A DNA stretch of 64,000 nt from Tipula vernalis (lineage: Eukaryota; Arthropoda; Insecta; Diptera; Tipulidae), in contig OY282558.1 in the NCBI GenBank assembly GCA_958295665.1, positions 28,169,045-28,233,044 of the forward strand, in the 5' to 3' direction. The position numbers and the translations under genes are program-made. Positions 1 to 64,000 of the stretch are shown here, piece by piece. Numbering within the stretch: position 1 is the first letter of the stretch; each line of letters starts with the position of its first letter. The notes beneath the pieces are model-generated. The model had not been told where the DNA came from. It saw only the letters and a list, made by a program, of their open reading frames with translations, and ran no database searches.

Positions 1-902
1 TTACACTCATTTTTCAATATTTAAACACTTCAAATTAATTATTTAAACACTCAAACATTTTGATTTAATTTGGTAATGCGGACGAGGAATGACTGTAAGG
101 TAATGATTTTTTTTTTTTTTTATTTTATAAACTTGAATATAACTCAAACGGTAATTTTTAATTTTTCTTTTTTTTTAATTTTATAGAACAGTGGTGTCGA
201 CTGATCCAAATATTTCCTGATGTAACGTGATGTTTTAAAAATCCACCATCCATAAAATATTTAGGAGAAAAATATTATTCTGATATTGAAATGGAAACAC
301 ACTTAGATCTGCCTTCATTTCCATGGAACTAAAATCATTAGTTTATTTCGTGTATATCTTATTCCAACAGTATGATTAGCCCGTTTAAACCATCCAAGGT
401 TTTACAAACTTGAATAACGTCATCAATAAAGCCCTGCAGTTACCAGAGTCTTATTTTTTTCGATTGTGTCTTGAAACCTGTAAAAAAAAGTGTTTTGTTA
501 TTTAATTATTTTCTGCCGTAGCTACGGCGAACAGCGAAGTTTGTTAGTTGCGTCTCCTAATGAAATATTTTGGATTGATGAACATACATTTTCTTTTAAC
601 GAATAAGACGTGAGTAGTTTGAAGAATTATTTGCCCAAATAACCAGAAACCAGAAGCTGCACTATAATTTATAAATCCTTAATTTAACCGATTTTCTAAA
701 TTTGAAAATTAGAAAATTTTTTATTCTTTTTGGTTTAAAAATTTTGGAGATTCTAAATTGATACGAAAAAAAAGAGATCAGGTTACATTATGAAGATCTC
801 TAATTTCTAGAGAAAAATCTAGGCGTGTCTCTAATTCTAGGTGTATTCTTTCCAGCATAAAATTAGTGATTACGGCCTAGTTATCCAAAAAGGACCCAGG
901 CT
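1..902. repeat. Direct repeat, copy 1 of a 1.3-kb duplication
   Basis: This block recurs nearly base for base at 1295-2199, an offset of about 1,294-1,297 bases. The differences are a few substitutions and short indels, mostly in homopolymer runs. It contains no ORF I can assign. The left edge may lie outside the window. The repeat ends at the motif GGACCCAGGCT; after that the two copies are followed by unrelated sequence, so the array has about 1.7 units. Confidence 0.9.
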
Positions 903-1294
903 GAAAGTCCCAACCTGATGAAAATATTATATCAACTGTTATTTATTTACCGATATCGATGTAATACTAAATTTTATGTGAATGCAAACAGTTATGGGAT
1001 TTCTATGTGATATTTACGTTATTACAACAAAACTGTTTTTCTATTTAATTTACATTACCTAAATGAAATTATTAGAAAAATGGCCATTTTAGAAAATTTT
1101 ATTATTCTTGTAGTGCCCTTGGAAATCCCAAAATATAAAGCAAAATAAACAACCGTTTTTACTAACCTTAGATACATATTCGTTTAGATAAATATTTTAA
1201 TTTCTCTTGAGTAGAAAACTATTTTCACTTTTCGTTTTTAGTTCCTTTGAAACGATTGATTTTCTAGGAATTATAGCCGTATTTGTAGCGGCAT
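903..1294. other. Unique remainder of the first 1.3-kb unit, no gene
   Basis: AT-rich sequence between the two repeat blocks. I see no ORF, inverted repeat or recognisable element in it. It belongs to the duplicated unit by position only, because the second unit ends before reaching it. Confidence 0.6.
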
Positions 1295-2199
1295 TTACAC
1301 TCATTTTTCAATATTAAAACACTTCAAATTAATTATTTAAACACTCAAACATTTTGATTTAATTTCGTAATGCGGACGAGGAATGACTGTAAGGTAATGA
1401 TTTTATTTTTTTTTATTTTATAAACTTGAATATAACTCAAACGGTAATTTTTAATTTTTCTTTTTTTTTAATTTTATATGTAGAACAGTGGTGTCGACTG
1501 ATCCAAATATTTCCTGATGTAACGTGATGTTTTAAAAATCCACCATCCATAAAATATTTAGGAGAAAAATATTATTCTGATATTGAAATGGAAACACACT
1601 TAGATCTGCCTTCATTTCCATGGAACTAAAATCATTAGTTTATTTCGTGTATATATTATTCCAACAGTATGATTAGCCCGTTTAAACCATCCAAGGTTTT
1701 ACAAACTTGAATAACGTCATCAATAAAGCCCTGCAGTTACCAGAGTCTTATTTTTTTCGATTGTGTCTTGAAACCTGTAAAAAAAAGTGTTTTGTTATTT
1801 AATTATTTTCTTCCGTAGCTACGGCGAACAGCGAAGTTTGTTAGTTGCGTCTCCTAATGAAATATTTTGGATTGATGAACATACATTTTCTCTCAACGAA
1901 TAAGACGTGAGTAGTTTGAAGAATTATTTGCCCAAATAACCAGAAACCAGAAGCTGCACTATAATTTATAAATCCTTAATTTAACCGATTTTCTAAATTT
2001 GAAAATTAGAAAATTTTTTATTCTTTTAGGTTTAAAAATTTTGGAGATTCTAAATTGATACGAAAAAAAAGAGATCAGGTTACATTATGAAGATCTCTAA
2101 TTTCTAGAGAAAAATCTAGGCGTGTCTCTAATTCTAGGTGTATTCTTTCCAGCATAAAATTAGTGATTACGGCCTAGTTATCCAAAAAGGACCCAGGCT
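1295..2199. repeat. Direct repeat, copy 2 of a 1.3-kb duplication
   Basis: Second copy of 1-902. It shares long identical stretches, including the GCTACGGCGAACAGCG region near 1818 and the CTAATTTCTAGAG region near 2097. It stops at the same GGACCCAGGCT motif and then enters unrelated sequence at 2200. No coding content is seen. Confidence 0.9.
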
Positions 2200-2479
2200 A
2201 CTAGAGTTAGTAACTTTTAAATGATGAAATTTAGAGGAATATCTACTGTAGTAAAGTGTATGCCAAATTATAAAAATACAGACGGTACCTCAAGTATTTC
2301 AATTTTCACTCAATAAATTTTTACTGATAGAATATTTAAAATGAAAACTTTTCAATTTCGTCTCAAAGGAAACATTGACTCCAAAAAAAAAAAAAGGAAA
2401 GGCAGAGATTTGAAAAACTATACGGACCTGTACGTCAAGAGAATCGGATACCCGCCATACGAATTGAGCAAAAACACTT

Positions 2480-2709
2480 CGTCGTGTCCAAATAAGAGTA
2501 TTACATCTGCAAATCGCTAATTTTTTGAAGAGGTTTTAAAGTTGTTAATGATAATTTCGTCTTAATTTTTTTTAAATAAAGTCCTTCCCAGAAAGTGTGG
2601 CAAGAATTTTATTTAAAAAAAACTAAGCCAAATTTAACATTAAAAACTTGACACGCCCCTCCAAAAAATTAATGGTTTGCAGATGTAATACTCTTATTTG
2701 GACACGACG
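2480..2709. mobile_element. 230-bp inverted-repeat element (MITE) with 4-bp target duplication
   Basis: Perfect terminal inverted repeats of about 34 bp begin CGTCGTGTCCAAATAAGAG and end with the complement. The element is flanked on both sides by ACTT (2476-2479 and 2710-2713), a likely 4-bp target site duplication. It has no coding capacity. The superfamily is not assigned: the 4-bp duplication excludes simple TA and TTAA insertion but does not identify a family. Confidence 0.65.
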
Positions 2710-2739
2710 ACTTGGTTATATAAATATTTGCCAATTTTT

Positions 2740-3230
2740 TATATATGCTGATTTGAGGATTGAATTTGGCGTAGATTTTACGGTTGAGTTGAAGATTGAG
2801 TTGGGTTTCGTTTAATGGTTGAATTGGGGTTGAGTTGAGGTTGAATTGGTTACTTATATTGTTAAAGACTTAAAAGGATTGGAGTAAGAAGTTCGGTTAG
2901 GTATTAATTTGCCGTCAAGTTTCGGGTTTAGTGGGAGGTTAGATTGAATTGAGTTCATACATATATGCAGCTTTCAAATTGAGTTGATTTTGAGTTAGGA
3001 TCCAATGTGAAGTTAAGTTGAAGTCGAGTTAGAATTCAGTTAGCTTGCGTTAGGGTTAAGTGAGTTGTTCGTTTGGAGAATTATTTAAGGATTGATTTGT
3101 AGTTAGGTTAAGGGTTGCGATTGAGTTAGAGGTTTAGTTGTAAATTGAGTTGAAGTTTGAGGTGAAGATTGACTTAACAGGTTCACTTTAAGATTGATTT
3201 GACTGTTGAATTAATTTTCAAGACTAAAGT
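2740..3230. repeat. Cryptically simple TTGAG/GTTGA-rich tract
   Basis: Nearly 500 bases of degenerate, G/T-rich, C-poor sequence dominated by variants of TTGAGTTGA. It looks like an old, slippage-derived simple repeat. Stop codons break all frames and no gene is visible. Confidence 0.6.
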
Positions 3231-3419
3231 TCTGATCACCTCATGAGGTTTCAGAAAAACACTGAATTAAGATACAACATTTAAAATTAAATTTCACTCA
3301 AACTTTTCCAAATAATTTATCGATTTTATCTTCTAATTTTTTATGTTACCTTTATTGCATTTCTTTTGAGTCGAAATTGAAAAGTATCAATTTGATTGAG
3401 TGAAAATTGGAATACTTTT

Positions 3420-3920
3420 TGGTTGACAAACCAATAGGCCATTTTGTTTGTCACCGCGATATGTTTGCGTATACATAAAGCTGTATTTCATTTATTGGAA
3501 TTTAAACTGCATGATCAATCAGCAGTAATAATCATACTTGCAGTTCATGAAGAAAATAAGCAAACCGTTGTTTTTAGGGCAGATGATGAAGTTAGCAGAG
3601 TAACAGGAATCCCATACTTAACAACACTTACTGAATGGTTTGAATTAAACAGTAAAGAACACGATGCCAGGAACTATTTGTATAGAAAAATTCCTCTCCA
3701 CTATAAATTGGCAGATAAACAGACTGGATGACTCCACGAATGTACTCAGTGTGCCCATAGAAAAGAGTCAAGTTTCACATTAGATTATTGCTGAGACATG
3801 TTCGTGGTGCTACCAGTTTTGAAAGCTTTTATGAAGAAGCATGACGTGGATTAAGTTTGCTGGAAAATGATGAAGAATGGGAAAAAGCATTAACAGAAAC
3901 GGCTTACTATTGCCAATGTG
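3420..3920 (+). pseudogene. Helitron helicase fragment (degenerate)
   Basis: An open stretch at 3444-3731 and the frames after it match the region of Helitron Rep/helicase proteins upstream of and at the start of the Pif1-like helicase. The motif order is right: HKAVFHLLEFKLHDQSAV, then VVFRADDEV, LTEWFELN, ARNYLYRKIPLHY, MYSVCP, and LLRHVRGATSFESFYEEA followed by ENDEEWEKAL. Family proteins run over 1,000 residues, so this is a short internal piece. Stop codons follow MYSVCP and the SFYEEA block, and at least one frame change joins the parts. No Helitron ends (5' TC, 3' CTRR with hairpin) could be tied to it. The family call rests on remembered motifs, not a search. Confidence 0.7.
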
Positions 3921-4009
3921 TATAATTTACGCAAACTGCAGATAAATTTCAACTATATCGTAAGATTAAATTTTTTAAATTTTTCTGGAATCCTGGAAAT
4001 TAAATTTTA

Positions 4010-4190
4010 ACAAATTCGGCAAATTTTATAAATTCTATGAATTCTAATAATTCGATAAATACCATTAATTCTGTAAATTCCATAGATTGTTTAAATTTAA
4101 TCAATTATAAAAAATTTATAAATTCTAGAATTTCTGTAAATTTCTTCACTTCTGTAAATCTAACAAATTTCAAGAATTTTAAAAATTTGG
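4010..4190. repeat. Degenerate short-period repeat (AATTCTGTAAATT type)
   Basis: Loose tandem variants of AATTCTATAAATTC and TCTGTAAATT. The small ORFs across it encode Asn/Ser/Ile-rich strings, which is a by-product of the repeat. The same repeat type returns at about 5400-6210. Confidence 0.6.
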
Positions 4191-4786
4191 TAAGTGGCGG
4201 GACACAAGCCAATAAGTATTGATAATGACGACTTTTGTTGTAAAATGTCGTATGCTTGTGCAATGTTTCCCGCGAATGGAAATATAATGGACTGTATATT
4301 TCTCTTCATTATTATGAATTTTATTCAACCAAAAAAAAACACAAAATTTCTTTTAAATTCTTTTAATCGTATAGTATAATATGTTAAGTGTAATTTTTAT
4401 GTAGACACTTCGGCTTATAACTTCACAATGCCGTATATTCCTCTAAAACTATCAATTGTAATATTTGGTTTTCATAGTGTTATACAATGTTATGGAAAGA
4501 GACCGGTTCATTTAAATTAATTATAACAAAAAATGTCTTAATTATAACAGATCAGTAATGATCACACTCTCTGTGGTACTTAATTAATTGGTTAATCTAT
4601 TACAATCATTTCTATTGTTATTAATTTGACAGAATAATTAGTGCAGTGTTTGTTATTTACAAAATAAAAATAAACAAAAATAAATTCAAAATAATTAAAT
4701 GTATCTTTAAAATTGAAGGATAATAAAATGGTAAGTAAATAATAAACTACAGTAATAATAACTAGCTATATTTCTCTTTTAAGTAC

Positions 4787-5287
4787 TTTTCATACCAGGC
4801 GCCTCGCCTCGAAATATTTAGTTACCACAAATGCGAAGCTGAGACTCTTTCATACCGGTGGCGTTAGCTTTGAACATTCAGTTGCTATCAAATATTTTAT
4901 TTAGGTCTATTTTACACGTGAATAATAGCAAGAACTGAGATATTCTAAATTTGTAACGTACATATGAGCTAGATTTTTTTGAAAGTATGAAACATTTGTG
5001 CAAAAAATGTGATTTGTAGGTTATGTTGAGAAAGCACTTCGCTTTGTACTACTTTAAAATGTCACAGTCGAGTGTGGAACGCATTGCCTTGGCTTTGTAG
5101 ATAACTTCATTGCAATACATCTTGTTTTTTTAAATTATCACTTAAAAATAAATTATTTTTCAACAAATTGAATTTATTACTATAAAATTAAACGGTATCA
5201 ATCGAATAAAACTAATTTACATACTTAAAAAACGAAATAAAAAATTTTTATTCACGAAGCTCAAAGCCGAGGCGCCTGGTATGAAAA
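4787..5287. mobile_element. 501-bp non-autonomous element with 20-bp terminal inverted repeats
   Basis: The left end TTTTCATACCAGGCGCCTCG (4787-4806) is exactly complementary to the right end at 5268-5287. Subterminal sequence is partly related, and a second copy of TTTCATACCGG lies at about 4849. No ORF is present. No convincing target duplication was seen, so the exact ends and the superfamily are open. Confidence 0.6.
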
Positions 5288-5399
5288 TTACTTTAGGTAA
5301 GATTAATCCTGGCATGCTGATGTACTTCATTTTGAGAATAAACTTGCTGGAACATGTTTGTTTTATTTTAAGCTTTTGACGTGCTGGAGGTAGATGGTT

Positions 5400-6210
5400 G
5401 TAAACAGAATGCTATAAATTTTCTAAAATCAAAAAATTCATAATTCCGATAAATCGTATAAATTTTAAAACTAAATTTCGTAAATTTTAGGAAACCTTTA
5501 AATTATGTAAAACCCTCATAATCCTATAAAATCTAACAATTCTGTACGTGAATTCTGAAAATCTTATTTTAAATGATTTAGGTTTAAGATTCATAGAGAA
5601 TTTGAGTCTATAGACTTTATAGAACTATGAAACCTGCAAAAAGAGTTTAAAGAATTTAGAGAGTATATAAAATTTAAAGAATTTATTCTCTAAATAAATA
5701 TTATAAACTGTATAAATTCTTTAAATTCTTTCTCATAATTTTGTAGATTCTCGACTAGAGAATAAATTCTGTAAATTTTTATATTCCTCAAACCATCAAA
5801 CGTAACCATTAAATTTTATAAGGCATACTCTGAAAAATCCTTAAAACTACATAAACCCCATTTTTAACATTTTTCTTTACTTACTACTTACCACTAAATT
5901 GAATAAATTCACCGAATACCTACTAAACCTTTATTTTTAAAACATCCTGTAAATTTTTGAAATTTAAAGAAATTCTGAAAATTCTGTAACACTAATTCAC
6001 GTATTCTAATTCACTGAACGTCTATATTTTCGAAACATTCTGTAAATTTTTGAAATTTTGTAAGTTCTTGAAAATTTTGTAAATTCTCAGAGTATTATAA
6101 ATTCTGTAATTCCTCTAAATTATTTCTCCAAATTTTCTAGATTCTCTAAACTCTGTAAATTTTTTTAATTCCCTAAAACTTCTCTAAAACAAATTTAATG
6201 GAGTAAATTC
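5400..6210. repeat. Degenerate AT-rich tandem-like tract
   Basis: About 800 bases of loose repeats of TCTGTAAATTTT, CTATAAATTC and complements, similar to 4010-4190. It looks like slippage-derived cryptic satellite. No gene is visible. Confidence 0.55.
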
Positions 6211-7399
6211 CAAATGTTACAATCTTTTGCTTGTTTTCGAAACCAATACTTAATTCATACTTATTGGCTTATTCGACGCTATCTTAAGTAAGTAAGTAAA
6301 ATCATTCAAATTCATTTCACTTACTTATTTTGGCAGCAACAACGTGACAAGCAATTTTTGTAAATTTTTTTTCTTTTATTGTGTTATGATATGACTTGAA
6401 CTTGAATTGACTGAAGTAGAAAATGTATCATTTAAAATGTTTAATACTTAAATAATTATTTAGGTTTTCAAAATTCTTTCTGTCATTATTTTAATAAGCG
6501 TACATGTGAAATATATGTAAAAGCTTTACATATAAAAATCTGATACTATTAATAAAACTTTGGAAGAAGTCGGTCCTACACCAAGGATTATCAATTACTT
6601 TGCTTCAAATATTTAATTGGTTTGTTAGTCTATTTAAATTCCTTTCCGTTTTTTGTGGAAGTTAATTTTTATTTGGTTGGATTTAATTTGTAGTTTTAAA
6701 TTTGGACACAGGATTTGTAGGGTATGATTGAATGACAACATTCTCATTCTCTCAAGATTCAAAATTTCAAAATTTCTTGGAGATTGCAAACTATCTGTAG
6801 CTGCTTTTCGTTTTCTAGTACTTTGGATGCTATTAAGTTATATTTGCCTATTATCTGCATGACTGGATCGATTAAGTTAATATATATGTATGTATTCATC
6901 GAACCAGAATAATCAACATTACTACAATAGTTTGTGCTTGTGGGATTTAACTGGGCTTTCTTGATATTTGATTAAACAGTGTGGAACTTATTTTGAATGA
7001 AATGAAATTGATCTATGGAATGAATTGGAATGAAATTGATCTGTAATTTTTATGGGGGCTTAGTTTCTTTTGAGGATTTTGTGGGTCTTTTATGAGACTG
7101 AATTGTGGTTTTGTGGGACCTAATTTGTTTTTAAATTAAATTATTTGATTTTTATGTGTCCTTAAATTCTCTTCTTTAAGACCTACAATTCTTTTCTCTG
7201 ATTCAATTAGTGTTTTTCTGGGATTTATTTGTGATTTTGAGAAGCTTTGTGGAACTTTATTTGGTTTGAGGTGATGACTAAATTGACAATTGATTGTGAG
7301 ACTAAAAATGATGTTGCGGAATTAAATTCATTTGACTTTTATGGGGCTGCAGTTACTTTTTTGAAACTTAAAATTCTCTTGGTGGCTCTTATTTGTTTA
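6211..7399. other. AT-rich stretch without recognisable gene
   Basis: No supported coding region or element ends. Around 6990-7250 there are loose repeats such as GGAATGAAATTGATCT and TTTGTGGGAC. The 78-codon ORF running from 7247 into the transposon shows no family features. Confidence 0.5.
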
Positions 7400-7401
7400 T
7401 A

Positions 7402-8647
7402 CAGGGTGACTGACACGAAGTGTTACCAAAACAAAACGCCACAGAATTTTTATTTTTTGATGAATTTTATTGAATCAAAGTAAAAAATATTCACAAATAT
7501 TTAAATTTTCGAATTGCATTAGCAGTTTTCGATTTGGCCACCCTTAGCCGCGATTATGACCTTGAAACGGCCGACAAAGCTATTGCATGCACCACGAAAG
7601 TGGCTTTGCGGTATTTTGGCCCATTCCCGGCGAAGCGCTTGCTTGAGATGATCGACACTTTGGTATTTTTTTGTCCCAACCTTGCTCTTCAAAATACCCC
7701 AAACCGAGAAATCTAGCGGATTCGCATCGGGTGAATTTGGTGGCCATTGGGCAGTGGAAATGAACCGCGGAATGTTGTTTCTCAGCCAATCTTGATTGAC
7801 GCGTGCTTTATGACTCGGCGCCGAGTCCTGTTGAAATATCCAGGCTCTGCGGCCGAAATGTTTTTGTGCCTAAGGCTTCAACGCTCTCTCCAACACATGA
7901 TCCCGATAAATTTGAGCATGTATCTTGATGCCACGGTCCAAAAAAACGAGCGGTGAACGGCTTTCGGCCGTTACGGCAGCCCTAACCATCACCATCGGTG
8001 GTGCTTGGTTTCGAGTGGCAATCCGTTGGTCCAAATTTTCAGTAGTACGGCCGGGTAAGTAAATCCGGTCGTTTTGCTTGTTCACATATTGTTCAATAAC
8101 GAACGGTGACTCATCGGAGAAAACCAAATTCGGCAAATCGCCACTTTCGTGCAACGTAACAATTCCTTTGCTCTTTCCACTCTAACTTTTTTTTGAGCAT
8201 CGGTGAGACCATGCGTTTTATGGAATTTCAAGGCCTTTAGTCCAAGATGATCTTTCAATATGTGCTGCATCCATTCGATCGAAATGTTCGCTTCACGAGC
8301 CATTTTTCTGCCTCTTTGGCGCGGATTCCGAGCCAATTTGGCCTTTACCTTCCGAATGATATACGGCAATGTTGCAGTGCGTTTCGGTCCACCACCATGG
8401 CGTTTTGCAATGCTGCCAGTATCGTTATAACGATTTATGGTGCGATACAACTCTATTACGCTTGAATTCCATTGCGGATAACTTTTTTTCTGAATATTTC
8501 CCACTAAAATGCTTCTGTACCCTTGTTCTGTGCATTGTTGTAAACAATGGAATGAACTGTCATTAGTGTAAATTTGAGCGCTCAGTCATCACTGGTTTGG
8601 CAGCAATAACAGTCTGAAGTTGGTAACACTTCGTGTCAGTCACCCTG
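7402..8647 (-). mobile_element. Complete maT-type Tc1/mariner transposon
   Basis: The ends CAGGGTGACTGACACGAAGT (7402 onward) and their complement (to 8647) form terminal inverted repeats of about 27 bp. The element is flanked by TA at 7400-7401 and 8648-8649, the usual Tc1/mariner target duplication. At 1,246 bp it is of normal length for the group. It holds one minus-strand transposase gene with the DD37D spacing of the maT family. The ends look intact, so it could be mobilised in trans if a source exists, but its own gene is damaged. Confidence 0.93.
7519..8504 (-). pseudogene. maT family transposase (frameshift and one stop)
   Basis: DDE transposase that would cut and paste its element at TA dinucleotides. 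The N-terminal part (8504 down to about 8150) has the helix-turn-helix region with GSIAKRHGGGPKR and IRKVKAKLARNPRQRGRKMA. A frameshift near 8082-8154 separates it from the catalytic part, which begins about HESGDLPNLVFSDES. Catalytic aspartates are visible in VFSDE, QQDSAPSHKA and NPLDFSVWG, the last two with 37 residues between, which is diagnostic for maT (DD37D). One TAG replaces the expected Trp codon after LERALKP; the frame then stays open to the TAA at 7519. The start is the Met at 8504. With only two lesions this is a fairly young copy. Confidence 0.88.
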
Positions 8648-8690
8648 TATAGAATAGCTTTTTTCTAATTTAGGACCCAATTTGTCTTTT

Positions 8691-9606
8691 AAGTAATTTC
8701 ATTAGTTTGTTACTAGTCTGACTTACTTTATATTGTACGGGTTTTAAAAGGTCACAAGAGTTCTGACAGAAATTTTTCGAGTTTGTTTTTTATTTTTAAA
8801 GACAAAAATAAAATGTTTACGAAAGCTTCTCTAAAATACTTTTTTTTCTATAGAAGAAACTTTAAATAACAATTGGTGATACAAACCATAATACCACAGA
8901 AAGAGAAAGACACAATTATGTAAAAAATTAAAATTTGAATGAACGATAGACAATAGACTCGGATAAACTTTGTTTGGTTTTTCGTACAATCCTGTTAGTT
9001 TAAACATGTCAGTCGTAAAATTAGGCTGTTATCATGGTGTTCAAGTGAAAGTTTTGGCGGCGTCATTAATGGAAGCTTGAAAACAGTATAAAACAATTGC
9101 AAATAATAAAAGTGAATCGATTGAAAATCGAATTAGTGATTAATGGCTATCAAACAGTGTACATAAATTGATTGCCTTATGTAAAAATGTGTGTGTGCTT
9201 GTGATATGCAGTGCGTAATGTAATGTTGTGTTACAGTTAGAATTTAAGGAAGTGTTGTCCATTGTCCCGTTTTAATTTAAAATTATTCATTATATATTTG
9301 CCTTGGAGTGCAAGCAAGGTTTGTATGGGACAATGGCTTAAAGACAATCACGAGAGATTAATAAGAGAGATTGCTGAAAAATAATGCTAGCTGGTAAGTC
9401 CTTCTTATCTGTGTTTCAATTATTCTGATCTGAACCCTTAAATTAGACATTGTTCACCTTTTTAAATTTGAAACCTAAAATTTAAATGTTTTATGATTAT
9501 TATTACATTCCACATAATCCTCTAATTCCTTATTCAATATTCCTAAATTAGAAAATTGATGTGATTTACTGAATTTAGAAATGTTCGTAATATAATCGTC
9601 GTTCGT
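8691..9606 (+). repeat. Tandem ~917-bp unit, copy 1
   Basis: First of three nearly identical head-to-tail units. Each has GTTTTGGCGGCGTCATTAATGG, a TATAAAA box (9087-9093 here) and, about 300 bases later, a consensus-like splice donor CTG|GTAAGT (GT at 9394). In this copy an ATG at 9384-9386 lies just upstream of the donor (ATG CTA GCT G|GT). It reads as a possible promoter with a short first exon on the plus strand. That is inference; no downstream exon is recognised. Confidence 0.8.
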
Positions 9607-10523
9607 AAGTAATTTCATTAGTTTGTTACTAGTCTGACTTACTTTATATTGTACGGGTTTTAAAAGGTCACAAGAGTTCTGACAGAAATTTGTGCGAGTT
9701 TGTTTTTTATTTTTAAAGACAAAAATAAAATGTTTACGAAAGCTTCTCTAAAATACTTTTTTTTCTATAGAAGAAACTTTAAATAACAATTGGTGATACA
9801 AACCATAGTACCACAGAAAGAGAAAGACACAATTATGTAAAAAATTAAAATTTGAATGAACGATAGAAAATAGACTCGGATAAACTTTGTTTGGTTTTTC
9901 GTACGATCCTGTTAGTTTAAACATGTCAGTCGTAAAATTAGGCTGTTATCATGGTGTTCAAGTGAAAGTTTTGGCGGCGTCATTAATGGAAGCTTGAAAA
10001 CAGTATAAAACAATTGCAAATAATAAAAGTGAATCGATTGAAAATCGAATTAGTGATTAATGGCTATCAAACAGTGTACATAAATTGATTGCCTTATGTA
10101 AAAATGTGTGTGTGCTTGTGATATGCAGTGCGTAATGTAATGTTGTGTTACAGTTAGAATTTAAGGAAGTGTTGTCCATTGTCCCGTTTTAATTTAAAAT
10201 TATTCATTATATATTTGCCTTGGAGTGCAAGCAAGGTTTGTATGGGACAATGGCTTAAAGACAATCACGAGAGATTAATAAGAGAGATTGCTGAAAAATA
10301 CTGCTAGCTGGTAAGTCCTTCTTATCTGTGTTTCAATTATTCTGATCTGAACCCTTAAATTAGACATTGTTCACCTTTTTAAATTTGAAACCTAAAATTT
10401 AAATGTTTTATGATTATTATTACATTCCACATAATCCTCTAATTCCTTATTCAATATTCCTAAATTAGAAAATTGATGTGATTTACTGAATTTAGAAATG
10501 TTCGTAATATAATCGTCGTTCGT
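9607..10523 (+). repeat. Tandem ~917-bp unit, copy 2
   Basis: Second unit, differing from copy 1 by scattered substitutions and small indels. The TATAAAA and the donor (GT at 10311) are kept. The base at 10301 makes the ATG of copy 1 into CTG, so the putative exon would lack that start. Confidence 0.88.
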
Positions 10524-11421
10524 AAGTAATTTCATTAGTTTGTTACTAGTCTGACTTACTTTATATTGTACGGGTTTTAAAAGGTCACAAGAGTTCTGAC
10601 AGAAATTTGTGCGAGTTTGTTTTTTATTTTTAAAGACAAAAATAAAATGTTTACGAAAGCTTCTCTAAAATACTTTTTTTTCTATAGAAGAAACTTTAAA
10701 TAACAATTGGTGATACAAACCATAGTACCACAGAAAGAGAAAGACACAATTATGTAAAAAATTAAAATTTGAATGAACGATAGACAATAGACTCGGATAA
10801 ACTTTGTTTGGTTTTTCGTACAATCCTGTTAGTTTAAATATGTCAGTCGTAAAATTAGGCTGTTATCATGGTGTTCAAGTGAAAGTTTTGGCGGCGTCAT
10901 TAATGGAAGCTTGAAAACAGTATAAAACAATTGCAAATAATAAAAGTGAATCGATTGAAAATCGAATTAGTGATTAATGGCTATCAAACAGTGTACATAA
11001 ATTGATTGCCTTATGTAAAAATGTGTGTGTGCTTGTGATATGCAGTGCGTAATGTAATGTTGTGTTACAGTTAGAATTTAAGGAAGTGTTGTCCATTGTC
11101 CCGTTTTAATTTAAAATTATTCATTATATATTTGCCTTAGAGTGCAAGCAAAGTTTGTATGGGACAATGGCTTAAAGACAATCACGAGAGATTAATAAGA
11201 GAGATTGCTGAAAAATACTGCTAGCTGGTAAGTCCTTCTTATCTGTGTTTCAATTATTCTGATCTGAACCCTTAAATTAGACATTGTTCACCTTTTTAAA
11301 TTTGAAACCTAAAATTTAAATGTTTTATGATTATTATTACATTCCACATAATCCTCTAATTCCTTATTCAATATTCCTAAATTAGAAAATTGATGAGATT
11401 TACTGAATTTAGAAATGTTCG
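10524..11421 (+). repeat. Tandem ~917-bp unit, copy 3
   Basis: Third unit, again with the TATAAAA and donor (GT at 11228) and with CTG in place of the ATG. It ends at GAATTTAGAAATGTTCG, where the sequence runs into unrelated DNA ahead of a LINE fragment. The high similarity of the three units implies recent tandem duplication or homogenisation. Confidence 0.88.
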
Positions 11422-11467
11422 GGATGAAATAATTTTTCTTGAATTAAAAAAAAATTTAATTGTTTCG

Positions 11468-12768
11468 CCTGATCTGACTAATTTTGATTTGTTCTGGGGG
11501 CGAGAATCGTTTCCTTCCTGTTAAAGAGTTAATTATTCTAAACATATTAGGCCCTGGTTTAATGCGCTCTACACTATTCACGAAGGTATTCCTAAGGTGA
11601 ATCCTCATGTTTTCGTTAATCAGTATTGTTAGGCAATTAATTTGTGACCTTAATCTTTGGAATTTTGAAGTGTTCGAGTTAAAAGTTTTCCTACGTTCTC
11701 TATCCAGTGCTTTTCTAAGTTGGTTCCTTTCTCTAAATAGATTTTCTAACAATGGGGGCAAATTGGCATATTTATTATAAGTTTTTGTTTTCCTTTTTTA
11801 GCAATGATCACAAACACTATTGATCTCCTTAGTGATCAACTCAATGTACTTATCAATTTCAACATTGGTAAGATTTCTTTCTCTGTCTATATGGATCTGA
11901 TCTAACTTCTGAGAAGCAATATGGTAAAAATAATCCCAGTCAGTGTTTCTATATTCCACAAAACTAACGGGTGGTTTTAACAAGAACTTTAGAGAGTCTG
12001 AGAGTTTAATATCGACTTCAATTGCCATATGATCTGAGAAGCTAACTAAGTTCCTGATTACAATGACGGCTGATGTGGTACTATGTGGATCAGTTGCGAT
12101 ATAGAGCTTCATAACCAGTAACTGAGAGCCCGTCCCGTTATATTGTCGGATGTATCCCAGTCAGTACATCTGGCATTAAAATCCCCTCCAATAATACATG
12201 AATCGTATGTTTCCCCTGTGGAATTAATCGTGTCAAGATCTCTCTTGAGTTGACTGAAATTTGTTCCAGAGGGAACATAAATTGATATTACTAATATTGA
12301 TCCTGTTTCTAAACTGATTTCTAATGCGGTTGTTTCTAAGCTATTAATATTTTTAATTTCTATTTTGAGATTTTAAAATTACATTTAATGATTATAGCAG
12401 TGCCACGAGTACCCTCTACTTTGTCTGTTCTAATTATGTTATAATTAGGAAATTGAAGTCTATTTTTAATGTTTAATAGTGTTTCCTGGATAAGCAATAT
12501 GTCGGGCTTATATTTTCTCAATAAATTGTCTAACTCGACGCGTCTCGCACAATTATACACGGAGTTACAATTTAATGAGATTATTTTTAAATTTTTTATT
12601 TCAAACATATATTGAACATAAAAGAGATGAGAGCCGACTGTTTCTCTGTTTTATCACCCAAGTTTTTATAATGTGGTACGAATTCATTTATCTTACTAAT
12701 TAAGTCCACAAAATCTAACCCAAAAAGTTCGCGACACTCTGATTTAATGAAACCAAAATTGCTTTGAT
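11468..12768 (-). pseudogene. LINE family B fragment: ORF1 tail, endonuclease and linker
   Basis: Minus-strand remnant nearly identical to 34,627-36,002. It covers the last residues of ORF1, the APE-type endonuclease start (SLNCNSVYNCARRVE and LLIQETLL, 12,608 down) and the SFSDHMAIEVD end of the endonuclease (about 12,040), then the linker with RKALDRERRK before the RT. Relative to the other copy it lacks about 79 bases near 12,063 and carries frameshifts; the RT and 3' end are missing. It ends at exactly the same 5' truncation point as the 36-kb copy and is followed by the same ATTGAGAATTAAA (12,769 on). That points to a DNA-level copy, not a separate retrotransposition. Confidence 0.88.
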
Positions 12769-12861
12769 TGAGAATTAAAATTTTTTCATTTCAAAAATCT
12801 TTATTAATATTTTTATGTAATTATGTACAGTATTGTTTTGACAATTTTTTTTTCTACAGTA

Positions 12862-12870
12862 ACCTTTAGG
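12862..12870. repeat. 9-bp target site duplication, left (ACCTTTAGG)
   Basis: ACCTTTAGG here is repeated exactly at 20,672-20,680, immediately outside the two ends of the foldback-like element. Nine-base duplications are typical of Mutator-like and foldback (FB) elements. Confidence 0.9.
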
Positions 12871-13123
12871 ACGTATGTGAAGTTAGCCCGAAAAAAGGCC
12901 TTTTCATCCCGAAAAAAAATTTGATGTGTCTTGGCTAAATTCAATTTAAAAAGCATTTCAGCACGAAAAATTATAGAAATAAAAGAAAATTACACTCCAT
13001 CCCGAAAAAAAATATTTACCTGAAACAAGATTTTTAGTCATTTTTTTCAGGGGTTCATATTTTTAAATCTGATACAAATAAAAGAATTTCAGCACGAAAA
13101 TAATAAAAAACAACTCAAAATAA
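12871..13123 (+). repeat. Outer terminal inverted repeat, left
   Basis: About 253 bases matching the complement of 20,417-20,671 with only a few differences. It contains short internal repeats of the form YCCCGAAAAAA and CAGCACGAAAA (near 12,888, 12,907, 12,961, 12,999 and 13,090), which resemble transposase-binding subrepeats of other foldback elements. The 181-bp array starts directly after it. Confidence 0.88.
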
Positions 13124-16100
13124 CATACGATGAGGATAAGGGTTTTTCCGAAACAATTTTTCATTCAATAGTTTTGGTTGAGCGATTATTAAAAATGCTC
13201 ATATGTTAACCAATGTATCTCTGTTCACAGAGGTTTGCATGTATAGCGGTAAATGGCATGTGAATGACCAGCCCTTTGAGAAAAAACACCCGTAATGGCA
13301 TTACCATACGATGAGGATAAGGGTTTCTCCGAAACAATTTTTCATTCTATAGTTTTGGTTGAGCGATTATTAAAAATGCTCATATGTTAACCAATGTATC
13401 TCTGTTCACAGAGGTTTGCATGTATAGCGGTAAATGGCATGTGAATGACCAGCCCTTTGAGAAAAAACACCCGTAATGGTATTACCATACGATGAGAATA
13501 AGGTTTTTTCCGAAACAATTTTTCATTCAATAGTTTTGGTTGAGCGATTATTAAAAATGCTCATATGTTAACCAATGTATCTCTGTTCACAGAGGTTTGC
13601 ATGTATAGCGGTAAATGGCATGTGAATGACCAGCACTTTGAGAAAAAACACCCGTAATGGCATTACCATACGATGAGGATAAGGGATATTCCATAACCAT
13701 TTTTCATTCAATAGTTTTGGTTGAGCGATTATTAAAAATGCTCATATGTTAACCAATGTATCTCTGTTCACAGAGGTTTGCATGTATAGCGGTAAATGGC
13801 ATGTGAATGACCAGCCCTTTGAGAAAAAACACCCGTAATGGCATTACCATACGATGAGGATAAGGGTTTCTCCGAAACAATTTTTCATTCTATAGTTTTG
13901 GTTGAGCGATTATTAAAAATGCTCATATGTTAACCAATGTATCTCTGTTCACAGAGGTTTGCATATATAGCGGTAAATGGCATGTGAATGACCAGCCCTT
14001 TGAGAAAAAACACCCGTAATGGCATTACCATACGATGAGGATAAGGATTTTTCCGAAACAATTTTTCATTCAATAGTTTTGGTTGAGCGATTATTAAAAA
14101 TGCTCATATGTTAACCAATGTATCTCTGTTCACAGAGGTTTGCATATATAGCGGTAAATGGCATGTGAATGACCAGCCCTTTGAGAAAAAACACCCGTAA
14201 TGGCATTACCATACGATGAGGATAAGGGTTTCTCCGAAACAATTTTTCACTCTACAGTTTTGGTTGAGCGATTATTAAAAATGCTCATATGTTAACCAAT
14301 GTATCTCTGTTCACAGAGGATTGCATATATAGCGGTAAATGGCATGTGAATGACCAGCCCTTTGAGAAAAAACACCCGTAATGGCATTACCATACGATGA
14401 GGATAAGGGTTTCTCCGAAACAATTTTTCATTCTATAGTTTCGGTTGAGCGATTATTAAAAATGCTCATATGTTAACCAATGTTTCTCTGTTCACAGAGG
14501 TTTGCATGTATAGCGGTAAATGGCATGTGAATGACCAGCCCTTTGAGAAAAAACACCCGTAATGGCATTACCATACGATGAGGATAAGGGTTTTTCCGAA
14601 ACAATTTTTCACTCTACAGTTTTGGTTGAGCGATTATTAAAAATGCTCATATGTTAACCAATGTATCTCTGTTCACAGAGGTTTGCATGTATAGCGGTAA
14701 ATGGCATGTGAATGACCAGCACTTTGAGAAAAAACACCCGTAATGGCATTACCATACGATGAGGATAAGGGATATTCCATAACCATTTTTCATTCAATAG
14801 TTTTGGTTGAGCGATTATTAAAAATGCTCATATGTTAACCAATGTATCTCTGTTCACAGAGGTTTGCATGTATAGCGGTAAATGGCATGTGAATGACCAG
14901 CCCTTTGAGAAAAAACACCCGTAATGGCATTACCATACGATGAGGATAAGGGTTTCTCCGAAACAATTTTTCATTCAATAGTTTTGGTTGAGCGATTATT
15001 AAAAATGCTCATATGTTAACCAATGTATCTCTGTTCACAGAGGTTTGCATGTATAGCGGTAAATGGCATGTGAATGACCAGCCCTTTGAGAAAAAACACC
15101 CGTAATGGCATTACCATACGATGAGGATAAGGGATATTCCATAACCATTTTTCATTCAATAGTTTTGGTTGAGCGATTATTAAAAATGCTCATATGTTAA
15201 CCAATGTATCTCTGTTCACAGAGGTTTGCATGTATAGCGGTAAATGGCATGTGAATGACCAGCACTTTGAGAAAAAACACCCGTAATGGCATTACCATAC
15301 GATGAGGATAAGGGATATTCCATAACCATTTTTCATTCAATAGTTTTGGTTGAGCGATTATTAAAAATGCTCATATGTTAACCAATGTATCTCTGTTCAC
15401 AGAGGTTTGCATGTATAGCGGTAAATGGCATGTGAATGACCAGCACTTTGAGAAAAAACACCCGTAATGGCATTACCATACGATGAGGATAAGGGATATT
15501 CCATAACCATTTTTCATTCAATAGTTTTGGTTGAGCGATTATTAAAAATGCTCATATGTTAACCAATGTATCTCTGTTCACAGAGGTTTGCATGTATAGC
15601 GGTAAATGGCATGTGAATGACCAGCCCTTTGAGAAAAAACACCCGTAATGGCATTACCATACGATGAGGATAAGGGATATTCCATAACCATTTTGCATTC
15701 AATAGTTTTGGTTGAGCGATTATTAAAAATGCTCATATGTTAACCAATGTATCTCTGTTCACAGAGGTTTGCATATATAGCGGTAAATGGCATGTGAATG
15801 ACCAGCCCTTTGAGAAAAAACACCCGTAATGGCATTACCATACGATGAAGATAAGGGTTTTTCCGAAACAATTTTTCATTCAATAGTTTTGGTTGAGCGA
15901 TTATTAAAAATGCTCATATGTTAACCAATGTATCTCTGTTCACAGAGGTTTGCATGTATAGCGGTAAATGGCATGTGAATGACCAGCCCTTTGAGAAAAA
16001 ACACCCGTAATGGCATTACCATACGATGAGGATAAGGGATATTCCATAACCATTTTGCATTCAATAGTTTTGGTTGAGCGATTATTAAAAATGCTCATAT

Positions 16101-16400
16101 GTTAACCAATGTATCTCTGTTCACAGAGGTTTGCATGTATAGCGGTAAATGGCATGTGAATGACCAGCCCTTTGAGAAAAAACACCCGTAATGGCATTAC
16201 CATACGATGAGGATAAGGGTTTTTCCGAAACAATTTTTCATTCTATAGTTTTGGTTGAGCGATTATTAAAAATGCTCATAATGTTAACCAATGTATCTCT
16301 GTTCACAGAGGTTTGTAGATATAGCGGTAAATAGCTAGTGAATGACTAGCCCTTTGAGAAAAAACACCTATAGTGTCATTACCATACGATGAGGATAAGG
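13124..16400 (+). repeat. Left array: about 18 units of a 181-bp tandem repeat
   Basis: The marker CATACGATGAGGATAAG recurs at 13,124, 13,305, 13,486, 13,667 and on to 16,384, an exact 181-base period with 18 intervals. Two unit types alternate irregularly, one with TCCGAAACAATTTTTC and one with ATTCCATAACCATTTT. Each unit holds the palindromes CTCTGTTCACAGAG (6-bp arms), GTAATGGCATTAC (13 bp) and CATATG. The last unit (16,200-16,383) is the most diverged. No ORF runs through the array. Confidence 0.95.
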
Positions 16401-16865
16401 GGTTTTATGGGTTATCGGGTTTATTCAGTAGAATATTTGTGGTAAGTCTCATTTTAGCGCAACACTATAAACCAAATAGCATAAATTCAGAGGTTGGCTC
16501 ATTTAGAGACTATATAGTTCAAGATCGTACATTGTGAAATTTAAATCACTCAGTGCCCTTTTGATTCGAGTCATATGGCTCTTGCAACAAATTTTTGAAA
16601 ATTAACAAATTGACGAATTTCGCATGGACACATGTGTACTCTTCGTTCTCTAGCCTTGGCATAATCATTCTTGCAGGATAGCCCGTTTATAGGGATCCTC
16701 GTTCATACAACCATTCATATGGAGCGCCCAAGTCAATGGGATCCATTTCACTTTCGACAGAGAGCCCGTTTATAGGGATCTTCTTTCATTTCCAAGAGAA
16801 ACGAAACATCGAGTCAGACAGTTGGTTGACGGTTTTGTCGCCCCTTTGGGTCATTTAATTAATAA
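16401..16865. other. Left core of the foldback-like element
   Basis: Unique sequence between the left array and the core ORF stop. It contains a short direct repeat, GCCCGTTTATAGGGATC (at 16,681 and 16,766), each followed by a similar CTTCATTTC-like segment. No convincing ORF. It may hold the 3' end of the core gene's transcript. Confidence 0.5.
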
Positions 16866-17513
16866 TTAATAATTATTAATTAAAAACGTCCTTATTCCAC
16901 ACAAAATTCGTCGGTTTATTAATTTTAAAAAAAATTTTGCAAGGGTCCTACGGCTCAGATCTGAATCTTTAAAATGGTCACAAATATTGGTTGTTAGTTT
17001 ACCATTTGTATTAAAATTCGAGGAGTGCTGAATAACTGCTAAATTATTCGTTTCACCAGACAAAATTTCTATTCTTTCCTCAGTCAAATTTTCTACTAAT
17101 ACTAATGGATTCGATTCAAATTCATCTAGTATATTTTGATTAGTTAATGGCGAAAGATCGGTAAAATTATTTTCCACAAGATTTACATGATTGTCTTGGA
17201 TTTCTGTATTAAGTGTTGTACACATTACATTACAATTAAATTCTATCACGGGTGATAGATCTTTATTTTGGTTGCAAGTGGTATCACTTCTTAAATAATT
17301 GCGCCATATATTATACAAACGAGTACGATTCAAAAAACTATTATTTATACAAAGGTATTGGCATATTTGAGTCATATCATGACACTTTGAAGTAGTGAAC
17401 TTAACACTTGCAAACGACAATTTTTCAATCGCATATTTCACAGCGCCTACGGTAATTGCGCTTCTTTTCTTTTTATAATTAGATCTGATTTTTTTTTTAT
17501 TCATTTTTCCCAT
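16866..17513 (-). CDS. Core ORF of the foldback-like element, 215 aa, function unknown
   Basis: The only sizeable ORF in the element. The N-terminus is strongly basic (MGKMNKKKIRSNYKKKRSAI), like a nuclear localisation or DNA-binding tail. Next comes a segment with two spaced Cys (SKCHDMTQICQYLC) and the motif FLNRTRLYNIWRNYL, then an acidic, Asn-rich middle, and a C-terminus ending IRTFLINNY at a run of TAA triplets. I do not recognise a catalytic domain. It is far shorter than a MULE/NOF transposase, so it could be an N-terminal exon, a truncated transposase or an accessory protein. Its position between the arms suggests an element-encoded role. The start is the first Met; a second Met lies three codons on. 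Short repeats upstream (17,535-17,700) may be regulatory. Confidence 0.55.
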   Translation of the reverse strand: MGKMNKKKIRSNYKKKRSAITVGAVKYAIEKLSFASVKFTTSKCHDMTQICQYLCINNSFLNRTRLYNIWRNYLRSDTTCNQNKDLSPVIEFNCNVMCTTLNTEIQDNHVNLVENNFTDLSPLTNQNILDEFESNPLVLVENLTEERIEILSGETNNLAVIQHSSNFNTNGKLTTNICDHFKDSDLSRRTLAKFFLKLINRRILCGIRTFLINNY

Positions 17514-17529
17514 TTTAAAGTAGAATTAT

Positions 17530-17700
17530 CCTTAAGAAAGCCGAGGTCAAATATTTTTTAATGTTTCAAACAATATCAAAATGTTAGCGTTAATTAGAAT
17601 GTCCTAAAAGAAAGCCGAGGTCAAAAATACAATATTCAACAGTAAAAATTAAAATCAGGTCACAAAAACAGAATGTCCGGGAGAAAGGCGAGGTCGATTT
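17530..17700 (-). promoter_or_regulatory. Three spaced repeats upstream of the core ORF
   Basis: AAGCCGAGGTCAAA-like motifs occur at about 17,535, 17,609 and 17,683 (the last as AAGGCGAGGTCGAT), spaced about 74 bases, each preceded by an AAGAAA or GAGAAA run. They lie just upstream of the 215-codon minus-strand ORF. They could be promoter or transposase-binding repeats; the function is inferred only from position. Confidence 0.4.
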
Positions 17701-17889
17701 AGTTTTTAAAAAAACTTTTTTAGTATATGAAATAATCAAAAAAACACGAGGAAATCACAAAAACAAAACGAAACGCACACGGCAAAATCTGAATTGGTAT
17801 TAAAATAGAAATGAGAAAAAAATTCCTTTTATACTCGTGCCGAAAATTTTTATTTTTAGGTTTAACAAATCGTTTTTTGTCGATTTATC

Positions 17890-20145
17890 GGTCATGCGAG
17901 CATTTTTAATAATCGCTCAACAAAAACTATAGAGTGAAAAATTGTTTCGGAAAAACCCTTATCCTCATCGTATGGTAATGCCATTACGGGTGTTTTTTCT
18001 CAAAGGGCTGGTCATTCACATGCCATTTACCGCTATACATGCAAACCTCTGTGAACAGAGATACATTGGTTAACATATGAGCATTTTTAATAATCGCTCA
18101 ACCAAAACTATTGAATGAAAAATGGTTATGGAATATCCCTTATCCTCATCGTATGGTAATGCCATTACGGGTGTTTTTTCTCAAAGGGCTGGTCATTCAC
18201 ATGCCATTTACCGCTATACATGCAAACCTCTGTGAACAGAGATACATTGGTTAACATATGAGCATTTTTAATAATCGCTCAACCAAAACTATTGAATGCA
18301 AAATGGTTATGGAATATCCCTTATCCTCATCGTATGGTAATGCCATTACGGGTGTTTTTTCTCAAAGGGCTGGTCATTCACATGCCATTTACCGCTATAC
18401 ATGCAAACCTCTGTGAACAGAGATACATTGGTTAACATATGAGCATTTTTAATAATCGCTCAACCAAAACTATTGAATGAAAAATTGTTTCGGAAAAACC
18501 CTTATCTTCATCGTATGGTAATGCCATTACGGGTGTTTTTTCTCAAAGGGCTGGTCATTCACATGCCATTTACCGCTATATATGCAAACCTCTGTGAACA
18601 GAGATACATTGGTTAACATATGAGCATTTTTAATAATCGCTCAACCAAAACTATTGAATGCAAAATGGTTATGGAATATCCCTTATCCTCATCGTATGGT
18701 AATGCCATTACGGGTGTTTTTTCTCAAAGGGCTGGTCATTCACATGCCATTTACCGCTATACATGCAAACCTCTGTGAACAGAGATACATTGGTTAACAT
18801 ATGAGCATTTTTAATAATCGCTCAACCAAAACTATTGAATGAAAAATTGTTTCGGAAAAATCCTTATCCTCATCGTATGGTAATGCCATTACGGGTGTTT
18901 TTTCTCAAAGGGCTGGTCATTCACATGCCATTTACCGCTATATATGCAAACCTCTGTGAACAGAGATACATTGGTTAACATATGAGCATTTTTAATAATC
19001 GCTCAACCAAAACTATAGAATGAAAAATTGTTTCGGAGAAACCCTTATCCTCATCGTATGGTAACGCCATTACGGGTGTTTTTTCTCAAAGGGCTGGTCA
19101 TTCACATGCCAATTACCGCTATATATGCAAACCTCTGTGAACAGAGATACATTGGTTAACATATGAGCATTTTTAATAATCGCTCAACCAAAACTGTAGA
19201 GTGAAAAATTGTTTCGGAAGAACCCTTATCCTCATCGTATGGTAATGCCATTACGGGTGTTTTTTCTCAAAGGGCTGGTCATTCACATGCCATTTACCGC
19301 TATACATGCAAACCTCTGTGAACAGAGAAACATTGGTTAACATATGAGCATTTTTAATAATCGCTCAACCGAAACTATAGAATGAAAAATTGTTTCGGAG
19401 AAACCCTTATCCTCATCGTATGGTAATGCCATTACGGGTGTTTTTTCTCAAAGGGCTGGTCATTCACATGCCATTTACCGCTATATATGCAAACCTCTGT
19501 GAACAGAGATACATTGGTTAACATATGAGCATTTTTAATAATCGCTCAACCAAAACTATAGAATGAAAAATTGTTTCGGAAAAATCCTTATCCTCATCGT
19601 ATGGTAATGCCATTACGGATGTTTTTTCTCAAAGGGCTGGTCATTCACATGCCATTTACCGCTATATATGCAAACCTCTGTGAACAGAGATACATTGGTT
19701 AACATATGAGCATTTTTAATAATCGCTCAACCAAAACTATAGAATGAAAAATTGTTTCGGAGAAACCCTTATCCTCATCGTATGGTAATGCCATTACGGG
19801 TGTTTTTTCTCAAAGGGCTGGTCATTCACATGCCATTTACCGCTATATATGCAAACCTCTGTGAACAGAGATACATTGGTTAACATATGAGCATTTTTAA
19901 TAATCGCTCAACCAAAACTATTGAATGAAAAATTGTTTCGGAAAAACCCTTATCTTCATCGTATGGTAATGCCATTACGGGTGTTTTTTCTCAAAGGGCT
20001 GGTCATTCACATGCCATTTACCGCTATATATGCAAACCTCTGTGAACAGAGATACATTGGTTAACATATGAGCATTTTTAATAATCGCTCAACCAAAACT
20101 ATTGAATGAAAAATGGTTATGGAATATCCCTTATTACCATCATAT
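17890..20145 (-). repeat. Right array: about 12 units of the 181-bp repeat, inverted
   Basis: The complement of the left unit, with the marker CCTCATCGTATGG at 17,967 and every 181 bases to about 20,143, plus a partial unit at the inner edge (from about 17,895). The two unit types of the left array appear here too, including the rare variants TTCATCGTATGG (18,508 and 19,956) and AGAGAAACATTGG (about 19,325). Six units fewer than the left arm. Confidence 0.95.
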
Positions 20146-20416
20146 GGTAATGGCGGTCTTGTTGCTTATATTTGTAGGCCCATCTAAGCAAATGCCTTAT
20201 TCCGATATCTTTCGACCTTCGTGAATAAACATATGGTATATGGTATATCGTGGTAGTTAATCGTATACATTTCTTTAAAAAAATGTATTTTGTTTTCCAG
20301 TGTGTTTTGTGATATAAGTATAACATGTTATGTATAATTTATAAATGAAAAACACTACTAACAATGAAAAAAATATTTGTTTTCAGATATAAATTTAATA
20401 TTTTTGGGGTTCAATT
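20146..20416. other. Right-arm spacer absent from the left arm
   Basis: About 270 bases lie between the right array and the outer inverted repeat, while on the left the array abuts the outer repeat directly. The 69-codon minus-strand ORF here (20,117-20,326) has no recognisable features. Small palindromes built on CATATG are present. Either the left arm lost this part or the right arm gained it. Confidence 0.6.
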
Positions 20417-20671
20417 GTTATTTTGAGTTGTTTTTTATTATTTTCGTGCTGAAATTCTTTTATTTGTATCAGATTTAAAAATATGAACCCCTGAAAAAAA
20501 ATGACTAAAAATCTTGTTTCAGGTAAATATTTTTTTTCGGGATGGAGTGTAATTTTCTTTTATTTCTATAATTTTTCGTGCTGAAATGCTTTTTATATTG
20601 AATTTAGCCAAGACACATCAAATTTTTTTTCGGGATGAAAAGGCCTTTTTTCGGGCTAACTTCACATACGT
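20417..20671 (-). repeat. Outer terminal inverted repeat, right
   Basis: Complement of 12,871-13,123, ending CTAACTTCACATACGT directly before the second ACCTTTAGG (20,672-20,680). The few differences from the left end include a T/A change near 20,600 and a one-base change in a T run. Confidence 0.88.
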
Positions 20672-20767
20672 ACCTTTAGGTTTTATATAGATTTGTGTTT
20701 ATTGTAATAGTTTTATTTTGAATGCATTGCGGCAACTTGGCAGTGAGGATTGTTTTCCCCCGAATAT

Positions 20768-20804
<37 letters not shown>

Positions 20805-20929
20805 GTGTTATCTTAAAACTATTATTTACAATATTTACAACTTACGAACTATCTTAATACTAACTACCCTAATCTTAGATTACAATGCTAAGCGCAATAA
20901 TTTGTATAAACATGAACATGTCGAGCTGT

Positions 20930-23486
20930 TCAGTATTGGTGAGCGATGTTGTTTAGGAAGTCGCATGGCAAGGAAAGCAGTTTGTTTAGCCGATTGGACA
21001 ACATTGTAGCCGAGAAGTTACCGATATAGTTTAATTGGGCCATGTCATGGAGGCAGACAGTCGAGGTTTGTCTGTAATCCGGCGGGTGTGGCCAGCTATC
21101 AAAAACATGACGTAGTGCTTTATTTTGTATGCGTTGTAGCGTGGTTTTCTGCGTTGATGTGATTAAGTCATACCAGGCTGGTGATGCATAGGTGATGATG
21201 GGCCTGATGTATAGCTTGTATACCAGTAACTTATTTTTGTAGTCCAGCACACTATTACGGTTAAATAACGGGTACAGGATTCTGAAGGCATTCGCTGATT
21301 GTTTGCTAATTGCTTTAATGTGGCTGTTGAAATTGAGGGTACTGGACAGATTGACGCCCAGATACTTTGCCTCCCTTGACACCGTGATGTTTTCGCCATT
21401 AATGGAGACGTCCACTGCTTTGTTGAATTTATTTTTATAATTTTGGTGGGGATAGAAATAGACCAGCTGGGTTTTTGTGGCTTTGATCCTAACATTCCAG
21501 GTGTCGAAGTAGACCACCAGCGTATTAAGGTATGCTTGAATTCTGGAAGAGCATTGGTACTCACTGTAACTGCTGGAATATACTGTTGTGTCGTCGGCGT
21601 ATGCTTGGAACTTGGTGTAAGGCTGCCTAGGGACAGGTATGTCATACATAAAAAATATGTAAAGTAATGGTCCTAGCACCGATCCCTGGGGCACTCCTGC
21701 TGATATTTGTTTCGTTTCCGAGTTATGCCTATTATTCACGCAGACAAAGAACTCCCTTTCTCCTAGGTATGAGTTAAGTAGTGCGATGAGCGCTGGATTG
21801 GCTCCACATTTAATTAATTTGTATATGAGGCCCTTGTGCCATACCGAATCGAATGCTTTCTGGATGTCCAAGAATGCTACCGCCGTGATCTTGCGACGTG
21901 ACTTGGCTCGTTTGAGGTCATTCAAGAGACGCATCGTTGCGTCCGTTGTCGACCTATGGCAAACAAAGCCAAACTGCTCCACCGGGATCAAGTGCTGAAC
22001 CGCCGACCAGAGCCTACGATAGATCACTCTTTCCACCAGTTTACTGAGTCCGCACAACAGACTTATGGGCCTCGTGTTTTCCGGGGTGCATGGTTTGCCG
22101 GTTTTGGGAATTGCTACCACCTTAGAGAGCTTCCAACTTTTGGGGAAATAGGCATAAACCAGAATAGCGTTTGTGATTTGTACCAGCTGTACGATAGCCG
22201 AGATTGGTAGGTTTTTGATTGCCCCGTTAGAGATTCCATCTATCCCCGGCGATTTTTTATTCTTTAACTGTCGTACAATGCTTGACATCTCTGCGGCATT
22301 TGTCGCTTCAGGATATACCGTAAATGGCAATCTTTGATTTGTAATAGATCCGTCCGCCTGGTCTATTATTCCCTGATCCTCGGTACGTGCCCTCTCACTG
22401 AATATCGTTTGGTAGTAGTCTGCTACCTTATTGGCAATTATTGCAGGATCAATGACCGGGCCGTCAGGGCCGTCTAGCACCGTGTTTAGTTTTGTTGTTG
22501 GTCTCAGAGTTCTTATGTATTTAAATATATTTGACTTGTCTGGGTTTACGCTTCTGAGTTTCTCGTTTATTCTTTCTTGGTGAAACTGGCTGATTTTTTC
22601 GTGCACAAGCCTCGTAGTTCGATTTATTAGTTTCGTGGTGTATAATGCCGGCCAATATCGGTGTTTGTTTCTATAATAGTTCCTTAGTTTGATCAGTTGG
22701 ACTATATGAGCAGGTAGCGGTCTGGTCCTATTCTCCATCAGAGGCACAAATTTATCCGTGGCTATTCCCATGATTGTTGTGAGTTTATGAACTCTTCGGT
22801 CGATTTCATCCGTTGAATCGATTGGCTGTTCGTTGAGCGGGGCAACTTTTTGATGAATATAATGCCTATAGCAAGGCCAGTCAGCGTTTTTGTAGTCCAG
22901 TATTCTTACACCGTCTGGACTTTGGAACAGGTCGAACCGATCCAAGGTGTGAAAGACTACTGGCATATGGTCAGAGCAGAACTCATTCAGCACCGTGACG
23001 TCTTCATCAATGTCTACTTCCTTTGCCAAGACCAGAGAGTGTCCGGCCGCTGCTGTTGATTGTCAAGCAACCCCATGAATGATGGTGAGCGTTAAAGTCG
23101 CCACAGACGACGACGCGTGGGTGAGTGCTAATCAAACTGTGTAGGTCTTCGGTTACAACCTTCCAAAAATAGGCAGAGACTAGTACGAAAGATTCGTCTC
23201 CTTCCCCCACAATTACAGTGGTAGCAACTAAACTGTCCCGTATATAGGCCCTCGGCGATGAATGTTTTATGTTGTCTCTGACTAGGATCGCCGTACCTCC
23301 GGATCTCTTAATTTTGGAATTTGTTCTGTGTATGATATAATTTTCGAAAAAAAGCGAGTGTCGGTCGTTTAGTCTGGTCTCGTTTAGGCACACTATGCTT
23401 GGTTTATGTTGATTGAGGAATACCGATAGCTCCTGGCGACGGGCATTACTGATTAGGCTATTGCAATTTAAGGTGACAATCTTCAT
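20930..23486 (-). pseudogene. LINE A ORF2: APE endonuclease and reverse transcriptase, one frameshift
   Basis: ORF2 would nick target DNA and prime reverse transcription of its RNA. The endonuclease (23,486 down to 23,007) shows VTLNCNSL, LNETRLND, VVVCGDFNAHH and, after the break, FCSDHMPVV. Between SSGRTL and LAKEVDIDED the usual part with the ID motif is missing, so about 35-40 codons appear deleted with a change of frame near 23,040. The RT (23,029-20,930, 699 codons open) shows KNKKSPGIDGISN, FLDIQKAFDSVWHKG, AGVPQGSVLGPLL and the catalytic FQAYADDTTVY. The C-terminal part has KALRHVFDSWPHPPDYR. The start ATG overlaps the ORF1 stop as ATGA. The RT looks intact, the endonuclease does not. 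Confidence 0.92.
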
Positions 23487-24667
23487 TGCAGGAATTGTAC
23501 TACGAAATTGAGGTACGCAGCCTTTTGGCTGGCTACGTCCTGGATATTATTTAGTTGTATTAAAAATTTGGATACGTGGCTTGTGAGCGAGGTAAAGCTC
23601 ATGCCGAAGAGTTCATGTGACTTTGCAAAGAACTCTCCAAGAATACTACTCGCTCCAGATGGCTCCGAAAAATGTGGTACGTTAAGAGCTGAAGGCCCCT
23701 GGCTCGGTTTGGGTTTGAGAAAATCGGCATAAGAGACACCTTTTTTGACATAGTTAGATTCAAAAGTTTTGGGCTGAGCATTGTTTACATTGTTTGTATT
23801 TACTAGATTAGGTTTAGTTAGCTTACCAAGTCTTTTTTGCCTCTCTGGACATTCAAAGAAGCTGGCCACGTGTCCTCCGCCACAGTTGCCGCATTTCACT
23901 GGGACTGATTTATCTTCATTTCTTGGACAGGCACCTGGTAGGTGTGATCCGGCGCACTTCACACATTTGTATTGCATGCTGCACCCAGCAGCAACATGCC
24001 CGAATCCTTGGCATTTACGGCACTGTGCTATGGGGATTTTTCTTTTGTTTTCCCAACTGATTTTGTAGCCGCAGCAACCGTTGGTCATATTTATGTCTGC
24101 ATATTTGGTATCATGCGCAAAGGACACCGTAAAGCAGGGTAATTTAATTTGCTTCTCCGAGCCGTCGTTCTCCTTGATCATTTTGTTTATGGGGTACACG
24201 TTTTGCACCGCTAGCCCTTTTTTTTCTAATTCAGCTTTGATTTCATCCGTGTCTGTATCCTGATGGATACCCTTCATCAACATCACTTTTGGTCTTTGGT
24301 TTTTTTGGATGTATGTGAAGAAATTCATGTTTATTTTTTTGAGTTCCGCTACCAGTAGTTGGTGGTTTTCAAGATTGGTTGCGTAAATTATCGTGCTGCT
24401 AGAGTACACCTTGAGCAGGGTGCCGGTAAATTTTCCTGTAATTTCTCTGATTAAGTTAATTTTTGACGAGTCGAACCCTTTTAAAATTATTGGGGGTGGT
24501 TTAGCGACTCTGGTTGCGGCTTTCCTTCCAGTGTCCATATTGACCTTATCAGCAGGTACGTCAAACTTTAATCTGTTAAATTGTCCGCCAATTCGACTGC
24601 TTGGGAAGACTACGTTATCCGTTTCCGAATCGGTGTATTCAAAATCAGAGCTGTTGTCCAGCATCAT
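23483..24667 (-). CDS. LINE A ORF1 (gag-like nucleic-acid-binding protein), 394 aa
   Basis: Gag-like protein of a Jockey-type LINE, expected to coat the element RNA and aid target-primed reverse transcription. The middle (about residues 145-215) has the conserved RNA-binding fold of this group, with MLMKGIHQDTDTDEIKAELE and KLPCFTVSFA. Three zinc knuckles follow: CRKCQGFGHVAAGC, CVKCAGSHLPGAC, and CGNCGGGHVASFFEC. The C-terminal 60 residues (GEFFAKSHELFGMSF) correspond to the ORF1 tail of LINE B at 35.8-36.0 kb. The frame is fully open. The stop TGA overlaps the ORF2 ATG by four bases. A second Met directly follows the first; which one is used is not clear. Confidence 0.9.
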   Translation of the reverse strand: MMLDNSSDFEYTDSETDNVVFPSSRIGGQFNRLKFDVPADKVNMDTGRKAATRVAKPPPIILKGFDSSKINLIREITGKFTGTLLKVYSSSTIIYATNLENHQLLVAELKKINMNFFTYIQKNQRPKVMLMKGIHQDTDTDEIKAELEKKGLAVQNVYPINKMIKENDGSEKQIKLPCFTVSFAHDTKYADINMTNGCCGYKISWENKRKIPIAQCRKCQGFGHVAAGCSMQYKCVKCAGSHLPGACPRNEDKSVPVKCGNCGGGHVASFFECPERQKRLGKLTKPNLVNTNNVNNAQPKTFESNYVKKGVSYADFLKPKPSQGPSALNVPHFSEPSGASSILGEFFAKSHELFGMSFTSLTSHVSKFLIQLNNIQDVASQKAAYLNFVVQFLQ

Positions 24668-24719
24668 TTTGACGGCATGTGAGACATCATTTGAGAGTTA
24701 AAAGTTTTTGGTCGACTTT

Positions 24720-25421
24720 ATATACAATTTTCCCATCGAAAAATCAATGTATTGTTACGCCACGCCCATCATCAAATAATTAAAATAAAATCATTTCTGT
24801 TGCTTTCCTTTTATAACTTATCGTCAAATAATCATAATTATTTATTCTTTCTTTCTAACATTTCTTTATTTTTATATAAACAAATACAAAATTAGAATTA
24901 CAGAATACAGGTTACAAAACGGTTTATGCTGTATTCTGTATTACTTCACATTCCTCTCGATATTTTCTGGGGTAAATATTCCAATTTTCACATTTTTTTT
25001 TCTCCGTGGTTTTTAAACCAATTTTAAATTAGATCCGATATAATCAGTGATTTTTTAATTATTCTCATAAAATTACAATTTTGCGTTACATATACATTCA
25101 TTCCTCATAACTAGTTTAATTAATTTTCTATAATCACGAACGTTCATATGTGGGCATTTTTATATAGTGAAAAGAAATGAATTAAAAACATTTTAAGTGA
25201 AAACGATTATTTTATTTTAAGTCGTTTCATATACATACAAATGTATTTTGATTATAAAAGTTGTAATAAACGAATTACAAATATTTGTTTTGTATTTGAA
25301 AGTGTACATAATTAACATTATTCGCACTCCAAAATTATTTATCTACAATTGGTGTTATGTATCTGAAATGTGGAATGATTTATCCAAATGTTCTCTTCCT
25401 ATTTTAGAAAAAAAAGTGACA
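24720..25421. other. Duplicated AT-rich flank, no gene
   Basis: Shared with 36,033-36,715. It contains the string TTTATATACAATTTTCCCATCG and a GTTACGCCACGCCC segment. The 61-codon ORF at 25,248 has no family features and is not preserved in the other copy. Confidence 0.55.
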
Positions 25422-25423
25422 TA

Positions 25424-25649
25424 CACTATCTAACAAAATTATTCACACTCCAGCCTTCTGCAAACAATTTCAAGCAAACATATTAGAACAATGTCAAGTA
25501 AAAAATCCGAAAATATATATTTATTTCATTGTAATAAAATAATGAAATAAATATATATTTTCGGATTTTTTACTTGACATTGTTCAAATATTTGTTTTAT
25601 TGAAATTGTATGCAAGGGGCTGGGGTGTGAATAATTTTGTTAGATAGTG
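25424..25649. mobile_element. 226-bp Tc1/mariner-like MITE (copy 1 segment)
   Basis: The ends CACTATCTAACAAAATTATT and complement are flanked by TA (25,422-25,423 and 25,650-25,651). The inner halves also pair (GTCAAGTAAAAAATCCGAAA and complement), so nearly the whole element can fold into a hairpin. Non-coding. Also at 36,718-36,944 within the duplication and, diverged and truncated, at 46,247-46,463. Confidence 0.85.
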
Positions 25650-25683
25650 TAATTATTTCGGATTTACATTCATTCATATTTAA

Positions 25684-25914
25684 CCTTCGAGCGGGCGCGC
25701 GCCGTAAAATTTACGGCGAACTTATTAATTTTCTAATAAAATAGTTTTGCAAATAAAATATTTTTTAAGCTTAAATACTATTTTTCTTTAATTATTAATA
25801 ATTACGAAACTCTATGTTATCATAAAATAGTGAATATTTGCTATAAACTGTATAACGTAAAATTTACAGGGCGCGCTCGCTCGTGTTAAAATAAAATGCG
25901 CGCCCGCTCGAAGG
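25684..25914. mobile_element. 231-bp GC-ended MITE, possibly piggyBac-like
   Basis: The ends CCTTCGAGCGGGCGCGCG and complement stand out as GC-rich in AT-rich DNA. TTAA lies directly before the left end (25,680-25,683) and TTAC directly after the right end, which fits a TTAA target duplication with one decayed side, as for piggyBac elements. Non-coding. The duplicate at 36,979-37,209 has a more mutated right flank. Confidence 0.6.
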
Positions 25915-25919
25915 TTACG

Positions 25920-28060
25920 TGCTTCAGCTGCACTCTTCATTCATATTTAAGTGCTCAATTACATAAAAACATTATATATTATTACTTTAGATGTTTTTAG
26001 TTTCATAATTAAGTGTACAATTATAATTAAGTGTACTTTGGCGAGTTAACTTAGATAAATGTATATATCAACATCAAAATTAATTAAATCTATTATTGGA
26101 AATTATACATAATTTAATTGAGAATAACATGAACACTTTCTATGTATAATCCACTACACTTAATAGGTGATTCGCTTGTACAATATCACCTGTGTATTTT
26201 CGAATTTAATTTTGTAAATTAGTCGTAATATTTAATTAAATTCCAATTACAAAAAACATAACTAAACATGACTTTATAAAACTGCTATTAAACCTATCAT
26301 ATACTTAGATATAAGCCAAATTCAAACGTGTAAATATTTTTATTTATACAATTATTAAATGCAACGAAAACTCCGAAAAGGTAAAAGTATTTTATAGAAT
26401 GCTCCGTATTTTTGGCACCATAAAATCCATGTTAAGTTATTTAAAAGTTATAGATTAATATTTTGTTGCAACTACTAATTAATACTTTGTTGCATTTTGT
26501 TTTTTTATTAAACTCGAAATACGGAAAGCAATTAAAAATTCTTACCGTAAATAAATGTAAACCATTAAAATTTATTTTAGACTAGTGTATCCATCTGTCT
26601 TTCAACACATTAAACGGTTGTAATGGAATCCAAATAAAATTAGTACAGTATAACAGTTTCAATGGTTTGAAACCAAACTAACATCTTTTTCTTGTCATTT
26701 CGATTTCACACGATATTACTATCTCACTCCAATCAACCACATGTTTTATTTTTTTTGGTTAGGTTTTTTTTTCATTCTAAAAAAAAACAAAAAATACAAA
26801 TTTTTTATAATTTTCCCGTCAGTGGTCTCGACGCGTTTGGTCACGTTTTTAAAAAAATACGAGAAAAACAAGAGTTAAAATTGTGGCGCGATTTAATACT
26901 AAACAGTTAAAGTTAGAGCAAAAAATATGAAATAAATACAAAAAATACCGTAAGGATAATAAAAACAATTCAAGTGGATTAAAAAATGTATTACGGTTCT
27001 TTTCTTTATTACAAAATTAGAGGAAATAAATAGAAAACAAAAAATATGGATTTACTTATGTGTGCTTAACAAATAAATAAATTGTTTTGTTTTTTCATTG
27101 TGTTGACATTATTATTTAAAAGTACCGTTCTAAAGTTGAATTACAATAATTGAAAAGTATTATCAAACGTGTAATTAAAAAAAAAAAATTGAACAATAAA
27201 AAAGTGAATTCAACAATATTATTTTAATTGCTTGGTGAATTAAAAGTAAGTGAAATTATTTTTATTGAATAAATTATTTAATTGGATGATTTAAATTCGG
27301 ATCGAGTGAAAAGGATTAAATTTCGTTTGCTTCCTTTCCTCTGTATCTTTTTCGTACATTTGAATTTTGAAAAGGATTTTTCAAATATTTTTTGATTAAA
27401 TTATTACTTTCGTCTTTTAAAAATATTGAAGAAATTTTTGTAACTAACTAAACCTAAAATATTCAAGGAGCTCATTTCAAGAAAAGGTTCTAAACTTCAC
27501 TTCAAATTCTTATTAAATTTAAAGAGATAATCTAACCCCAATGTGTGGGCAGAGTGTCATATAGTTAGATTCCTATTTCTAAGGATTTGGCATAATAATT
27601 ATCTCGGTTGGTTATCTTATCTGTGATCCTTTGAGATATTGTATTTTGGGAATAAAGCTACGTATACTTACCACCCCTTAATTCTCCAATTGCCTATTTT
27701 GTTGTTAATTTGAGCCAAATATTTTTAATTTTTAATATTTTAAATATCTGTTAAACTCTGAATAAAAACGATTAGAAAAATTTTCTTGGAAATTATTAAA
27801 AAATTTTAAACAACCACTTTTTGAAATAATCAAGTTGAATTACAACACACATAATTCGTTTCCAAAATTGTATAAGGAGGAACGATTTTAACATAGTTCA
27901 ATAAGGCCTTGCAGGGCCGCGCCTAGCACATTGACCGCCCGTGTCTATATGAAAAATTAAGCTTTACCTCAAAAAAAAAAAAAAAAACTATATAAATTCA
28001 CATATTTTTTTTATTTATTTAATTAATTAACATAAAATATTTAATTATATTCGAACAAAT
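25920..28060. other. Duplicated AT-rich interval without recognisable gene
   Basis: No ORF over 100 codons and no domain. The 72-codon ORF at 26,692 shows no family features. The part from about 26,030 to 26,350 is also present, diverged, at 45,540-45,895. This could be ancestral non-coding sequence or the inside of an older unrecognised repeat. Confidence 0.55.
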
Positions 28061-28070
28061 ATTTGTTCTG

Positions 28071-28436
28071 GGGGCCTATTATGAAATTTTTCGATTTCGG
28101 ATTTTTACGATATCGAAAAAATTCGTCCTATTATGAAACAAAAAAGGAAATTCGTATCGGATTTTTTCGAACACACATGGCAAAATTCGACTGCTATTTA
28201 GTTGGCGGATTTTGTAAAATTTATGGTATTTTGTGTTTTTGTGTAAAATACGTTTTTGTAAATGATTTATTCAATTTTAAATTAATTAAATATTATTTTT
28301 AATATTGTAATATTTATATTAATAAATAATATTACAAATTCGATTTTCCAAGTTTCATAATAGGGTAAATCCGCGGCGTATCGAATTTTTTCGATATCGT
28401 AAAAATCCGAAATCGAAACATTTCATAATAGGCCCC
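28071..28436. mobile_element. 366-bp MITE with CTG target duplication, copy 1 only
   Basis: The ends GGGGCCTATTATGAAA and complement flank a largely palindromic element. CTG stands on both sides (28,068-28,070 and 28,437-28,439). In the duplicate segment the matching place (39,367-39,369) has a single CTG and no insert, a true empty site. A 3-bp CWG or TWA duplication and GGG-type ends fit PIF/Harbinger elements. The 79-codon ORF inside is a by-product of the palindrome. Confidence 0.85.
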
Positions 28437-28475
28437 CTGAAGTTATTTGTCTCTATTAATTTTTAATTTTTAATG

Positions 28476-29121
28476 TGAGGTCAGCTTTTTATAGACAAAT
28501 TTTAATTAAAATTAAAACTAAAATAATATAATTTAGTTTTTTAAAACTTTTTATTTATTTCCTGATATTTCGACCGTTTGGTCATAATCATAGGAGTTAA
28601 AACTGTAACAATTAAGATAGAGAATTACAATTAGGATCAATAGTGTTCTTTTTTAAAATTCTTTAAAGAAAAATGGAAATATAATTCTAATTCTTCTTCT
28701 ATTCTCTTCTTTAATCACATATTTTTGTTTTTATTTACGACGATCAGTTTTTTATGAAAATAAAGAATTTCTTTAAACGAAATTAAAGGTAAAAAATTCC
28801 TTTAAAAAACGTTTGTAAGTAAGAATAATATAAATACATATGTGATTAAAAGTAAGGAAGTTTTATTTTTATAATATTAGGTATGTAACCTATAATAGTA
28901 AATTATATTTCCATTTTTCTTTAAAGAATTTTTAAAAAAAATTTCTAAAGCTCAATAGTGTCCTAATTGTAATTCTCTATCTTAATTGTTACAGTTTTAA
29001 CTCCTATGATTATGACCAAACGGTCGAAATATCAGGAAATAAATAAAAAAATTTAAAAAACTAAATTATATTATTTTAGTTTTAATTTTAATTAAAATTT
29101 GTCTATAAAAAGCTGACCTCA
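28476..29121. mobile_element. 646-bp element with very long terminal inverted repeats (segment 1)
   Basis: The arms begin TGAGGTCAGCTTTTTATAGA and pair over more than 200 bases around a short AT-rich centre. Each arm carries CCTGATATTTCGACCGTTTG or its complement, a small hairpin (GACC-AAAC-GGTC) followed by GAAA, a motif seen near Penelope-like element ends. No target duplication or ORF was identified. The duplicate lies at 39,406-40,051. Confidence 0.7.
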
Positions 29122-29189
29122 ATTTAAAAATTGAAAAAAAAATATTTAATACAACATAAATGAGTACTTATATTAAATAAATTGCACTT

Positions 29190-29580
29190 TACGAGCTTCT
29201 AATTTTGAAAAAACCAATGCCAAGAAAATTTTTAATTAATTTTAATTTTGAAAAGGATCTTTCTCAGGTGGCTATACACTCACTGGCAATGTAAAGAGTA
29301 TTCTAAGAGCAACTAGTATGTTTGGTGAAGTACTGCATAAATTATTTTAAATAATATACTCTAAAATCTCTGGTCCTATTAAATCTGACTTTAAAATATT
29401 TCGAAGTACTTTTAATTCGTCGGTCATTTCAACAGCATCGATATCCTTTTCATTCTTGACTTCATCCAATAATTTAATTTCTAAATCTTTGCAACGTTTG
29501 GAAATATCATCATCGTTTAGAAGCTTTAAATTAATCAAGTCATACAGAAATATGAATGCATCACAATGTGAGTTTAATAA
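29190..29580 (-). pseudogene. hAT-like transposase C-terminal remnant (segment 1)
   Basis: Minus-strand remnant of the dimerisation end of a hAT-type transposase close to ZMYM1-like proteins. The open part (29,538-29,347) has LKLLNDDDISKRCKDLEIKL and VEMTDELKVLRNILK. Beyond the stop, a shifted frame continues with TLPVSVAT, a stop, then ERSFSKLKLIKNFL, the family signature near the hAT dimerisation motif. The rest of the gene is absent. In this copy the frame closes after LEYII, while the duplicate at 40.2-40.5 kb continues for some residues, so at least one change followed the duplication. Confidence 0.7.
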
Positions 29581-29745
29581 TCAAACCTGTATTTATAGTT
29601 ATAGATTAATATTTTGTTGCTTTTTTTTATAAACAAATTATTTAAAAAAAATTTCTCGCGCTAGTACACACTTTATTTTAAAAAAACATCACAAGTACAA
29701 AAAAAAATATTAAAAACAAATTAAAAGTCAAGCTTTTGAAAATCG

Positions 29746-29770
29746 GTTTCGGGTGTTCACCCTTCCTCAG
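29746..29770 (-). ncRNA. Hammerhead-like motif (segment 1), tentative
   Basis: On the minus strand CTGAGGA is followed by a GGGTG/CACCC stem with a short loop and then GAAAC. This is the layout of the hammerhead ribozyme core (CUGANGA, stem II, GAAA) found in Penelope-like elements and retrozymes. There is an extra A between core and stem, and stems I and III are not convincing. The second copy at 40,676-40,700 has GAACC in place of GAAAC. It is probably a relic of a Penelope-like end if real. Confidence 0.3.
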
Positions 29771-30036
29771 TTCCTTGACTATTGCTTAAAAGGTACATAA
29801 AAGCGTTATACTTATTAGTTACGTAATACATTTTTTTTTAAAAAACATTATTTTTCCCTATTGTATAATATGAAATCATAAATTTTGTTTGTTTTTGTGT
29901 TAATTTTTTGATTTATTAAGAGCGGGTTGTTGCGATTTTTGAGAGTGGATTTATTAAAAGTTATTTTACCAATTATCCCAAAATAAAAAATAAAAAATTG
30001 GTTGGTAATGATCCTAACTGGCCTCAGCGGATTGGT

Positions 30037-30300
30037 CTAGTTGGAGTTGGAGCCATACTTAACAACTTTTGCCAATAAAGGCTTAGTGGCGTTATCGTCA
30101 CCAACCTTATTTATCAAAGCATTGATTAATTTGCGATTTTCAGCACCCTCCGATTCAATCATTTTTAAGTCCAACTTTTCGGCGGCCCTGTCCACAATCA
30201 CGTTAATTTGCTTCAAAATTTTGAAATCTTTTTAATTGAATTGGTTATCGCATAGAGTACATGAAACGATGTCCGGCAGCGGGAATTTTGCTCTCTTTGT
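30037..30300 (-). pseudogene. Small decayed coding remnant (segment 1), unknown
   Basis: The minus strand reads a Cys-containing stretch (KFPLPDIVSCTLCDNQ), one stop, then KILKQINVIVDRAAEKLDLK, NRKLINALINKVGDDNA and a stop at 30,037. The composition looks like real protein. The same stop is present in the duplicate, so the damage predates the duplication. I do not recognise the family; a transposon-derived or processed pseudogene fragment are both possible. The plus-strand 64-codon ORF over the same bases is its shadow. Confidence 0.35.
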
Positions 30301-30499
30301 TTTTTTTATCTTTACAACAATGCAGTTATTCAAGCATACGGTCATGTCTGGATATCCCCACGCCAACCCTGAACTTAGCCAGCTATATATACCGCACCAC
30401 ACCTCTGATCGTATGTCTGTTAACGACATCGCAACCTGTCGTTACAACGTACCAGTAACATTTTTTTTGGAAGTGTTGCAAGACATTTTCGTTGTTATG

Positions 30500-32320
30500 T
30501 AAATTGTAGTCATGTAAAGTATGTCAGGCAGGAGAATTTTTTCCCTGTCTTTTTTTTTTTGAATTATCAAAATATTTTTTGAGTTTGCTGCCCTCTATGG
30601 TGGAAACGGTGAACCTCAGAAACCACATTGCTTCTAGAAATCGATAGCGTATCATGTTTTGAGGATAAAACTATAAAAAACCTTTAAAACAATTTTTTGC
30701 GCTTGATCGGTTAGTAATCCCATAGTAATAAATAGGATGAACTCGGACGATACCACGCCACATAATTTAAAAAATTTATGAATTGTAATTATAAAAATCT
30801 AATTACATATTCAAATTCAAGAAGTTTAGCACGAATAATCGACACAATTTGAGTAACATAACTACTACACTAATTTATCCATACAACCAGTTTATTCAAC
30901 GAAATTTGGTGTATTCTGAAGAAAGCGAAGTTTTTGCGACCCCTAACATGCTAAAATCTTTATGTATGTATCGATTAATTTAAACTTCCGTATAAAACCT
31001 TAGGCTGTTAATATACCTCGACACATATGACAAAAATGTTATATTTCGGTAACATAAAAATGTTTAGTCGTAGGTCTGCGAAAAAATGAATATTGTAAAA
31101 CACCTGCTGCCACGCGTTTCTATAATCATTACCCAGGTAAAAATAGTTTAGTTTAGCTCTCGTCGTCGGTCTGAGGTTTTCCATATAGGAACGATAAGCG
31201 AAAAAGTTACAATCGCCAATGGGCTGAATATTGTAAAACACCTGTTGCCACGCGTTTCTATAATCATTATCAAGGTAAAAATAGTTTAGTTTAGCTCGCT
31301 ATCTTATACCGTTTTGTTGGAACACGTGATCAACAGAGGCGATGTTAATACACTACGGCCAAAAAAACTAAACAAAGTCCCAAAACTGGTCTTCTCGGCA
31401 GATGCACCATATCTTTGGAACTAGATGGAATATTTACAAGTGGTAAACTGTTCATAACTCACGATGAATGTAGCTATTACATACGGAAATTACAGATTTT
31501 TGTTTCAAGTATATCAGGCAAGAGAATTTTTTACCTGTCCAATGTTTTTGGATTTTCAAAATATTTTTTGAGTTCGCTGCCGTTTGTGGCGTAAACAGTG
31601 AAACACAGTTACCATATTACTTCTAGAAATCGATAGCCTATTATATTCTGAGTGAAAAACTATTAAAAACTTTTCAAAAACAATTTTTCGCTTGATCGGT
31701 TAGTAATCTTATAATTAATCCACAGGACGAACTCTGACGAAACCGCGTCACATGCTATAAAAAATTTATTAATCATAATTATAAAAATCTAATTACATAT
31801 TTAGATTCAGGACATTTAGCACGACTAAACAACACCATTCGAGTAACATAGCTATACAAATTTACCCATACAACCTGTTCGTTCATCGAAATTTGGTGTA
31901 CTCTGAAGGACGCGAAGTTTTGACGACCACTAACATGCTAAAATCTTTATTTATATATCGATTAACTTAACAATAAGTATAAAGCATTACGATGTTGATA
32001 CAAATCGACACATATAACAAAAAAGTTATATTTCGGTAACATAAACATTTTTGGTCGTTGGTCTGAGGTTTTCCATATAGGAACGAAAAGCGAAAAAGGT
32101 AAAATCGCCAATGGGCTGAATATTGTAAAACACCTGTTGCCACGCGTTTCTATAATCATTACACTGTTCATAACTCACGATGAATGTAGCTATTACATAC
32201 GGAAATTACAGATTTTTGTTTCAAGTACAATATATCAGGTGGAATTCATAACACAACCTGACTATACCAATGGCAAGTTATGTTGTGAATGTGAACTGCA
32301 ACAAATGTTGCAACTTGCTT
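30500..32320. repeat. Degenerate ~0.9-kb tandem repeat family, block 1
   Basis: The markers TATCAGGCARGAGAATTTTTT, TTTCAAAATATTTTTTGAGTT and ATCGATAGCCTATTATGTTC recur here at about 30,519, 31,506 and, incompletely, 32,225. The same family fills 41,440-45,440 with about five units. Units differ by substitutions, indels and internal deletions. Short ORFs on both strands recur between units, but none is long or domain-bearing. It behaves like a complex satellite or an expanded piece of an old element. Confidence 0.75.
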
Positions 32321-32323
32321 GCA

Positions 32324-32336
32324 ATTGAGAATTAAA
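32324..32336. repeat. 13-bp target site duplication of LINE B, left
   Basis: ATTGAGAATTAAA lies immediately before the poly-T of LINE B and again at 36,003-36,015 immediately after its 5' end. Confidence 0.85.
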
Positions 32337-32862
32337 TTTTTTTTTAGATATTTATTTTATTTAATACTTTCAGAGATATATACATCGATCTTACAAGATT
32401 TTTAGTATTCTTATTTCTAATACCTTAGGGTAGTAATGCTATATTTTATGTAACCCCTATTTCTAACTGTCGCTTATTTTGAGCAAATTATGATTATTTA
32501 TTTACTTTTTATTTCAAAAAAATTTTCTTTTGCTTGCAGCGGTTATAACAATAAAATTAAAATTAAACAAAAGTAATGATAATAATAATAAAACAAAGAA
32601 TAAAAAAAATATACTTAAAACTAAAATCACCGAGAGTGAGAGGTCTTATGTTTCTTGCCTATCCTCTATGCACACCACCACCGGTTTTTAAGAAGCTGTC
32701 TAGAGACAATGCAGTCAAATCTCGCGTTCTTAGGTAAAACTCCGGAGCCGACGGCCCTTTTAGTTCCATTATCAGAGTGTTTGTGTGATTTTCGAATCTT
32801 ACCAAAAAGTTATTTAGGGACTCTTCGAGATACTCATCGATCTCTGTAATCCCTGCACTATC

Positions 32863-35844
32863 TTAAATTTCCCTATTACTGATCCACTTATACCCATCAG
32901 ATTGATCCCTGCGGAACTTTCCCGTTATAGTGCGAACTATTTTCCGCTCTAGCAGACCTATTCTTGAGAGGTGGTTTGGTGATGCTGTCAACCAAACCGG
33001 AAACCCGTAGCCTATAATGGGCCGAATTAATTGTTTGTACATTATCATACCAGTCCTATTCCTGATCCCAAGCTGTTTCATTATTGGACGGATCGTTCCA
33101 AAAGCCTTTATTGCCCTAGAAATTACATTGTTCACGTGCTGGTTAAACCCAAATCGAGAAGTTATATCTACTCCTAGGTATTTTACTTTGTCCGTTACTT
33201 TAATTCTTTACTTGTTGATTAATAACTCCAGGTTTCTGCTCTTGTGTATGGCTGATTTGCAACATTTGCCGTACGGAGGTCTAAACACTATACCTTTTGA
33301 TTTAGCTTGATTAATCTTAATACCCCATTCCTCATGATATTTGGTAAGCCTATCTATTTCGATTTCCAGCTTCTTAGCTGCTAGCTTCGGGCACGTGGAA
33401 CTACTGAATATCATTGTATCATCAGCATACATCAATGTTTCTGAGTCAGCCGCCTGACAGATTGGTTGATCATTTATAAATATGTTGTATAATGGTGGCC
33501 CTAGTCTTGTACCCTGTGGCACACCCCTATTTATCCTAATGGATGGTGAAAAAGAATCCTTTATTTTAATAGTAGCTTTTCTGTCATTAAGGAAACTATT
33601 GATTATGTCCCACCAATATTGGTTATGGTACCGACCACTTAATCACGGGAGTATTTTCCTCCAAACGGCTGACTATTGTTATGCTTGGCCATGTAGTGCC
33701 CTTGAAAAAACTGTTTGAACTAACACCAAATAGAAAGAAACTATGAAATTCGACAACTCAAATATAAACAAAGAAAAATCTTACCCGCTAACAAATTATT
33801 TATCAAATTGTTTAGTATAAAATATCTAGTGGCGCTTTCTCGGTATTTAATTGCTAACCACTGTGTAAATTTAAATTACTTCCCTTGTTGGTTAAATTAG
33901 GGACCAAATTGATCTCCCTCAATTAAAAATGAGGCCATTCCGCCAAACGGAGTCGAAAGCTTTCTCTATATCCAATAAACAAGCGACCACGACCCTCCTC
34001 CTATTCAATGAATCAGCTACCCTATCCCTAAAGTAAACTAACGCATCCACAGTCGAATGGCCAGTTCTGAAACTAAACTGATTTTCTGGTATATGCTGAT
34101 TTGCCTCGTAAATATGGTCATTCAGGTTATTCAATATAACTTGTTCCAGTATTTTTCCCATATTGTTCGTCATACTGATCGGCCTAAAATCAACTGGAAG
34201 CTCAGCTTTTGTTTTCTTTGGTAAACGAAGAATGATCGCTTCTTTCCACTTTAGGGGAAAATAAGAATTATTTATACAATTGTTAATTATCACTGTTAAG
34301 TGTTTGACAAAAATAAATGGTAGTTTCTTGATTATGTAGTTACTTATACAGTCGGGTCCTGCCGATTTTTTATTATTAATCTGCTTTATAATATCCTTAA
34401 TACCTAACGAATCGATGAGAAAGAGGTTACTGTCTGACGGAGAACTAGCTGGGTTTTCCCTGGAGAAAGATGACAAAGGAACCATGTTTCTATTATTTAG
34501 ATTATTTATAAATTCGTTCACTTTTTGTTTAGTTGAAGGTTCCCCATTAGGTATTATTTCACTATATAGAGAACTGTAGAAATTTACGAATTCTAAAGCT
34601 ATTTCTTCTGGATTGAAAGACAGACTCTGACTAATTTTGATTTGTTCTGGGGGCGAGAATCGTTTCCTTCCTGTTAAAGAGTTAATTACACTAAACATAT
34701 CAGGCCCTGGTTTAATGCGCTCTACTCTATTCACGAAGGTATTCCTAAGGTGAATCCTCATGTTTTCGTTAATCAGTATTGTTAGGCAATTAATTTGTGA
34801 CCTTAATCTTTGGAATTTTGAAGTGTTCGAGTTAAAAATTTTCCTACGTTCTCTATCCAGTGCTTTTCTAAGTTGGTTCCTTTCTCTAAATAGATTTTCT
34901 AACAACGGGAGCAAATTGGCATATTTATTATAAGTTTTTGTTTTCCTTTTTAACAATGATCACAAACACTATTGATCTCCTTAGTGATCAACTCAATGTA
35001 CTTATCAATTTCAACATTGGTAAGATTTCTTTCTCTGTCTATATGGATCTGATCTAACTTCTGAGAAGCAATATGGTAAAAATAATCGCAGTCAGCGTTT
35101 CTATATTCCACAAAACTAACGGGTGGTTTTAACAAGAACTTTAGAGAGTCTGAGAGTTTAATATCGACTTCAATTGCCATATGATCTGAGAAGCTAACTA
35201 AGTTCCTGATTACAAAATTTCTATTATGGAGGTAGTTGGCTATTAAGTTATTTGAGATCAAAAAATGATCCAAAAATGAACCAGATCTAGGGTATGACGG
35301 CTGATGTGGTACTATGTGGATCAGTTGCGATATAGAGCTTCTTAACCAGTAACTGAGAGCCCGTCCCGTTATATTGTCGGATGTATCCCAGTCAGTACAT
35401 CTGGCATTAAAATCCCTTCCAATAATACATGAATCGTATGTTTCCCCTGTGGAATTAATTGTGTCAAGATCTCTCTTGAGTTGACTGAAATTTGTTCCAG
35501 AGTGAACATACATAAATTGATATTACTATTATTGATCCTGTTTCTAAACTGATTTCTAATGAGGTTGTTTCTAAGCTATTAATATTTTTAATTTCTATTT
35601 TTGAGATTTTAAAATTACATTTAATGATTATAGCAGTGCCACGAGTACCCTTTACTTTGTCTGTTCTAATTATGTTATAATTAGGAAATTGAAGTCTATT
35701 TTTAATGTTTAATAGTGTTTCCTGGATAAGCAATATGTCGGGCTTATATTTTCTCAATAAATTGTCTAACTCGACGCGTCTCGCACAATTATACACGGAG
35801 TTACAATTTAATGAGATTATTTTTAAATTTTTTGTTTCAAACAT
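32863..35844 (-). pseudogene. LINE B ORF2: endonuclease and reverse transcriptase, several breaks
   Basis: The endonuclease (35,844-34,950 over two frames) has ISLNCNSVYN, LLIQETLL, IIGRDFNARCTDWD, SFLDHFLIS and SFSDHMAIEVD. After a further frame change the RT N-terminal half (34,956-33,919) has NNKKSAGPDCISN, DFRPISMTNNMGKILE, ENQFSFRTGHSTVDALV and LLDIEKAFDSVW. An insert at about 33,640-33,918 interrupts it. The RT then continues with NSFLNDRKATIKIKD, RGVPQGTRLGPPLYN and the catalytic MYADDTMIF (33,522-33,208), and a C-terminal part (33,135-32,863) with IVRTITGKFRRDQSDG. Three frame changes and the insert make it non-functional. The motif order is that of Jockey-type ORF2. Confidence 0.9.
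33640..33918. other. About 280-bp insert inside LINE B RT, unidentified
   Basis: The RT reading breaks after GLIF at 33,919 and resumes near 33,635 with a plausible continuation. The intervening sequence has no LINE similarity. I could not find clear terminal repeats or a target duplication, so its nature (MITE, solo LTR piece or other) is open. The approximate edges come from where RT similarity stops. Confidence 0.5.
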
Positions 35845-36002
35845 ATATTGAACATAAAAGAGATGAGAGCCGACTGTTTCTCTGTTTTATCACCCAAGTT
35901 TTTATACTGTGGTACGAATTCATTTATCTTACTAATTAAGTCCACAAAATCTAACCCAAAAAGTTCGCGACACTCTGATGTAATGAAACCAAAATTGCTT
36001 TG
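35823..36002 (-). pseudogene. LINE B ORF1 C-terminal remnant
   Basis: The last ~59 codons of ORF1, reading ITSECRELFGLDFVDLISK and ending FNICLKQKI-stop, corresponding to the GEFFAKSHELFGMSF tail of LINE A ORF1. It overlaps the ORF2 start at 35,844 by about 20 bases. The 5' truncation removed the rest, including the zinc knuckles. Confidence 0.75.
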
Positions 36003-36717
36003 ATTGAGAATTAAAAGTTTTTGGTCGTCCTTATATACAATTTTCCCATCGAAAAATCAATGTATTGTTACGCCACGCCCATCATCAAATAATTAAAATA
36101 AAATCATTTCTGTTGCTTTCCTTTTATAACTTATCGTCAAATAATCATAATTATTTATTCTTTCTTTCTAACATTTCTTTATTTTTATATAAACAAATAC
36201 AAAATTAGAATTACAGAATACAGGTTACAAAACGGTTTATGCTGTATTCTGTATTACTTCACATTCCTCTCGATATTTTCTGGGGTAAATATTCCAATTT
36301 TCACATTTTAATTTCTCCGTGGTTTTTAAACCAATTTTAAATTAGATCCGATATAATCAGTGATTTTTTAATTATTCTCATAAAATTACAATTTTGCGTT
36401 ACATATACATTCATTCCTCATAACTAGTTTAATTAATTTTCTATAATCACGAACGTTCATATGTGGGCATTTTTATATAGTGAAAAGAAATGAATTAAAA
36501 ACATTTTAAGTGAAAACGATTATTTTATTTTAAGTCGTTTCATATACATACAAATGTATTTTGATTATAAAAGTTGTAATAAACGAATTACAAATATTTG
36601 TTTTGTATTTGAAAGTGTACATAATTAACATTATTCGCACTCCAAAATTATTTATATTGAAATGTGGAATGATTTATCCAAATGTTCTCTTCCTATTTTA
36701 TAAAAAAAAGTGACATA

Positions 36718-36944
36718 CACTATCTAACAAAATTATTCACACTCCAGCCTTCTGCAAACAATTTCAAGCAAACATATTAGAACAATGTCAAGTAAAAAAT
36801 CCGAAAATATATATTTATTTCATTGTAATAAAACAATGAAATAAATATATATTTTCGGATTTTTTACTTGACATTGTTCAAATATTTTTTTTTATTGAAA
36901 TTGTATGCAAGGGGCTGGGGTGTGAATAATTTTGTTAGATAGTG
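36718..36944. mobile_element. 227-bp Tc1/mariner-like MITE (copy 2 segment)
   Basis: Duplicate of 25,424-25,649 with the same TA flanks and ends CACTATCTAACAAAATTATT, differing by a few bases. Present by segmental duplication, not by a new insertion. Confidence 0.85.
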
Positions 36945-36978
36945 TAATTATTTCGGATTTACATTCATTCATATTTAA

Positions 36979-37209
36979 CCTTCGAGCGGGCGCGCGCCGT
37001 AAAATTTACGGCGAACTTATTAATTTTCTAATAAAATAGTTTTGCAAATAAAATATTTTTTAAGCTTAAATACTATTTTTCTTTAATTATTAATAATTAC
37101 GAAACTCTATGTTATCATAAAATAGTGAATATTTGCTATAAACTGTGTAACGTAAAATTAACGGCGCGCGCTCGCTCGTGTTAAAATAAAATGCGCGCCC
37201 GCTCGAAGG
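36979..37209. mobile_element. GC-ended MITE (copy 2 segment)
   Basis: Duplicate of 25,684-25,914 with left TTAA retained (36,975-36,978). The right flank has drifted to CTCC, and the inner copy of the GC motif reads GGCGCGCGCTCGCTCG. Confidence 0.6.
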
Positions 37210-37214
37210 CTCCG

Positions 37215-39366
37215 TGCTTCATTCGATTCACTCTTCATTCATATTTAAGTGCTCAATTACATAAAAACATTATATATTATTACTTTAGATGTTTTTAGTT
37301 TCATAATTAAGTGTACAATTATAATTAAGTGTACTTTGGCGAGTTAACTTAGATAAATGTATATATCAACATCAAAATTAATTAAATCTATTATTGGAAA
37401 TTATACATAATTTAATTGAGAATAACATGAACACTTTCTATGTATAATCCACTACACTTAATAGGTGATTCGCTTGTACAATATCACCTGTGTATTTTCA
37501 AATTTAATTTTGTAAATTAGTCGTAATATTTAATTAAATTCCAATTACAAAAAACATAACTAAACATGACTTTATAAAACTCCTATTAAACCTATCATAT
37601 ACTTAGATATAAGCCAAATTCAAACGTGTAAATATTTTTATTTATACAATTATTAAATGCAACGAAAACTCCGAAAAGGTAAAAGTATTTTATAGAATGC
37701 TCCGTATTTTTGACACCATAAAATCCATGTTAAGTTATTTATAAGTTATAGATTAATATTTTGTTGCAACTACTAATTATTGCTTTGTTGCATTTTGTTT
37801 TTTTATTAAACTCGAAATACGGAAAGAAATTAAAAATTCTTACCGTAAATAAATTTAAACCATTAAAATTTATTTTAGACTAGTGTATCCATCTGTCTTT
37901 CAACACATTAAACGGTTGTAATGGAATCCAAATAAAATTAGTACAGTATAACAGTTTCAATGGTTTGAAACCAAACTAACATCTTTTTCTTGTCATTTCG
38001 ATTTCACACGATATTACTATCTCACTCCAATCAACCACATGTTTTATTGTTTTTGTTTAGGTTTTTTTTTTCATTCTAAAAAAAAAAACAAAAAATACAA
38101 ATTTTTTATAATTTTCCCGTCAGTGGTCTCGACGCGTTTGGTCACGTTTTTAAAAAAATACGAGAAAAACAAGAGTTAAAATTGTGGCGCGATTTAATAC
38201 TAAACAGTTAAAGTTAGAGCAAAAAATATGAAATAAATACAAAAAATACCGTAAGGATAATAAAAACAATTCAAGTGGATTAAAAAATGTATTACGGTTC
38301 TTTTCTTTATTACAAAATTAGAGGAAATAAATAGAAAACAAAAAATATGGATTTACTTATGTGTGCTTAACAAATAAATAAATTGTTTTGTTTTTTCATT
38401 GTGTTGACATTATTATTTAAAAGTACCGTTCTAAAGTTGAATTACAATAATTGAAAAGTATTATCAAACGTGTAATTAAAAAAAAAAAATTGAACAATAA
38501 AAAAGTGAATTCAACAATATTATTTTAATTGCTTGGTGAATTAAAAGTAAGTGAAATTATTTTTATTGAATAAATTATTTAATTGGATGATTTAAATTCG
38601 GATCGAGTGAAAAGGATTAAATTTCGTTTGCTTCCTTTCCTCTGTATCTTTTTCGTACATTTGAATTTTGAAAAGGATTTTTCAAATATTTTTTGATTAA
38701 ATTATTACTTTCGTCTTTTAAAAATATTGAAGAAATTTTTGTAACTAACTAAACCTAAAATATTCAAGGAGCTCATTTCAAGAAAAGGTTCTAAACTTCA
38801 CTTCAAATTCTTATTAAATTTAAAGAGATAATCTAACCCCAATGTATGGGCAGAGTGTCATATAGTTAGATTCCTATTTCTAAGGATTTGGCATAATAAT
38901 TATCTCGGTTGGTTATCTTATCTGTGATCCTTTGAGATATTGTATTTTGGGAATAAAGCTACGTATACTTACCACCCCTTAATTCTCCAATTGCCTATTT
39001 TGTTGTTAATTTGAGCCAAATATTTTTAATTTTTAATATTTTAAATATCTGTTAAACTCTGAATAAAATCGATTAGAAAAATTTTCTTGGAAATTATTAA
39101 AAAATTTTAAACAACCACTTTTTGAAATAATCAAGTTGAATTACAACACACATAATTCATTTCCAAAATTGTATAAGGAGGCACGATTTTAACATAGTTC
39201 AATAAGGCCTTGCAGGGCCGTGCCTAGCACATTGACCGCCCGTGTCTATATGAAAAATTAAGCTTTACCTCAAAAAAAAAAAAAAAACTATTTAAATTCA
39301 CACATTTTTTTATTTATTTAATTAATTAACATATAATATTTAATTATATTCGAACAAATATTTGTT
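37215..39366. other. Duplicated AT-rich interval without recognisable gene (copy 2)
   Basis: Counterpart of 25,920-28,060. No supported gene. The 72-codon ORF of copy 1 at 26,692 is interrupted by small changes here, arguing against coding function. Confidence 0.55.
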
Positions 39367-39405
39367 CTGAAGTTATTTGTCTCTATTAATTTTTAATTTT
39401 TAAAG

Positions 39406-40051
39406 TGAGGTCAGCTTTTTATAGACAAATTTTAATTAAAATTAAAACTAAAATAATATAATTTAGTTTTTTAAAACTTTTTATTTATTTCCTGATATTT
39501 CGACCGTTTGGTCATAATCATAGGAGTTAAAACTGTAACAATTAAGATAGAGAATTACAATTAGGATCAATAGTGTTCTTTTTTAAAAATTCTTTAAAGA
39601 AAAATGGAAATATAATTCTAATTCTTCTTCTATTCTCTTCTTTAATCACATATTTTTGTTTTAAGTTACGACGATCAGTTTTTTATGAAAATAAAGAATT
39701 TCTTTAAACGAAATTAAAGGTAAAAAATTCCTTTAAAAAACGTTTGTAAGTAAGAATAATATAAATACATATGTGATTAAAAGTAAGGAAGTTTTATTTT
39801 TATAATATTAGGTATGTAACCTATAATAGTAAATTATATTTCCATTTTTCTTTAAAGAATTTAAAAAAAAAATTTCTAAAGCTCAATAGTGTCCTAATTG
39901 TAATTCTCTATCTTAATTGTTACAGTTTTAACTCCTATGATTATGACCAAACGGTCGAAATATCAGGAAATAAATAAAAAAATTTAAAAAACTAAATTAT
40001 ATTATTTTAGTTTTAATTTTAATTAAAATTTGCTATAAAAAGCTGACCTCA
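39406..40051. mobile_element. Element with very long terminal inverted repeats (segment 2)
   Basis: Duplicate of 28,476-29,121 with the same arms starting TGAGGTCAGCTTTTTATAGA and a few indels in homopolymers. Non-coding. Confidence 0.7.
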
Positions 40052-40149
40052 ATTTAAAAATTGAAAAAAAAAATATTTAATACAACATAAATGAGTACTT
40101 ATATTAAATAAATTGCACTTTACGAGCTTCTAATTTTGAAAAAACCAAT

Positions 40150-40510
40150 GCCAAGAAAATTTTTAATTAATTTTAATTTTGAAAAGGATCTTTCTCAGGT
40201 GGCTACACTCACTGGCAATGTAAAGAGATTCTAAGAGCAACTATAGTATGTTTGGTGAAGTACTGCATAAATTATTTTGAATAATATACTCTAAAATCTC
40301 TGGTCCTATTAAATCTGACTTTAAAATATTTCGAAGTACTTTTAATTCGTCGGTCATTTCAACAGCATCGATATCCTTTTCATTCTTGACTTCATCCAAT
40401 AATTTAATTTCTAAATCTTTGCAACGTTTGGAAATATCATCATCGTTTAGAAGCTTTAAATTAATCAAGTCATACAGAAATATGAATGCATCACAATGTG
40501 AGTTTAATAA
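40150..40510 (-). pseudogene. hAT-like transposase C-terminal remnant (segment 2)
   Basis: Duplicate of 29,190-29,580. The open part (40,468-40,241) extends further than in copy 1, to LEYIIQNNLCSTSPNIL. The shifted-frame ERSFSKLKLIK block follows as in copy 1. Confidence 0.7.
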
Positions 40511-40675
40511 TCAAACCTGTATTTATAGTTATAGATTAATATTTTGTTGCTTTTTTTTATAAACAAATTATTTAAAAAAAATTTCTCGCGCTAGTACACA
40601 CTTTATTTTAAAAAAACATCACAAGTACAAAAAAAAATATTAAAAACAAATTAAAAGTCAAGCTTTTGAAAATCG

Positions 40676-40700
40676 GGTTCGGGTGTTCACCCTTCCTCAG
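40676..40700 (-). ncRNA. Hammerhead-like motif (segment 2), mutated
   Basis: Same as 29,746-29,770, but the conserved GAAAC after stem II reads GAACC, so a ribozyme here would be expected to be inactive. Confidence 0.25.
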
Positions 40701-40966
40701 TTCCTTGACTATTGCTTAAAAGGTACATAAAAGCGTTATACTTATTAGTTACGTAATACATTTTTTTTTAAAAAACATTATTTTTCCCTATTGTATAATA
40801 TGAAATCATAAATTTTGTTTGTTTTTGTGTTAATTTTTTGATTTATTAAGAGCGGGTTGTTGCGATTTTTGAGAGTGGATTTATTAAAAGTTATTTTACC
40901 AATTATCCCAAAATAAAAAATAAAAAATTGGTTGGTAATGATCCTAACTGGCCTCAGCGGATTGGT

Positions 40967-41225
40967 CTAGTTGGAGTTGGAGCCAGACTTAACAACTTTT
41001 GCCAATAAAGGCTTAGTGGCGTTATCGTCACCAACCTTATTTATCAAAGCATTGATTAATTTGCGATTTTCAGCACCCTCCGATTCAATCATTTTTAAGT
41101 CCAACTTTTCGGCGGCCCTGTCCACAATCACGTTAATTTGCTTCAAAATTTTGAAATCTTTTTAATTGAATTGGTTATCGCATACAGTACAAGAAACGAT
41201 GTCCGGCAGCGGGAATTTTGCTCTC
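40967..41225 (-). pseudogene. Small decayed coding remnant (segment 2), unknown
   Basis: Duplicate of 30,037-30,300, reading VSCTVCDNQ, the shared stop, then KILKQINVIVDRAAEKLDLK. It has one Cys-region difference (CTV in place of CTL). The family is not recognised. Confidence 0.35.
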
Positions 41226-41439
41226 TTTATTTTTTTTATCTTTTTACAACAATGCAGTTATTCAAGCGGTCATGTCTGGAAATCCCCACGCCAACCCTGA
41301 ACTTAGCCAGCTATATATACCGCACCAGACCTCTGATTGTATATCTGTTAACGACATCGCAACCTGTCGTTACAACGTACCAGTAAAATTTTTTTTGGAA
41401 GTGTTGCAAGACATTTTCGTTGTTATGTAAATTGTAGTT

Positions 41440-44400
41440 ACTCGTATGTAAAGTATGTCAGGCAGGAGAATTTTTTCCCTGTCTTTTTTTTTTTTGAATT
41501 TTCAAAATATTTTTTGAGTTTGCTGCCCTCTATGGTGGAAACGGTGAACCTCAGAAACCACATTGCTTCTAGAAATCGATAGCGTATCATGTTTTGAGGA
41601 TAAACCTATAAAAAACCTTTAAAACATTTTTTTTGCGCTTTATCGGTTAGTAATCCCATAGTAATCAATAGGATGAACTCGGATGATACCACGCCACATA
41701 ATTTAAAAAATTTATGAATTGTAATTATAAAAATCTAATTACATATTCAAATTCAAGAAGTTTAGCACGAATAATCGACACAATTTGAGTAACATAACTA
41801 CTAAATTAATTTATCCATACAACCAGTTTATTCAACGAAATTTGGTGTATTCTGAAGGAAGCGAAGTTTTTGCGACCCCTAACATGCTAAAATATTTATG
41901 TATGTATCGATTAACTTAACAATCGGTATAAAATATTACGATGTTGATATAAATCGATACATATGACAAAAAAGTTATATTTCGGTTACATTAACATTTT
42001 TGGTCGTTGGTCTGAGGTTTCCCATATAGGAAAGATAAGCGAAAAAAGTAAAATCGCCAATGGGCTGAATATTGTAAAACAACTATCGCTGTGAGTTTCT
42101 ATAATCATTACCAAGGCAAAAACAGTTTAGTTTAGCTCGCTAACTTATACCATTTTCTTGGTGCACGTGATCTACGGAAACGATGTTCATCCACTACGAC
42201 AAAAAAACTAAACAAAGTCCCAAAACGGGTCGTCTCGGCAGATTCACCATAGCTTTGGAAATAGATGAAATATTAAAGAGCGGTAACCTGCTCATAACTC
42301 ATGATAAACGTGGCTATTACAAACTGAAATTACAGATTTTTATTTTAAGTATGTCAGGCAGGAGAATTTTTTTCCTGACCATTTTTTTTTGGATTTTCAA
42401 AATATTTTTTGAGTTTACTGCCCTCTGTGGCTGAAACGGTGAACCTTCGAAACCATATTGCTTCTAGAAATCGATAGTCTATTATGTTCTGAGTGTAAAA
42501 CCGTAAAAAACTTCAAAAATTTTTTTTCGCTTGATCGGTTAATAATCCAAAAGTAATCCATAGGACGAACCAGATCCATACCACGGCACATACAATAAAA
42601 AATTTGTTAATCGTAATTATAAAAATCTAATTACATTTTAAGATAAGGAAAGTTTAGCACGACTAAACGATACTACTTGAGTAACATACATATGTACATA
42701 GCTACACTAATTTATATGTACATAAAGTCTGTTCGTTCATCGAAATTTGGTGTACTCTGAACGAAGCGAAATTTTGGCGAAAACTAACATGCTATAAAAA
42801 ATTTATTAATCGTAATTATAAAAATCTAATCACATATTCAGATTCACGACTAAACAACACTATTCGAGTAACATAGCTACACAAATTTACCCATACAGCC
42901 TTTTCGTTCATCGAAATTTGGTATATTCTGAATGAAGCGAAGTTTTGGCGACCACTATAATCATTACCAAGGTAAAAATAGTTTAGTTTAGCTCGCTATC
43001 TTATACCGTTTTCTTGGGACACGTGATCAACGGAGGCGATGTTAATACACTACAGCCAAAAAACTAAACAATGTCCCAAAACTGGTCTTCTCGGCAGATT
43101 CACCATATCTTTGGAACTAGATGGAATATTTACAAGCGGTAAATTGTTCATAACTCGAAATGATAAACGTAGCTATTACTTACGGAAATCATAGATTTTT
43201 ATTTTAAGAATATCAGGCAAGATAATTTTTTATCTGTCCAATTTTTTTGGATTTTCAAAATATTTTTTGAGTTTGCTGTCCTCTGTGGCTGAAACGGTGA
43301 AACACAGATACCATATTACTTTTAGAAATCGATAGCCTATTATGTTTTGAGTGAAAAACCATTAAAATCTTTTCAAATAAAGTTTTTCGCTTGATCGGTT
43401 AGTAACCTTATAGTAATCCAAAGGACGAACTCGGACGAAACCGCCTTACATAGATGCTATTAAAAATTTGTTAATCATAATTATAAAAATCTAATTACAT
43501 ATTCAGATTCGGGACATTTAGCACGACTAAACAACACCATTCGAGTAACATAGCTACACAAATTTTCCCATACAGCCTGTTCGTTCATCGAAATTTGGTG
43601 TACTCTGAAGGAAGCGAAGTTTTGACGACCACTAACATGCTAAAATCTTTATTTATGTATCGATTAACTTAACAATCGGTTTAAAACATTACGATGTTGA
43701 TACAAATCGACACATATAACAAAAAAGTTATATTTCGGTAACATAAACATTTTTGGTCGTTGATCTGAGATTTTCCATATAGGAACGATAAGCGAAAAAA
43801 GTAAAATCGCCAATGGGCTGAATATTGTAAAACATCTGTTGCCACGCGTTTCTATAATCATTACCCAGGTAAAAATATTTTAGTTTAGCTCGCTATCTTA
43901 TACCGTTTTCTTGGGACACGTGATCAACGGAGGCGAATTTAATACACTACGGCCAAAAAAACTAAACAAAGTCCCAAAACTGGTCTTCTCGGCAGATTCA
44001 CCATACCTTTGAAACTATATGAAACATTTACAAGCAGTAAACTGTGCAAAACTCATGACGAATGTAGCTATTACATACGGAAATTACAGATTTTTGTTTC
44101 AAGTATATCAGGCAAGAGAATTTTTTACCTGTCCAATTTTTTTGGATTTTCAAAATATTTTTTGAGTTTGCTGCCGTTTGTGGCGGAAACAGTGAAACAC
44201 AGATACCATATTACTTCTAGAAATCGATAGCCTATTATGTTCTGAGTGAAAAACCATTAAAAACTTTTCAAAAAAAATTTTTTGATTGATCGATTAGTTA
44301 AACCGCGTCACATGCTATAAAACATTTATTAATCATAATTATAAAAATCTAATTACATATTCAGATTCAGGACATTTAGCACGACTAAACAACACCATTC

Positions 44401-45440
44401 GAGTGACATAGCTACACAAATTTACCCATACAGCCTGTTCGTTCATCGAAATTTGGTGTACTCTGAAAGAAGCGAAGTTTTGACGACCGTTAACATGCTA
44501 AAATCTTTATTTATGAACCGATTAACTTAACAATCAGTATAAAATATTACGATGTTGATATAAATCGACACATATGACAAAAAAGTTATATTTCGGTAAC
44601 ATAAACATTTTTAGTCGTTGGTCTGAGGTTTTCCATATATAGGAACAATAAGCGAAAAAAGTAAAATCGCCAATGGGCTTAATATTGTAAAACAACTATT
44701 GCCACGTGGTTCTATAATCATTACCCAGGTAAAAATAGTTTAGTTTAGCTCGTTATCTTATACCGTTTTGTTAGGACACGTGATCAACGGAGACGATGTT
44801 GAAATATTACGATGTTGATATAAATCGACACATATGACAAAAAAGTTATATTTCGGTAGCATAAACATTTTTGGTCGTTGGTCTGAGGTTTTCCATATAG
44901 GAACGAAATAAGCGCAAAAGGTAAAATCGCCAATGGGCTGAATATTGTAAAACACCTGTTGCCACGCGTTTCTATAAACATTACCCAGGTAAAAATAGTT
45001 TAGTTTAGCTCGCTATCTTGTACCGTTTTGTTAGGACACGTGATCAACGGAGGCGATGTTAATACACTACGGCCAAAAAAACTAAACAAAGTCCCAAAAC
45101 TGGTCTTCTCGGCAGATTCACCATATCTTTGAAACTATATGAAACATTTACAAGCAGTAAGCTACAGGAAATTACAGATTTTTGTTTCAAGTATATCAGG
45201 CAAGAGAATATTTTACCTGTCCAATTTTTTTGGATTTTCAAAATATTTTTTGAGTTTGCTGCCCTCTGTGGCGGAAACGGTGAAACACAGATACCATATT
45301 ACTTCTAGAAATCGATAGCCTATTATGTTCTGTATTAATCGTAATTATAAAATCTAATTACATATTCAACTTCAAAACTTTTAGCGCTACTAAGCGACAC
45401 CATTTGAGTGACATAGCTGCATAAACTTTTACATACAGGC
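41440..45440. repeat. Degenerate ~0.9-kb tandem repeat family, block 2
   Basis: About five irregular units. The GGCARGAGAATTTTTT marker lies at about 41,460, 42,355, 43,215, 44,110 and 45,200, and the TCGGCAGATTCACCAT marker at about 42,235, 43,091, 43,990 and 45,110. Spacings vary from about 860 to 1,100 because of internal deletions and partial re-duplication (for example near 44,790-44,960). ORFs such as 42,183-42,434 and 44,009-44,230 share the frame THDECSYYIRKLQIF across units but have no known domain. Confidence 0.78.
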
Positions 45441-45539
45441 TGTTCGTTCATTCGCTCAAATAACAAGAAAATTAATTAATTTTTAGTACTTTAGGTGATG
45501 GGACTTTTGTAATTGCCGTAGACGATTATAAATAAACCA

Positions 45540-45895
45540 TAAGTGTACTTTGGTGATTTAACTTAGATAAATGTTTATATACGGCTTTGTTGCGTGTCAC
45601 TATCAAAATTAATTAAATCTATTATTGCGAATTATACTTAATTTAATTGAGAATGAAAACTTTCTACGAATAATCCACTACTGACTATAATACCTACATT
45701 CAGGTTTGGTAAGTAATTAGGTAAATATGTATAATAGGTAATTCGTTCGTAAATTAATCGTAATAATTAATTAAATTCTAAATACATAAACCTAACTAAA
45801 CTTGACTTTATAAACTGCTACTATTAAACCTATCACATACTTAGACTAAGCCAAAATCAAACGTGTAAATATTTTTATTTATACAATTAAAATAC
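45540..45895. repeat. Third, diverged piece of the segmental duplication
   Basis: AAGTGTACTTTGG, AACTTAGATAAATGT, TCAAAATTAATTAAATCTAT and AACGTGTAAATATTTTTATT occur here in the same order as at 26,030-26,350 and 37,330-37,655, with more substitutions and indels than between the other two. It shows an older copy of the unit beyond the satellite-like block. Confidence 0.75.
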
Positions 45896-46167
45896 TTATA
45901 TTAAAAGCAGTTAATCTTTTTATAAATATTTATGTGCTACAAACTAAATAATCAATATTTTTTTTTGTGACACAAATAATTCATATTATGACTACCTTTC
46001 ATATTACTGATAACGCGTTTGTCGGCATCACATAGAAAATTGTAAGGTATAATAAGTATGTATAATATTTACATTACCGTTTATTCAAGTGATATCAGCG
46101 CGCGATTTGTTTACATTTGACATTCGATATAAATTTGTAAGTATATTTAAGATAAACCTATAAATTA
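45896..46167. other. AT-rich interval, no gene
   Basis: No ORF, repeat or element end recognised between the third duplication piece and the (TA)n tract. Confidence 0.5.

Positions 46168-46246
<79 letters not shown>
46168..46246. repeat. (TA)n microsatellite
   Basis: About 70 bases of nearly pure TA directly beside a MITE whose own target is TA. Confidence 0.9.
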
Positions 46247-46249
<3 letters not shown>

Positions 46250-46463
46250 TATCTAACAAAACTATTCGCTGGGGCATACAATTATTTCAAGAAAAAAAGT
46301 TTGAACAATATGAAGTAAAAAATCCAAAAATGTATATTAATTTTATTGTTTTCGTCGTTTTATTACAATGAAATAAATAAATATTTTTGGATTTTTTACT
46401 TGACATAGTTCTAATATTTTCTAATATTTTTGCTTGAAATTGTTTGCAGAAGACTGGGGTGTG
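46247..46463. mobile_element. Truncated Tc1/mariner-like MITE, third copy
   Basis: Begins ACTATCTAACAAAACTATTC and continues with diverged versions of GAAGTAAAAAATCCAAAAA and GGATTTTTTACTTGACAT as in 25,424-25,649. After CTGGGGTGTGG the expected right end is replaced by the transposase-like pseudogene sequence. Confidence 0.75.
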
Positions 46464-47737
46464 GTTACATTTTTATAATGCGTGACTGCACCATCGGTAA
46501 TATAATAAATTTTAGATAAACTGGATATTTTAGTTTTCAAGAAGTGCATCAATTTTTCAATGAATAAGTGAACCGCTACAGTATCGTGGTGAAGACAATC
46601 CGATATTATAACGAACGTGTGGTGATGTAATTTGCCTTCTAAATTTTGGAAAATTACAAATGGATGAATAGTCGCTTGTTTATTATTCCAATGAAATCCT
46701 TGTGCGGCATTTTGCATTAAAAATGCATAATTTTCTGCAAAATCACATAAAACTATCACCTCCGTAGGCTTCAGCGCCAGTTTTTTATTTTTTTAAGAAG
46801 CTGGACTGCTATAGTGAAATGAAGCAATGAGGCAACAGATTCTTCATCTTATTTATTAAATAATCCAGAAATACATCTAACGGTTGTGAGAAAGTTTCCA
46901 AATTGCATCTATCGGTAGAAACCCACTGACTAAACGTTAACTCATCATCCTCGAAGCCATGTTCCAGATATGCATTTTTCAAATATTCTTTAAAGTTATC
47001 TAGTCCTGGGTAGCTTTCGCATTCTAGAAGGTAACATATTGGTGTAGGCTCAGCACATAATATAGATGAAATACAATCCCGGTAGTGTGCTATCTTTCCT
47101 TTGGTAATAGTTTCCATTTTTGTGCCATAAATAAGCCATAAATAATTAATTTTACATTTTGATGTATGGTACACACGCAGACTATACGCGTTCCACTACT
47201 ACCTGGTTGTACACAGTATTTAGGACGAAGTAGTGAAAATTTGGAAAATCCACCTTTTTTTGACTCGTCGCCCTGCTGCAACGACTTATATCCCTCGTAG
47301 CACTCTTTCAGTGTACACATCATCAGCCGCTTTTGAACTTTAGCTTTATCGATAGTTAAACAATCGTTTTTACCTAGCATTATCCGACTAACATCATCAT
47401 CAGTATAATAAGATAATACTGCTTGCTTCAGCTCATCACTTATTCGCTTTCCTACTTTAGCTGCTGGACGACTTAGTGGACCGCTCTTGTCCCGTAGATC
47501 TTTAGCTGTTCACACCATATGTTGCGTTGCGTTGAACTCGCCCTGAATTTCTTGAATTGTTAATGATTTTGGCAATATAGTAAGTAGCTGAATCTTATCA
47601 CTGGTTTTCTCTAGTTCTTTGAATTTGGTTTTTGGATCACCAATCAATTCATCATATAGTTCAATCTTCCTTTGGTCTTCGGTTGACTGATTAAAAAGCG
47701 GCACGATTCCCGAAACCAAAGATGTTGATCCTGCCAT
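46421..47737 (-). pseudogene. Decayed transposase-like gene of an unnamed metazoan family
   Basis: Four minus-strand frames in series make one broken protein. 47,737-47,510 is N-terminal (MAGSTSLVSGIVPLF). 47,380-47,090 has SRIMLGKNDCL upstream, KRLMMCTLKECYEGYKS, GFSKFSLLRPKYCVQPGSSG and VCVCTIHQNVKLI. 47,174-46,809 has SYPGLDNFKEYL, WVSTDRCNLE and a helix ending LLPHCFIS. 46,759-46,421 has VLCDFAENYAFLMQ, GFHWNNKQATIHPF, ISDCLHHDTVAVH and YITDGAVTHYKN. I know this motif set from many animal genomes as an uncharacterised mobile-element protein; the spaced acidic residues fit a DDE-type transposase, but that is inference. The 3' part runs into the MITE fragment. At least three frame breaks. 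Confidence 0.6.
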
Positions 47738-47779
47738 TGAAGTTAACTCGATTAATTTTTAAATGTAAGTAATGGTTTT

Positions 47780-48240
47780 TTAACTCGATTGAACAGAAAG
47801 GTCACAGGGAGCCAAATCAGGTGAATTCGGTGGTTGTTGGATGGTATTTGTTGCATTTTTCGTCAAAAAATTACGAATAATGATGGCACTGTGCGACGGT
47901 GCGTTATCATGGTGCAAAATCCACGAGTTTTCTGCCCACAATTCTGGTCTCTTTCGGCGAATTGCTTCACGCAAACGTCTCATAACGCCCAAATATTACT
48001 CTTTGTTTACGGTCTGGCCTTCTGGCAAAAATTCATGATGCACTACACCGTTGTAATCCATGAAAACCGTGAGCATTGCCTTCTTTTTTGAATGAAAACG
48101 ACGTGGTTTTTTTTGGTGAACGCCATTCACATGCCTGATGTCTGGATTGCGTGTCGTACTCATAAACCCACGTCTCGTCTCCAGTAATGATCCTTTTGAT
48201 GAATGTGGGATCGGATTCAGTCTCGCAAATCATGTCTAAA
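47780..48240 (-). pseudogene. Mariner transposase remnant (DD34D)
   Basis: Minus-strand catalytic core of a mariner transposase. 48,233-48,033 has FIKRIITGDETWVYEYD and SPKKTTSF. After a frame change, 47,992-47,780 has MRRLREAIRRKRPELW, WILHHDNAPSHSA and PPNSPDLAPCDLS. Catalytic Asp are in TGDETW, HHDNAPSH and APCD, the latter two with 34 residues between, as in the mariner family (DD34D). The N-terminal DNA-binding part and both terminal repeats are missing, so it is a short internal fragment, unrelated to the maT copy at 7.4 kb. Confidence 0.88.
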
Positions 48241-48299
48241 ATTGCAAATAATCACCAACACACACAGAGATAGATGTACTCTTGACTACGTAACTTTTG

Positions 48300-49035
48300 C
48301 AAATGTCAAGCTATGACGCTAAGATTTAGAGGGAATATCAACAACAGATGTACCAACTTAACAAAAAAAACAGAACTCAAATCGGAACGATGGGAGCGCC
48401 ACACGGTGGTTATTCCGGGAACTTGTTGATCAAGGTAGTATATATAAATATATATATATGTATCGCACCATATGCTTTCAATAAAACAATAAGTCGAAAA
48501 CAAAGTTTTTCAGAGAAGTTGAATAATTTGCGCAGGAGGACCTGACCCAAACAACTGGTTAGATTGAAGTATAAAGCACCTTGTACAGATGTTAAGAACG
48601 CAATCACGCAATAACAAATAAGTTGTACATATTTTTTTACCCTTTGCATGGTGCGATTATAAGTATATAACTAGGTTAAGTTAGGTTAGGTTTAGGTGGC
48701 GGTCCGCTAGGACAAGCATAGACACAAAAATGGTCCGTAGCCATACCACGAATAATTCGTGGTATTATCACATGCATCTCATTTTCTTTGAAATATTAGA
48801 TTAGATGCACAGGCAAATTTATAACTTTTCTTTAAATCAGATTATTTTCATTAAATTAAAAACAGAAATTAGAAGACTGATTATGACACTGCACGAAATA
48901 TGATTTTAAAATAAAAAATATAAAATATTTGGAATTTGCGAAATATGATTTTAAAATAAAAAAATAATAATGTCTATGCTAATGACCTATATGTTGCTTG
49001 GGTTGTTGTTGTTGGACATCCGGGATGTCGTAACT
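48300..49035 (-). repeat. Probable 3' LTR of the errantivirus (left edge uncertain)
   Basis: On the minus strand a purine tract (GGGGGGAGG, 49,036-49,046) is followed directly by AGTTACG, the usual junction of polypurine tract and LTR start in errantiviruses. The region to the left has no long ORF and contains a perfect hairpin ATACCACGAAT/ATTCGTGGTAT (about 48,743-48,766). No 5' LTR remains for comparison, so the far edge is a guess. Confidence 0.45.
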
Positions 49036-50402
49036 CCTCCCCCCTAAGAATGAAGCGAAGGCCAACTGAGCTGAATTGGCTGTGGTAAGTTGGCTGGAGG
49101 ATCTGGACCTGGTTCCATTATTGCTGTCTTTTTCATCAGTCGTATCATGATGATGATTCCTACTACAATTGAGATTGTAACGCATATTGCTCCTATAAAT
49201 ATAGGAGGAAATATGGTTATTATTATTTCTTAAATTTATTATTTTAAGGGCTTTTGTGTTTTTTGTTGTCCATAAATTTAACTTTTCCAATGTTAAATTT
49301 TTCGTTGTTATCGATGTATTAATTTCGTTGTATAATGTTGAGATTATTTGTACAGAATCCCAGAATGTTGCATATTTACTGGAATATTGAATGTTGCTTA
49401 TCTTTATTGTACAGTTTTCGAAGTATATTAACGCCATCCCCTTCAGTACTTTATTTTGTGCGTCTTTGTTACATGTGGTTTCCAACATGATTTCTGTGTG
49501 AGTAAGTACGAACAAATAGTTTAGTTCGATTGGTTCAACGATATCTTCAATTGTCTCCTCAATCATACTGCAATGTGCTGGTTTACTGTTGATCAAGTTT
49601 GCTATGCATCCCTCTGGTGTGTTTTTCAATACTCTTTGTTTTGAAGCATTATCTTGTTTGCTCAATTTTCATGCATGGTTTGTCGACATATTGATAAAAA
49701 TATTTATTGAGTAAAAGGAATTGGGATTTCAATTCTTGGGTGTAAGTATTATTGATTGGTAATTGTTTCAATCTATAGAATACGAATGATTCGGGTTAAA
49801 AGGTAGGTATTTGGACAATGAAGATTATATCAGATTGGTTAAAATACGCGCTTAATTCTAAAAACTCGTATACTCTCGTCGACTTTAACATTAATGTTTT
49901 GTTGTTTGAGCTTTTCATGGATATATTCTATTTCTTGTGGGTGTAGGATGTGTTTTGAAATTATTTTTAATTTGGCTAAAGTTACGGATTCTAGAATGTC
50001 TTCCAACATTTGAATGTCAAAGAATAATAGATCAAAGTATTGATTGACTTTTAACATATGTTCTACGTGGTTTAGTTTATCTACTATTTCGTTTTGAAAT
50101 CTATTTATATGGTCTTCTAAAGTATTTTGTTGGTTGTTAATATGTTCAGAAATGTTATTAAACCTTTGTATCATAAGTTCATTAATTATTATTTGGTTGT
50201 TTACCTGATGTTCTAAATTATACTGGTTTGATTTAAGAATATCTATGTTTTTGTTGATCTCAACGTAATCGTCGTGGTCCATATTTCCAGTTATCGTTTT
50301 AACTAAAGATCCTAGGCCGTTAATGAGTCCACGTTTGAGTCTATATTTTCGTTTAATTAAATTCAAATTATAGAATAGTATGTTGTATTTTCGTTTTAGC
50401 AT
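48979..50402 (-). pseudogene. Errantivirus env, fusion subunit and tail
   Basis: Env-like glycoprotein of insect errantiviruses, related to baculovirus F proteins, which mediates membrane fusion. The upper frame (50,402-49,839) has a furin-type site RLKR followed at once by a hydrophobic fusion-peptide-like stretch (GLINGLGSLVKTITGN), then a long heptad-like region and ILHPQEIEYIHEKL. A third frame across 49,670-49,838 carries further family-like sequence. The last frame (49,665-48,979) has a Cys-bearing part (TPEGCIANLI and PAHCSMIEE) and runs into the putative LTR start. The surface subunit before the cleavage site is largely lost. At least two frame breaks. Confidence 0.78.
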
Positions 50403-50769
50403 GACTATCTTTTGCTTGTATTGTATTCTGTTTTCCGTTCTATGGCATATACTTTCAATATTTCATTGTATTAGTTGTATGTTCAATTCGTAGTCAGTTA
50501 TATTTTTATTATATATACCAATTTTGAATAAGTTTCGGTGACTCTGGCATCGCCTAATTTTAATGGTAACAGTCCTCTGTTATTTGTTAAGTCATGTATC
50601 TCTATTTTCTGTCCTTGCGTTATTTTGAAGAGGATGAACCTGAAATTACGTTTATGTATTATTATTGAGACTGAAAATACGACTTACCCCAATATTAATA
50701 TTGGGAAAATTTTCACCTACTCACTGGAGTTAAACTCGTTTGAGTTGTTGTTTTTACTTACACTCTTAT

Positions 50770-50912
50770 CCTATTATGATTGTCGAGTCGTCGGACGATC
50801 GACACGACTCTGTATTGCGTTTTCGTTTTTTCATTTGATAGAAACAATAAGAAAAAAGAAAAGGAAACACAGAGTCGTGTCGATTGTCGATCGACTCGAC
50901 AATCATAATAGG
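50770..50912. mobile_element. 143-bp hairpin MITE inside the errantivirus
   Basis: The ends CCTATTATGATTGTCGAGTC and complement give arms of about 45 bp with one gap around a short AT-rich loop. It sits between the integrase end and env. The terminal CCTATTATGA resembles the end of the 366-bp MITE at 28,071. No target duplication seen. Confidence 0.65.
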
Positions 50913-50934
50913 GGTGTTAATAAATTGTTTTGAA

Positions 50935-52378
50935 ATTTTCTCTTTCCCTTAATTTTCTGTTTGTAAACCTTATGTCTGTTTGTAATTAATGTAATTTTGT
51001 TATCCTTTACTACCTTATGTGTCATGAATCTAGGGGCTAACTTATTTCTTCTATTTTCTAATTCGTAATTCGGATTTAAAGTCTGAGGGATCTACACGGT
51101 TTTCATTTAATTTGTTTATTATTTTCTGTTTCGTTTCCAAATTCCTATCATGAATAAGTTTGGTTAGGTTTTCGTAATTTTTAATGTGATTCTGCAGATA
51201 ATCTTGTCCACTTAATACGTTGGTTGGTGCAGTTATTGGGTTAAGTTCGTTAATATGACCTGATATTAGTTCAAAGGGAGTCAACTTATGTCAAATTCTT
51301 TCGGGTTACTCGAAATAAAGTAACTTTTTTATCTCCTAAAGAATATGAAAATATTTTTGTAGTTGTGTTGGTGTAAAAAGAGCAAAATAAAGTGAGGTTA
51401 TGTTTTACTGTTAGTCAGATCAGTAAAACTTTTTTTATTTTGATAACAAAAAGATGGAACCAATTAATTTTAGCGCATTAATATTCAATAAACAACAAAT
51501 GAAATATCAAAATGGAGTTTTATTTTTGTTTCCAATTCACTTTGACAATTCACATTTCTATGTATTTGTAAAGAGTAAAGCAAATCTATGAAAAAATCTA
51601 GAGTAAAGCAAAATGCTCTAGAGCAAAAAATAAAGTGCTTTATTTTCCCAGAAAGAATTTGTAATGTCAAATTGTTACCCTTCGAGTAAAATTTTTTACC
51701 CTCAGGGTGTTTTTTTTTTCCGAAAGAATTTAACATTAGTCGTAGAGTGTATGGAATTATTATATGTTATGATGGCTTCATTCATTATTTCTCCTATCGA
51801 TTTAGTTTTATTCTGGCTATAGATTATTCTAATGATTTCAGTTATCGTAGAGTGAAATTTCTCTACGGGAGGATTTCCGGTTGAATTCGTGGCTGAGGTT
51901 CAATGTAATTAAATGTTATATAATTTAACGAAATCTTGGAAAATTACTGAAACGAATTCGGCCCCATTGTCTACAATTATTTTTTTGGGGATTCCATGGT
52001 GTGAAAAAAATGTTTTAGTGATTTTATAATATTTCTACTATTTCTACCGTCTAGTAAATAAGCACTGGAAAATTTACTAAATTTATCAATTATGGTTAGG
52101 AAGGTTTCGTTATGTACCGAGTAAATATCTATGTGTAAAATTTCCAGAGGTTTAGCTGGAGTTTCTGTTAGTTCGAATTTTAAAGGTTTTGTGTTTCTTT
52201 CATATTTAAATCTAGCACAAATATCGCAATTATTAATGATCTTTGTTATCAGAATTTTCATTTTGGGAAAATAATATTGTCGTTTCAAATGTAACCATGT
52301 TTCGTTTATTCCTCGATGATTTGATCTATTATGGTAATCTCGAATAATGAGTTTCTTGTTTGTCTCTATTGCTTTCAT
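50935..52378 (-). pseudogene. Errantivirus integrase, interrupted by an insert
   Basis: Integrase would insert the proviral DNA. The zinc-binding end (52,378 down) has the HHCC pattern in YHNRSNHRG and NCDICARFK. The catalytic core has LHIDIYSVH (first Asp), VDNGAEF near 51,965 (second Asp) and PPVEKFHST near 51,860 (Glu) in another frame, so the DDE residues are all present although frames differ. The core continues to NNSIHSTT and is then split by the element at 51,293-51,731. It resumes with LTPFELISGH (51,284-51,051) and a C-terminal part to about 50,935. Several frameshifts plus the insert make it dead. Confidence 0.85.
51293..51731. mobile_element. 439-bp inverted-repeat insert within integrase
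   Basis: The ends AAATTCTTTCGG and complement match over 12 bases. The insert splits integrase between NNSIHSTT and LTPFEL, which join smoothly when it is left out. Flanks do not show a clear target duplication. Interior repeats of GAGTAAAGCAAA are present. Probably a MITE of unknown family. Confidence 0.65.
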
Positions 52379-52470
52379 CTTCTAATAATATCTTACATCT
52401 AACTAATTTAAAAATACCGTTATTAAAAAATTTATTATATACTAATTCAACTACCTTAAATGTTTCATCA

Positions 52471-53970
52471 TCAGTAAAGATACCTGTTACTTTTTTTTGG
52501 TAAGGTATAATTTTTTATAATATCCGTTATAACGTCCTCGTTATCTAGATTATTCTGTTTTATTGTGTATCTTCTTTTATTTGTAAATATTATTTTTAAT
52601 TTAATATCTGAGTTTAAATTATCATTTCTTTCTAAAACTAGTTGGTGTGTAAATTCATTTAGAGGTCTACTTGATATCGGAAGTCCTCTGGTTGAATTTT
52701 CTTCGGTTGAACTCATTGATGATATTGTTTCATCGTTACTGTTCTCCTGCGTGGAATTATCGGTTTCATTTAAATGTATTTCTATTTGTGACAATGCATC
52801 TGCATTTGTATTTTGAACACCTTTTTTATAGACAATTTCGTAATCGAATTCTTCGAGTTTTAATCTCCAACGGATTAGCTTCGAATTTGGTTCTTTTAGT
52901 GACATTAACCATGTCAATGGTTTGTGATCGTTATGATTTTGAATTTCCTTCCATATAAATACGGTCGGAAGTATTTATTAGCCCATACAATGGCTAGAAG
53001 TTCCTTTTCTATGATGCTGTAGTTTGTTTTTGTTTGAGTTAAGGTTCTACTGGCGTAGCAAATGGTTTTATCGGATCCTATTGGTCCTTGAGATAATACG
53101 GCTCCTAGAGCAAAGTTACTAGCGTCTGTTGTCAAATTAAAAGGTTTAGAAAAGTCTGGATATTGTAGTATGGGATCGTTGCACAATAAATTCTTACATG
53201 TTTCAAAACATTCGATGTATTTAGAATCTAGAGTTATTTTGTTTGTTTTCCTCAAACATTCAGTCAGCGGTTTTGTAATTTTGGCGAAATCCTTAATAAA
53301 TTTCCTGTAGTATCCCAACAACCCTAAAAAAAATTTAATTTGTTTTTCTGTACGGGGTAAAGGGAAATTTTTTACTGCTCTTATTTTATCTAGGTTAGGT
53401 TTAACTCCTTCACTTGTTACTAAATGTCCTAAAAATGAGATCTCCTTATGGAGGAATTCGGATTTATCAGTTTGGATTTTAAGATTAGTTTCTCTGAGCT
53501 TTGTAAATACTTTTACAAGACTTTCTCGGTGTTCTTGGAGTGAGGTTGAAAAGATGATTATGTCATCCATATAACAAAGGCAAATTTTGCCTTGTAGGTC
53601 TTGCAAAACATTGTCCATGACCCGTTGAAAGGTGGACGGGGCATTCTTTAGACCAAACGGCATTCGAACAAATTCGTAATGACCGTTTTCTACATTGAAT
53701 GCTGTTTTTGGTATATCCTCGGATTTCAATTTGATGAAATCCCGATGCCAAATCTAATGTAGTAAAATACATGCACTTTCCTAGTTTATCGAGGATTTCG
53801 TTTATATTTGGAAGAGGATATCGGTCGTCTACTGTTTTTTCATTAAGTTTCCTATAGCCTATTACGAGTCTCAATTTTTGTTTTCCACTAGCGTCTGATT
53901 TTTTGGGAACAATCCAAATCGGTGATGACCAAGGCGAGAAACTTGGCCTTATAACACCTTTTTCTAGCAT
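52471..53970 (-). pseudogene. Errantivirus reverse transcriptase and RNase H
   Basis: The RT N-terminal part (53,970-53,563) has [33 protein letters not shown] and [14 protein letters not shown]. After a frame change the next part (53,729-52,914) has [19 protein letters not shown] and the catalytic [10 protein letters not shown], then LGLLGYYRKFIKDFAK. RNase H follows with LTTDASNFALGAVLSQG and TNYSIIEKELLAIVW, continuing after another frame change (52,917-52,471) with LKEPNSKLIRWRLKLEEFDY and a KGVQNTNADALSQI end. Catalytic residues of RT and RNase H are visible, but two frame breaks divide the gene. The linker to about 54,200 upstream carries more in-frame family sequence. Confidence 0.9.
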
Positions 53971-53999
53971 CTTCGAAATTTGTTTTTGGACTTCTTCTT

Positions 54000-54603
54000 T
54001 ATGTACGTAAGGGTATCTGTACGATTTACTATAGATAGGAATATTATCGATTGTCTGAATGGAGTGTTTAATTTTATTGGTAAAAGATAAATTTTGTCCA
54101 TCTTTATAGAATATATCTTCGAAATCTTTACATAATTTAGCTATTGTCGTTTTTTCTTCGTTATTTAAGTGATTTATTCGAATTAAGTTTAAAATATCTT
54201 TATCTGGTGTTTCAATGTTATTGTCATTATTGAAATTATTTATTTACTGTGAAATTATGAATTTCAGCTCGGCTATTATTTTTAAGAGGTTCGACTTTTA
54301 TGGGTTGGTCAATAATGAAAGTTTGTGGAACGTTGGAAAAATTGATTACTTCAACGTATGCGTACCAATTCTTACACTGGTATATACCTTCGGGGATTAT
54401 TAACTGATCTTTAATTTTCACTGACTGGTTTGACGTAAATGTCGCCACTCTGTACATCGACAGGTAAGTGTGCTATTAATTTGCTTTCAGATTCTATTTT
54501 ATATGATTTTGACATAAAATTTGGCTTAAAAATTAATGGAATTCTTATTCCATCTTTGGTTTCTAGAGGCAATATTATATCAAATTTCTGTAGACTTTTC
54601 AGT
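54000..54603 (-). pseudogene. Errantivirus protease-RT linker remnant
   Basis: Open frames such as 54,457-54,236 (IKDQLIIPEGIYQCKNW) and the stretch to 53,970 fill the place between protease and RT in errantivirus pol. The protease active-site motif is not seen, so the truncation near 54,603 probably removed it along with gag. Confidence 0.55.
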
Positions 54604-54689
54604 CACCCTTAAAAACAAAAAACAACTCAAAGAAATACATAAATAAATAATGTTGGTAAATTTCATCCATACAAAATATGCTTCTATAC

Positions 54690-55640
54690 TAATTCTTCTA
54701 TGATAATATCCTGTATTCCCAAGCTATTTGAATCAATGGTTAAAGATATATTATTTTTTCACTGTAAGCAACTGATAACTAATCATCAACATGGATTGAT
54801 CCTTACTAATTTAGCGCTGTTTCAGAATATTTAACTATTTAGTTTCGACCAACTTAATCACCGTCTATTGTTGGATAAGCTTAGTAAATTTAAGTGCGAT
54901 GTTATACAGTTAAATTGGTTAAAATTTTATATGTCGAATCGTAGAATTATGTAAAAATTGATGACATAACGTCAGAATGCTTCACATTTTTTTCCTCAAG
55001 GCAGTGGAACCTTTACTTTTTGTTATATTTTAACGACGTTGTTATGTCGTTCGAGCTGGCAGAATATCTATTATTTGCAAATGATATGAAAATATTTTGT
55101 AATATATCTTGTGAATTGGATAGAATTCTATTCCAAAGAAGATTGAACTCCTTTTGTGACTGGTCTACTTCAAACCTAATGAGCCTTAATGCACGGTTTA
55201 GTTAATAATTTGGGAGTGATTTTCAGCTCAAATCTAACGTTCAACAATCATATTGATGCTGTTATTAACTATAGGCTTACACAATGCTAGGTTTTGTCAA
55301 GGGCAACTGGAAAGATTTCCATGATACACTGATTCCTGCTGACCTTCAAATCATTACATATTTCATATGTGCGGTCACAAACCGAGAATGCCTGTGTTAC
55401 ACAGTCTCCTTACTATGACTCTGACTAAAAAATAATTGAAAGCATTTAAAGCAATTTTTATTATTTATCCTTAGAAAACTGCTATCAATTGAACCCAATG
55501 GTTATAAATTGTTACCGTACATTGATCGTTGTTGCTTTTTAGGTCTACAAACGCTGTCTTCAAGATGTATGTGTCCATGTGCCCCTTTTGCACGCGATAT
55601 TCTTTGCGGAAAAGTTGATTATGCAGGCTTACCTCACTTT
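54690..55640 (+). pseudogene. Plus-strand LINE reverse transcriptase relic (third family)
   Basis: Badly decayed RT of a non-LTR element, readable only by changing frames. The order is CIPKLFESMV, NHQHGLILTNLALF, FDQLNHRLLLDKLSKFKCD, FFPQGSG, YLLFANDMKIFCNI, LNSFCDWS, NLGVIFSSNLTFNNHI, and LQTLSSRCVC then ARDILCGKVDYAG. The catalytic box reads FAND where FADD is expected, so one essential Asp is lost. It differs clearly from LINEs A and B. Ends were not found. Confidence 0.72.
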
Positions 55641-55839
55641 GGACTGACGTAGATAATGGATCGGGAGTAGTAGCACAACTAAATGTAGAGTTGTTTTTGA
55701 TGCTTCGGCAAAAGCTTTCTCTCAGTTATCATTGAATGATCTGTTAATGTTTCATCACATTGGTCAATAAGAGTTATTTTTGATTGTATTGAGATTCAGA
55801 AAACAAGTCATCTCTTTTTCAAGTGATATCGAAAAAAGG

Positions 55840-56475
55840 TAATAATGTAGGGAAATGTTAAATTGGAACCACCTCATACAAAGTATTCTAAAATTTATTG
55901 AAGAGGAAATCCCAGTACGGATTTAAAGATAAACAAGGTGCAAACCGTAACTTATGGCACGCCATTTGCGCCATCAACTCGTGTTATCTAACAGTTAGCT
56001 GTGGATAAATTAGGAAAGTATCCATTAGCGTCAAATATTTCAAAAACTTTTCTTTGTGGACGATTTACTTTCGGGTTGTCAAATATTAGAGGAAGTTGTT
56101 TCAATATACAACGAATTAACAAAAATGTTTTCATCAGCAGAAATGTGGTACTCAAATTCGAAGGAATTATTAAACAATTTTCCAATAGAGAATCGAGGAG
56201 ATTCCAATGAATTGGTTGTCAACGAAACGATTAAAACCTTTGCTTTACGTTGGTCACACTTGTTTGACGAATTTACATTTTTGGTTCAGCCATTAATATT
56301 TATCAATATTGTCAGTTTATTTGATCCATAGGGCTATTTGGGGCCAGTAATTTTAAGTGCGAAAAGTCTTATTCAAAAACTATGAATAGAAAAACTGAAT
56401 TGGAATACTAACATACCCGAGAGCTTAAGAGTATATTGGACTGATTTCATAAACAGGATGGAATACAGGTTGGCA
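55840..56475 (+). pseudogene. BEL/Pao retrotransposon RT fragment
   Basis: The plus-strand frames read VTYGTPFAPSTRVI, QLAVDKLGKYPLASNI, FVDDLLSGCQ with EEVVSIYNELTKMF, IKTFALRWS, and IVSLFDP followed by a stop and GYLGPVILSAKSLIQKL, then NWNTNIPESLRVYW. This is the RT/RNase H junction region of BEL/Pao elements, where VDDLL contains the catalytic Asp pair. Stop codons and frame changes break it. LTRs, gag and integrase are not found nearby. Confidence 0.82.
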
Positions 56476-56499
56476 TCGTTAACGCCCCTTCTCTATACC

Positions 56500-57260
56500 A
56501 AAAAATACCACACAAACAAAAAATCCCGAAAAAAGTTTTTCAAAACTATGTGTTTTTTGATAATTATTCACATACTAAAATAGAGAACTCATGCTCACTC
56601 AGCATTTTACCCTTTGCCCAAGGATGACTGGAAAACGAAAAAAATGAAAAACATTCACATTTATTAATATTTACGTTTGTATTTCACATATTAAAATTAA
56701 AAACTTCCCAAAGCCACATAGCATTATTCCTTTCTGCGCAAGTACGACAAAGAAATTATGTAGCATTCTTTTGTTTTTAAATTGTGGTTAACAAAAATTT
56801 AATAAGGGTCTGCCTTTTTAATGGGGTACATTATTTTTTTTTTTTTTTGTATTTTTGGAGGATTTTTATTTTCGCGAATATGATGATAAACAAACAAAAA
56901 AGTCGCAAAAAAATTCAAAAAAGCAAGTTTTTTAAAAATAACAAATTTTAGAAAGGTTATTTTCATTCATTTTATATCTTAGAGGCTCCAACGTTCATAG
57001 AAATTTGAACATTTTTCAACAAATTGTACACAAACATCTTTAAACAAATTGTAGTATTTATTCACATACTAAAATATAAAACTCCCCAAAGCCTCTAAAT
57101 ATTAGGCCTTTTGTGAATGGACCACAGGAAAACGTCACAGGAAATTATGTGGCAAATAGTTAATGAAACTTTAATGGGACAATTTATTTGTTAGTTTTTG
57201 TTTTTTTTTTGTTTTGGATTTTTATTTTCGGGATACAAGCATCCCGCCATTAACCTTCAT
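56500..57260. repeat. Degenerate direct repeats
   Basis: A segment with CACATACTAAAAT and AAAACTCCCCAAAGCC recurs at about 56,567, 56,678 and 57,060. GGATTTTTATTTTCG recurs at 56,868 and 57,212. Spacing of about 356-382 bases suggests two to three decayed units. No gene. Confidence 0.5.
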
Positions 57261-59215
57261 ATTTATGTTCGTAATAATACATCAAATTACTTTAATATTC
57301 AAAATAAAACATACACAAACACACAAATTTTGAACATTTAATAAACATTAGCATGTTATCAACTTTTGTCGCCATACCGTCTAATTTAATTTTCGTATAC
57401 ACATTTTTCTGTATACACGTTAAATCATACGCGTTTATTGTTATTAATACTTATATAAATCATGCACGTTTCCGTAGATTCAGGCTATATTCTATTTGAA
57501 GTAAGCCGAGTCTTATCATAAGGGTTTAGTGTCTTTTTGGGATATTTCTATTACTAATTTTACACTCGATGTTATTTATAATTTCTATCAACATTTTATT
57601 TGTGAAATGATATATGTAATAGCTTCTCTAGTTTACAAAATGACAAGTTAGATAAATATTTTAAATGTAAACAATTATTTAACTATTTCATTGCTTCTCT
57701 GTTAAAAATCTAACATGACTATAACAGAAATTTGTCAGATTTATCGCCACAGAATGATCACGACACATTTTGTGTTTTACTTGTTCAATTTATTTTAGCT
57801 TGAAGTCGTATAAAAATTGCAATAATTTGTAAGCTATTTGTCGGCCCGCGTTTGATCTACCGAAATTTTATACGCACATTTGCTACGATTAACTTACGAG
57901 TACATTTTTATAAATTCGATGAATTTGTCGTTTATCATTTTTATTGATAACGATTTTGAAGAATTATGGAATAGGTTTGTTCCCATATATATTGTATAAA
58001 ACAAGATGAGTTTGACTAATTTATTTCCTTTGTTATAAATTATTTATTGTCATATTCCTATGTTTTGTGTATTTTATGTTATAAAGTGTATGTATATTGT
58101 TAGAAAATATTATGTTGCTAAAAAACTTATAAAACAGTTATTTTTAAAATATCTCTAAAAAACTATCGGGCGAGTTTACGCTCAGCTCCCAAAAGTTCTG
58201 AGTGCTTCTAGACAAGACATATCGATTTGTCATAAATAAAGTACGAAATGGAGATGTTGTTTTTTTACGTTAACTGTGTCAAAAATTCACTGGAAGTCTG
58301 GGTCGATTTTAGGGTGATGTTGCGAGGTCGCTATTATTCGCTCAGTTTACATTTATGTTAAATGTTTGATTTCCAAAAGTCAATAATGTTTGCTTCAGGG
58401 AAATGGCTGAACAAATCTTCCAATCTCATCCAATCGGGCCCTTCCTTAGAAACGCCAAATATGTTATGATAATCAGATATTTTCGGGCATAAGACGACTC
58501 CCGCGGATGAATTAAAGCGTGAATTGAATTTCCTCGGGGAGGATGAGCAAAATAGGAAAATAAAGCTAACCATGCTTAACATTTTTTATTTTATTTTACT
58601 TACCAAATATTTCATGAAACTCTACGGGTGCTTCCGAAATGCGAATTAAAATGCATAATTTTTTAAAATGCGCATTTTTGGATTAAATAAAATTTCATTA
58701 AAATCATTAAATTAATTAAAATTGGACAAAACCAAATTAAAAAATCGATGAATATGGTTAGTTAAAATATAAATTGATATCAAACAGATGTCAAAATTAA
58801 AAATGAACATAAAAACTACATCGCAAGTAGTTTTTAAACGTATCTTCGCTAAATGCACATTTTCCATTTCGGACCCACCCTATATAAATTTTAATCGATC
58901 ACTATATATCATCGTATTCCATATAAAACTAATTTTAATTTCTATTTATACGGGCTTAAGAGTCTTAAGACTACAACATACAACAGGCAATTTAAATTAC
59001 AAATTATAATTTTTTGCTTTACTTAATTTAATATAGATTTTTTGCAATACATATACAGTTTTGGTCAGTTTTTTCTTAATTTAATTAATATAATAATTTT
59101 AGTTTTTTATTTTTACCTTTAATTTTCATTTTCAGTTTTTGTATTTTAATTTTACAGGCTAGCTCTAAAATTATAGAAATCTATTTAATTTTATTAACTT
59201 AATTTAAAATGATTT
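57261..59215. other. AT-rich interval without supported gene
   Basis: No domain-bearing ORF. The 74-codon minus-strand ORF at 58,358-58,582 (GPDWMRLEDLFSHFPEANI) has a protein-like composition but no family I recognise and no visible splice context. The rest is simple AT-rich sequence. Confidence 0.45.
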
Positions 59216-59452
59216 ATTCAGTACAAAAATATGAGGCAAAAATAGGGTACCCCGATGCAATATATATGGATACGTAAATATTTTGCATACAAATTACATT
59301 TGATATATACGTAATTATTTTGCATACAAATTACATTTAAATATTTTAACTTTAATGTGTCGGTTTCTATTCTATATCCATACAGCAAAGGTACGCTATG
59401 TAAAGAAATGGGCGAGTGGTTTCCTAGTTTTTTATTATTTTTTGTACTGAAT
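59216..59452. mobile_element. Candidate 237-bp MITE
   Basis: ATTCAGTACAAAAA at 59,216-59,229 is complemented at 59,439-59,452. Internal direct repeats of TATTTTGCATACAAATTACATTT are present. No target duplication was recognised, so this is tentative. Confidence 0.4.
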
Positions 59453-60330
59453 GACTCATCTCTAATATGCTATGATCTTAGATATAAGTAATTAAGAAAT
59501 GTATCCATTTTATGATTCCTATTAAGTATTTATCCATTTTATGTTTAAAAAAATTCTTTGAGGTTAGCCTTAAATAAGCTAATATTTGTTTCTTTTAGAA
59601 AGAATTATTTTTTGCTTGACGGTAGTAAGTGCAACAACGTAAAAATGTCTTTCTTACACGTGCGTTATACGAATGTACATCTTTAAACGTAACAAATGTA
59701 TTAAAACACTTGGATTGGTCTTATTGAATTTTCCGAAGCACTAGTTGCTGATTCATTGGAAAATTTCATCGACTACTAAATTTTATCGACTAAATTTCAT
59801 ACTTACCTACCGCTGTTCCTTATATGATTTATAGGTGGTTTGGCGTCTATGGGGGGGGGGGGGGGTCCAAAATTCAGTAGATTAATATACCAGCTCCGTA
59901 ACCTTCCAGTAGGGTGCGCATCACGTGAGCTGTTCTGTTCATGTATTAGGCAGCTGCGTGATGGGTACAATTGTGTAAGGGGTAATCTGGTCACAATTAG
60001 GAGGTGCACGTACTGCCTCCTCGTGGCAACCACCGGTAACTGAGATCATTTGCCACTTTTTTGGCCAATTGGCATAGGCTAAAATACGGCGCTAAAGGAG
60101 AAACCCTTGACAAAAAAGCCTAATCTAAGGTGGAACAGCATATGCCGATGGATGAATGGCTGATGGGTTAATTAGTCCGGGCAAGTACATATGCAGATTC
60201 TGGATAACAGGCACCCTAAAGTATTTTTTAGCGTTCCTGTAGTAATGCTGGGTAACCTACAGACGCCTTTTCATTCCCAGCAATTCCTAGTAGTAAAATC
60301 AATCGGAAGACGGGACCACGTGTAGGATAG
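59453..60330. other. Interval without gene, containing a 15-base G run
   Basis: G-run at 59,851-59,865, unusual in this AT-rich window. ORFs of 67-76 codons overlap it on both strands and encode only low-complexity Pro or Gly at that place. Nothing else recognised. Confidence 0.5.
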
Positions 60331-61015
60331 GGTTAGATCGTATCAAACATGGTTGTCTTAAACGCCCTAATCCCTTATCTTATTTAAAACTGAAATTGGC
60401 TTCGGATAGCCTAGGTCTTATGGCAACTTTGCATAAAGCCACTTTGGTATCAGCTTCATAGGATTTTCTGAAGAAAATTGGGAATACCATTTTTCAATAA
60501 TATTTGGTGTATATTGGGTTAGATCGTATCAAACATGGTTGTCCTAAACACCATAATCCCCTATTTCTTAAAAATTGAAACGGGGTAAGGTTTCGGATAG
60601 CCTAGGTCCTACGTCAACTTTGCAATTGAGCTACTTTGGTGTCAGCTTGCTAGGATAAGAAAATTGGGAAAATCATTTTTTCATAATACTTTGTGTATAT
60701 TGGGTGAGATCGCATAAAACATGATTGTACTAAACACCCTAATCCCCCTTTTTTTAACTGAAACTGGACTAAAGACCCTAATCTGCTATTTTTGCCACAA
60801 CAAAAAATTGGGAAAATCATTTTTTCATAATATTTGGTATTGGGTAAGATCGTATCAAACATGGTTGTCCTAAATACCTTAATCCCCTACTTTTTTAAAA
60901 CTGAAACTGGTTTCGAACAACCTAGGTCCTATGCCAACTTTGCATAAAGGGCACTTTGATATCAGCTGCCCAGGCTTTTCTCAAGAAAATTCGAAATTTC
61001 ATTTACTTATATTAT
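60331..61015. repeat. Four degenerate tandem units of about 186 bp
   Basis: GGTTAGATCGTATCAAACAT and variants start units at 60,331, 60,517, 60,703 and 60,843 (the third unit is shortened). Shared downstream parts are CCTAATCCCC, CGGATAGCCTAGGTCYTA and AAAATTGGGAAAATCATTTT. Non-coding. Confidence 0.8.
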
Positions 61016-61206
61016 TGGCTATATTAGAAAATAAAAAAGGTAGCATCTTGCCCTCATCGTATTTTTGTATTAATACATGTAACATGTAATTCTTAAATTA
61101 TTTTTATTATTCTTATTAAAGAAATTCGTTATAACGAGAGTTGCTTCTTGTACACCAATACATTTAAAAAATAATTTTTATTGACGATTTTTATGACATG
61201 TTTAAG

Positions 61207-61262
61207 ACAAACTTCACATATATATATATATATATATATACATAGATTCGTGAAGTTTGTCC
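61207..61262. repeat. (TA)n tract in the loop of an inverted repeat
   Basis: GACAAACTTCAC (61,207-61,218) and GTGAAGTTTGTC (61,251-61,262) flank about 24 bases of TA repeat. A cruciform with an AT loop is possible. Confidence 0.6.
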
Positions 61263-61509
61263 TAAAAAAAATTCTATTTTTTTTTTGGTTTATTTTTTTT
61301 TTTGCGGCCAGATTTAGGACAAAATTCACGCGAATCCATATTTCAGACATTATTGTTTCCATTTTTTTAAAAAAAGTTATTCTTTGATAACTTGGTAATA
61401 GTGTGTCAAACATATAAATTACACAAAAAGCTCGCCCGAGTACAACATTCGATTCCTTAAGCTACTTGTAGTATTGAAAAATTAAGTATTTGAGCCGTTA
61501 TTATGGAAA

Positions 61510-61671
61510 GTGGTATAAGTCCATAACAATAGACAAATGACAACAAGAAACAAAATGAATCCCTAATACTTGTGCAATAAATAAGAAAATTCAAAATCCC
61601 ATATATTTTTCCATTTATTGTTTCTCTATTCTTTCATTATCTCGTTTCAACAAAATATGGACTTATACCAC
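61510..61671. repeat. Inverted repeat with 16-bp perfect arms
   Basis: GTGGTATAAGTCCATA (61,510-61,525) pairs with TATGGACTTATACCAC (61,656-61,671). The interior does not pair further. A possible MITE or part of one. Confidence 0.5.
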
Positions 61672-61709
61672 ATCCAAAAAAACAAATCATTTCATAAATG
61701 AGCCGTTAA

Positions 61710-61936
61710 GTGCACAAATCGATTAACTCCATAAAACAAAAAGTTAAGAAATCCGATTAAATAATGTATACATTGTTCTTTAAAATTCCATTTATAATAT
61801 AAATTCAAATATTAATTATTATTAATTAATTAATTATTATTAATTATTATAAATATAAAAAGTTTTGACTATACCAAGTGCTTTGGCACTTAAATTTAAG
61901 ATTATTTCAAAAAGTGGAGTTAATCGATTTGTGCAC
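61710..61936. mobile_element. 227-bp inverted-repeat element with 22-bp perfect arms
   Basis: The left arm GTGCACAAATCGATTAACTC and two further bases pair exactly with 61,915-61,936. The centre is a TTAATTATTA-type AT tract. No target duplication was seen. Confidence 0.55.
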
Positions 61937-61982
61937 GGTCAAATATAGCTAAGCCGAAAAATTATTCTTGAACAGAACACCG

Positions 61983-62234
61983 GGGGTCCTATTCTCGAAT
62001 TCCACAACCATTTTCCATATGTGGACATCTGTCAAAATCTAGATAATTATTGACGTTTTCATATATGGAAAATTATTTTCACCTTCTTAAACCCATTCGG
62101 AAATATTCCCTTAATACTGAAAAAATTCCATAGCGAATTCAAGAGTTCAGGAATTTAAATTTCCGAACGTTTTTATGAATTTTGACAGATGTCCACAGGT
62201 GGAAAATGAATGTGGAATTCGAGAATAGGGCCCC
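61983..62234. mobile_element. 252-bp MITE ending GGGGYCCTATTCTCGAATTC
   Basis: The ends pair over about 23 bases with one mismatch (GGGGTCC against GGGGCCC). Inner parts pair as well (GGACATCTGTCAAAAT and complement). The GGGG-CCTATT start resembles the 366-bp Harbinger-like MITE at 28,071. No clear target duplication. Confidence 0.65.
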
Positions 62235-62567
62235 ATACATAGCTCCTAAATTACAATTATAGAGTTCGCCGATTAGCATTAAGATCAAAATGTAAGTGTT
62301 CTTTAATTTTTCTTAAAATATGGTTGTACATATAAAGATTTTAAATTTCTAAGTGATAATCGGTTTAGTGCTCCACACAAATATTACAAATGCAGAGGGC
62401 AGACTAACAAGCCAACGATAATTTAATCTTGGTTATTTACGTTATAAAACTGGTGATTTGGTTATTTTTATATTTTATCAAATATGGTAATCGATTTAAT
62501 TTAAGAACAATTTATCAAAAGTTATAAAAAATGTTATATCTACAAGTTATCTCAAATAAGTTATTCA

Positions 62568-62729
62568 CCCATTCCATACAAGTCGCGCTTACGCTGTTGC
62601 ATTTCTTCGTTTCTTACCTCTTTACACTGTTTTTGCTAATAAACTAAATTTTGTTTATAGGCAAAAACATTGCAAAGAGGTAAGAGACAAAGAAATGCAA
62701 CAGCGTAAGCGCGACTCGTGTGGAATGGG
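62568..62729. mobile_element. 162-bp hairpin element
   Basis: CCCATTCCATACAAGTCGCG onward pairs with the right end over about 55 bases with few mismatches, around a short loop (TTGCTAATAAACTAAATTTTG). The arms include GCTTACGCTGTTGCATTTCT. A compact MITE or fossil hairpin with no coding capacity. Confidence 0.7.
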
Positions 62730-64000
62730 GGATTGTGTTCCTTTATGCATAATGAAAAAATTAGGAAAACGATATAGTTTGTCATCAATTAGTATACCTT
62801 AAGAGATTACTACAATGGAATAAGCACACAAATTACTATTATAATAAAAACGTACATATGTATGTAAAAACAATTTTTTCAGCTTTTTCACTTCCAGTCC
62901 AGTGTCATAATTACCGCCACTTTTATTTTCTACCTAAGTGCTGTTATTTTTAGGATCAATTAAGAGACTTCTGTTTTTTAAAAGCTCAAATAGTGATGAA
63001 CCAGCAAAATACGACAACCAAATAAAGTTATACGCGATAATGTCGCCATCGATATACGAATAACTACATAACTGTTCTGTGAACATTCTGCAAGATTAAT
63101 TTTATGTAGGTATTCTATAACTTAACCGGCGTTTCCTCTGGTTGATCTTTCCCTTGTTCTGTTTATGTCTTATTGTACATAAAATGTTTTATATAAAGGT
63201 ATATTATATATTCGTATGCAAAAGAAATTTCACTCATAAAATATAAACAAGGAATAGGTATCATAAATGGTTTATTATACATATTACTAAATTACTGAAA
63301 AGGTTCGTAAACAAACAAATATCAGTAATTTTATTTAATTGTTTTATGTATTTAGAACCCGGCCAAAAATTTAGAAAACATTTTGGGAATTTACAAAAAT
63401 TTTATTTTATGAACAATTTCAAGGGTATAATAAGCGTGGCTTTATTTTTTCGGTCGCATGTTAAGCCTGCTTGAGTATTTAGCTGCATTTAAACAGATTT
63501 TCAACCTATGCAGTAATTTCACACTAATTATTCCCGCGTTAAACATCTTTTATTTGACTAATAAATGACAATATTGTCGAAAGTCCGCGTTTCAAAGATT
63601 AGGTAGATAATTTTTAATATATTTTCATAATGATGCACACGTCTGTTTTTTTACAAAAAATTTCCCAACTTATTTTTTACATTATATACATCCAATCCTA
63701 GCCTTATTTATTATCTGTGGGCGTGTTCTAACTTTGTTTCGTTATTATTTTGCCAGTTGTTTACTTTCTATATGCTTTCGTTGTTGGTGTTCACGCCATA
63801 TATCCCCTCTACTTTTTAATTCGAGAGATTTTAATAAAATATATAACGAAACGAGCATACAATAAATACAAAACAAAGTAGATTCTAGTGAAAAACTCTA
63901 CTAACTGTAAGTTAGACCTAAAAATTTAACTTCTCTAGAAGTTGTGGTAGTAGCAAATCAGTTTGGATCGACAGTTTGTAGTAAAAACATCAAATTTGTT
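62730..64000. other. AT-rich interval without recognisable feature
   Basis: No ORF of note, repeat pair or element end recognised up to the window edge. Confidence 0.5.

Follow-up and report, generated by a model that had tools for sequence, protein, structure and literature searches.

The element and its parts

A foldback element occupies positions 12871-20671 of a 64,000-nucleotide stretch of Tipula vernalis DNA (contig OY282558.1), referred to here in full as the window, and its parts are listed in Table 1. A sequence-only reading of this DNA had described outer ends complementary for about 255 bp, an exact 9-bp repeat outside both ends and opposed arrays of one 181-bp unit inside them, and all three descriptions were borne out. 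The outer inverted repeats measure 253-254 bp and match at 99.2% between the left and right ends, ACCTTTAGG is present at 12862 and 20672 and nowhere else in the window, and Tandem Repeats Finder returned a 181-bp array of 18.1 copies (13124-16406) together with an inverted 181-bp array of 12.5 copies (17898-20152). The longest inverted repeat in the element spans 2260 nt at 98%. About 265 bp (20153-20417) lie between outer repeat and array at the right end only, the left end being without them. The flanks of the element belong to a dispersed repeat.

Table 1. Annotated parts of the foldback element and its target site duplications (window coordinates)
Feature	Position	Strand	Basis or remark
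Left 9-bp target site duplication, ACCTTTAGG	12862..12870	+	Target halves overlap by 9 bp
Left outer terminal inverted repeat, short type, 253 bp	12871..13123	+	99.2% to 20418-20671
Left arm, 18.1 tandem 181-bp units	13124..16406	+	Tandem Repeats Finder
Partial unit, final 24 bp of left arm, shared with family core	16383-16406		
Retained 3' part of family core (core 4490-5072 of E08)	16383..16961	-	98.6% identity
215-aa ORF: residues 1-184 of the transposase-like protein, then 31 frameshifted residues	16866..17513	-	
5' part of family core including gene start (core 1-935 of E08)	16963..17897	-	99.7% identity
Right arm, 12.5 units of 181 bp, opposite orientation	17898..20152	-	Tandem Repeats Finder
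Inner part of long-type (about 525 bp) outer repeat	20153..20417	-	Missing at left end
Right outer terminal inverted repeat	20418..20671	-	
Right 9-bp target site duplication	20672..20680	+	

Copies in the host assembly and their target sites

The sequence-only reading had proposed a search for further copies with these ends and had named their absence as its refutation, which did not come about: the host assembly holds 66 exact occurrences of the element's 20-bp end and 1004 of a 25-bp stretch from the 181-bp unit, against 0 occurrences of the reversed-pattern control in each case. The arms are therefore not peculiar to one locus. Among the 66 exact ends we counted 25 inverted pairs at most 35 kb apart. 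Of these pairs 15 were read as copies, these being all end pairs among the 40 candidates scored out of 379; because only those 40 were scored, the sample is biased to the best-preserved ends. All 15 copies carry both marks of a foldback-type DNA transposon, namely a target site duplication of fixed size (a perfect 9 bp, differing between copies) and opposed tandem-unit arrays. When the target was rejoined (180 bp), 38 of the 40 places scored aligned with it over the junction at an identity of 81-100%, and these alignments indicate that the 38 places are uninterrupted target sites; the remaining two rows are the window's own flank halves, overlapping at query 83-91, that is by 9 bp. The 15 copies and the uninterrupted target sites together uphold the earlier description of the element as a DNA transposon of foldback type, in which the arms resemble a satellite and the target duplication is 9 bp. 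It is very improbable that the arms are an artefact of collapsed or expanded mis-assembly. They were read in the assembled sequence, and one core (that of E11) contains 2500 N, but target duplication and flanks differ from copy to copy in all 15, the units carry unit-specific variants, and 14 of the 15 copies are N-free, though array lengths may be off.

Gene-bearing copies of the family

The full-size copies (E02, E04, E06, E07, E08, E10 and E13) have in common a core of ~5.0-5.7 kb, and a 1142-aa protein is encoded by the larger copies of the family, its frame being open over 1-1142 without a stop in E02 and E07. All seven full-size copies, which share the ends, carry the gene in their core, and five others (the window copy, E05, E11, E14 and E15) hold part of it. 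Relative to the E08 reference, core 936-4489 is deleted in the window copy, and one extra base is found at 16962. The window copy is an internally deleted derivative of the larger copies: its 215-aa ORF consists of the first 184 residues of the 1142-aa protein followed by a frameshifted tail.

Neither Pfam (E <= 1) nor NCBIfam, nor PDB, nor the protein collection yielded a homologue of the 215-aa ORF, and residues 1-81 scanned by themselves against Pfam drew only Egg_lysin, at E 0.15 and below the cut-off; since this piece is the fastest-evolving part, the null result is weakly informative on the whole protein. Scans of viral_contigs and genome_contigs with 2 to 6 peptide patterns each confirmed no relatives of the full protein. 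Within the genome the gene has 43 matches, of which 13 cover the full length and contain no stop (11 of these in sister families), and the sister genes stand at 54-66% identity.

The putative transposase

The motifs LDATG, IDFSF, C-x2-H and SNSHVEN are invariant in all five proteins compared, as are D425, D503, C550-x2-H553 and E721, a set that we assigned by eye as DDE-like. A D-D-E triad with a C(2)H motif between the second D and the E is the signature of MULE transposases. The 9-bp duplication and the long ends agree with the long terminal inverted repeats and the 8-11 bp target duplications of MULEs (PMC6446971). Pfam gave no transposase match in the 1142-aa protein, its pieces or the sister proteins, the MULE transposase domain (PF10551) matched neither the full proteins nor the DDE pieces, and a whole-protein profile found no match in PDB. 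The earlier assignment to a MULE-type family thus stands in part, in that the by-eye DDE and C(2)H motifs and the 9-bp duplication speak for it and the Pfam scans returned no MULE match; on those motifs and that duplication, the family is likely MULE-type.

The AlphaFold model of the protein had a mean pLDDT of 31.8 and was unusable, so that neither the DDE nor the protease fold is established; both models were too poor for a fold search. NG86 dN/dS between the sisters L058 and L059 was 0.14 in the DDE part and 0.11 in the USP-like part, and 0.75 in linker 81-190, while the near-identical pair L060/L061 gave 0.53 on few changes, a value that is hardly informative. We infer that the 1142-aa protein is the transposase of the family.

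A protease-like C-terminal domain

C-terminal pieces of three of the five relatives matched a USPL1-type C98 or UCH peptidase above the curated cut-off, two of them C98 (38.9 and 37.9 bits; cut-off 27) and one other UCH (24.8; cut-off 23.9). C98 stayed below the cut-off in the L058 and L059 pieces, as did UCH in those of L060 and L061; for the window family, C98 was not reported with the 278-aa C-terminal piece and scored 25.4 bits, below the cut-off, with the 262-aa piece. Neither UCH nor C98 matched the full-length proteins, and the C98 alignment starts at profile 126-127, without the catalytic-Cys half. In profile searches of PDB the best match was solved USPL1 (E 0.034 and 0.051), and nine of the ten weak matches (E 0.38-1) obtained with the piece from the window family were ubiquitin proteases; the L060 piece alone matched only an unrelated enzyme (E 0.75). 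C903, H1098, D1113 and D1114 are invariant in all five proteins, and by their motifs we take them as candidates for the catalytic Cys, His and Asp. To judge from these profile matches, the C-terminal domain resembles proteases that act on ubiquitin-type protein tags.

Variation and origin of the arms

Arm length across the 15 copies runs from about 2 to 69 units. Unit matches were kept at >=170 nt (664), of which 63 were dropped as not exactly 181 long or not starting at the unit's first base, and among the 601 units analysed, runs of as many as 14 units recur exactly within arms. Several single units are identical between the left and right arms of the window copy, the longest exact run common to both being L15-L17 = R9-R11, and comparison of unit order between the arms gave p 0.03 for the same order and p 0.008 for the reverse order, with L18, the innermost left unit, excluded from the site count.

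The Tetris unit has been proposed to derive from the outer repeat (PMC4079207); for the 181-bp unit such a derivation was rejected: the similarity was not above that of shuffles, the scores of 17 on the same strand and 16 on the other being reached by 176 and 194 of 200 shuffles, respectively. No unit pieces were found in viral_contigs or genome_contigs.

The free variation of arm length among copies would also suit a foldback of FB/NOF or Tetris type in which the arms are captured or amplified host satellite, the transposase is unrelated and the 1142-aa gene is a passenger, and Tetris itself combines an identical plan with no known transposase (PMC4079207). We nevertheless regard this explanation as improbable, given a gene that sits in the core of seven full-size copies and partly in five others, 43 genome matches that include 13 full-length ones free of stops (11 from sister families), and DDE-like motifs invariant in five of five proteins. 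As for a host satellite, 607 of the 1004 unit 25-mers sit in the 15 copies, which hold 30 of the 66 ends; the positions covered include a minority of the other 397.

Comparison with known elements

FB/NOF of Drosophila melanogaster, likened here by structure, also has foldback arms of tandem subunits and a duplication of about 9 bp, but its subunits are short, tens of bp against 181 bp here. Tetris of Drosophila virilis has ~220-bp AT-rich subunits and 8-10 bp duplications, and unequal-exchange expansion has been proposed for the growth of its arms (PMC4079207). Compared by description, it shares the outer domain, the inverted unit arrays and the middle domain; however, it is represented by three structurally complete copies only, with no autonomous copy found, whereas Tipula vernalis holds gene-bearing copies of autonomous size. 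Tm1 of root-knot nematodes combines a rare transposase copy and many derivatives with Foldback-like composite ends and mostly 9-bp duplications, but has 13-15 bp subunits and is a Phantom-type MULE with a FLYWCH finger (PMC3169594). Galileo subfamily F resembles the family in its long ends with up to three ~210-bp internal tandem repeats, but belongs to the P superfamily and makes a 7-bp duplication (PMC3573991). The sequence-only reading had argued for a distinct family from the 181-bp length of the subunit; this argument fails because Tetris (~220 bp) and Rehavkus-1_TC (164 bp; PMC10218199) have long subunits, and with Galileo F also preceding it we no longer count the length of the subunit as a sign of novelty.

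Rehavkus-1_TC of Tribolium castaneum is likewise a kb-scale DNA transposon (9.5 kb) with a satellite unit in its inverted termini, mostly as five and eight monomers (PMC10218199), and the Rehavkus group is described with a 9-bp duplication, a TIR of 26-400 bp, a minisatellite near the 3' TIR and a PHD finger in the transposase (PMC6446971). The Tipula vernalis family has both the 9-bp duplication and the satellite units in inverted termini, and we see about an even chance that it is simply another element of this MULE-related group. Against this, Pfam scans of the five proteins gave no PHD finger match, their conserved Cys pairs being of another finger kind; the USPL1-like domain goes without mention in the available portions of both Rehavkus accounts; and the long-type outer repeat of about 525 bp exceeds the Rehavkus TIR range. 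The unit also differs (164 bp against 181 bp), and the arms here reach about 69 units; the proteins are set apart by description only.

Mobile-element proteins with a deubiquitinase or SUMO protease have precedents in Ginger1 (OTU or Ulp1), MULEs with Ulp1 and the T. vaginalis combination of transposase_11 and peptidase C19 (PMC2836005, PMC2528002, PMC13317346), as well as in Helitrons with VTD/OTU (PMC9741609), although those proteases are Ulp1, OTU, VTD or C19, whereas the matches here are to USPL1/C98 and UCH. As far as the sequences tell, what is less ordinary in the family is that, behind satellite arms, a transposase-like protein carries an isopeptidase-like domain.

Proposed mechanism and implications

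The window element is very probably a non-autonomous member, with an internal deletion, of a family of cut-and-paste DNA transposons that has been mobile in recent times. In the mechanism that we propose, the putative transposase would bind the ~250-525 bp outer repeats, its DDE active site would cut the ends, insertion would proceed with a 9-base stagger, and the window copy would be moved in trans. Blocks of 181-bp units would be duplicated and lost within the element through unequal exchange, slippage or gap repair, and the arms, lengthening and shortening in this way, would make the transposon a portable satellite array. Possible substrates of the USPL1-like C-terminal domain are the transposase, its partners or repair proteins, from which it may strip SUMO or ubiquitin. 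A broader proposal, which we hold tentatively and place slightly below an even chance, is that satellite-armed foldbacks are driven by a lineage of DDE transposases which the curated MULE models do not cover and which bears a USPL1-type SUMO isopeptidase of its own. Such a lineage would tie transposition to the control of repair or silencing by SUMO, and would propagate and enlarge a satellite as its own arms.

Satellite-armed foldbacks are already known as structures, and an autonomous Tetris copy was not found (PMC4079207); if the proposal is true, the lineage combining DDE and USPL1-type domains would be the kind of autonomous partner missing for Tetris. A single assembly here brings together the arms and the putative transposase with deletion derivatives, sister genes and target sites that are uninterrupted, and the breeding of satellites by transposons and the role of a SUMO or ubiquitin protease in transposition would now be directly testable.

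Structure of the window copy and its family

The sequence-only reading had given the foldback element at 12871-20671 a 9-bp duplication, complementary ends of about 255 bp and opposed 181-bp arrays, all of which were borne out by exact repeats, matching ends and two arrays (table). The duplicated 9 bp, ACCTTTAGG, occur in the window at 12862 and 20672 only, and an extra ~265 bp (20153-20417) separates array from outer repeat at the right end alone. The spacer carries a 215-codon minus-strand ORF, and the longest open stretch (219 codons) exceeded every one of 1000 dinucleotide shuffles (maximum 164).

Features of the window
Feature	Position	Size	Remarks
Outer inverted repeats	between the ACCTTTAGG copies	253-254 bp	99.2% identity
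Left array of 181-bp unit	13124-16406	18.1 units	opposite to right array
Right array of 181-bp unit	17898-20152	12.5 units	opposite to left array
Direct repeat pair	1-902 and 1295-2199	~0.9 kb	98.6% identity; separate pair
Three successive direct repeats	8690-11421	~0.9 kb each	about 99% identity
Duplicated segment, first copy	11473-12786 + 24691-31159		pieces 96-98% identical to second copy
Duplicated segment, second copy	34626-42138		without both LINE and foldback
T33 run	20770-20802		listed with Jockey-like LINE
Jockey-like LINE	20930-24697		RT domain PF00078, 1.7e-38; EN-RT reading in two frames, split near 23007-23062
Diverged tandem repeats	30517-32162 and 41451-45450	units roughly 0.9-1 kb	present in each copy of the duplication
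Tandem pair	44542-45060	260 bp	
Gypsy-like retroelement remains	49842-54243		pol-like ORFs by eye; ORF near Gypsy/Baculo_F envelope families, 26.9 bits, under cut-off 27.5

Other copies with 9-bp duplications, named by the same reading as its check, were found in the host assembly (340 contigs totalling 1,270,886,964 bases, including three of 464, 412 and 371 Mb). The exact 20-bp element end occurred 66 times (control, 0), forming, by count from the end list, 25 inverted pairs (<=35 kb apart) and 16 single ends. All 15 copies that we read (E01-E15, the window copy included) had exact 9-bp target duplications, each one different; they measure 2.0-22.2 kb, with arms of about 2 to about 69 units, and have 46% G+C versus 33% in their flanks. 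The element is real and well supported, and since the terminal 250 bp at either end of a copy match each other at 98.4-100% identity, the copies are apparently young.

Seven full-size copies share a non-arm interior (core) of ~5.0-5.7 kb with one long gene, intact or interrupted. The window spacer matches positions 1-935 plus 4490-5072 of the core of copy E08, with one extra base at the join, and its ORF encodes residues 1-184 of the full-length protein, then 31 frameshifted residues; this match shows the window copy to be a deletion derivative. Different deletions were found in E12, E14 and E15, and the core is almost gone from E01 and E09. In copy E05 (L037-L038), whose own gene is without its 5' part, the core holds a 1204-codon ORF that looks retrotransposon-like by eye. 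Full-size copies such as E02 (L033) have a TA-rich microsatellite of variable length 3' of the gene (core about 3960-4250), within a segment that self-matches in inverted orientation.

Outer repeats were short (~253 bp) at 11 of 30 ends and long (~525 bp) at 17; neither end of E14 matched either search string. Among the eight copies with a short end and a gene of known strand, this end lay 3' of the gene in six, 5' in one (E08) and on both sides in one (E15). This pattern probably reflects exchange between arms.

The 181-bp arms

Comparison of 601 exact-length units (664 detected) gave a mean of 4.8 differences per 181 bp within an arm; both between the two arms of a copy and between copies the value was 5.2. 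Because these values are alike, unit variants are common to the whole family. Of the 17 informative sites in the window, columns 1-53 held 14 (Fisher p 2.6e-6), and the larger unit set showed the same concentration as a trend. Within an arm, exact copies of blocks as long as 14 units were seen (E09), as would fit arms growing through unequal exchange, slippage or gap repair. Unit 25-mers numbered 1004 genome-wide, 607 of them in the 15 copies; all places among the matches listed lay within two of these copies, and the unit may possibly also exist as a free satellite outside elements. No similarity above chance was found between unit and outer repeat.

Insertion site

When the flanks were rejoined without the element (180 bp in all), the alignment crossed the junction at 38 of 40 scored places (41 candidates) with 81-100% identity; the other two were the two flanks in the window itself, which cover query 1-91 and 83-180 and share the 9 bp. 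These uninterrupted target sites support insertion. Since the rejoined flanks align at many places, they belong to a dispersed repeat, probably the 3' portion of an inserted Jockey-like LINE at about 12783-24690, a span suggested by the duplicated region copy that is without the LINE. The same absence points to the order duplication, LINE, foldback, unless the insert was lost from the second copy. The LINE ends bear a near-identical ~11-bp repeat (GAGAATTAAAA / GAGAGTTAAAA), and endonuclease-like and zinc-knuckle-like ORFs were recognized by eye only.

A transposase-like protein with an isopeptidase-like domain

Copy E02 encodes a protein of 1142 aa (L033:1807-5232), which found at least 43 matches in the genome (best 40 of 2838 candidates). 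Among the matches listed, 13 of 43 were full length without a stop, 2 from its own family (99-100% identity) and 11 from sister families (54-60%), and partial sister genes reached 66%. Its alignment with four sister proteins (L058-L061) represents four lineages, L060 and L061 being near-identical, and LDATG (D425), IDFSF (D503), C-x2-H (C550, H553) and SNSHVEN (E721) are invariant in all five. We read these as a putative DDE site with a C(2)H motif as in MULE-like transposases. Pfam scans of whole and divided proteins revealed no transposase domain, and the AlphaFold model was unusable (mean pLDDT 31.8).

The C-terminal 278 residues of L060 and L061 matched Peptidase_C98 (38.9 and 37.9 bits; cut-off 27), the family of the SUMO isopeptidase USPL1; L059 (21.5 bits) and L058 (18.8 bits) were sub-threshold, and the window family's piece matched UCH (24.8 bits; cut-off 23.9). 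Whole proteins gave no C98 or UCH match in Pfam. Against PDB, a five-protein C-terminal profile ranked solved USPL1 first (E 0.034 and 0.051, weak alone), the window family's piece found USP14, USP8 and TssM (E 0.38-1), the L060 piece alone found only an unrelated enzyme, and the whole-protein profile found no match. NTC (C903), GHF (H1098) and YDD (D1113-D1114) are invariant in the five aligned proteins. Between L058 and L059, dN/dS (NG86) was 0.11 for the isopeptidase-like domain, 0.14 for the DDE part and 0.75 for the 81-190 linker, several more distant pairs being saturated and L060/L061 too alike.

A C98 profile search of the genome found at least 14 places, 2 within sister genes, and is incomplete, since L060 and L061 are absent from it; 14 control genomes gave no C98 match. 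Among the 14 places listed, contig C1:431971219-431971881 covers the profile longest (39-261) and could be the host USPL1 gene, a candidate domain donor.

Discussion

The satellite-armed foldback architecture is already known. Rehavkus-1_TC (PMC10218199) is the closest match on paper, and in the table of PMC6446971 the Rehavkus group duplicates 9 bp of target, has TIRs of 26-400 bp and carries a PHD finger. No PHD finger was found in the proteins here; for this reason we call the family Rehavkus-like rather than Rehavkus. Tetris (PMC4079207) is laid out alike, with no known autonomous copy.

The family comprises autonomous-size copies and derivatives, and inserts with 9-base duplication. The 1142-aa protein would bind the outer repeats, cut and insert, and would also mobilise derivatives including the window copy; the arms may supply added binding sites, as papers on Galileo (PMC3573991) and Tetris (PMC4079207) argue. 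The predicted isopeptidase may shield the transposase against modification, or act on repair; a like role was proposed for Ulp1/OTU in Ginger, in a paper (PMC2836005) that also mentions a transposase_11 + C19 protein. The literature matches listed (the 10-20 top-ranked entries of longer lists, mostly open-access) included no report of a transposase with a USPL1/C98 domain, and the part worth following is this transposase-like protein joined to an isopeptidase-like domain.
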